In this document: positions 1 through 34,786 of the stretch, in pieces
Numbering within the stretch: position 1 is the first letter of the stretch
Layout of the letters: each line of letters starts with the position of its first letter
Source: an uncultured Rhodospirillales bacterium
Lineage (GTDB): Bacteria; Pseudomonadota; Alphaproteobacteria; Acetobacterales; Acetobacteraceae
Assembly: GCA_903891315.1 (NCBI GenBank)
Contig: CAITEF010000050.1
Location: forward strand, 1-34,786
DNA: 34,786 bases
Direction of reading: 5' to 3'
Notes under the pieces: model-generated
The model's input: the letters and a program-made list of their open reading frames with translations, nothing else
Told to the model about the DNA's origin: nothing
Databases searched by the model: none
Translations under genes and position numbers: made by a program

Positions 1-1867
1 ACACCAACAACAACCAAATCGCCTGATGATGATCAAACGCCCCCGAAGCGTGCTCATCCAGCATCCGCGCCAGCGCCGCCGCATCAAACAAGCCCGACCC
101 CAACATCGCCTCGCCCAGCACGCGCGCCCGGATCCGCTCCATCCCCTGCCGGAACCGCATTGCGAGTGACGTCGCAAACCCCTGCTTCTCCCGATAGAGA
201 ATCTCGCGCGGCACATCCGGCTCCAGCGCCTTCTTCAGCACGTATTTCCCCTCAGTCCCCGCCAGTTTCAGCGCAGGCGGCAGGCTCAGCCCCCAGGAGA
301 CCAGGCGGTAATCCAGCAACGGGGCGCGCGCCTCCAGCGAGACCGCCATCGAGGTGCGGTCCACCTTGGTGAGGATGTCGCCGACCAGCCAGGTCTGGAT
401 ATCGGCATATTGCGCCTGGGTCAGCGCGTCCTCGGTCTCGCTCTCCGCCATCGCATCGACAATGCGCTGCTGCGGATCATGCCCGTCCAACGCCGCGCGC
501 AAGGACGCCGAATAGAGCGAGCGCCGCCGCGCGGCCTGGATTTTCGTCACCATCGCGGCGAAGCCGTGCGCGGAGTCGAGGCTCAACTCGGTCAGCGTGT
601 GCTTGGCCCGCAGGAAACGCGGCGCGCGGTCGAGCTTGGGGTAGATCCGCGCGAATTCCGCCAGCACCGTCCGCCGCAGCGGGCTCGGGATATAGGCGCG
701 CACCGCCTCGGTGATCTTGTGCCAGCGATAGCGCCGATAGCCCGCGAACACCTCATCGCCGCCATCGCCAGACAGCGCCACCGTCACATGCCGTCGCGCC
801 AGCGCGCAGACGCGATGCGTCGGCACCGAGGATTGATCGCCGAACGGCTCGCCGAAAATCCGCGCCTGCTCGCGGGCAGCGTCGATGTAATCAATCGCCG
901 AGGCCCGCTCCTCGTGCTGGTTGGTGCCGTAGCGGGCGGAAATCATCCGCGCGAACGGCGTCTCATCCTCGCTGCCGTCAAAGCCGATGGTGAAGGTCGA
1001 AAGCGGCCCCCCGCCGGCCTCAATGTTCAATTTTGCCGCCGCCGCCACCACCCCCGAACTGTCCACCCCGCCCGAGAGAAACGCCCCCAACGGCACGTCG
1101 GACATCAGCCGCAGATTGGTGCAGTCGATCAGACGACGCTGCAGCTCCGGCACCGCCTCGGCCTCGGAGATCTTTTGCATCGCGGTGTCTGGCCGCCAAT
1201 AACGCTGCGGGCCCTGTGTGCTGCCGTCGCGTTCGATCAGCAGGAAGTGGGCTGCGGGCAATTTGTCGATGCCACGGAAGATCGTCGCCGGATCCGGCAC
1301 ATAGCCGAGCGCGAAGAAATCATCGATCGCATCCGCGCGCAGGGTGCGGTCAATGCTCGGAATCGGGCGGAACGCCGCCAGTTCGGAGCCAAACGCCAGA
1401 CCGCCATCCGGCAATTTCGCATAATGCAACGGCTTCTTGCCGAGCCGGTCCCGCGCCAGGAACAACTGGCCGCGAGAGCGGTCCCAGATCGCCAGCGCGA
1501 AAAACCCGTTCAGCCGCGCCAGACAGTCCGGCCCCCATTGCTCCCAAGCATGGATCACCGTCTCAGTGTCCGAATGGTCGGTGCGGAACACATGGCCGAG
1601 CGCTTCGAGTTCGCGCCACAGGCTGGCGTAATTGTAGATCTCGCCGTTGAAGACGATGCAGACGGAATTGTCCTCGTTCCATTGCGGCTGATGCCCGCCG
1701 TTGAGATCGATGATCGCCAGTCTGCGATGGCCGAAGCCCACGCCCGGCTCGATGTGGAATCCGTCGCCATCCGGGCCGCGATAGGCGATGGCGTCGTTCA
1801 TCCGGCGCAGCATTGCGGCATCCACCGTGGCCCCATCGGGCCGGAACAACCCGGTCAATCCGCACAT
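1..1867 (-). CDS. XrtA system-associated amidotransferase (asparagine synthase-like), 3' end cut by window
   Basis: Glutamine-dependent amidotransferase of the asparagine synthase B fold, of the type found in exosortase-A polysaccharide loci. The 622 visible codons are open and run off the left edge; the family is roughly 630 residues, so only a few C-terminal residues are missing. The protein starts Met-Cys-Gly-Leu-Thr-Gly, placing the catalytic N-terminal cysteine at residue 2 as in class II glutamine amidotransferases. RGPDG near residue 30, FNGEIYNY near 73 and the ATP-pyrophosphatase loop SGGVDSS near 265 are all present, followed by SGDGGDE in the synthetase domain. The ATG at 1867 is preceded by GGAGG with a 5 base spacer. 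It is divergent from the beta-helix gene at 1998. By family it transfers glutamine nitrogen, probably to a sugar or a polysaccharide-linked acid; the substrate is unknown. Confidence 0.9.
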   Translation of the reverse strand, partial: MCGLTGLFRPDGATVDAAMLRRMNDAIAYRGPDGDGFHIEPGVGFGHRRLAIIDLNGGHQPQWNEDNSVCIVFNGEIYNYASLWRELEALGHVFRTDHSDTETVIHAWEQWGPDCLARLNGFFALAIWDRSRGQLFLARDRLGKKPLHYAKLPDGGLAFGSELAAFRPIPSIDRTLRADAIDDFFALGYVPDPATIFRGIDKLPAAHFLLIERDGSTQGPQRYWRPDTAMQKISEAEAVPELQRRLIDCTNLRLMSDVPLGAFLSGGVDSSGVVAAAAKLNIEAGGGPLSTFTIGFDGSEDETPFARMISARYGTNQHEERASAIDYIDAAREQARIFGEPFGDQSSVPTHRVCALARRHVTVALSGDGGDEVFAGYRRYRWHKITEAVRAYIPSPLRRTVLAEFARIYPKLDRAPRFLRAKHTLTELSLDSAHGFAAMVTKIQAARRRSLYSASLRAALDGHDPQQRIVDAMAESETEDALTQAQYADIQTWLVGDILTKVDRTSMAVSLEARAPLLDYRLVSWGLSLPPALKLAGTEGKYVLKKALEPDVPREILYREKQGFATSLAMRFRQGMERIRARVLGEAMLGSGLFDAAALARMLDEHASGAFDHHQAIWLLLV

Positions 1868-1997
1868 TCACGCCTCCACTCACAGCAAGCCGCCCGCCGG
1901 GAGAGGATCGTTTTGATCCCAACGTGCCAAGCCCGATGTGGTCGGCTATAGCAGGTGGAGAAGGGCAATGCGCGCGCCGTTGCTGTGGAGAACTGGA

Positions 1998-2957
1998 ATG
2001 TTTCGCGTGATGCTTCCTGCAGCGCTGACCCTGTGGGCCATCGCCCCGGCGTGGGGGGCTGTGCTCGCGGTCGGGCCCGGACAGACATTCGCCACCCTGG
2101 CCGCCGCCCAACAGGAGGCCCAGCCCGGCGACACGCTGCGCCTCAGCCCCGGCGTGCATCGCGACTGCCTGACCGTGCGCAAGGACGGGCTGATCATCGA
2201 GGGCAGCGGCGCGGCGGAGATCACCGAACTGGCCGGCTTTGCCTGTGACGGCAAGGCAGCTCTGGTGACGCAGGCCGCCAATATCACCGTGCGCAACCTC
2301 ACGCTGTCGCATCAGCGTGTGGCGGACGGCAATGGGGCAGGAATCCGCGCTGAAGGCACCGACCTGCTGGTCGACCATGTCCGCATCATCGACAATCAGG
2401 ACGGCATTCTGGCGGCCAGCAATCCGGGGTCGACGATCACCGTCCGTGACAGCGACTTCATCGACAACGGCACCTGCAACCCGGCCTGCGCGCACGGGAT
2501 TTACGTCGGCCATATCAAGCTGCTGCACATCGCACATTCGCGCTTTTTCGAAACCTGGCGCGCCCATCACATCAAGTCGCGCGCCCAGCGCACCGAGATC
2601 GTCGATTGTGACATCGCCGACGGCCCTCGCGGCACTGCCAGCTATGCCATCGAAATTCCCAATGGCGGGATGGTGCTGCTGCGCGGCAACCGCATCGAGA
2701 AAGGCCCGCAATCGGAGAACCATGCGGGTTTCATCGCCATCGGGGCAGAGGGCTCTCTTTATCCGGACACCGAGATCATCGCACAGGACAATGTCGCGGT
2801 CTTCGATGGGGTCTATCCCACCAGTTTCTTGCGCAATCTGACCGACTCACCAGCGCTGCTGCGCGGCAACCTCATCCCCGACGGCGTGGTGCCATTGAAG
2901 GGAGGGGGCGATATCAGCCCGGCTTCACAAGCTGATACAGCCGACGCAAAACGTTAG
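1998..2957 (+). CDS. secreted right-handed parallel beta-helix repeat protein
   Basis: About 319 residues. The N-terminus reads MFRVMLPAALTLWAIAPAWG followed by Ala-Val, a clear Sec signal peptide, so the protein should be periplasmic or exported. The mature part has pectate-lyase-like solenoid repeats: short beta strands with recurring I-x-V-x-N/D patterns such as NITVRNLTLS, DNQDGILA and SGSGAAEI-like coils. This fold is common in polysaccharide lyases, epimerases and polymer-binding proteins, and no catalytic residues can be assigned by eye. The ATG at 1998 has GGAG 7 bases upstream; an in-frame ATG at 1968 and a GTG at 1938 also exist, but starting there buries the signal peptide. It is the only plus-strand gene in the first 16 kb, and its last 44 bp overlap the convergent glycosyltransferase gene. 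No PEP-CTERM sorting tail is present. A role in EPS modification or binding is inferred from context. Confidence 0.75.
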   Translation: MFRVMLPAALTLWAIAPAWGAVLAVGPGQTFATLAAAQQEAQPGDTLRLSPGVHRDCLTVRKDGLIIEGSGAAEITELAGFACDGKAALVTQAANITVRNLTLSHQRVADGNGAGIRAEGTDLLVDHVRIIDNQDGILAASNPGSTITVRDSDFIDNGTCNPACAHGIYVGHIKLLHIAHSRFFETWRAHHIKSRAQRTEIVDCDIADGPRGTASYAIEIPNGGMVLLRGNRIEKGPQSENHAGFIAIGAEGSLYPDTEIIAQDNVAVFDGVYPTSFLRNLTDSPALLRGNLIPDGVVPLKGGGDISPASQADTADAKR

Positions 2958-3948
2958 TGGGTGCCTTGCCGAGGAACGACAGCAACAGATAGGCGATCAG
3001 CCGCGGTCGCCGATCACCAAGCCGGATCGCCTGCCAAAGATAGGGCCGCGCCTCGGCCTCCCGCCCGTCATCGAACAGCGCCGCGCCCGCCCAGGCATAG
3101 GCATCCTGCCAACGCCGCCGAACCGATGCCGCGGGCACCGAAAATCTTTCTCCAATTCGGGCGACAATCTTTTGCATCGTGGTGAGGTTCTGCAGCGCCG
3201 TGTGGGTGCGCAGACGGCTGAGCTTGTCCGCCCGACCGTTCAGGCAAATGGCCGCCGGTGTGTCGATCAGCGCGGTCAGACAGTTCTGGGTCTGGCGGGA
3301 GAAGAATTCATAATCCTCCCCAGCATTGCCCACCGCCGGGTCAAGCAAGCCGCGCTCCAGCAGAGACGCGGTTCTGATCATCGTGGTCTGGATCAACAGC
3401 AGATTGCCGAACCAGATATACTCGCCAAGATTGCCGATGCGAACCGTGATTGTTTTCTGCTGCCCATGTTCCGTTGCCACATTCAGCGTCTCGGTGCGCG
3501 GAAACATCTCGATATCTTTGAGATAGGACAGTGCTTTCTGATGAAAGCTGCGCAGCGAGCTGGTGAACACCACTGATCCGTCAAGCTCGATCGAGCGCGC
3601 ATCGGTGTAGACGATCGAAAGCTCAGGGAATCTCTGAAAGACGTCGATCTGTGCGGCGATTTTCCAATTCTCCCAGGCATCATCGGAATCGAGAAAGGCG
3701 ATGAACGCGCCACGGGCGGCCTGAATTCCGGCATTGCGGGCATGGCCGACGCCCGCGTTGGGCTGAAAGATCGGCTCAATCCGGTCGCCATAGCCGCGCA
3801 GCACGTCGCGCGTGCCGTCGGTCGAACCGTCATCGACCACCACGACCTGAATGTTCGGGTAGGTCTGCGCCAGAACACTGTCGATGGCCTTGCCGACAAT
3901 CTCGGCGCGATTATAGGTCGGTATGATCGCCGTCACGAGGGGTTGCAT
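2914..3948 (-). CDS. family 2 glycosyltransferase
   Basis: GT-A fold glycosyltransferase of 344 residues, acting in the cytoplasm on a lipid-linked glycan with a nucleotide-sugar donor. The start VTAIIPTYNRAE, the VVVVDDGSTDGT motif (Asp39/Asp40) and the metal-binding DSDD at 87-90 are all typical of family 2. The ATG at 3948 follows a GAGG 8 bases upstream and lies 19 bp after the end of the ATP-grasp/phosphatase gene, so it is the last gene of that minus-strand operon. Its 3' end overlaps the convergent beta-helix gene. The sugar transferred cannot be read from sequence. Confidence 0.88.
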   Translation of the reverse strand: MQPLVTAIIPTYNRAEIVGKAIDSVLAQTYPNIQVVVVDDGSTDGTRDVLRGYGDRIEPIFQPNAGVGHARNAGIQAARGAFIAFLDSDDAWENWKIAAQIDVFQRFPELSIVYTDARSIELDGSVVFTSSLRSFHQKALSYLKDIEMFPRTETLNVATEHGQQKTITVRIGNLGEYIWFGNLLLIQTTMIRTASLLERGLLDPAVGNAGEDYEFFSRQTQNCLTALIDTPAAICLNGRADKLSRLRTHTALQNLTTMQKIVARIGERFSVPAASVRRRWQDAYAWAGAALFDDGREAEARPYLWQAIRLGDRRPRLIAYLLLSFLGKAPTNVLRRLYQLVKPG

Positions 3949-3967
3949 GTTGGTGGCCTCAAACCGA

Positions 3968-5731
3968 TCAGGCGTGGTGTTGGGCTGGGTGCAGCGCCTG
4001 TGGCTGCGGATGGGTCTGCGCGCGTCGGCTTATCACCAGCACCGCCAACGCGTCGAGCGCGCGGTCGATGCGGCGATAGGCGTGGGCGTAGACCGCTTGA
4101 CTGCCGCCATACGGGTCGTCGATCTCGCCCGATCCGTTGAAATCGCCAAGCAACACCGTCCGATCCAGCAAAGCCGGGTGGCGCGCGCGCATCGTGGCGA
4201 GGTTCTTCTCGTCGAAGGCGACGATCAGATCGGCGGCCTCTGCGACGTCCCGATCGAAATGCGACGAGCGATGCGGCGTCAAATCGAAGCCGCGCTCACC
4301 GGCTTCGGCGATCCCATTGTCGGGGGTCGGGCGACCGGGGCGCGGCAATGTGCCCGCCGAGCTGACCAGCGGGCGTTGCTCGACGGCGAACAATTGCGCG
4401 CGCAGCACCGCCTCGGCATAGGGGCTGCGGCAGATATTGCCCGCGCACAGAAAAACGATCCGCGCCGCGCCGCTCTGCGGGTGCGCCAAGGCCCGCATCA
4501 ATCTGGTCTCCGCCTGATGGCGGCGGATCACCCTATCGAAGGGCAGCCTGCGCCACAGACCGCCCAGCGCACCGCGCAATTTGTTGCCGATTTCGGCCAG
4601 ACCCGGGCGAAGATCATCGGCCACCAGCGTGTCGATATGCTCCTGCCGCAGCGGCAGACGCCGCAACTCGGCCAGCCAATTGGCAATCAGCCCAGGGGCT
4701 GCGGATCCGCCACGGCGGGCGCGGTCGGCGAGGTCGGACAGATCGGGCAGCAGATTGCGGCCATAGATTCCCAACCGGTACGGCGCGAAGGCGGTACGCT
4801 CACCCGCCAGCAACAGCCTTGCCCACGCGGCGGGAAAATCGATCCCGAGGGCCACCGGCAGCGGCATCGAGCCCCAAGGCCGCGCGTTGACTTCGAGCAG
4901 AATCCAGGCCCCGGTCTCCAAATTCTGGCGAAACTCGAACATCGCCACGCCAGTGTAGGACAGCGCCCCCAGCATGGCGGCCACACCCCGTTCCATGCCC
5001 GGATCCGGCGGGATCGAAATCCGGTAATAGCTGCCGCCCGAGGCGGTCTCGCGGATCCGGCGATGCGAAAACACCGCCAGCAGCTCGCCGCGATCGGCCA
5101 GCACCGAGACGCCGACGCCAGCGCCACGGAAAAATCCCTCGACCAGATAATCCTCGCGGCGGATCCGCTGCAGATGCTCGGCAAGCTCCTCCACGCGGTC
5201 GAGCATCTCGACCTTCCCGCGCTGATCCAGCGAGGCCATGGTGTGCGAGGCGCGCGGCTTGAGCATGATCGGCAGGCCGACGCTGGACGACAGAGTCTCG
5301 GCGGTGTCGTCGTCCCGCAGCCGCCGCCCACCCGCAATCGCCACCCCGTGTTGTGCGGCCCAATCGCGGGTGGCGGTCTTGTCGAACAGGATCTCGATGC
5401 TGCGATCATCCGGCAGCGCCAGACAGGTCAGGGGCGCGAAGCGGGCGCGATGCCGCGCCAGCGGCAGCAAAGCCGTCTCGGTGCAGGGAATGACGATGTC
5501 AAACCGCTCGCGCCGCAGCAGCGCCTCCACCGCGTCGAGCCAGCCGGATCCGTCGCCGACCCAGAGCGGCAAAGCGTGGGTTTTGGTCAAATAGCGTGAG
5601 CGCAAAGCGGGCGCGGCGAGGTCGGGTGGGGCGGCGTGGACTTCCATTCCAGCGCGACCGAGCGAACGCAGTATGGCCAGGAAGGAGCGGGTGTCGTCGC
5701 CGAACACCAGGGCTTTGCGACCGCGCAGCAT
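3968..5731 (-). CDS. ATP-grasp enzyme fused to a low-molecular-weight protein tyrosine phosphatase
   Basis: A 587 residue two-domain protein. Residues 1 to about 330 are an ATP-grasp ligase module: Rossmann-like start KALVFGDDTRSF, a LMLKP-type lysine near 157 and the metal-binding LLEVNARPWGS at 278-288. This half resembles carbamoyl-phosphate-synthase-like ATP-grasp proteins seen in polysaccharide loci. From about residue 423 a complete low-molecular-weight tyrosine phosphatase follows. Its P-loop is CAGNICRS, with the catalytic Cys429 and Arg435 of CX5R, and the general acid lies in DPYGG at 539-543. Both active sites look intact. It is the only tyrosine phosphatase in the window, whose export operon also encodes a tyrosine autokinase, so a Wzb-like counter-enzyme role is plausible but inferred. 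The gene begins 2 bp after the stop of the preceding GT2 gene, suggesting coupling. The ATP-grasp substrate is unknown. Confidence 0.85.
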   Translation of the reverse strand: MLRGRKALVFGDDTRSFLAILRSLGRAGMEVHAAPPDLAAPALRSRYLTKTHALPLWVGDGSGWLDAVEALLRRERFDIVIPCTETALLPLARHRARFAPLTCLALPDDRSIEILFDKTATRDWAAQHGVAIAGGRRLRDDDTAETLSSSVGLPIMLKPRASHTMASLDQRGKVEMLDRVEELAEHLQRIRREDYLVEGFFRGAGVGVSVLADRGELLAVFSHRRIRETASGGSYYRISIPPDPGMERGVAAMLGALSYTGVAMFEFRQNLETGAWILLEVNARPWGSMPLPVALGIDFPAAWARLLLAGERTAFAPYRLGIYGRNLLPDLSDLADRARRGGSAAPGLIANWLAELRRLPLRQEHIDTLVADDLRPGLAEIGNKLRGALGGLWRRLPFDRVIRRHQAETRLMRALAHPQSGAARIVFLCAGNICRSPYAEAVLRAQLFAVEQRPLVSSAGTLPRPGRPTPDNGIAEAGERGFDLTPHRSSHFDRDVAEAADLIVAFDEKNLATMRARHPALLDRTVLLGDFNGSGEIDDPYGGSQAVYAHAYRRIDRALDALAVLVISRRAQTHPQPQALHPAQHHA

Positions 5732-5733
5732 AT

Positions 5734-6741
5734 CTATTCCGACCCGGCCACGTCACCAAGCAGCAGGGCTTTGAAAATCAAACGCAACAGAACCTTGAAG
5801 GAATTCGGCGATGGCCGCAGCGCCACCGCCTCGACCGCATAGGGCAGGGCGGTGCGATAGAGTTTCTGCTCGGCGTAGAGCCGCACCAGCCGTTGCAGCG
5901 TGTAGGCGCGGTGCTTCCACGCATAGGCGCGGATCGCCGGGCTTTTCACCGACAGATGCAACCGCCCCAGGATGAACATCTGGAAGAGGCATTTCTCGGT
6001 GCCGCTCACCTGGGTGGAGACATTGGCCATCTTGCCGACCAGCGGCACGTGGTGGCGGGCGATGAATTTCGGGTCGTAGAGAATGGTCTGTGCCCGATCG
6101 AGCGCGCGATAATAAAAATCGCGGTCGCATTCATAGCGCAGATATTCATCCACGCCCTTGATGGCCGCGAACAAATCGCGATGCATGATCAGCGTGTTGA
6201 GATGGCAAAACCCATGCGCGCGGACCATGTCGGCGGCGGTGGCTTTGTAGCAGCCTTCCGGATCCGGCCCCGGCAGATTGGGCACCTTCTGCAGCAGATC
6301 GCCGATCCAGATCGGTGGCGGCAATTGGCGGCCGAGATGCCAGGCTTCCTGGTTGGCCAGATACATGTCCAACCGCCCCAGCCGGGCAATCGAGTGGCAG
6401 ACTCGGCTCAGATGCCGATCATCGATCCATTGGTCATCATCATCGAGAAAGGCGAAATATTCGCCCAGGGCAATCTCGACCCCGGTGTTGATGCCATAGG
6501 CATGGCCGTGACCGCGCGAGCGATAGGGCAGCTCGATCAGCCGGATCCTTTCGGCATATTCGGCGAACAGCGCCTGATAGGCCGCAACATGCTCGGCCTC
6601 AGACCCGTCATGCACCACGATGATCTCAAAATCCGCATCGCGTTGCGCGAGCACTGAGTCGAGTGCCACGCGAAACAAATCGGGACGGTTTCGTGTCGGA
6701 AGAATGACAGAAATCAGTGGCACGCGCGCTTCCTGGACCAC
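5734..6741 (-). CDS. family 2 glycosyltransferase
   Basis: 335 residue GT-A glycosyltransferase. ISVILPTRNRPDLF, IIVVHDGSEAEH and the acidic metal-binding run LDDDD at 99-103 mark the catalytic domain. The C-terminal third carries TPR-like helices (residues about 270-330), which some family 2 enzymes use for partner binding. The reading frame opens with GTG at 6741, immediately after the TAA of the deacetylase gene, with a poor Shine-Dalgarno. A second GTG at 6723 has AGGAAG a few bases upstream and gives a protein that starts right at the conserved PLISVILPT, so the true start may be there. It sits mid-operon between the deacetylase and the ATP-grasp/phosphatase fusion. Confidence 0.87.
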   Translation of the reverse strand: MVQEARVPLISVILPTRNRPDLFRVALDSVLAQRDADFEIIVVHDGSEAEHVAAYQALFAEYAERIRLIELPYRSRGHGHAYGINTGVEIALGEYFAFLDDDDQWIDDRHLSRVCHSIARLGRLDMYLANQEAWHLGRQLPPPIWIGDLLQKVPNLPGPDPEGCYKATAADMVRAHGFCHLNTLIMHRDLFAAIKGVDEYLRYECDRDFYYRALDRAQTILYDPKFIARHHVPLVGKMANVSTQVSGTEKCLFQMFILGRLHLSVKSPAIRAYAWKHRAYTLQRLVRLYAEQKLYRTALPYAVEAVALRPSPNSFKVLLRLIFKALLLGDVAGSE

Positions 6742-6743
6742 GT

Positions 6744-7745
6744 TTACTGGCGGAGTTTTACGGCTATTTCACCGAGTGAACCAGCCACGCCACCGCAATG
6801 ATTGGTAAAATACACGCAATATTGCGTGATACGCCGGAGAAATCCGTCACGTTCCGCCGTGCTTCGTACATAAGGCGTCGCCCCTGGCAACAAGGCGGAG
6901 CTGTGATAGGTCATCATGAACAGCCGCTTGCCGCGCGCCAGACCGGCATCGGTCTGGCGGATCATGTCATCAAGGCTGTGCCCCTCCGGGCTGAGGCGCA
7001 GGCGTTCGAGCAGCCCACTCCGGGCGGCGATGCCGGGCAGGCGCAGCGTGCGGGCCGCGTCTTTGTGCAAATGCGGATAGAGCGCGGGGCCGGATCCGGC
7101 CAAGCGCCCCACGAACCCGACCGAGAGCGGCAATTCCAGCAGATCAGGCAGGATCTCGAAGGGTTGATCCGGCATCGCGGAGAAATCCGGCCCGCCATCG
7201 CCGGAAAAATCGGTCCACGGCACCAGGCTGCAATCGATGCGGTAGCCAAGGTCGGCCAAGATCCCCGGCGTGGCCGGGCCGACGCCGTAGCGCCCGGCTT
7301 TGTAGATTGTCGGTTGCATGCCCAAATTCTGCGCAATCGTCCGTGTCAAATGGTCGAGCTTGGCGCGCTCCAGCGCCGGCGGCAGATTGCCGGGATAGGA
7401 CGTCCGCGCAGTGATCTCGCCCTCCAAGGGCGGATTCACCCAAGGGTGCAGATGCGCGCCAATGCTGCAACGACCTTGGGCGGCAAAACCGGCGAGCAAC
7501 TCGGCCGAGTCCCGCGTGGCGGCCACCGGATGGTCGATCACATAAGTCGGCTGAATGCCGAAACGGTCGAAAATCTCCTGCCCGCGTGGTTGCTCGGCGA
7601 TGTTGCGCACGCTGGTGGCGTTCGGGTCGAACGCCGCCCCCCAGTCGAATTCCTCCTCGGTATCGACCACCACCAACAGCGTGGGCGTCAGATCCTGTGG
7701 CACCGGAAGCGTGCGGTGACAGGGCAGGGGCATTGCCGCACTCAC
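6744..7745 (-). CDS. polysaccharide deacetylase family protein (WalW-like)
   Basis: 333 residue NodB-fold protein of carbohydrate esterase family 4, or a close relative. The first motif is VVVDTEEEFDW at 26-35, supplying the catalytic/metal aspartate. The metal histidines are in GAHLHPWVNPP near 97-99. Later motifs include KAGRYGVG, the usual RxPY-type segment in a WalW-like form, and MMTYHSSALLPG near the end. No signal peptide is evident, so it probably acts on a cytoplasmic lipid-linked sugar or nucleotide sugar; this is inference. The GTG start at 7745 overlaps the TGA of the upstream epimerase gene as GTGA, a classic translational coupling. This is the first of two unrelated-looking deacetylases in the window; the other belongs to the DUF3473 group at 22767. 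Confidence 0.85.
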   Translation of the reverse strand: MSAAMPLPCHRTLPVPQDLTPTLLVVVDTEEEFDWGAAFDPNATSVRNIAEQPRGQEIFDRFGIQPTYVIDHPVAATRDSAELLAGFAAQGRCSIGAHLHPWVNPPLEGEITARTSYPGNLPPALERAKLDHLTRTIAQNLGMQPTIYKAGRYGVGPATPGILADLGYRIDCSLVPWTDFSGDGGPDFSAMPDQPFEILPDLLELPLSVGFVGRLAGSGPALYPHLHKDAARTLRLPGIAARSGLLERLRLSPEGHSLDDMIRQTDAGLARGKRLFMMTYHSSALLPGATPYVRSTAERDGFLRRITQYCVYFTNHCGGVAGSLGEIAVKLRQ

Positions 7746-8740
7746 TCTGCCGCGGGGGCGAGCGCCATCCAGTCGCGGAACCAGGTGACGAAACGCGGAA
7801 TGCCGACCGACAGTGGTGTCGAGGGGGCAAATCCGGCCAACAGGCTGATCGCGTCCACATCGGCGCAGGTATCGGCGACATCGGCGGGCGGGCGCGGCGC
7901 GTAGGTGATGAGCGCGCGGCGGCCGAGGCCTTCTTCCAACAACGTGATCACGTTGGAGATCGGCTCGCTGCGATTGTTGCCGATATTGAGGATACGCACC
8001 GGCGGTGCGTCATTGACCGGCACTGGCGGCGGATTGTCGAGCGCGCCGAGCACGCCTTTGACGATGTCGTCGATATAGGTGAAGTCCCGCCGCACCGCGC
8101 CGCCGTCATAAACGGTGATCGGCCGCCCGGCGATGATCGCCTCGGCGAAGCTGAAATAAGCCATGTCCGGTCGGCCCCACGGGCCATACACCGTGAAGAA
8201 CCGCAAGCCGGTCTGCGGCACGCCGAACAAATGACCATAGGCATGGCTCATCAACTCGTCGGCCCGCTTGGTGGCGGCATACAGCGACAGCGGCTGGTCG
8301 ACACGGTCGGTCTCGCTGAACGGCAGCCGATCATTGCCGCCATAGACCGAGGACGAGCTGGCATAGACCAGATGGCGCAGACCACCGAGCCTGCGCGCCA
8401 GTTCGAGCACGCACAGATGGCCGAGCACGTTGGAATGCACATAGGCGTAGGGATCGACCATCGAATACCGCACCCCGGCCTGGGCTGCGAGATGGACGAT
8501 GCGGGTGATCTCCGGATGGCTGTCGGCCAGATCGAGCATCGCGGCGCGGTCGGCGATATCAAGCGGCAGGAAGCTGAAATTCGGATTTTGCCGCAGCCGC
8601 TCCAACCGGGCTTGCTTGAGGCGCACGTCATAATACGGCGTCAGATTGTCCACGCCGATCACTTGCTCACCGCGCGCCATCAGGGCTGCGGCAACATGAT
8701 ATCCGATGAAGCCGGCAACGCCCGTCAGCAGGATCGACAC
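7742..8740 (-). CDS. NAD-dependent epimerase, UDP-glucuronate 4-epimerase type
   Basis: Extended short-chain dehydrogenase/reductase of 332 residues that interconverts UDP-glucuronate and UDP-galacturonate by family. The Rossmann motif is GVAGFIG at 7-13. The catalytic residues are in SSSSVYGG (about 128-135) and YAATK (Tyr154, Lys158). LRFFTVYGPWGRPDMAYF is characteristic of the CapI/LpsL group. It opens the operon: GTG at 8740 preceded by AGGAG with a 7 base spacer, behind an 85 bp gap that contains a promoter-like AT-rich element. It makes galacturonate likely in the exported polymer, an inference from the family. The downstream deacetylase overlaps by 4 bp. Confidence 0.9.
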   Translation of the reverse strand: MSILLTGVAGFIGYHVAAALMARGEQVIGVDNLTPYYDVRLKQARLERLRQNPNFSFLPLDIADRAAMLDLADSHPEITRIVHLAAQAGVRYSMVDPYAYVHSNVLGHLCVLELARRLGGLRHLVYASSSSVYGGNDRLPFSETDRVDQPLSLYAATKRADELMSHAYGHLFGVPQTGLRFFTVYGPWGRPDMAYFSFAEAIIAGRPITVYDGGAVRRDFTYIDDIVKGVLGALDNPPPVPVNDAPPVRILNIGNNRSEPISNVITLLEEGLGRRALITYAPRPPADVADTCADVDAISLLAGFAPSTPLSVGIPRFVTWFRDWMALAPAAE

Positions 8741-8774
8741 GCAAAGCTCCTATTGGCGGACGATGACTGAGATT

Positions 8775-8800
8775 TAGAATGTAACATTACGTAACACAAT
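8775..8800 (-). promoter_or_regulatory. AT-rich element with hexamer direct repeats upstream of the epimerase operon
   Basis: On the minus strand the 85 bp gap before the epimerase contains TGTTAC, four bases, then TGTTAC again, so the two hexamers are one helical turn apart. This layout is typical of OmpR/PhoB-class response-regulator sites. It lies next to possible -35-like TTTACA and weak -10-like sequences, so a promoter here is likely. No sigma factor can be assigned. The same gap holds two copies of TAGGAGCTTT, one forming the ribosome binding site. Confidence 0.4.
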
Positions 8801-8825
8801 CGTGTAAAGCTCCTAGACTCGGGCA

Positions 8826-9332
8826 TTACGACGTGATTTTCCCGTTGGCTGCAAGAAACACATCAGGGTGGACCAATACAATCCCAAATGCCGCGCAGCC
8901 GGGGGCGACGTCCTCGGTACGATCATCGACCAACACCGAGGCCCCGGCTCGGGCACAGACCAGGCCCTTCCAATGCCGATAGGCGCGCTCAACCGGGCTT
9001 TCCGGCCCGGCATAGACGCGCCTTTCACGCTGACGGCGCAGCCGTGCCGCCGCGTCGGCGAGGCCGTCATCGATATTGAACGCATTCGAGAAATGAGTGC
9101 GGTTGACCGCATCGGTCTCCTGGGCGAGGTCTTCCCAGATTGCATGTTGCATGCCATGCGAACGGAAGGTGACGATCAGATGCTCGGTCTGCGGCGTGGC
9201 GCGGATGAACTCATGCATCTTTCGGCCCGCTTTGTGGCCGACCAAGGTGAGATCGAAATCCCAGGCGATCCGGTTTGCGGCGTGCAGATGCCGCAATGCG
9301 GCCTGTACCGCCTCGGCGATGTCATCGGACAT
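8826..9332 (-). CDS. small HAD-like phosphatase/hydrolase of unknown role
   Basis: 168 residues. The start at 9332 is set by GGAGG with a 6 base spacer; the longer frame to 9407 begins inside the flippase gene and lacks a good start. WDFDLTLVG at 24-32 is a HAD motif I (Asp25, Asp27). VTFRS near 55 fits motif II, Lys122 may be motif III, and VDDRTEDVAPG at 135-145 looks like the acidic motif IV. The body is shorter than most HAD phosphatases and has no obvious cap. It overlaps the 3' end of the flippase gene by 11 bp and closes that operon, so it is probably co-expressed with repeat-unit assembly. Substrate unknown; a sugar phosphate or lipid-linked phosphate is possible but unproven. Confidence 0.7.
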   Translation of the reverse strand: MSDDIAEAVQAALRHLHAANRIAWDFDLTLVGHKAGRKMHEFIRATPQTEHLIVTFRSHGMQHAIWEDLAQETDAVNRTHFSNAFNIDDGLADAAARLRRQRERRVYAGPESPVERAYRHWKGLVCARAGASVLVDDRTEDVAPGCAAFGIVLVHPDVFLAANGKITS

Positions 9333-10869
9333 CTTGAGCCTCCGATTGTGGCTTGGCCCGACCCAGCACGGACGCGGCCTTGGCGAGACCCTGCCGCGCC
9401 AGAGCAAGAATATCGGTCTCCGGCCCGTCGGGCTTGCCGCAGAGCCACCACAGCAGCACCAGGGTTGCCAGATACAACAGGGCTCCGAGCAGAGCCACGC
9501 CGAACAGCGCCAGATAGGGCGACAGATCGTCGAAATCAGCGCCCCAGCCCAGCCCGAGCGCCTGAATCACCCCGGCCATCACCGCCGTCGCCGCAAGACA
9601 ACGCCATAGAACCGGCACGACGTCACGAAACAGGCCGATCCGCAGCTGGTGGCAGGCCATGGCGGAGACGGCGAATTGCTCGATTGCAGCACTGATTCCA
9701 ATCGCCAGCGCCGCCCCCTGCAGGCCCAGACGCGGCAGCAGCAATGCCAGCAGCGCCAGACGCAACGCCACCAGGACGGCCCGCAGCAGGACGATCTGCC
9801 GCAGCATGCCATACGCATACAAATAGGCCCCGCTGACGGCACCGAACAAGCCGGTGGCGGAAAACAGCGCCATCGTTTGCAGCACCGGCACCGAGCTGTC
9901 CCAGCCCGCCCCGAAGCCGACGCGCAGGAAATTCGGGGCGACGATCGAAATGCCGATGGCGGACGGAATCACCAGCAACGCCGCCGAACCGCACAATCTC
10001 AACCAGATCGGCGCTGCGGATTGTCCAAGTCTGCGGCTTTCGGAGAAGGCCGAGAAGGTTGATCGGCCAAGCGGTTCGACCAGTTCGGTGTTCGGCAGCG
10101 ACGCCATTTCCATGCCCAGCGAATAAAATCCCACCCGGGTCGAATCGAGCAGCCTGCCCACCATGAACGTGTCGGATTGCCCGGCCAGAATGCCGATGAT
10201 CCCGCTCAGCCAGGTCCACAGCGAATAGGACATCAAATGCCGCCAATTCTGCAGGCCAAGCCTGGGGCGGTAGGGATGCATGATGTAGCCTGCGGCGAGT
10301 TTCAGGCAGCGATTGACCACCACCGAGGCGACCAGCGCCCAATAGCTGTGGGTGATCGCCGCCAGCACGACGACGAAGACTGTACCGAGAAAACGCGGCA
10401 CGATCCACAGGCGGAATTCGAGGTGAAAATCGAATTGGCGGCGAAAATCGACCGTCCCGATATTGTTGAACCCATCCAGCAGGTTGGCGAAGGCCAGCGC
10501 GAAGACCACCACCGCCAGACGCGGCTCGTTGAAGAACGCCGCCGCTGGCCTTGCCGCCGCCATGATCAGCAGCGTCAAGGTGATCGCGCGGATCAGCTGC
10601 AAGGTGAAAGCGGTGTCGTAAAGGCTGCGCTGCGGATCGCGCTCGCGCACCAGCGCGTCCTCGATGCCGAACCAGCTCAGCGCCTCGACCGATTGGGTGA
10701 AGCTCAGTGCCAGGGCCAACAGGCCGAAATCGCTCGGCAGCAGCAGGCGGACCAGGAACAGAGTCGAGATCACCCCCAGCGTGCGGGTGCCCATTCGCCA
10801 CGCCACCACCCAGGCGGTGCCGCGCGCGGTCTTGGCCAGTGTGGAGGAAGATTGCGCGCGCTCGCTCAT
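9322..10869 (-). CDS. oligosaccharide flippase, Wzx-like (MOP superfamily)
   Basis: 515 residue inner-membrane protein with about twelve to fourteen hydrophobic helices. It shows the typical polysaccharide-synthesis transporter start: charged N-terminus, then TARGTAWVVAWRMGTRTLGVISTLFLVRLL. Conserved features include LPSDFGLLALA and the EMASLPNTELVEPLGR segment. By family it moves the undecaprenyl-linked repeat unit across the inner membrane. ATG at 10869 overlaps the TGA of the GT4 gene as ATGA. A much longer open frame extends upstream to 11199, but that part is an out-of-frame reading of the glycosyltransferase. The HAD-like gene starts inside its last 11 bp. Confidence 0.9.
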   Translation of the reverse strand: MSERAQSSSTLAKTARGTAWVVAWRMGTRTLGVISTLFLVRLLLPSDFGLLALALSFTQSVEALSWFGIEDALVRERDPQRSLYDTAFTLQLIRAITLTLLIMAAARPAAAFFNEPRLAVVVFALAFANLLDGFNNIGTVDFRRQFDFHLEFRLWIVPRFLGTVFVVVLAAITHSYWALVASVVVNRCLKLAAGYIMHPYRPRLGLQNWRHLMSYSLWTWLSGIIGILAGQSDTFMVGRLLDSTRVGFYSLGMEMASLPNTELVEPLGRSTFSAFSESRRLGQSAAPIWLRLCGSAALLVIPSAIGISIVAPNFLRVGFGAGWDSSVPVLQTMALFSATGLFGAVSGAYLYAYGMLRQIVLLRAVLVALRLALLALLLPRLGLQGAALAIGISAAIEQFAVSAMACHQLRIGLFRDVVPVLWRCLAATAVMAGVIQALGLGWGADFDDLSPYLALFGVALLGALLYLATLVLLWWLCGKPDGPETDILALARQGLAKAASVLGRAKPQSEAQDVR

Positions 10870-12101
10870 GCGACGTCCTGCCGCGGCCTGCGGGACAGCA
10901 CATCGCGGAAGACGCGCAACTGCCCCTCGGTGGTCTCCTGCCAGCCAAAGCGCTCGGCATAGGCCCTGGTGGCGGCGCGGTCCGGCGGTGCTGCGGCAAG
11001 CTGGAGCGCGGCATCGGCGAGAGCGTCCGGGGTGTTCTCGCGCAGGATCAGCCCGGCTTCCGGCCCCTGCACCACTTCGGGGTTGCCCGCAATGTTGCTG
11101 GCAATCACTGGGGTGCCGCAGGCCATCGATTCGAGCAACACATTCGCCCAGCCTTCCCGCGTCGAGGCGAGCACCGAGACATCGGCGGCCGAATACCACA
11201 AGGGCAAGCTGGCATGCGGGCGGCTGCCGAGCAAATGCACCCGCTCGGCCACGCCAAGCCGTGCGGCCAGAGCGGCAAGGCTCGCGCGCTCCGGTCCATC
11301 CCCCAGAATCGCCAGATGCGTGCCGGGCAAAGCGGGCAGGGCTGAAATCGTCAAATCATGCCGCTTGCGCGCAATCAGATGGCCGACCGCCACCATCAGC
11401 CGGTCGGTGGCGACAAGCCCGAGTTCGGCGCGGGCGGGTGCGGGGTCGGCGGGGCGGAACATCGCAAGGTCGATGCCGTTGCGCAGCACATGCACGCGGG
11501 CCGGGTCGGCCCCGAGCCCGATCATCGCCTCGCACAGTGCCGCACTGACACCGATCAGCGCATCGGCGGCCTGCAGGGCGGCGATGATCCGGCGGCGCGG
11601 CACCTTGTAATCCGGCAATTGGGTGATGTCCGAGCCGCGCGCGGTGATGGTCACCGGCAAGCCGAAACGCCGTGCCAGCATCACGGCCGCCACCCCGTCA
11701 GGGTAGACGTAATGCGCGTCGATCACATCGATCTTCGCCCCGTGGTCCAACAGGCGGCGCAACGCCGGGACGGCGGCGGCGGCGAGCAAATCGGGTGCCC
11801 AGTTCATGCCGATTTTCGGGATCACCGCAAAGCGCGGATGCCATACCGCAAGCCCGTGCCGCGTCTCGACCGCCGGAACCCAAGCGTGGCGATCCCAGCC
11901 AAAGCGGCGCCCAAGTGAAGTGGCAAGACGCAGGCGCGGAAAATACGGCACCGGGGCGAGCACAATGCTCGCCGCCGCGCCAGAGCCGACCAGATGCCGC
12001 AGCCGATTCTCGACGAACACGCCGTGATTCGGGTTTGCCGCGTTCGGATACAGCGTGGTGAAGGTCAGCAGATTGAGCGGCGCGACGTCGAACACTGGCA
12101 T
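10866..12101 (-). CDS. family 4 (GT-B) glycosyltransferase
   Basis: 411 residue GT-B glycosyltransferase. The N-terminal half begins LNLLTFTTLYPNAANPNHGVF, typical of the sugar-transferase group found in XrtA loci. The C-terminal half has VAVGHLIARKRHDL, ILGDGPER and the nucleotide-sugar motif STREGWANVLLESMACGTPV, with the E-x7-E pair. Acts in the cytoplasm, probably adding an early sugar of the repeat unit. The ATG at 12101 is 3 bases after the TGA of the TPR gene and has a weak ribosome binding site, consistent with translational coupling. It overlaps the flippase gene by 4 bp. Confidence 0.9.
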   Translation of the reverse strand: MPVFDVAPLNLLTFTTLYPNAANPNHGVFVENRLRHLVGSGAAASIVLAPVPYFPRLRLATSLGRRFGWDRHAWVPAVETRHGLAVWHPRFAVIPKIGMNWAPDLLAAAAVPALRRLLDHGAKIDVIDAHYVYPDGVAAVMLARRFGLPVTITARGSDITQLPDYKVPRRRIIAALQAADALIGVSAALCEAMIGLGADPARVHVLRNGIDLAMFRPADPAPARAELGLVATDRLMVAVGHLIARKRHDLTISALPALPGTHLAILGDGPERASLAALAARLGVAERVHLLGSRPHASLPLWYSAADVSVLASTREGWANVLLESMACGTPVIASNIAGNPEVVQGPEAGLILRENTPDALADAALQLAAAPPDRAATRAYAERFGWQETTEGQLRVFRDVLSRRPRQDVA

Positions 12102-12104
12102 CGA

Positions 12105-14873
12105 TCAGTTGTCGCGCAGTTCCCTCACCAGCTTCCGCGCGTCCTCCTGCTCGGGGAAGGCGGTTTCCTGTTCGGCGAGCGGCCGCACGATCGTCATCGC
12201 CTCCAACCGCTTGCCCGATTGCGCCAAGGCGGTGGCGTAATGGAACTGCACCGTCGGGTCACCCTTCAGCACCGCCACCGCCTGCGACAACAGCGGCACG
12301 GCGGCGGCGGCCTGCTTGGACTGCACCAGGATCCAGCCGAGCGTGTCGGCGTTCGGTGCGGTCGGCTGCAGCACGAAAGCGCGGCGCGCCAACGCCAAGG
12401 CGCGCGGGTCCTTCTTGGTGGCATACATCCAGGCGAGATTGTTCATCGTCACCGGATTGTCGGGCTCGCTCTCGTTGAGCCGCTCCAGCATCGAGATCGC
12501 CTCGTCGTTCTTGCCGGTGGCGATCTTGAGGTCGGAGGCCATATGCAGCACCCGCGCATCGTTCGGGTTGCTCTTCAGCCACTCATCCATCACCTCGGCC
12601 GCCCGCGTCGGCTGCTGCGACGCGCCATAGGCGCTGGCGGCGTTGACGACCAGATCGGTGGTCGGATGCTGCTTGATCTGCTCGACATAAAGCTCGGCAG
12701 CGATCGGGAATTTGCGCAGCACCATCGCCAGATCGGCGCGCAGGATCGGCGCGTAGGCCGCGGTGGCCGGGTCGCTTTCCAGCTTGGCGATCTGCAGATT
12801 GGCCGCGGCTTCGCCGCCCCGGAAATACTCGTTGCCGATCAGCAGGCGCATCAGCTGCATGTCGTCGGGGCTGAATTTCAGCGCGGCCAGCGCGGTGTCG
12901 CGCGCACCGTCCAAGTCGCGGCGCGATTGCTGCAACGCCATCATCTCGCCGATCGCCTGCGGCTCGCCGGGCTGCTTGATCAGGATCTGGCGATAGGCCT
13001 CCATCGCCATGTCGACCTGCCGGTCGGCCTCCAGCGCATGGGCGCGCACCAGCAATTCCGGTGTGGTCGGAGCGCCGCCCTTGGGCACCAATTGGTCCAG
13101 CAGTTTCAACGCTTTGGCGGCCTGATTGGCATCGACATAGAGTGCTGCCAATGTCAGCCCGATCTTCCGGTTCTCCGGTGCCGCCTCAACGGCGGCTTCC
13201 AGCACCGTCACGGCGCGCTGCGTGCGCTGTGTGCCGGTCAGCAGCGGCAGGATAACATTGAGCGCGGGCTCGTTGGCCGGATTCTGCGCGAGAATCTGGT
13301 TGAGCGCCGCCTCGGCGTCGTTGGTCCGGCCCTGGATCTCGTCGAGTTGGGCCATCGCGATGCGGGGGCGAATCGATGTCGGGTTGGCCTCCATCAGGCG
13401 CTGATATTGCAGCCGCGCGCCGTCATATTCCTGGCGCATCACCAGAACCATCGCGTTGATCAACCCGATCTCTTCGGTGGCCCCCTGCTGGATTCGCATC
13501 TGCTCCAGCGCCTTGGCGGCCCCGTCGAGGTCGCCGGCGCGCAAGGCCGCCATCGTGGCCAGCCGGTCCGGGTCTTTCGAATCCAGGGTCATTTTGATGC
13601 CCCCCGGCAATTCGCGCGGATCGCTGGGACCACCCAGCACCGCCTGCCCCAGGAGCCCCTTGCCGGCCAAACGCTGCGGTGCCACCGCCAGCGCGCTGTC
13701 CAGGCTGCGCACCGCCTCGCCGGGCTTGCCGGCGGCGATATAGGCCTGGCTAAGCAGGTTGAGCGTCTCGGAATCGGACAGGCCGAGACGCAGCGCCTTC
13801 TGTAGGGTCTCGATCGCCTGATCGGGACGTTTGGACGCCACCTGGGCGGTGGCCAACAGCTTCACGCCGTCAATATCCGCCGGGTGACGGGTGTAATACC
13901 GGTTCGCATAGTCAAGCGCCTGCTGGACCTGGCCGAGTTCGAGCTTGACCACGGCCAGGAAGAAATTGGCGCGCGGGAAGCGGTCCATCACGGTGGACAG
14001 TTTTTGGAACTCAAGGTCGGCTTGTGCTGCGCGATGTGCGCGGGTCAGCAGCACCGCGTTGAGATAGACGGCCGCCGCAGAATTTGGCTGCTGCTTGGTG
14101 ATCTCGTCGAGATCTTGCCTGGTGCGGTCATCCTGGCCCAGATCGAGCTCGATATTGGCGCGTTCGAGCCTTGCAGCCACGAAGCGCGGCGCGATGCTGA
14201 CGGCGTTGTTGAGAGTCTCTAGAGCGGATTGGCGATTGCCGCGCGCAACCGCCACCTGCGCCTTGAGCAGCATGGCGTCGACGCGTCGCGGATCGATCGC
14301 CAACGCACGATCGATCTTCTCCTGCGCCAAAATCAGGTCACCCTGGCTCATGGCGATGCGGGCGGCGGTCAGCGGCACCGAGGCCGAGCGCGGCGAGGAT
14401 TTCTCGGCGGTCGCCAATGCCTCCAGCGCCGCCGGCTGATCGCCCTGGGTGGCCAATGCCAACGCGCGGATCAGCAGCAATTGCGCGGTCAGATCGGCGG
14501 TGGTCAGTGGCGGGGTGAATTTTTCCAGCAACTGCTTGTTGTTGCCCTGCAGCAGATAGCTCTGCGCCAGCAGCACCGGCAGATCGCTCTGCTTGCCGCC
14601 CAGCGATTGAGTGCTCTCAAGCTCCTTCTGGGCGGCAACCGCATCGCCAAGCTGCAGCAGAGTGTAGCCAAGGCGGTAATGCGCATCCATGTCGCTGGGA
14701 TCGTCACGCACCGCATTGCGCAACTCCAGGGCCGCCAGCCGCAAATCGCCGGTTTGCATGGCCTGTTTGGCAATGCCCATATGATCGGGGCGGCGGCCGA
14801 ACTTCCACCAGGCCGCTCCACCTGCCGCACCGAGGACCATCACCGCGAGCAGAATCAACAGAAGCTTTTTCAT
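12105..14873 (-). CDS. membrane-anchored TPR protein, PEP-CTERM system-associated (PrsT-like)
   Basis: 922 residues. After MKKLLLILLAVMVLGAAGGAAWW, a single N-terminal transmembrane anchor, the whole protein is built of tandem tetratricopeptide repeats (roughly 20 units of about 34 residues, for example DLRLAALELRNAVRDDPSD and the C-terminal NDEAISMLERLNESEPDN). Length and context match the TPR protein of XrtA systems, proposed to scaffold synthesis and export in the periplasm. Family members are commonly described as lipoproteins, but no lipobox cysteine is seen here, so this copy appears anchored by its helix. ATG at 14873 was chosen because it starts the anchor directly; a GTG at 14906 is in frame. 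It lies 132 bp after the sugar transferase gene and just before the GT4 gene. Confidence 0.88.
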   Translation of the reverse strand: MKKLLLILLAVMVLGAAGGAAWWKFGRRPDHMGIAKQAMQTGDLRLAALELRNAVRDDPSDMDAHYRLGYTLLQLGDAVAAQKELESTQSLGGKQSDLPVLLAQSYLLQGNNKQLLEKFTPPLTTADLTAQLLLIRALALATQGDQPAALEALATAEKSSPRSASVPLTAARIAMSQGDLILAQEKIDRALAIDPRRVDAMLLKAQVAVARGNRQSALETLNNAVSIAPRFVAARLERANIELDLGQDDRTRQDLDEITKQQPNSAAAVYLNAVLLTRAHRAAQADLEFQKLSTVMDRFPRANFFLAVVKLELGQVQQALDYANRYYTRHPADIDGVKLLATAQVASKRPDQAIETLQKALRLGLSDSETLNLLSQAYIAAGKPGEAVRSLDSALAVAPQRLAGKGLLGQAVLGGPSDPRELPGGIKMTLDSKDPDRLATMAALRAGDLDGAAKALEQMRIQQGATEEIGLINAMVLVMRQEYDGARLQYQRLMEANPTSIRPRIAMAQLDEIQGRTNDAEAALNQILAQNPANEPALNVILPLLTGTQRTQRAVTVLEAAVEAAPENRKIGLTLAALYVDANQAAKALKLLDQLVPKGGAPTTPELLVRAHALEADRQVDMAMEAYRQILIKQPGEPQAIGEMMALQQSRRDLDGARDTALAALKFSPDDMQLMRLLIGNEYFRGGEAAANLQIAKLESDPATAAYAPILRADLAMVLRKFPIAAELYVEQIKQHPTTDLVVNAASAYGASQQPTRAAEVMDEWLKSNPNDARVLHMASDLKIATGKNDEAISMLERLNESEPDNPVTMNNLAWMYATKKDPRALALARRAFVLQPTAPNADTLGWILVQSKQAAAAVPLLSQAVAVLKGDPTVQFHYATALAQSGKRLEAMTIVRPLAEQETAFPEQEDARKLVRELRDN

Positions 14874-15005
14874 GGAAGATCGCCAACGCCCCGCCAGAAC
14901 ACGCACCGCGAATGCCGCAGCGCCCTTGTCTCGTCAATCAGACACTACTCCGCCGAAGCTGCCTTGCCCAGATCATCGCACCCGAGCAACCGGGCACAGC
15001 GGCAA

Positions 15006-16295
15006 TCAACGCGCACCTTCTTGGAACAGGATCACGCGAATGGTCGAAAACACGATCAGCATATCCAGCACAAAACTCTGATGTTTCACGTAATACAGAT
15101 CGTATGACAGTTTTGCGCGGGCATCTTCGACTGACGCACCATAATGATAATTCACCTGCGCCCACCCGGTCAGCCCCGGCTTGACCTGGGCACGGTCGGC
15201 GTAGAACGGGATTGCCTCGGTCAGTTGGGCGACAAACATCGGGCGCTCCGGACGCGGCCCGATGAAGCTCATATCGCCGCGCAGAATATTGAACAGTTGC
15301 GGCAATTCATCGATCCGGGTCAGCCGGATGAACTGGCCCACCCGCGTCACCCGCTTGTCCTGCTGCATGGCCCAGACCGGACCGGAGGCCTCGGCGTCCG
15401 GGCGCATCGAGCGGAACTTGACCAGCACGAACGGCGTGCCGTGCAGCCCCACTCGCTCCTGGCGGTAGAAAATCGGGCCGCGGCTGTCCAACCGGATCGC
15501 CAGCATGGTCGCCAGCATCAGCGGCAGCGAGAAGAACAACAGACCCAGACCGAGCGCCAGATCGGTCAGACGGTGCGCCAACGCCGAGAAGCCATGCCCG
15601 CGTGACGCAGGCACGATGCGCTGTTCGAGCGTGTCGAGGTCGATACGCTGCAGGAAGCGGTCCCAGAACGAGGCCGATGAGATCACCTGCGGCGATCGCG
15701 CCGTCGCTTGCAGCGCGGTCCCAGGGGCGAGAACAAGCGCCCAGATATTGCGCCGCTGACAATCGGCGAACAGCTCTGCCTCACTTCCGGAGGGCGGCGG
15801 GTCGAAGCGGGCGACAATGTCAAAGCCGCAGCCGATCCGCCCCGCGAGGGCGTTGCGCAGTTTTGCCGCCTGCGCCTCATCGCCGACAATGACGATGCGG
15901 CGGACGAACACGCCGACGCGCAAGGCGTAGCCGAACACCAGCCGCAACAGAACCAGCAGCACAAGGCACGCCAGGCCCGCCCGCGCGAGCAAATTGAGGC
16001 AAACCGCATCGGTCGGCGAGTTCTGCGCGTCAGCGACCGCAATCAAAGCCATCAGACAGGCCAGGGCCAAGAAGAGTGACAGGACCGATTTGGCGAATGT
16101 CTGCCGCGGATCGGCCAAGCTGTCGGCGCGGTAAGCACCTATGGCCAGCGACAGCACCAGAGTGACCGCGGCCAGGGCAAACGCCAGATCCAGCGTCATC
16201 GCGCTGGAAAACAACCCGCCATCGGCCAGCACCGCCAAGGCCAGCAGAAATCCAGCGGTCAATTCCACAAACCCGAGGGCAAACAACTCGGTCAT
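15006..16295 (-). CDS. EpsB/WcaJ-type initiating sugar transferase (polyprenyl-phosphate glycosyl-1-phosphate transferase)
   Basis: 429 residue inner-membrane enzyme that transfers a sugar-1-phosphate to undecaprenyl phosphate and so starts the repeat unit. The N-terminus has about four to five hydrophobic helices, followed by a CoA-binding-like cytoplasmic region (IVIVGDEAQAAKLRNAL). The C-terminal catalytic domain has a membrane helix, then GPIFYRQERVGLHGTPF, KFRSMRPDAE, RLTRIDELPQLFNIL, FIGPRPERP and KPGLTGWAQVNY. This is the PEP-CTERM-associated form of the family. ATG at 16295 is preceded by AAGGGGA, somewhat distant at about 10 bases; the open frame extends to 16349 without a convincing start. 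It heads the minus-strand block, divergent from the export operon across the control region. Confidence 0.92.
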   Translation of the reverse strand: MTELFALGFVELTAGFLLALAVLADGGLFSSAMTLDLAFALAAVTLVLSLAIGAYRADSLADPRQTFAKSVLSLFLALACLMALIAVADAQNSPTDAVCLNLLARAGLACLVLLVLLRLVFGYALRVGVFVRRIVIVGDEAQAAKLRNALAGRIGCGFDIVARFDPPPSGSEAELFADCQRRNIWALVLAPGTALQATARSPQVISSASFWDRFLQRIDLDTLEQRIVPASRGHGFSALAHRLTDLALGLGLLFFSLPLMLATMLAIRLDSRGPIFYRQERVGLHGTPFVLVKFRSMRPDAEASGPVWAMQQDKRVTRVGQFIRLTRIDELPQLFNILRGDMSFIGPRPERPMFVAQLTEAIPFYADRAQVKPGLTGWAQVNYHYGASVEDARAKLSYDLYYVKHQSFVLDMLIVFSTIRVILFQEGAR

Positions 16296-16626
16296 GCAGG
16301 AATATCCCCTTGGGCGCCAATGGCCCCCTTTTGCGCTTATGCTGCCCACGAGACCAGCGCGTCATCGCAAGAGATCTGCTCTGACGCAAGAGAGCGCGCG
16401 GCTGCGGGCCGGATAACGTCCACCATCCTGGCGTATTTGGGATAGTTGCCTTTGCCATATAGGCACAATGCCCTAGAAACCATGCTTTGCGCACGATTCC
16501 ACCCAATGCTAAATCCCTTCATGAGAACCGAATCGAATCGCTCAGTTCCGTCAGTGTCGGCCACGTAAGTCTGCAATTCATCAATTGCGTGGACGATAGG
16601 GCGGGAAGACGTGATTTTGGTTCGAC
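16296..16626. other. non-coding stretch between the sugar transferase and the tRNA
   Basis: 331 bp without a recognisable gene. An open minus-strand frame of about 120 codons crosses it, but it begins in the antisense of the tRNA and has the tell-tale MVGAEGVEPPP start of such artefacts. The 16440-16620 part looks less GC-rich than its surroundings. Two copies of CGCAAGAG at 16366 and 16385 match the inner 8 bases of the plasmid iteron in reverse orientation. Promoters for the sugar transferase gene should lie here, but I cannot place them. Confidence 0.5.
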
Positions 16627-16701
16627 AGGCGTGTAGCTCAGTGGCAGAGCGCTGCTTTAACTCGGCAGAGGGCGGGGGTTCGACTCCTTCCGCGCCTACC
16701 A
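16627..16701 (+). tRNA. tRNA-Val-like gene, predicted anticodon AAC
   Basis: A full 75 base cloverleaf can be drawn. The acceptor stem AGGCGTG pairs with CGCGCCT (one G-T pair), the discriminator is A and CCA is encoded. The D arm is GCTC/GAGC with a GG in the loop. The anticodon stem CTGCT/GGCAG closes loop TTAACTC. The variable loop has 5 bases, and the T arm GGGGG/CCTTC (two G-T pairs) carries loop TTCGACT. The anticodon is therefore AAC, reading the valine codon GTT. That is unusual, since bacteria normally use GAC and TAC for valine, and position 37 is T where a purine is expected. It may be a degenerate or specialised copy. Confidence 0.7.
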
Positions 16702-16780
16702 TATGAATTGCATTGCCTAGGTTGCATCAAGCCTGCCATCGCGAGTAACGGTGGCGGCAAATATGGTCGGGGTCGTGATC

Positions 16781-17410
16781 ATGCGTGTTTTTGGTGCCTT
16801 CGCATTGGCTGCGCTGCTGTTCACTGTCGTTGGCTGTTCGTCCGCTCCGGCCCCCGCGCCGGTGGTGCCGATCATGCCCGCGGATGCGCCGAACGCGCCC
16901 AACAGCATCTATCGCATTGGTCCGGGCGACAATCTGCAGGTGTTCGTCTACGGCTCGCCGGAGTTGAGCGTTGGCGGCACCCCGGTTCGCCCGGATGGGC
17001 GTCTGGCACTGCCGCTGGTCCCCGATATCCAGGCCGCCGGCAAGACGCCGACCGAGTTGGCGCATGACATTGCGGAATTGCTGAAGAAATTTATCCAAGA
17101 CCCGAACGTGTCGGTGATCGTGCACAGCTTCAACAGCACCTTCGACCGCCAGATCAAGGTGGTTGGCGAGGCCTCGCAGCCGATCGCACTGCCCTACAGC
17201 GATCACATGACCCTGCTCGACGTGATGATCATGACGAAGGGGGTGACAAAGTTCGCCGCTGGCAATTCCGCCGTTGTGGTGCGCCGGGTTGGCGATCATC
17301 AAGAAACCATTCATGTGCGGCTTGCCGATCTGCTCAAGAACGGCGATGTCACTCAGAATATCGAGATGCAGCCTGGCGACACGCTGATCATCCCGCAGTC
17401 GTATTTCTAA
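16781..17410 (+). CDS. polysaccharide export lipoprotein, Wza-like, XrtA-associated
   Basis: 209 residue outer-membrane export component. MRVFGAFALAALLFTVVGC is a lipoprotein signal peptide with the lipobox VVGC, so Cys19 is the likely acylation site. The polysaccharide export domain follows, YRIGPGDNLQVFVYGSPEL and RPDGRLALPLV (about residues 43-90). An SLBB domain comes next, VVGEASQPIALPY, ending MQPGDTLIIPQSYF. ATG at 16781 was chosen because it begins the signal peptide; upstream ATG 16763 and GTG 16751 are in frame. The Shine-Dalgarno is weak. It is the first gene of the plus-strand export operon and starts 79 bp after the tRNA. It should form the secretion channel with the chain-length protein. 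Confidence 0.92.
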   Translation: MRVFGAFALAALLFTVVGCSSAPAPAPVVPIMPADAPNAPNSIYRIGPGDNLQVFVYGSPELSVGGTPVRPDGRLALPLVPDIQAAGKTPTELAHDIAELLKKFIQDPNVSVIVHSFNSTFDRQIKVVGEASQPIALPYSDHMTLLDVMIMTKGVTKFAAGNSAVVVRRVGDHQETIHVRLADLLKNGDVTQNIEMQPGDTLIIPQSYF

Positions 17411-17422
17411 GGCCCGCGCCGC

Positions 17423-18982
17423 ATGGATGGTATTCGCGAACTCATTCTCCGCAAGCTTCAGGCGGTCTGGCAACGCCGCTGGATTGCGGTGGTGGCTGCC
17501 TGGGTGGTCTGCGCGGCTGGCTGGGCCGGGGTGATGACGATCCCCAACCAGTATGAGTCAAGCGCCCGTCTCTTCGTCGATTCCGACGCCGTGCTGACCC
17601 CGCTGCTGCGCGGCGTGTCTCTGGACACTTCGGGGAACAATGAACTCGACACGCTGCAGCGCACTTTGCTCAGCCGCCCCAATCTGGAGCGGCTGATCTC
17701 GAAAACCGATCTGGAGCTCAGCCTCACCGGTCCAGCGGACAAGGAGCGGCTGGTGCAGTCGTTGGCAAGTGCGATTCGCATCGCCCCGCAGACCAAGAAT
17801 CTGTTCACCATCTCCTACCGCAATTCCAATCCGAAGCTCGCGCTGGACGTGGTGCAAAATGTGCTGACCACCTTCCTTGAAAGCCGGGTTGGCACCAGCC
17901 GTGCGGATATCGAAAACGCGCAGAACTTCATCTCCTCGCAGATCGACAATTACGAACGCCAATTGCGTGACGCCGAACGCAAGCGCGCCGAATTTCGGGT
18001 GAAATACATCGATCTTCTGCCAGGTGATGGCGGCGTGTCGCGCTACGAGATGGCCACCGAGCAGGTGCGCAGGATGCGCGGTGTGCTGGAGGATGCGCGC
18101 AATCGCCAAGCCGCCATCGCCAAGGCGCTGAGTGCGACGCCCCCAATGCTGCAGGCCGAACAGGTGGCGGCGATGCAAGGTGGTGGCGGTGGTGGCGGCA
18201 ATCCCGAATTGGCGGCGGCCGAGCGCCGGCTGTCCGAACTCAAGCTGCGCTTCACCGACGAATATCCTGATGTGATCGCGCAGAAGCGCCTGATCGAGGC
18301 GCTGCGTTCGGGGCAGATTTCCTCCCCCAGCGCCGCGGCACCCTCGGTGCCGCGACCGGTCACACAGGCAAACCCACAGGGCGGTCGTCAGGTGCCGAAC
18401 CCGGTCTACGAGCAGCTCAAGGTACGCCTGGTGGAAAACGAGGCGGCGATTGCATCCATCGAACGCCAGATCAGCGAAGCCGACCGTGATCGCGGTCGCT
18501 TGGAAGAGATCGCCCGCGGAGCGCCCGGATTGCAGGCGGAGTTCATCAATCTCAACCGCGACTATGACGTCGTGCGCAGGAATTACGACGAGTTGCTCTC
18601 GCGTCGCGAACAGATGCGTATCGCCTCTGCGGCCGACTCTGAAGCCAACAAGGTGAAGGTGCAGATCATCGACCCGCCGCTGCGGCCTCGCACCCCGGTG
18701 GCACCGAAACGTGAGTTGCTCCTCTCCGCGGTGCTCCTTGCGGGTGTGGCGGCTGGCGTTGTGCTGGCACTGCTGCTCAACGAGGTCGACACGTCGTTTC
18801 AGAGTGTTGACGATTTGCGGGTGCTCGGCCTCCCGGTGGTCGGCGGTATTTCGGTGATCGCCGTGGCCATCCCGGCTTGGCGACGGGTGTTCAGCATCGG
18901 AACCGTGGCAACGGCGATGCTGATGTTGTGTGCAATCTATGGCGGGTTGATCTATCGCCTGTCGCAGGCAGGTGTGGTTTGA
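17423..18982 (+). CDS. polysaccharide chain-length determinant (Wzz family), XrtA-associated
   Basis: 519 residue inner-membrane co-polymerase. The first transmembrane helix is at about 19-37 (RWIAVVAAWVVCAAGWAG). A long periplasmic coiled-coil region follows, with QIDNYERQLRDAERKRAEFR and a glycine run of seven residues near 210-217. The C-terminal helices begin LLLSAVLLAGVAAGVVLALLL, and a further hydrophobic helix closes the protein. The conserved PPLRPRTPVAPKR motif precedes the second helix. There is no kinase domain; that function is in the next gene. Starts 12 bp after the Wza-like gene. Sets polymer length and couples to the tyrosine kinase by family knowledge. Confidence 0.92.
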   Translation: MDGIRELILRKLQAVWQRRWIAVVAAWVVCAAGWAGVMTIPNQYESSARLFVDSDAVLTPLLRGVSLDTSGNNELDTLQRTLLSRPNLERLISKTDLELSLTGPADKERLVQSLASAIRIAPQTKNLFTISYRNSNPKLALDVVQNVLTTFLESRVGTSRADIENAQNFISSQIDNYERQLRDAERKRAEFRVKYIDLLPGDGGVSRYEMATEQVRRMRGVLEDARNRQAAIAKALSATPPMLQAEQVAAMQGGGGGGGNPELAAAERRLSELKLRFTDEYPDVIAQKRLIEALRSGQISSPSAAAPSVPRPVTQANPQGGRQVPNPVYEQLKVRLVENEAAIASIERQISEADRDRGRLEEIARGAPGLQAEFINLNRDYDVVRRNYDELLSRREQMRIASAADSEANKVKVQIIDPPLRPRTPVAPKRELLLSAVLLAGVAAGVVLALLLNEVDTSFQSVDDLRVLGLPVVGGISVIAVAIPAWRRVFSIGTVATAMLMLCAIYGGLIYRLSQAGVV

Positions 18983-19887
18983 GCGACTCTGACAAGTCAG
19001 CACATATGGCCGAACGCGCGGCCGCGCGGCTGGCCGCTATGTCCGATTCCGCTGCCGCACTGGCATCGTCAAAACCGGCTTCGCCACCCGCACCGCCGGG
19101 CATGGCGTCGATCCTGCGCGACAGCGACCCGGTGACGCCGGATTTCTCCGCCGAGCCGCCCACTGAGATCGTCAATATCGGCACGCTGCTCGCGGCCGGC
19201 ATGGTGGTCAGCGGCACCAACCGCACCCGTATCTCCGAGGAATACCGCATCGCGGTCAGTCGCATCCTGCGCAACTCGGTGCGACGCAATCCGAACGCCC
19301 AGAAGGGCGAGCTGATCATGGTGACCAGCGCGCGACCGGGCGAGGGGAAAAGCTTCACCGCGCTCAACTTGGCCGGCGCCATCGCGCACAATGTGATGCG
19401 GCCAACCGTGCTGGTCGATGTCGATTTCAAGAAGCGCTCACTGACCCATCTGCTGCGATTGTCCGACCGCAAGGGCCTGCTCGACGTGGCCTCCACCGGA
19501 CGTGTCTCGGCGGAAAGCCTGATCATCCCGACCGCGATCGACCATTTGTCGATTCTGCCGGTCGGTCGTGACGCTGGTGACCTTGAGGGCGGGCTGGAAC
19601 GTCGACCGGTGTCGCAGGTCATCGACTACCTCGCCAGCCGTTTCCCGGAATGTCTGTTCATCCTCGATCTGCCGCCTTGCCTGTCGACGTCGGACCCCAG
19701 CACGCTGGCACCGGTGGTCAATGAGGCGATTATGGTGGTCGAAGCCGAACGAACGCAACGCGCGGAAGTCGAATCGGCGCTTGATCTGATAAAGCTGTGT
19801 CCGAAGGTCACGGTGCTTCTCAACAAAATCCGCACCACGCGGCGGAACACTTTTGGAGCCTATGATTATTATGGTTCCTATTCCTGA
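18979..19887 (+). CDS. XrtA-associated tyrosine autokinase (BY-kinase)
   Basis: 302 residue cytoplasmic bacterial tyrosine kinase. Walker A is SARPGEGKS at 117-125, Walker A' is VLVDVDFKK at 144-152 and Walker B is FILDLPP at 227-233. The C-terminal tyrosine cluster YDYYGSYS holds Tyr295, 297, 298 and 301, the expected autophosphorylation sites. I prefer the TTG at 18979, which overlaps the previous stop as TTGA and has AGG 6 bases upstream. It gives an N-terminus ending in AERAAARL, which resembles the family's ERAAARL box. An ATG at 19006 gives a product nine residues shorter. Works with the chain-length protein; the phosphatase domain encoded at 3968 could reverse its phosphorylation (inferred). 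Confidence 0.88.
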   Translation: MSDSDKSAHMAERAAARLAAMSDSAAALASSKPASPPAPPGMASILRDSDPVTPDFSAEPPTEIVNIGTLLAAGMVVSGTNRTRISEEYRIAVSRILRNSVRRNPNAQKGELIMVTSARPGEGKSFTALNLAGAIAHNVMRPTVLVDVDFKKRSLTHLLRLSDRKGLLDVASTGRVSAESLIIPTAIDHLSILPVGRDAGDLEGGLERRPVSQVIDYLASRFPECLFILDLPPCLSTSDPSTLAPVVNEAIMVVEAERTQRAEVESALDLIKLCPKVTVLLNKIRTTRRNTFGAYDYYGSYS

Positions 19888-21628
19888 GCGTTTCGCCATC
19901 CGCCGGACCCTGTGTGCTGCGACAACGGCGCTGCCGGTGCTGGCATATGCACTGGTCTGTCTGCCCGCCGCGGCACAAACGCTGACACAATCGGCGGCCC
20001 AATCGACCAATTCGTCGACATTGCCGGGCAGCACCTTCAATGGCGGGCTCGGCATTGGCGTGCCGCAGAACACCGCGCTCGGTGGCGGTCTGGTCAATCT
20101 GCGCGATTTGGTGGACAGCCCGGTGCTGCAGGGCCAGGAGCGGCAATTCCAGTGGAATGCCAGCATCGCCGCCTATGCCGGCTACACCGACAATGTCGGT
20201 CAGAGCGGTGGCGGGTATGCGCAAGGCAATCAGATTGCCAGCACCGAGGAACACATCACGCCTTCCATCGGCGTGACGATGGATGCCAACCATCTCACCG
20301 GCTCGCTGACGTATTCACCGGATTTCCGCTTCTACAACGATGCGCCTCGCTACAACCGGATTTCACAGAATCTCGGCGCGCAGGCTCTGGCCACGTTGGT
20401 GGAAGACCAGCTCTTCGTGCAGGCCACTGCCGGGGCCGGCCTGGCATCCGCCTCGCCGCTGTCGACCTACAACAACAACCGGTTGATCAGCAATCAGTCG
20501 CAGACCCAGGTCTACAGCTACAGCATCATGCCGTATCTCGTGCACCGGTTTGGCGACTTCGCCACATTGCGGGCGAGCTACGCCTATTCCGGCAGCACGT
20601 TCGACAACAGCGCTTACAACAACACGGTGCCGAACAACGCCAATGCACGGCTGAACAATTCCGGCTCCGCCACGCAGACCGAAGATGTCCAGCTGACCAG
20701 CGGCGCGGATTTCGAGACGTTCAATCACGCGCTGGAAGCTTCCTCCAGCCAGTTCCTGGGCGGGGGTTCCGAGCGTGGCGGCTATCGCAACTCGGTGACC
20801 TACACGCTGAACTACGCGCTCAATCGCTTCATCACGCTGATAGGAACGATTGGCTATGAAAGCGTGCATTATTCCGGCACCAATATCGGCGGCGTGCAGA
20901 CCAGCCGGGACTACAGCAGCAACGGCCTGATCGGCCAGGCCGGGGTGAAATACACGCCCAACGAGGACAGCGATCTGTCCGTGCTCTACGGCCATATCGA
21001 TGGCGGTGACAGCCTGACCGCGACGGGCAATCTGCGACCGACCGGGCGGCTGAGTCTCTCGCTGACCAGTTCCACCGCACTCACCACCAACGGCCAGGAC
21101 GCGTCGTTCGGCGGCGTGGGTTCTTTGAATGGCGGTGGTCTTGGTGCCCCATCTGGCGTGCCGACCGCCTATGGATTTGGCGCTTACGGTGCCAACAACC
21201 AGCTTTACCGGCTGACCCGCACCTCAGGCTCGGCGATCTATGCGCTTGATCGTGACAGTTTCGGGCTGACCTTGTCCTACAGCCAGACGTCTAGCCCGAA
21301 CGCCACGGCGGCGGGCGTGAAATCTGGCTTGGTTGCCGGGTCGTCGACCAACAGCCTGGCCTCGCTGACATGGCAGCACACCCTGACCGAGGATATTTCA
21401 AGCAGCGTGGGCGTGAATTACGGTCAAAGCCGGTACAATGGCCGGTCCCAGCCGATCTCCGGGGCCACGGTGCGGGTGAGTGATCAGATCAATCAAAGCC
21501 TGTCCGCCCAGCTGCTCTACACCTATGCCCGCGAGCAAGGCTATCTGCGCAGCCAGTTTGGCGCGGTGCCTTCCAATCAGGTACAGTCCAGCAATGAAGT
21601 TCTTGTGGGTCTGATCCAGACTTTTTAA
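19862..21628 (+). CDS. outer-membrane beta-barrel protein, PEP-CTERM system-associated
   Basis: About 588 residues. An N-terminal signal peptide (RRTLCAATTALPVLAYALVCLPAAAQ, with an AxA cleavage site) precedes a sequence full of alternating hydrophobic/polar strands rich in Tyr, Asn, Ser and Gly. It ends VLVGLIQTF, and the terminal phenylalanine is the usual signal for outer-membrane barrel assembly. In XrtA loci this gene follows the kinase, as here, and is thought to help export. The first codons overlap the kinase gene by 26 bp. ATG 19862 has GGAG only 3 bases upstream and ATG 19871 has it 12 bases upstream, so the exact start is unsettled. Confidence 0.88.
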   Translation: MIIMVPIPERFAIRRTLCAATTALPVLAYALVCLPAAAQTLTQSAAQSTNSSTLPGSTFNGGLGIGVPQNTALGGGLVNLRDLVDSPVLQGQERQFQWNASIAAYAGYTDNVGQSGGGYAQGNQIASTEEHITPSIGVTMDANHLTGSLTYSPDFRFYNDAPRYNRISQNLGAQALATLVEDQLFVQATAGAGLASASPLSTYNNNRLISNQSQTQVYSYSIMPYLVHRFGDFATLRASYAYSGSTFDNSAYNNTVPNNANARLNNSGSATQTEDVQLTSGADFETFNHALEASSSQFLGGGSERGGYRNSVTYTLNYALNRFITLIGTIGYESVHYSGTNIGGVQTSRDYSSNGLIGQAGVKYTPNEDSDLSVLYGHIDGGDSLTATGNLRPTGRLSLSLTSSTALTTNGQDASFGGVGSLNGGGLGAPSGVPTAYGFGAYGANNQLYRLTRTSGSAIYALDRDSFGLTLSYSQTSSPNATAAGVKSGLVAGSSTNSLASLTWQHTLTEDISSSVGVNYGQSRYNGRSQPISGATVRVSDQINQSLSAQLLYTYAREQGYLRSQFGAVPSNQVQSSNEVLVGLIQTF

Positions 21629-21732
21629 CCGAACTTTGGCATCGTGCCGGTTGTCGATGGCAGGAAGTTGGGGATTCGTTTCCCGCTGCCTGACATCCCG
21701 CGATCGGGCGCGAATTGCGCCAGGAGAGAACG

Positions 21733-22764
21733 ATGTATGAGAAATACTACAATCTGCGCAGTGTGCCGTTCCAGCTCACGCCGGATATCAAGTATTTCTT
21801 TGGCTCAAAGGGTCATAGCCGCGCAATCGCGCATCTGATCTACGGCCTGTCGCAGGGTGAGGGCTTTATCGTCATCACCGGCGAGGTCGGCGCGGGCAAG
21901 ACCACGCTGGTCGAACGCCTGTGGTCGCAGCTTGACCGCGACACCTACACGATCGGCCGCATCGCCACCACGCAAGTCTCCGGCGAGGATTTGTTCCGTC
22001 TGGCGATGGCGGGATTCGGACTGCATGATGAGTCGACCGGCAGAGCCAATCTATTGCGCCGGTTCGACGAATTGCTGCAGGAGCATCAGGCCGCTGGGCG
22101 GCACTGCCTGCTGGTGGTCGATGAGGTGCAGAACCTGTCGCTCGCCGCGTTGGAAGAGCTGCGCATGCTGTCCAACATGACCAGCAAAGGCGGTGGCGCG
22201 TTGCAGACCATCCTGCTCGGCCAGCCGCAGTTCCGCAAAACCCTGGCCGGTCCCGATCTCGACCAGCTGCGCCAGCGCGTGCTCGCCTCCTACCATCTCG
22301 GCCCGCTGACCGAGGAGGAGACCCGCTCCTATATCGAGCATCGGATGAAGACCGCCGGCTGGGAAGGTCGCCCGGCTTGGGAAGAGGCGGCCTTTGCCGC
22401 GATTTTCCAGCACACGGACGGCATTCCGCGTCGGATCAACCGGCTGTGCGCGCGCGCGCTGATGCATGGCGCGCTTGATGAGCAGGAGACCATCACGCTT
22501 GCGATGATCGAGACCACAGCGGCCGAACTTGACGAGGATCTGCGCGCTGGGACCGCCGAAGAGGCGGGCGGGCCGCCGGGCGAGATGATGTCGGCCCGCG
22601 GGGGTCCTGGGATGATCATGGGCGGGATCGATCTCGGCGTCGCCGACCAGCGCCTGCTCGGTCATTTGGTCGCGCGGGTGAGTGCCTTGGAAGAACGTCT
22701 GGCCCGTCGTGAGCAGATGTTCCAGCGGCTTTCCAATTTGTTCAGCAGCGAGCAAGGCGGCTGA
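21733..22764 (+). CDS. XrtA/PEP-CTERM system-associated ATPase
   Basis: 343 residue AAA-type ATPase related to ExeA/GspA. MYEKYYNLRSVPFQLTPD and FFGSKGHSRAIAHL open the protein. Walker A is GEVGAGKTT at 50-58, and Walker B is LLVVDEVQNLS near 120. The arginine-rich sensor segment GIPRRINRLCARALM lies around 240. The C-terminal tail has a coiled-coil-like stretch (ARVSALEERLARREQMFQRL). ATG at 21733 has AGGAG 6 bases upstream. A perfect 5 bp GC hairpin (21707-21721) ends directly before this ribosome binding site and could affect access to it. By family it is always found with exosortase A; its exact role is unknown. Confidence 0.92.
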   Translation: MYEKYYNLRSVPFQLTPDIKYFFGSKGHSRAIAHLIYGLSQGEGFIVITGEVGAGKTTLVERLWSQLDRDTYTIGRIATTQVSGEDLFRLAMAGFGLHDESTGRANLLRRFDELLQEHQAAGRHCLLVVDEVQNLSLAALEELRMLSNMTSKGGGALQTILLGQPQFRKTLAGPDLDQLRQRVLASYHLGPLTEEETRSYIEHRMKTAGWEGRPAWEEAAFAAIFQHTDGIPRRINRLCARALMHGALDEQETITLAMIETTAAELDEDLRAGTAEEAGGPPGEMMSARGGPGMIMGGIDLGVADQRLLGHLVARVSALEERLARREQMFQRLSNLFSSEQGG

Positions 22765-22766
22765 CA

Positions 22767-23663
22767 ATGTCAGCCCCCCTCCCCTCGCCTTTGGTGCATG
22801 CCCAGGTGGCGCATGCCCAGGTGGCGCATGCAATGACGGTGGATGTGGAGGATTATTTCCACGTCCAGGCGTTCGCGGGCGTGATCGACCCGGCGAACTG
22901 GGACAGCCTGCCGCGGCGGGTTGAGGCGAACACCGACCGCATCCTGGCGTTGCTTGACGCAAAGGGCGTCAAGGCGACGATGTTCACCTTGGGCTGGGTG
23001 GCCGAGCGGCATCCGCAGATTGTCCGCCGGATCGTGGCCGCTGGGCATGAACTGGCCAGCCACGGTTATGGCCATCAGCGGGTCGACGTGATCGGTCCCG
23101 AGGCATTCCGTGCCGATATCAGCCGGGCACGCGCGCTGCTGGAGGATATTGGCGGGGTGGCGGTGCGTGGCTATCGGGCGCCGACCTTCTCGATCGGGCC
23201 GCATACGCCATGGGCCTATGACATCCTCGCCGAGACCGGACACGCCTATTCATCGAGCCTCTACCCGGTGCGCCACGATCTTTACGGCGCGCCGGACGCG
23301 CCGCGTTTCCCGTATCGACCGGGCGATGGTCGGATTTGCGAGCTGCCGATGAGCACGGTCGATCTGTTCGGCCAGAATCTTCCGGTCTCCGGCGGCGGCT
23401 ATTTTCGCCTGTTGCCCTACGCGCTCTACCGCTTCGGCTTTTCGCGGTTTGCGGCAAGCACCGGCCAGTCTGGTATTTTCTACACCCACCCCTGGGAGAT
23501 CGACCCCGGTCAGCCGCGCATTGCCAACGCCTCGCGTCTGTCGAAATTCCGGCATTATCTGAATCTTCATCGTTGTGCGGGCCGTCTGCAGTCGCTGCTG
23601 GCTGATTTTGTTTGGGACAGGGTGGACCGGGTCTATGCCGGGGCGATAGACCGCACGGCATGA
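22767..23663 (+). CDS. XrtA system polysaccharide deacetylase (DUF3473 group)
   Basis: 298 residue NodB-type deacetylase. The motifs are TVDVEDYFHVQAF (catalytic/metal Asp), ELASHGYGHQRV (metal histidines), RGYRAPTFSIG and FYTHPWEID, and the C-terminal part matches the DUF3473 extension of the exosortase-linked group. The start at 22767 is supported by AAGGCGG with a 7 base spacer and lies 2 bp after the ATPase stop. It adds about 22 residues before the conserved core, including the repeated HAQVAHAQVAHA made by a 15 bp tandem repeat. An ATG at 22833 would start at the core but has no good ribosome binding site. Probably deacetylates N-acetyl sugars of the polymer. Confidence 0.9.
   Translation: MSAPLPSPLVHAQVAHAQVAHAMTVDVEDYFHVQAFAGVIDPANWDSLPRRVEANTDRILALLDAKGVKATMFTLGWVAERHPQIVRRIVAAGHELASHGYGHQRVDVIGPEAFRADISRARALLEDIGGVAVRGYRAPTFSIGPHTPWAYDILAETGHAYSSSLYPVRHDLYGAPDAPRFPYRPGDGRICELPMSTVDLFGQNLPVSGGGYFRLLPYALYRFGFSRFAASTGQSGIFYTHPWEIDPGQPRIANASRLSKFRHYLNLHRCAGRLQSLLADFVWDRVDRVYAGAIDRTA
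22796..22831 (+). repeat. 15 bp tandem repeat, about 2.4 units, inside the deacetylase 5' end
   Basis: The unit GCATGCCCAGGTGGC occurs at 22796-22810 and 22811-22825 and is followed by GCATGC. The two full copies are identical. Because the unit is a multiple of three, changes in copy number would alter the length of the HAQVA-repeat N-terminus without shifting the frame. Each unit contains the palindrome GCATGC. Confidence 0.9.
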
Positions 23664-24700
23664 CCACGATCTGCACCCAGCATGACCCGTCCGCCGACGC
23701 GGAATGGGACGATTTTGTCGCCCGCCATCCGGACGGCACCTTCTTCCACCGCGCCGCCTGGGCGCATGTGCTGCGAACGGCGTTCGGCCACAATCCGCAT
23801 TTCCTGGTCGCCCGCCGGGCCGGTGCCATCGTCGGCGTGCTGCCGCTGGCGCATCAGATGAGCCTGATCTTTGGCCAATCGCTGATTTCGCTGCCGTTCT
23901 GTGTCTATGGCGGGCCTTTGGTCGCCGACGAAGCGGCCGGGATCGCGTTGCGCGAGGCCGCCGAGGCGTTGATGCGCAAGCTCGGCCTGTCGGTGATGGA
24001 ATGGCGCACCCGCGAAGCCTCCCCTGCCCTCACACCCGGTTGGCAGGCGCGCGACGATCTTTACGTGACGTTCCGCAAGCCGATCTCGGCGGATGACGAC
24101 GCCAATCTGAAAGCCATCCCGCGCAAGCAGCGCGCGGTGGTACGCAAGGGCATCGATGGCGGGCTGACCTCCATCGTTGATCAGGACACCGACCGCCTGC
24201 ACCGCATCTATGCCGAAAGCGTGCGCAATCTCGGAACGCCCGTCTTTTCAAGGCGGTATTTCAGCATCCTCAAACAGACCTTTGGCGCCGAGATGGATGT
24301 TCTCACCGTGATGGAAGACGACCAGCCGCGCGCCTCGGTGCTGAATTTCTACTGGCGCGACGAGGTGCTGCCCTATTACGGCGGCGGCACGGCGGCGGCA
24401 CGGGCGTGTCACGCCAATGATTTCATGTATTGGGACGTGATGCGCCACGCTGCCCGTCGCGGCTGTCGGCTGTTCGATTACGGCCGCAGCAAAGTCGGCA
24501 CCGGGGCTTATTCCTTCAAGAAAAATTGGGGATTCACGCCAGAGCCCCTGCCCTATCGGTTCTTCCTGGCGCCGGGCGTTGCAATTCCCGATCACAATCC
24601 GCTCAATCCGAAATATCGTCTGTTCATCGCGGCATGGAAGAAACTGCCGTTGCCAATTGCCAACCTGATTGGGCCGGCCATCGTGCGGGGCCTCGGCTAG
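23660..24700 (+). CDS. FemAB-like GNAT-fold protein, XrtA/PEP-CTERM-associated
   Basis: 346 residue protein of the FemAB-related group that accompanies exosortase A. DGTFFHRAAWAHVLRTAFGH, LPLAHQMSLIFG, IPRKQRAVVRKG and LFDYGRSKVGTGAYSFKKNWGF are recognisable family segments, and the last is the conserved C-terminal acyl-acceptor region. The ATG at 23660 overlaps the deacetylase stop as ATGA, while the open frame to 23612 lies inside the deacetylase gene. Its reaction is not established; relatives transfer aminoacyl groups from tRNA or acyl groups. The operon context suggests it modifies the polysaccharide or its lipid carrier. Confidence 0.88.
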   Translation: MTTICTQHDPSADAEWDDFVARHPDGTFFHRAAWAHVLRTAFGHNPHFLVARRAGAIVGVLPLAHQMSLIFGQSLISLPFCVYGGPLVADEAAGIALREAAEALMRKLGLSVMEWRTREASPALTPGWQARDDLYVTFRKPISADDDANLKAIPRKQRAVVRKGIDGGLTSIVDQDTDRLHRIYAESVRNLGTPVFSRRYFSILKQTFGAEMDVLTVMEDDQPRASVLNFYWRDEVLPYYGGGTAAARACHANDFMYWDVMRHAARRGCRLFDYGRSKVGTGAYSFKKNWGFTPEPLPYRFFLAPGVAIPDHNPLNPKYRLFIAAWKKLPLPIANLIGPAIVRGLG

Positions 24701-24730
24701 AGATTTCATCTGCATCGGAGACCACACCGC

Positions 24731-26266
24731 ATGACCGCTGACGCCAAGGCCGCCTCCCCTCTCGCCGAACTCGACCGGCTCGGCCCGGTGGCGCTGCTGA
24801 TCGGCGTGATCACGCTGCTGTTGCTCGCCGCCTTCCAGGATGAGAGCCGGGCGGCGGTGCAGGTCTGGATCGACAGCACCGCTTATGGGCATTGCTTCTT
24901 CGTAGCACCAATCGCCGCCTATCTTGCCTGGGAGCGGCGTGACGCGATTGCGGCGACCACGGTGCGCCCGCTGCCCTGGCTGGCGCTGTTGGCGCTCCCC
25001 GGCGCGCTGGTGTGGTTCGCCGTCGAGCGGTTGGGCATCATGGAAGGCCAGCAACTGGTCGCCATGACCGGGCTGCAGTTGATCTGCCTCGCCGCCTTGG
25101 GCTGGCAGCGCTATCGTGCGCTGTCGGTGCCGCTGCTCTATCTGTTCTTCCTGGTGCCGTTTGGCGCCTTCCTCACCTCGGCGCTGCAGAATTTCACCCT
25201 CCAATTCATCCTGGTCGGCCTCGATCTGCTGGGGCTGCCAAATTCCTCCGACGGGATGCTGATCACCATCCCGGAAGGCCGCTTCCTGGTGGCCGAGGCC
25301 TGCGCGGGGCTGCGCTTCCTGATCGCCTCGATTGCTTTCGGGGCCCTCTATGCCTGCCTGATCTACAGCAGCATCTACAAACGCGTGCTGTTCATCGCGG
25401 CCTCGATTGTCATCCCGGTGGTGGCGAACGGGTTTCGCGGCCTGGGCACGGTCTATCTCGGCCACGTCCTCGGCAGCGCCGAGGCGGCAGCGGTGGACCA
25501 CGTGCTGTATGGCTGGGTGTTTTTCAGCATCGTGATCCTAATGCTGATCGGTGCCGGATTGCCGTTCCGCGAGGATGAAAACCTGCCGCCTACCCCGGAG
25601 GCCGCGCCGCCCACGCCGCCCGCCACATTGCGCCACGCCGCACTTGCTGGTGGGATGACGCTTGCGTTGTTCTGCTTGCCCAGCCTCGCCTCTGCGCTTG
25701 CGGTGCGCACAACCACCCCTGCCCTGCCGCCGGTTGGCGCGACGGACAGTATCGCCGGATGTTTCCCGGCCCAGGGCGGCCCGCAAGCACAGGCTGGCTC
25801 ACTGGTCTGGAGCTACACCTGCCCGGTCGCTGCCGGTCCGGTCGACCATCTGGTGCTGCGGATCAACCTGTTGTCACGCTACGCCAGCCCCGGCACCGTG
25901 CTGCGGCTGCGGCGTGAGGCCACCGGTGAGATCGGGGCCGAGGATGTCAACACCTATGCCTATTCCGGCGGGACGGATGCCGCTTGGACCGGAGTTGAGA
26001 CCACCGAGCCCGATCGGGTGGCCGCCTATGCCGCCTGGATCGACGGCCTGCCCGCGCGCGGTGGCTGGGAACTTCGAATCCGTGCCGCCTTGGCCAGCCT
26101 GTCGCCGACCGGCCGCCCGCCGGTGGTGATCACCATCAGCTCACCGGACAGCGTCACCGCTCTCAGCCCGCAGGACCGCAATTCGCTGCGCAACGGCGTG
26201 GCGGGGCTGGTCAATCTCAATCGCGGTATGTCCGCCACCGCCGCCCGAATCGTCAGCCAACCCTGA
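24731..26266 (+). CDS. xrtA: exosortase A with C-terminal periplasmic domain
   Basis: 511 residue inner-membrane protease/transpeptidase. About eight hydrophobic helices fill residues 17-277. The catalytic triad of the family is visible: Cys191 in EACAGLRF, Arg236 in NGFRGLG and His257 in VDHVLYGW. After a proline-rich linker (about 285-300) and another hydrophobic helix, residues 325-511 form a soluble C-terminal domain, similar in position to the EpsI domain fused to many exosortase A proteins; I did not see a strong EpsI motif. ATG at 24731 follows a GGAG 12 bases upstream. It ends the export operon, and the plasmid iterons begin about 20 bp later. It should cleave PEP-CTERM tails, but no such substrate gene is visible here. 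Confidence 0.9.
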   Translation: MTADAKAASPLAELDRLGPVALLIGVITLLLLAAFQDESRAAVQVWIDSTAYGHCFFVAPIAAYLAWERRDAIAATTVRPLPWLALLALPGALVWFAVERLGIMEGQQLVAMTGLQLICLAALGWQRYRALSVPLLYLFFLVPFGAFLTSALQNFTLQFILVGLDLLGLPNSSDGMLITIPEGRFLVAEACAGLRFLIASIAFGALYACLIYSSIYKRVLFIAASIVIPVVANGFRGLGTVYLGHVLGSAEAAAVDHVLYGWVFFSIVILMLIGAGLPFREDENLPPTPEAAPPTPPATLRHAALAGGMTLALFCLPSLASALAVRTTTPALPPVGATDSIAGCFPAQGGPQAQAGSLVWSYTCPVAAGPVDHLVLRINLLSRYASPGTVLRLRREATGEIGAEDVNTYAYSGGTDAAWTGVETTEPDRVAAYAAWIDGLPARGGWELRIRAALASLSPTGRPPVVITISSPDSVTALSPQDRNSLRNGVAGLVNLNRGMSATAARIVSQP

Positions 26267-26285
26267 TCAAGGCTGCCCGCCACGT

Positions 26286-26603
26286 GTGGACTCCTGCGAG
26301 AACGGCGTGGACTCTTGCGAGGTAACGGGCGTGGACTCTTGCGAGGCGACGGGAATTTTCGGGCCTCGCAGGGCAAAACCTCGCCGAATGTGGACTCTTG
26401 CGAGGACCTGGCGAGCGTTTGGGACGTGCGAAGGGCCCAATCGGGCGAATCCGACTCGAAAGCAGCACTCCGAAATCCGGCGTCAACGCAGGATCAACGT
26501 CTCGTGAACGTCGTGGACTGTTGCGATAAGTCTGTGGACTGTTGCGAGGTGCTCGAACGGAGAACTGCCGAGTCGCACAAACTATCCCGTGGACTGTTGC
26601 GTG
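26286..26603 (+). repeat. iteron array (seven direct copies) of the plasmid origin
   Basis: A 15 bp unit, GTGGACTCTTGCGAG, recurs in the same orientation. It occurs at 26286 (CTCCTG variant), 26307, 26331 and 26390. A second form, GTGGACTGTTGCGAK, follows at 26513, 26534 and 26589 (the last ends GTG). Start-to-start distances are 21, 24, 59, 123, 21 and 55 bp. The array lies directly upstream of the plasmid RepA gene, the usual place for Rep-binding iterons. No DnaA box was spotted by eye. Confidence 0.9.
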
Positions 26604-26605
26604 CA

Positions 26606-26640
26606 TGCTAATAGGAGTCTTTCTAATAACTTCTAATAGC
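26606..26640 (+). other. AT-rich element with CTAATA repeats (possible unwinding element / rep promoter)
   Basis: CTAATA occurs at 26608, 26623 and 26633, with TTCTAATAAC and TTCTAATAGC forming a 10 bp tandem repeat. It is the most AT-rich stretch near the origin and lies between the iterons and repA. TCTAAT also resembles a -10 box, with TTGCGT in the last iteron as a possible -35 (spacing not ideal). Either role is inferred. Confidence 0.5.
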
Positions 26641-26643
26641 CTT

Positions 26644-26656
26644 CTCGCAAGAGTCC
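26644..26656 (-). promoter_or_regulatory. inverted iteron-like operator before repA
   Basis: CTCGCAAGAGTCC is the reverse complement of 13 bases of the iteron core. It sits between the AT-rich element and the repA start, 33 bp upstream of the start codon. Inverted iterons over rep promoters commonly mediate autorepression, so this is the likely operator for RepA. Confidence 0.6.
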
Positions 26657-26689
26657 TCGGCGACACTGCCACACAGCGGAGCTAAGGTG

Positions 26690-27724
26690 ATGGACCGATT
26701 TGATCGACTGAAAATCCTCCACCCCACCACCCAACCAAATGGCCCTCCACCAGCCGCACAGCCGGGGACCAGCCAACAGGTAGCAGACAAGACAGACGCC
26801 AACTTGGGAACAGTTCATCAAATCCTTGAAGAGCATGGCAAGGCAGCAGCGCTTGCCACCGAAATAGATCGCCGCGTGGTCGAAGCAGCCGCCTCGTATA
26901 TGGCAGACGAGGATGGCGCTGTTCGCTTCATCTACTCAGGCTGGGCGCAGGCGGCATTGCCGCACAAGAAGCTGCGCGACGACCAAGTCTGGCAAATTTC
27001 TTCTGAAAACGTGAAACTGATTGTCGAACCTGGCAGGCGCGCGGTTGACAATGCCGATCCTGAATGGGTCGGCGTGCCCTATGGCTCCCGCGCGCGGCTG
27101 ATTATGCTGTATCTGCAAACCGAGGCTGTGCGCACGCGCAGCCGCGAGGTGGAACTCGGCCGGTCTCTGCGTGCTTGGCTGGGGCGACTGGGGATTTCGA
27201 TTGGCGGGAAATCGATCAAGGATGTGCGCGACCAAGCCGAGCGCATCAGCCGCTGCCGCCTGACCTTTCATGTGCAGAACGGGAACCGCTCCGGGTTGAT
27301 CAACCAATCCATTGTCGACAGCGCGATGTTCGTCGAATCCAACGAAGGTGGGCAATCGAGCCTGTTCCTCGACACCGCCAAGCTCAGCGAGACGTTCTAC
27401 GACCAGTTGATGAAGCACCCAGTGCCGATCGAGGAAGCTGCGATCCGCTCAATCAACAACAATTCGATGGCGCTGGATATCTATTGCTGGCTCGCCTACC
27501 GGCTGCACCATCTTGACGGGGCGCGTCCGGTGAGCTGGAAGGCGCTGATGGGCCAGTTCGGCAGTGGTTATCGCGAGATATTCCATTTCAAACCGCGGTT
27601 CCTGGAAAACCTCCAGCTCGCATTGGCGGTCTATCCCAATGCCCGCGTTGATATTGATGAGCGTGGCCTGATTTTGCAGCCATCCCGTCCTCCGGTGCCG
27701 ACCCGGATCGCGTCGGTCCGCTGA
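26690..27724 (+). CDS. repA: plasmid replication initiator RepA (RepA_C family)
   Basis: 344 residues. After a low-complexity N-terminus (TTQPNGPPPAAQPG), the conserved core begins at QILEEHGKAAALATEIDRR. It continues with FIYSGWAQAALPHKKL, WVGVPYGSRARLIMLYLQTEAVRTRSREVELG, LGISIGGKSIKDVRDQAERISRCRLTF and FYDQLMKHPVPIEEAAIRSINNNSMALDIYCWLAYRL. This pattern matches the plasmid-encoded RepA family of alphaproteobacteria. ATG 26690 is preceded by GGAG (8 base spacer), and an overlapping GTG at 26687 is also possible. Iterons lie upstream and an inverted iteron pair lies just downstream. RepA should bind the iterons and open the origin. Confidence 0.9.
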   Translation: MDRFDRLKILHPTTQPNGPPPAAQPGTSQQVADKTDANLGTVHQILEEHGKAAALATEIDRRVVEAAASYMADEDGAVRFIYSGWAQAALPHKKLRDDQVWQISSENVKLIVEPGRRAVDNADPEWVGVPYGSRARLIMLYLQTEAVRTRSREVELGRSLRAWLGRLGISIGGKSIKDVRDQAERISRCRLTFHVQNGNRSGLINQSIVDSAMFVESNEGGQSSLFLDTAKLSETFYDQLMKHPVPIEEAAIRSINNNSMALDIYCWLAYRLHHLDGARPVSWKALMGQFGSGYREIFHFKPRFLENLQLALAVYPNARVDIDERGLILQPSRPPVPTRIASVR

Positions 27725-27726
27725 CA

Positions 27727-27762
27727 ACGCAAGAGTCCACGCTCGGGTGTGGACTCTTGCGT
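27727..27762. repeat. inverted iteron pair forming a 14 bp hairpin after repA
   Basis: ACGCAAGAGTCCAC (27727-27740) and its exact complement GTGGACTCTTGCGT (27749-27762) flank an 8 base loop, 2 bp after the repA stop. Both arms are iteron sequence, so this is a Rep-binding site in palindromic form. It could be a terminator, an operator for parAB or a copy-control (handcuffing) site. Confidence 0.8.
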
Positions 27763-27772
27763 GAATCAACCA

Positions 27773-27789
27773 TCAACTGATCAAGTTGA
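27773..27789. promoter_or_regulatory. possible parAB operator (6 bp dyad)
   Basis: TCAACT and AGTTGA form a perfect inverted repeat with a 5 base centre (GATCA), 62 bp before the parA start. ParA here has an N-terminal HTH domain, and such ParA proteins usually repress their own operon, so a dyad in this gap is a candidate binding site. It is short and could be chance. Confidence 0.35.
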
Positions 27790-27851
27790 GATTGACGGCT
27801 CGGTGCAGAGTCCGCCACTGTCGCGGCATCAATTTGCAGCGGAGATGTCCG

Positions 27852-28886
27852 ATGGATGGACAAGGATTTCGCGATGCACGTCGGCAGTTGCGACTCAGTC
27901 AGGGCGATTTGAAGGACGCCCTCAATCGCAGGCTTGGCCGGAGCTATGACAAGCCCAAAATCAGCCGCTGGGAAAATGGACATGAGCCGGTGCCGTCTGA
28001 CGTGGCGCAGTGCCTGGGCGATCTGGTTGCCGGGCGTCCGCAGCACGCAAGGGTGATTGTGCTCGCCAACCAAAAGGGCGGCGTTGGCAAGACGACGTCG
28101 GCGATCAATCTGGCATATGGGTTGTCCCGTCACGCGTCTCGGGTGTTGTTGATCGATATGGACCCGCAAGCGACGGCGACAGTCGGACTACTGGCCGCGA
28201 CCAGCATCGATTTGTATCGGCAGGGCCGCACGATGAATGAAGTCGTGCTGGGGGCCAAACCGCTCTCCGAGGTGATCGTGCCACACGAGACCATGTTGGA
28301 ATCCGGTCGCCCCCTGCCCTTCGACCTCGCTGGCAGCCATATTGACTTGGCGGAAACTGACAGCCGGCGCGAGCCTGGCTTTGACGCAGTGCTGCGTGAG
28401 GCACTGGAAGATCTGCGTGGCAGCTACGATTACGTCGTGATCGACGCACCGCCCAATCTGGGTGTGTTGACCTGGATGGCGTTGGCTGCGGCGGAGGATG
28501 TGATCATCCCGGTGCGCACCGAGCCTTACGACGCGATGGGCGTCGGCCTTATTCTGAGTACGATCACCAAAGTGCAGCGCCGACTCAACCCCTCGCTGCG
28601 GCTGGCGGGAATTCTGCCGACCCAATATGGCCGACGCAAATCGGTTGATCGCGAGGTTCTGGCACATCTGGCGCAAGCGATGGCGGACAAGGCTCCAGTG
28701 TTGGAGCCGGTGCCGGAGAGTGCGGTGTTTGGCCACGCCGCGCGCAATGGGCGGATTGCCGCAGAAGTCTCTGCTTCCTCGCCAGCGGCTCAGGTGTATT
28801 TGCGGTTGGCTGCCGCAATTGCGGGAGGCAAGGCGCTGCCTGTGGCAGATATTCCACTTGAAACACGCGACTCTGGGGAGGCGTGA
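27852..28886 (+). CDS. parA: partition ATPase ParA with N-terminal HTH
   Basis: 344 residues. Residues about 8-50 form an XRE-like helix-turn-helix (LRLSQGDLKDALNRRLG, KISRWENGHEPVP). The ParA fold follows: deviant Walker A NQKGGVGKTT near 74-83, VLLIDMDPQATAT, and YVVIDAPPNLG. ATG 27852 has GGAG 7 bases upstream; the frame extends to 27786 without support. The HTH suggests type Ia-like autoregulation. It overlaps parB at the GTGA junction or is 2 bp upstream of it, depending on the parB start. It segregates the plasmid together with ParB. Confidence 0.92.
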   Translation: MDGQGFRDARRQLRLSQGDLKDALNRRLGRSYDKPKISRWENGHEPVPSDVAQCLGDLVAGRPQHARVIVLANQKGGVGKTTSAINLAYGLSRHASRVLLIDMDPQATATVGLLAATSIDLYRQGRTMNEVVLGAKPLSEVIVPHETMLESGRPLPFDLAGSHIDLAETDSRREPGFDAVLREALEDLRGSYDYVVIDAPPNLGVLTWMALAAAEDVIIPVRTEPYDAMGVGLILSTITKVQRRLNPSLRLAGILPTQYGRRKSVDREVLAHLAQAMADKAPVLEPVPESAVFGHAARNGRIAAEVSASSPAAQVYLRLAAAIAGGKALPVADIPLETRDSGEA

Positions 28887-28888
28887 TC

Positions 28889-29746
28889 ATGGCGCGACAG
28901 GTCCGCAAATCGCCGATCCTTGGCACCGTGACGTCGATGATCGACGAAGCCTCTGGTCGTTTGGTGACCAACGCGGCAAAATTTCGCCACAGCTTTGAGG
29001 CTGAGATCGCGCTGATTGACCGTGATCCACAGCAGCCACGACGGGTGTTTCAAGCGGCTGATCTGGCGGGCTTGGCCGAGACCTTGCAGGCACAAGGACA
29101 GCTGCAACCGATCTTGTTGCGACGCAATCCGGAGAACGCCCGTCGCTGGATCATTGTCGCGGGCGAGCGTCGCTGGCGGGCAGCACAGTCGCTGGGGTGG
29201 ACGCATATTCTGGCGATCGAGCACAACGGCGATGCCGAGGTTGTGGCGCTGATCGAAAATCTGCAGCGTGTTGATTTGTCTCCGGTGGAAGAGGCGAGGG
29301 GATTGCAACGACTGATCCGTGGCAAAGGCTGGTCGCAAGATCGGTTGGCGACGGCGGTGGGGAAGGCAAAGAGCGAGATCAGTGCGAGCCTGAAGATTCT
29401 GAGTCTGCCGGAGGATGTGTTGGATCGTGTTCTGACGTCAGAACTTCCGGTGCCGAAAAACGTCCTGGTGGAGATCGCCCGCGTTGAGGATGTCGAGCGC
29501 CGCAATGTCTTGATCGAGGCTGCGTTGTCGACAGGAGTGACGGTGCGGGCGATCCGCGAGCAGAGGCCCGCAGAGCCGCCATCTGAGTCAGCGACACCGG
29601 TCGGGCCGCTTGAGGCGGCGTCCCGCTCGCTGCGGCGGACAGTGTCACTGATCCGTGCAGCCAAGCTGGCACAGGAAGCGCTGCCCATCGAATTGGTTGA
29701 GGCACTGCTGTCATTGCGTGACGAGATAGATGAATTGATAAGGTAG
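28889..29746 (+). CDS. parB: partition protein ParB
   Basis: 285 residue centromere-binding protein. The N-terminal ParB/Srx domain has IDRDPQQPRRVFQ, LQPILLRR and IVAGERRWRAAQSLG (the GERR box). ENLQRVDLSPVEEARGLQRLI and a helix-turn-helix at WSQDRLATAVGKAKSEISASLKIL follow, then a C-terminal dimerisation region. ATG 28889 is preferred (GGAGG, 7 base spacer); GTG 28883 overlapping the parA stop is also in frame. A strong hairpin lies directly after its stop. Confidence 0.92.
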   Translation: MARQVRKSPILGTVTSMIDEASGRLVTNAAKFRHSFEAEIALIDRDPQQPRRVFQAADLAGLAETLQAQGQLQPILLRRNPENARRWIIVAGERRWRAAQSLGWTHILAIEHNGDAEVVALIENLQRVDLSPVEEARGLQRLIRGKGWSQDRLATAVGKAKSEISASLKILSLPEDVLDRVLTSELPVPKNVLVEIARVEDVERRNVLIEAALSTGVTVRAIREQRPAEPPSESATPVGPLEAASRSLRRTVSLIRAAKLAQEALPIELVEALLSLRDEIDELIR

Positions 29747-29749
29747 GCT

Positions 29750-29777
29750 GTCCGGTTGGGGTATAGTCCAACCGGAC
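29750..29777. terminator. 10 bp perfect hairpin after parB (terminator or parS candidate)
   Basis: GTCCGGTTGG and CCAACCGGAC are perfect complements around an 8 base loop, 3 bp past the parB stop. No run of T follows, so a classical rho-independent terminator is not fully satisfied. Its position directly after parB also fits a partition centromere (parS). The two roles cannot be separated by reading. Confidence 0.5.
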
Positions 29778-29797
29778 GGATTGCGACGATCAGATTT

Positions 29798-29867
29798 CTG
29801 TCAGAATAGGATTGCCTTGTCGTTTTCTTGACGTTCGGCTTGGTAAGTCCTTAATTTGTCCTGACAG
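29798..29867 (+). promoter_or_regulatory. resolvase promoter region and possible res site
   Basis: TTGACG (29828-29833) is followed 17 bases later by TTAATT, a convincing sigma-70-like promoter for the resolvase gene. CTGTCAG at 29798 and CTGACAG at 29861 form an inverted pair flanking the promoter, and TTCTG-T-CAGAA is a small dyad at 29796-29806. Serine resolvases normally act at a res site next to their gene and repress their own promoter through it, so this is the natural place to look; the subsites are not proven. Confidence 0.5.
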
Positions 29868-29880
29868 TTTGGGGATCACC

Positions 29881-30441
29881 ATGAACGGCCAACGCATTGG
29901 CTATACCCGGGTTAGCTCGCTGGATCAGAACCCGCAGCGGCAGCTTGATGGCGAGCGGCTTGATCGCCTGTTCACCGATCACGCCTCGGGCAAGGATGCC
30001 GAACGACCGCAGCTTGAAGCGATGCTCGCCTATGTCCGCACAGGCGATGAGGTGGTGGTGCATGCGATGGACCGGCTGGCACGCAATCTGGATGATTTGC
30101 GCCGCGTGGTGCACGGCCTGACATCGCGCGGTATCCGCATCGTGTTTCTCAAGGAGGGCTTGGCGTTCACGGGCGAGGATTCACCGATGGCAATCTTGTT
30201 GTTGTCGGTGATGGGGGCGTTCGCCGAATTTGAGCGCTCATTGATCCGCGAACGCCAGCGCGAGGGGATCGCCTTGGCGCAGGCGCGCGGAGTCTATCGC
30301 GGCCGACGCAAGGCGTTGACGGAGGAGCGGGCGATCACACTGCGCCTGCGCGCCGCTTCAGGCGAGAAAAAGGCGGAATTGGCGCGCGAATTCGGGATCA
30401 GCCGCGAAACATTGTATCAGTATTTGCGTAACGCGGGTTGA
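29881..30441 (+). CDS. serine recombinase / resolvase
   Basis: 186 residue small serine recombinase, probably for plasmid multimer resolution. The catalytic segment is GYTRVSSLDQN, with the nucleophile at Ser12 or Ser13. HAMDRLARNLDDL, GAFAEFERSLIRERQREGIALAQ and the C-terminal helix-turn-helix (ELAREFGISRETLYQYL) are all intact. ATG 29881 follows GGGGAT and the promoter described above. No transposase or terminal inverted repeats were seen nearby, so it looks like a plasmid maintenance gene rather than part of a transposon. Its last 44 bp overlap the convergent acyltransferase gene. Confidence 0.9.
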   Translation: MNGQRIGYTRVSSLDQNPQRQLDGERLDRLFTDHASGKDAERPQLEAMLAYVRTGDEVVVHAMDRLARNLDDLRRVVHGLTSRGIRIVFLKEGLAFTGEDSPMAILLLSVMGAFAEFERSLIRERQREGIALAQARGVYRGRRKALTEERAITLRLRAASGEKKAELAREFGISRETLYQYLRNAG

Positions 30442-31504
30442 CCACCGCACGCCAGGCTTCGGTTGCCAATCCGCGCAGCGAGTGCTGCGGCACCAGATCG
30501 ATCCAGTACAGCCAAGTCGCTGCGTTGGACAGGCTGGTCTTGTAGCGGTCCTCGCCAGCCAGGAAGTCGTAACGCGCGTGTCCCTCGGTGCGATAGAGCC
30601 CGATGGCCAGTTGATGCGAGGTCATGCCGGGCTTCTCATGTGGGCGGGCCGCCTGATAGTCGAAGCCGCTCTGATAGGTCATCACCTGGCTGCGATGCAG
30701 GAAATTGTAGAGATAGCCAATCACGGTATCACCCGCAGCGATTTCCAGCAGGTCGATCTCGCCGCGCGGCCAAGCGCGGGCAATCAATGCGCGATGAAAG
30801 CGGATGAATTTCGGATTGGCGAAGGCACCGCCACGCCCGCGTGCCATCCAGGTGCGCTGATGCAGCACCGCGAGCGCATCGAGCATCGCGCAAGCCTCTT
30901 GCACAGAGGCGGCGCGTCGGATCGCCAATGGCCCATGTTGGCTGTAAAGCCGAGACGAGCGGCGCAGTTGATACCGGGTGTTGGCGCTCAGCCTGCCAAG
31001 AAATCCCTCGTCGCCGTCTGGCAGCGCGCGGTAATCAACGTAAGGCGAGGGCTCGGTGCGCAGCAGGCGCATCACATGCCCCGACGCCTTGGCGGCATCG
31101 ACGGTCTGAGAGCTCACCCCGGACATCACCAGCCTTGTGTTGGGATGGATGCCAAACAGCTGGTCGAGGCATGCGGGCAGGTCAGCGGCAGCGTTGTCGG
31201 CCAACATGATTCCGTTGTGCTCGACGAACATCGAATCGAAATCGGCATCACCGGTTTCATTGAGATGCAAAGTCTGCAACCCCAGCCGCATCGCGTCGCG
31301 GTTGAACAGAGCCAGACCAACATCCTCGCCATTGCTGCTGGCCTGCAACAGCACCGGATCGCGGTATCGGTCCTCGGCGAGACAGCCGACCCAGCTCCAG
31401 CTTTGGAAGAATGATATCTGGCTGCGTGCTTCGAGCGCGCGCCACCGTGCCGCCAGCGTCGGGAAATCACGGACTGGCGTCAGACGGACCTCAAGATCAG
31501 ACAT
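30398..31504 (-). CDS. GNAT-fold acyltransferase, CelD/BcsL-like
   Basis: 368 residues. The protein resembles the cellulose-synthesis-associated acetyltransferase group: SFFQSWSWVGCLAEDR near the start and LSANTRYQLRRSSRLYSQHG mid-protein. VIGYLYNFLHRSQVMTYQSGFDY and KPGMTSHQLAIGLYRTEGHARYDFLAGEDRYKTSL mark the acyl-acceptor end. Likely adds acyl groups to a sugar during polymer assembly. The ATG at 31504 (GTG 31507 also in frame) lies 3 bp from the ATG of the divergent YdcF-like gene, and the Shine-Dalgarno is poor. Its 3' end is antisense to the resolvase HTH region over 44 bp, so its last residues may have changed when the replicon arrived; this is inference. Confidence 0.82.
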   Translation of the reverse strand: MSDLEVRLTPVRDFPTLAARWRALEARSQISFFQSWSWVGCLAEDRYRDPVLLQASSNGEDVGLALFNRDAMRLGLQTLHLNETGDADFDSMFVEHNGIMLADNAAADLPACLDQLFGIHPNTRLVMSGVSSQTVDAAKASGHVMRLLRTEPSPYVDYRALPDGDEGFLGRLSANTRYQLRRSSRLYSQHGPLAIRRAASVQEACAMLDALAVLHQRTWMARGRGGAFANPKFIRFHRALIARAWPRGEIDLLEIAAGDTVIGYLYNFLHRSQVMTYQSGFDYQAARPHEKPGMTSHQLAIGLYRTEGHARYDFLAGEDRYKTSLSNAATWLYWIDLVPQHSLRGLATEAWRAVVNPRYANTDTMFRG

Positions 31505-31507
31505 CAC

Positions 31508-32350
31508 ATGCGCGCGCTTGCCATCTGGCAGCGCTTCCCAAGTCTGGCAAAACCCGCCAGGGTCCGGCGCGGTCGCGTGGTGACTGGAGGATTGTCTGTC
31601 TTGCTGCGCATCATCGTCACCGGCCTTCTGCTGCCCCCGGTTGTTTTCCTGCTTCCACTGCTTGCCGGGATGCTGATGCTGAGCGGCAGGCTGCGCAGAC
31701 TGGCGTTGGGCGTTGGCCTGTCGGGTTTGCTGCTGACGTCAATTCCACTGGTTCCATCTCTGCTGTTCTTGGCGCTTGAACACGGCATTGCATTCCAAAT
31801 GGCGCCGAAGGGTGACCCCAGCGCGCCGGGTGCGATTGTGATCCTGGGGGGCACATTCAGCAATGGTCGCAACGAAGATGATCTGTCGCCCGGCGTCCAG
31901 CCCGGCGCCTTGACTGTGCAGCGGGTGCGCGCTGGTGTGGCATTGCAGCGCCTGACCGGGCTGCCGATGCTGGTCACTGGCGGCGGTGCCTCGGAGGCGA
32001 CAGCGATTGGCACACTGATGTCCAGCATGATGCAGTCGGATTTTCACGCGCCGCCGCGTTGGGTGGAGCGGAAGGCCGCCGACACCTGGGAGAACGCGCT
32101 GTTTGGCGCGCAGATGCTGCGCCAGGACGGCATCAATTCGGTCTACCTCGTCACCTCGGCCTGGCATATGCGCCGCGCCTTGATCGCATTTGGCCATGCT
32201 GGACTGACGGTCTGGCCTGCGCCGGACTCGCTGCAGAACATCCCCGGCTCGTCGCTGACCGACTATATTCCATCGCCCAACGCGTGGTTGGACAGCTATT
32301 ACGCGTTTCATGAGATCCTCGGCTGCATCTATTATGCGCTGTATCGCTGA
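31508..32350 (+). CDS. YdcF/ElyC-like membrane protein (DUF218)
   Basis: 280 residues. Two hydrophobic helices (about 34-85) are followed by a DUF218 domain: GAIVILGGTFSNG, RVRAGVALQRLTGLPMLVTGGGASE, KAADTWENALFGAQML and VYLVTSAWHMRRALIAF. Members are envelope proteins linked to peptidoglycan and undecaprenyl-lipid metabolism, with no firmly known reaction. The start is uncertain: ATG 31508 abuts the divergent gene's start, while GTG 31577/31580 or TTG 31592/31601 follow or flank a GGAGG at about 31585 and would begin close to the first helix. It overlaps the next gene by 17 bp. Confidence 0.78.
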   Translation: MRALAIWQRFPSLAKPARVRRGRVVTGGLSVLLRIIVTGLLLPPVVFLLPLLAGMLMLSGRLRRLALGVGLSGLLLTSIPLVPSLLFLALEHGIAFQMAPKGDPSAPGAIVILGGTFSNGRNEDDLSPGVQPGALTVQRVRAGVALQRLTGLPMLVTGGGASEATAIGTLMSSMMQSDFHAPPRWVERKAADTWENALFGAQMLRQDGINSVYLVTSAWHMRRALIAFGHAGLTVWPAPDSLQNIPGSSLTDYIPSPNAWLDSYYAFHEILGCIYYALYR

Positions 32351-33413
32351 CCCGGTCTGTCCAGCCTCGGTCGATGGGTTGGATGCAGCCGCCCGGGCGC
32401 TGTTTCCAGACGCTGCCGCAGGCCCCGGCGTGGCGAGGCTCAATGACAGCCTGGACTGGTACCGTCTGATCGAGGCCACAGCGCTGCCGGATGCTCAGGT
32501 GGCCGCTTATCTGACGATCCGGCAGGACAGCACTGCGATCAGCGTTGTGCCGATGCTGCGTGGCGCCGATGGCCGGATGCGTGGATTCACCACGCCCTAT
32601 ACCTGCCTCTACCAACCGCCAGGCACGGTCGGACTTCCGCCCTCGGTCAGCCGCGGGATCGGTGCGGCAACAGGTGCTTGCAATAGCAATGTGCTGCAAT
32701 TCGATGCGCTCGACCCGCAGGCAGCGTGGCTGGAGCCATTCTGCAGCGGGCTGCGTGATGCCGGGCGGGTGGTGCTGCGCTATGAACATTTCGGCAATTG
32801 GTGGCAGGGTTTGGGGCAGGGGGGCTGGACCGCTTATTTGGCGGGACGCCCAGGAGCGTTGCGCGAGACGATTCGCAGGCGCAGCGCTCGGGTGGCACGG
32901 GATCCGGATCTGCGCCTGGAGATGATCCGCGGCGGCGACGCGCTGGAGCGCGGTATTGCCGGTTTCGAGGCGGTCTACGCACGCAGCTGGAAACAAGCCG
33001 AACCGCATCCGGATTTCAACCCGGCGATGATGCGCATGGCGGCGAGCCTCGGGTTGCTGCGGCTTGGGCTGCTCTGGCAGGGAGAGACAGCGATTGCTGC
33101 GCAATACTGGGTGGTGGCCGACCGAATTGCGCAGGTACTCAAACTGGCGCACGCCTCCGAAGTCGATGCGTTGTCACCCGGCACGGTGCTGACCGCCTGG
33201 ATGATCCGCCAATTGATCGAGACCGAGCAGATCGTCGGCCTGGATTTCGGGCGTGGCGACGATCCCTACAAGCAACATTGGGCGAGCCAGCGGCGACCAC
33301 GCATCGGTGTCGTGGCAGTCAATCCGCGCAGTGTGCAAGGCTCCTTGCTGTTGGCACGCCACGGTGTGGGCTGGCTGCGCCGACATCTTCGGCAGGCGAT
33401 GCTCAGGACGTGA
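32334..33413 (+). CDS. GNAT-fold acyltransferase, CelD/BcsL-like (second copy)
   Basis: 359 residues. The domain pattern is that of the CelD/BcsL acetyltransferases: LFPDAAAGPGVARLNDSLDWYRLI, then LRETIRRRSARVARDPDLRLEMIRGG, the acyl-CoA binding region with IAAQYWVVADRIAQVLKLAHASE, and LDFGRGDDPYKQHWASQRRPRIGV near the end. It is only distantly similar to the gene at 30398, so not a recent duplicate. ATG 32334 lies inside the end of the YdcF-like gene (17 bp overlap); the longer frame to 32310 lacks a better start. Probably decorates the polysaccharide or its precursor. Confidence 0.82.
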   Translation: MRCIADPVCPASVDGLDAAARALFPDAAAGPGVARLNDSLDWYRLIEATALPDAQVAAYLTIRQDSTAISVVPMLRGADGRMRGFTTPYTCLYQPPGTVGLPPSVSRGIGAATGACNSNVLQFDALDPQAAWLEPFCSGLRDAGRVVLRYEHFGNWWQGLGQGGWTAYLAGRPGALRETIRRRSARVARDPDLRLEMIRGGDALERGIAGFEAVYARSWKQAEPHPDFNPAMMRMAASLGLLRLGLLWQGETAIAAQYWVVADRIAQVLKLAHASEVDALSPGTVLTAWMIRQLIETEQIVGLDFGRGDDPYKQHWASQRRPRIGVVAVNPRSVQGSLLLARHGVGWLRRHLRQAMLRT

Positions 33414-33517
33414 CCTTCGCCAAGCCAACCCGCGGCATTGGTGACATTTTAATGCTTTCCAGTGTTCCCTCAGCCGCCTAAAGCCGAGGGAGAGGCTGTG
33501 TCCGACAGGAGATTGCG

Positions 33518-34468
33518 TTGAAGACCTATGTCGTGACGGGAGGGGCCGGGTTCATCGGCTCGCATCTCACCGACGCGTTGCTGGCGGCCGGGCATCACGT
33601 CGTTGTGGTGGATGATTTTTCCACCGGCAAGCGCGCCAATCTCGATCCGCGCTGTGTGGTGCTGGAAGGCGACGTACGCGATCCGGCCTTACTGCATCAG
33701 GCGATGGAGGGGGCATCTGGCTGTTTCCATCTGGCGGCAATTGCGTCGGTGGAACTGGCCAATCGCGATTGGACGGGCACGCACGGCGTCAATCAAGGCG
33801 GCACGGTGGCGGTTCTCAACTCGGCCCGTGCTGCGGGGCTGCGGCCGGTTGTCTATGCATCCTCGGCGGCGGTCTATGGCGATATCGGAGGCGCGGTGGC
33901 ACATGAAGCGTTGGAGCCAAAGCCGCTGACCGCCTATGGGGTCGACAAATACGGTTCCGAGCTGCACGCCAGGATCGGCTACCATCTGCACGGCGTGCCC
34001 AGCATGGGGATGCGGTTCTTCAATGTGTATGGCCCGCGCCAGGACCCACATTCACCCTATAGCGGGGTGATCTCAATCTTTGCGCGACGCGCCAAGGCGG
34101 GGGAAGTGCTGATCGTCAATGGTGACGGCCAGCAGACCCGTGATTTCGTTCATGTCGCCGATGTGGTGTCGCATTTGAAGGCGGCGATGGCGCTGCTGCA
34201 CCATGCGCCACAGCAGGCGGTGCTGAATGTCTGCACCGGACGCAGTGTGACTGTGCAGGAACTGGCCGAGCAGATGCTGCGCGCTTCCAATGCAGACCCG
34301 GCAAGAATTACGTACGGCACGGTGCGGTCCGGTGATATTCGCATGTCGTTCGGCTCAAATGAAGTGGCAAGCGCCCGGCTCAGCCTGCGCGCGAATATTC
34401 GGCTTGCCGACGGGCTTCGCGACCTGCTGCTTGCACCGACTGCAGGTCAGCCGGCCTCCGCAGACTGA
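33518..34468 (+). CDS. NAD-dependent UDP-sugar 4-epimerase (GalE/WbpP-like)
   Basis: 316 residue extended SDR enzyme. The Rossmann motif is TGGAGFIGSH (Gly8, 11, 14). The active site is in YASSAAVYGD (about 113-121) with Tyr140 and Lys144 in YGVDK. MRFFNVYGPRQDPHSPYSGVISIF and GDGQQTRDFVHVADVV are typical of UDP-glucose/UDP-N-acetylglucosamine 4-epimerases. The start is TTG at 33518 with AGGAG 6 bases upstream; no nearby ATG fits. A 104 bp gap precedes it. It should supply UDP-galactose or UDP-GalNAc; which one cannot be decided here. Its 3' end overlaps the convergent ligase gene by 22 bp. Confidence 0.88.
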   Translation: MKTYVVTGGAGFIGSHLTDALLAAGHHVVVVDDFSTGKRANLDPRCVVLEGDVRDPALLHQAMEGASGCFHLAAIASVELANRDWTGTHGVNQGGTVAVLNSARAAGLRPVVYASSAAVYGDIGGAVAHEALEPKPLTAYGVDKYGSELHARIGYHLHGVPSMGMRFFNVYGPRQDPHSPYSGVISIFARRAKAGEVLIVNGDGQQTRDFVHVADVVSHLKAAMALLHHAPQQAVLNVCTGRSVTVQELAEQMLRASNADPARITYGTVRSGDIRMSFGSNEVASARLSLRANIRLADGLRDLLLAPTAGQPASAD

Positions 34469-34786
34469 GTCTCGCCGGCATAGAAGATCTGCTTGGGCGG
34501 ATCGATCATCAGGCGCGACGTACGGTCTAGCCTGGAGACCAAGGCGATGTAGATCCAGTACATTTCGACGTAAGCAACGCTCAACAGCGAACCTGCCGCC
34601 GCATAAACGATAATGCTGATCTGCAACATGCGGGCGAGGTCAGCAGCCCATCGCATGTCTTTGCGCTTTCGGCAGCGCCTGATAACGTTGTGGCACTTGA
34701 TCAGGCTAACAAACATTATAGTCATGTAGCAAAAAAAGCCGGTAAAACCCAAATCACCCAGCGTTTGAAAATATATACTATGTGCC
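34447..34786 (-). CDS. XrtA-associated putative O-glycosylation ligase/polymerase, 5' end cut by window
   Basis: The C-terminal 112 residues of a membrane protein; the reading frame stays open through the right edge. Beyond the first in-window start-like codon (TTG at 34752) the frame continues upstream as AHSIYFQTLGDLGFTGFF, the conserved motif before the final helices of the exosortase-A-associated ligase family. It is followed by a basic loop (RRCRKRKD) and WAADLARMLQISIIVYAAAGSLLSVAYVEMYW, also characteristic. Relatives of O-antigen ligase (Wzy/WaaL) join or polymerise glycans in the periplasm. The stop lies inside the epimerase gene's 3' end. Earlier codons lie outside the window. Confidence 0.85.
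   Translation of the reverse strand, partial: AHSIYFQTLGDLGFTGFFCYMTIMFVSLIKCHNVIRRCRKRKDMRWAADLARMLQISIIVYAAAGSLLSVAYVEMYWIYIALVSRLDRTSRLMIDPPKQIFYAGETQSAEAG

Follow-up and report, generated by a model that had tools for sequence, protein, structure and literature searches.

A putative ATP-grasp ligase joined to a low-molecular-weight tyrosine phosphatase in XrtA exopolysaccharide loci

Introduction

What does a tyrosine phosphatase do when it is built into a ligase? The low-molecular-weight protein tyrosine phosphatases (LMW-PTPs) Wzb, AmsI and VpsU are single-domain proteins of exopolysaccharide (EPS) loci, and VpsU, according to the available portions of one report, acts on the kinase VpsO in Vibrio cholerae (PMC7485978). 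In contrast, an uncultured Rhodospirillales bacterium of the family Acetobacteraceae (assembly GCA_903891315.1, contig CAITEF010000050.1) carries such a phosphatase as the C-terminal half of an ATP-grasp ligase, encoded on the strand opposite to that of the EPS kinase. The whole stretch of DNA that was analysed, 34,786 nucleotides, is referred to here as the window. A preliminary description of the window, made from its letters alone, had proposed that the fused phosphatase is a built-in partner of the EPS tyrosine kinase. We found no description of an ATP-grasp–tyrosine phosphatase fusion in the portions available to us of the open-licence literature on ATP-grasp, BY-kinases, exosortase/PEP-CTERM systems and exopolysaccharide.

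Results

Domains, fold and active sites of the fusion protein

The fusion gene and its two domains are located as follows.

3968..5731, minus strand: fusion of an ATP-grasp ligase with an LMW protein tyrosine phosphatase (587 aa; start codon ATG at 5731)
4577..5731, minus strand: ATP-grasp ligase domain, residues about 1-385 (range from the fold match), with K118, K158, E198, E266, E280, N282 and R284
4046..4459, minus strand: LMW-PTP domain, residues 425-562 (from Pfam LMWPc and conservation), with C429, N432, I433, R435, S436 and D539-P540

That an ATP-grasp ligase is joined to a tyrosine phosphatase, as first described, was confirmed at the same coordinates, with the gene on the minus strand: a stop codon interrupts the plus-strand reading of 3968-5731, and the minus reading gives the 587-aa protein. 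A plus-strand open reading frame at 3923-5599 (558 aa) was rejected as a chance frame opposite the fusion gene, the domains being found in the minus frame. The residues originally named for the two sites, Cys429, Arg435 and DPYGG (539-543) in the phosphatase and LLEVNAR (278-284) in the ligase, are present as stated; judged from the sequence, both sites are complete and look catalytic.

Residues 425-562 scored 86.5 bits against Pfam LMWPc (cut-off 23.2), with the CX5R P-loop and the DP general acid present, and a profile of this domain matched Wzb (2fek) and AmsI (4d74). With Wzb, AmsI and VpsU the domain shares the fold family, the CX5R P-loop, an Ile of the phosphotyrosine (pTyr) type, the DP acid and a location in EPS loci that include a BY-kinase.

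The ATP-grasp half is weak by sequence, since in the window protein ATPgrasp_Ter scored 26.8 bits, under its cut-off of 29.1, and the PRK12767 models were all far under theirs. The AlphaFold model of the fusion (57-sequence alignment; mean pLDDT 95.3, pTM 0.92) matched PylC (Z 27.1, 294 residues, rmsd 3.1) and 2pn1 (Z 26.9, 299 residues, rmsd 3.7) over the ligase half, and this fold, together with the conserved catalytic Lys/Glu/Asn set, places the protein in the ATP-grasp superfamily. The top folds include the amide-forming PylC and the L-amino-acid ligase 3vot; the carboxylases PurK and biotin carboxylase match residues ~1-385 at similar Z (26 to 27), which counts against a firm assignment of amide formation to this half. 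The protein thus has in common with the PRK12767/ATPgrasp_Ter group (2pn1), PylC and the L-amino-acid ligases the ATP-grasp fold of residues 1-385, with two Lys and an acidic/Asn set, but differs from the PRK12767/ATPgrasp_Ter ligases in scoring below the curated cut-offs and in carrying a phosphatase. Among the PDB sequence matches listed (47, then the best 60 of 73), no chain spans both fusion domains, each representing one domain only. All but two of the VIA-align rows end at about residue 390; the phosphatase half is hardly tested there and is covered by the sequence searches.

Distribution and common descent of the two halves

The preliminary description had suggested a search for the ATP-grasp plus LMWPc architecture in XrtA loci. 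It was found there repeatedly, and 60 other full-length fusions, all from other records, align with the window protein; an assembly or annotation artefact is thereby ruled out. Relatives were sought in one genome per species (84,980 species), which gave 113 stretches with a relative, and 80 loci were kept. The aligned set of 61 full-length fusions comprises 59 of the 80 named loci, together with a protein from a Vibrio plasmid and that of the window; its rows are not independent, as L080 and L111 are 99% identical and L043 and L047 are 93% identical. The ATP-grasp frame also bears a phosphatase P-loop in 61 of 81 loci (L035-L115). By record, the fused relatives belong to the Alpha-, Beta- and Gammaproteobacteria and to one Krumholzibacteriia MAG, and a single-sequence query of a viral sequence collection found no relative of the fusion. 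Within the source family the fusion is present in 12 of 200 genomes, the source genome included; the copy in G004 is truncated by the end of its contig, and that in G198 lies in two pieces on two contigs. The genome counts given here are based largely on draft assemblies, and several L loci appear to belong to genomes already counted under G labels.

Both active sites are conserved across this set. In the phosphatase, C429, N432, R435, S436, D539 and P540 are invariant in 61/61 aligned fusions; in the ligase, the same holds for K118, K158, E266, E280, N282 and R284, and E198 is kept in 60/61. The 61 phosphatase domains differ from each other at 64% of positions on average. Distances between ligase domains correlate with distances between phosphatase domains (0.86; reached in 0 of 999 permutations), and 60 of the 61 phosphatase domains from fusions group in a single clade relative to 51 stand-alone domains (FastTree local support 0.84). 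From the distance correlation and the single phosphatase clade, the fusion appears to be of single origin and inherited as a unit; a single origin with co-inheritance of the two domains is therefore probable. The odd phosphatase domain is that of L110, which groups with divergent outgroups; this locus (9980-11716) also has the most divergent fused P-loop, CRGNQFRS.

Three further observations on the relatives may be recorded. Locus L114 has an unlinked version of the pair, i.e. separate ATP-grasp and LMWPc genes ~1.2 kb apart on opposite strands, and the separate ATP-grasp proteins of L114 and L108 exceed the ATPgrasp_Ter cut-off. The L114 region at 8240-11161 is an XrtA-like locus, with relatives of the XrtA-type deacetylase and of FemAB, in a genome without an XrtA match. 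Finally, the fusions of L111 and of Alteromonas portus (L080) share 99% identity, though the L111 record is titled as a Rhodospirillaceae MAG; either the record is mislabelled or a transfer was very recent.

Association with XrtA

The window holds the following genes of an XrtA/PEP-CTERM locus.

12105..14906, minus strand: PrsT, XrtA-system TPR protein (TIGR02917, 522.6 bits)
17423..18982, plus strand: XrtA-system polysaccharide chain length determinant (TIGR03007, 439.9 bits)
18979..19887, plus strand: XrtA-type tyrosine autokinase with a Tyr-rich C-terminal tail, TFGAYDYYGSYS (TIGR03018, 152.4 bits, under the cut-off of 230.65)
22767..23663, plus strand: XrtA-system polysaccharide deacetylase (TIGR03006, 413.4 bits)
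23612..24700, plus strand: FemAB-family XrtA-associated protein (TIGR03019, 454.5 bits)
24731..26266, plus strand: exosortase XrtA (TIGR03109, 274.7 bits; cut-off 208)

That the fusion belongs to XrtA loci is borne out by its distribution. XrtA scored above cut-off in 58/62 fusion genomes (below cut-off in G233, none found in G004, G165 and G211), as compared with 3/13 genomes that have ATP-grasp-only relatives (Fisher p 2.9e-7). L035, L111, L115 (broken frame) and L060, L062 and L063 (contig end before the phosphatase) stand outside the 62-genome counts. In the family sample, XrtA was found in 10/12 fusion genomes and in 65/188 others (Fisher p 0.001). The fusion is optional in XrtA/PEP-CTERM loci, being present in 10/75 XrtA genomes of the family sample. 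In 25 genomes, among the matches listed, the fusion and XrtA genes share a contig, at a distance of 8.1 to 55.2 kb; the fusion on the Vibrio alfacsensis plasmid, 31% identical to that of the window, likewise lies within an XrtA locus.

Genes adjoining the fusion

The fusion gene belongs to a minus-strand run that proceeds, in order, from the epimerase (8740-7742) through the CE4-fold gene (7745-6744) and a glycosyltransferase (6741-5734) to the fusion, and from there to a second glycosyltransferase (3948-2914).

7742..8740, minus strand: NAD-dependent epimerase/dehydratase, overlapping the next gene
6744..7745, minus strand: CE4-fold polysaccharide-deacetylase-like protein (PDL), from model and fold match; commonly next to the fusion in relatives
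5734..6741, minus strand: family 2 glycosyltransferase (GT2), with a 2-base gap to the fusion
2914..3948, minus strand: family 2 glycosyltransferase (GT2), downstream of the fusion
32310..33413, plus strand, elsewhere in the window: GNAT (Acetyltransf_6) protein

A right-handed beta-helix protein (PF13229; 1938-2957) is convergent with the GT2 gene that ends this run.

PDL matched no family in Pfam or NCBIfam. Its model (pLDDT 94.8) has the CE4/NodB fold, with a putative polysaccharide deacetylase, 3rxz_B, as the best PDB fold match (Foldseek E 1.0e-9, TMt 0.61). A PDL-like sequence was observed in 56/61 fused loci, within 250 bases of the fusion in 48/61, and in 0/13 ATP-grasp-only loci; it is upstream of the fusion in some relatives and downstream in others, and in the window one GT2 gene separates the two. 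Apart from the window's own PDL, the eight best-matching sequences all come from fusion genomes. PDL homologues also exist without the fusion, PDL being found in 78/200 family genomes and the fusion in 12; when the neighbours of PDL were inspected in 8 stretches of XrtA genomes that lack the fusion, none resembled it (best two matches per predicted gene). In four loci of XrtA genomes without the fusion, L219 (1646-3595), L222 (3473-5719), L220 (3929-6493) and L221 (2344-5481), PDL lies inside long predicted frames with glycosyltransferase similarity, and these are possibly GT-PDL fusions.

The Pfam family of the GNAT protein at 32310..33413 also occurs fused N-terminally to ATP-grasp-LMWPc, giving triple fusions of ~945 aa, in three relatives (L037, L038 and L054). 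A GNAT-like sequence is present within 5 kb in 29/61 fused loci, as against 1/13 ATP-grasp-only loci.

The fused phosphatase as partner of the EPS kinase

If the fused phosphatase were the equivalent of Wzb, it would act on the XrtA autokinase by dephosphorylating its Tyr-rich tail, and so tie the ligase to the kinase cycle. That the fusion is real and that both its sites look catalytic, as the preliminary description would have it, agrees with our observations, and so do its place in XrtA loci and the pTyr-type Ile433; a special tie to the kinase is not supported. The VpsU–VpsO precedent cited above supports such a role, as does the P-loop Ile. Also in its favour, no separate Wzb-like gene was detected in a genome-wide search of the source genome (completeness 96.15%). 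The claim that the fusion holds the only phosphatase domain stands in that sense but not literally, as there are 3 further LMWPc matches; by motif reading, two have ArsC-like P-loops and one has Asp for the catalytic Cys. The last, on contig C524 of the source genome (L002, 1462-2049; 78 bits), has an apparent signal peptide and the motif VDTGNTGRS, and from these sequence features is a candidate exported pseudophosphatase. Among the matches listed, the fusion is the sole LMWPc match in 8/62 fusion genomes.

Tyrosine-rich kinase tails do accompany the fusion. At least 2 Tyr in the last 25 residues were present in 46/49 fusion genomes (9 of the family and 40 outside it), and all 40 fusion genomes read outside the family have at least 3, so that pTyr substrates would be at hand. 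However, the tails are equally common without the fusion. Tails were read in 70 of the 72 matched family genomes (G039 and G050, the weakest matches, were excluded, and 4 of the 70, without an XrtA match, were placed in neither group); those with at least 2 Tyr were found in 52/57 XrtA genomes without the fusion and in 6/9 with it, a difference that runs, if anything, in the opposite direction and is not significant (Fisher p 0.07). Among the matches listed, 25/75 family XrtA genomes are without any LMWPc match, and the Tyr tail is kept in 18/21 of such genomes that were read. Because the tails are present regardless of the fusion, the fusion is neither required for the kinase tail nor tracks it, and co-evolution with the tail, tested as proof of partnership, was rejected, no such association being found. 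In G058, G134 and G183, fusion genomes that belong to a single genus, the kinase has one tail Tyr, yet the phosphatase site is intact (L011-L013). At least three other fusion genomes (G219, G232 and G246) have a stand-alone LMWPc gene ~3 kb from the kinase.

The gene arrangement also departs from that of a Wzb-type gene, which is separate and beside its BY-kinase. The fusion was said to lie in a different operon from the kinase, and strand and distance agree with this, the kinase being on the plus strand and 13.2 kb away; it is the CE4-fold gene, rather than the kinase, that usually adjoins the fusion. On balance, the fusion is possible as a built-in partner of the EPS kinase but is not favoured in that role by its distribution, and we consider Wzb equivalence doubtful; the fusion may act on the kinase tail all the same.

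CpsB/CapC (PHP-type) phosphatases, considered as the missing partner of the kinase, were found in 0 of 200 genomes of the family, and this candidate was rejected. These counts indicate that the Tyr-tailed EPS kinases of the family are often without a detectable LMW-type or CpsB-type phosphatase, among the matches listed. Stand-alone LMWPc genes of 99 bits or more were found, among the matches listed, in 41 family genomes, only one of which has XrtA; contrary to what one might expect, strong stand-alone LMW-PTPs hardly ever coexist with XrtA in the family (1/41 vs 74/159; Fisher p 1e-8, uncorrected for kinship).

Substrate-related residues of the phosphatase pocket

The fifth position of the P-loop (Ile433 in the window protein) is Ile in 58 of the 61 fusions, Val in 2 and Gln in 1. 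According to the portions available of PMC8001253, Ile at this position marks the pTyr type and Thr the phosphoarginine type; the window protein is therefore unlike arginine phosphatases of the YwlE/PtpB type.

A second position is less uniform. The residue that follows the catalytic DP, residue 541, is aromatic in 30/61 fusions (Y 27, W 3; the rest are D 15, E 6, I 5, V 4 and A 1), compared with 30/30 stand-alone relatives (Fisher p 1.7e-7), the latter being 30 of the 41 strong stand-alone genes and all from one family. Presumably, this residue stacks on the phosphotyrosine ring. It is Tyr in the window protein and in the gammaproteobacterial rows, and Asp, Glu or Ile in the betaproteobacterial rows. 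In this variability the fusion relatives differ from Wzb, AmsI and VpsU. As the residue next to DP is variable and the chemistry residues are invariant, the pocket has evidently drifted in part of the fusion family with its chemistry kept. A relation between the number of tail Tyr and residue 541 was sought outside the family and rejected (21 genomes with an aromatic residue, mean 4.6; 19 with a non-aromatic one, mean 4.8).

The drift favours an alternative in which the phosphatase half acts not on pTyr but on a small-molecule or glycan phosphate, e.g. a sugar phosphate or a modification intermediate, and so contributes a metabolic reaction coupled to ligation; the biosynthetic genes that adjoin the fusion are consistent with this. 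Against it, Tyr is retained at residue 541 in the window protein and the gammaproteobacterial fusions, the stand-alone set used for comparison was drawn from one family only, and residue 541 does not follow the kinase tails, which have at least 3 Tyr in 40/40 genomes outside the family. We also know of no LMW-PTP that acts on a sugar phosphate, and regard this alternative as unlikely. A passive role of the phosphatase half, as a scaffold without catalysis or a passenger domain, for which nothing speaks except the drift of some pocket residues, is highly improbable given the invariance of C429, R435 and D539 in 61/61 domains that differ so widely from each other.

Discussion

The reading that we prefer, with a probability of roughly 0.4, is that the fusion serves XrtA/PEP-CTERM exopolysaccharide loci as an accessory enzyme with two functions, in which a glycan-modification ligase and an in-cis phosphatase operate within a CE4/GT/GNAT module. 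We infer its chemistry, substrates and regulation as follows. The ATP-grasp half would activate a carboxylate with ATP and couple it to an amine, probably with formation of an amide, and the amine acceptor would most likely be a sugar deacetylated by the neighbouring CE4-fold protein. The LMW-PTP half, a predicted active phosphatase, would remove phosphate inside this modification module; its targets may be tyrosines phosphorylated by the BY-kinase, either in the ligase or in the adjoining glycosyltransferase or deacetylase. In this way ligation would respond to the state of the kinase, and the LMW-PTP domain would not be the kinase's own housekeeping phosphatase. Several observations count against this reading: the GT2 gene between fusion and PDL, the occurrence of PDL without the fusion, the presence of GNAT-like sequences near only 29/61 fusions and the absence of an XrtA match from the genome of L114. 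We know of no phosphotyrosine in the ligase or in the neighbouring proteins.

A broader proposal, that the fusion represents a new bifunctional class in which an LMW-PTP was recruited from kinase control to biosynthesis, with a non-tyrosine phosphate, or else its own module, as the target beside ATP-grasp ligation and CE4 deacetylation in three classes of Proteobacteria, seems to us rather unlikely as it stands.

The recurrence of the fusion, with both sites intact, in polymer loci of distantly related bacteria suggests a physical link there between the removal of phosphate and the assembly of the polymer. Ligase and phosphatase in one chain, with sites intact across the Alpha-, Beta- and Gammaproteobacteria, offer a testable handle on the coupling of Tyr phosphorylation to polymer assembly, and the fusion predicts an unrecognised amide-type modification of XrtA-locus polymers. 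An analogy, and only that, may be drawn with the animal C7orf58-type proteins, described in the available portions of PMC2824669 as fusions of ATP-grasp and PC-esterase domains and predicted there to modify surface polymers. These likewise join an ATP-grasp ligase to a hydrolase, but the hydrolase is an esterase rather than a phosphatase, the proteins are eukaryotic and their ATP-grasp domain is of the TTL type.

The replicon of the window may also be considered. Directly after the XrtA gene, at 26687-29746, are plasmid-type RepA (PF04796), ParA and ParB genes, and their position beside XrtA raises the possibility that the EPS locus is plasmid-borne or part of a second replicon. In Vibrio alfacsensis, too, the related fusion is encoded on a plasmid.
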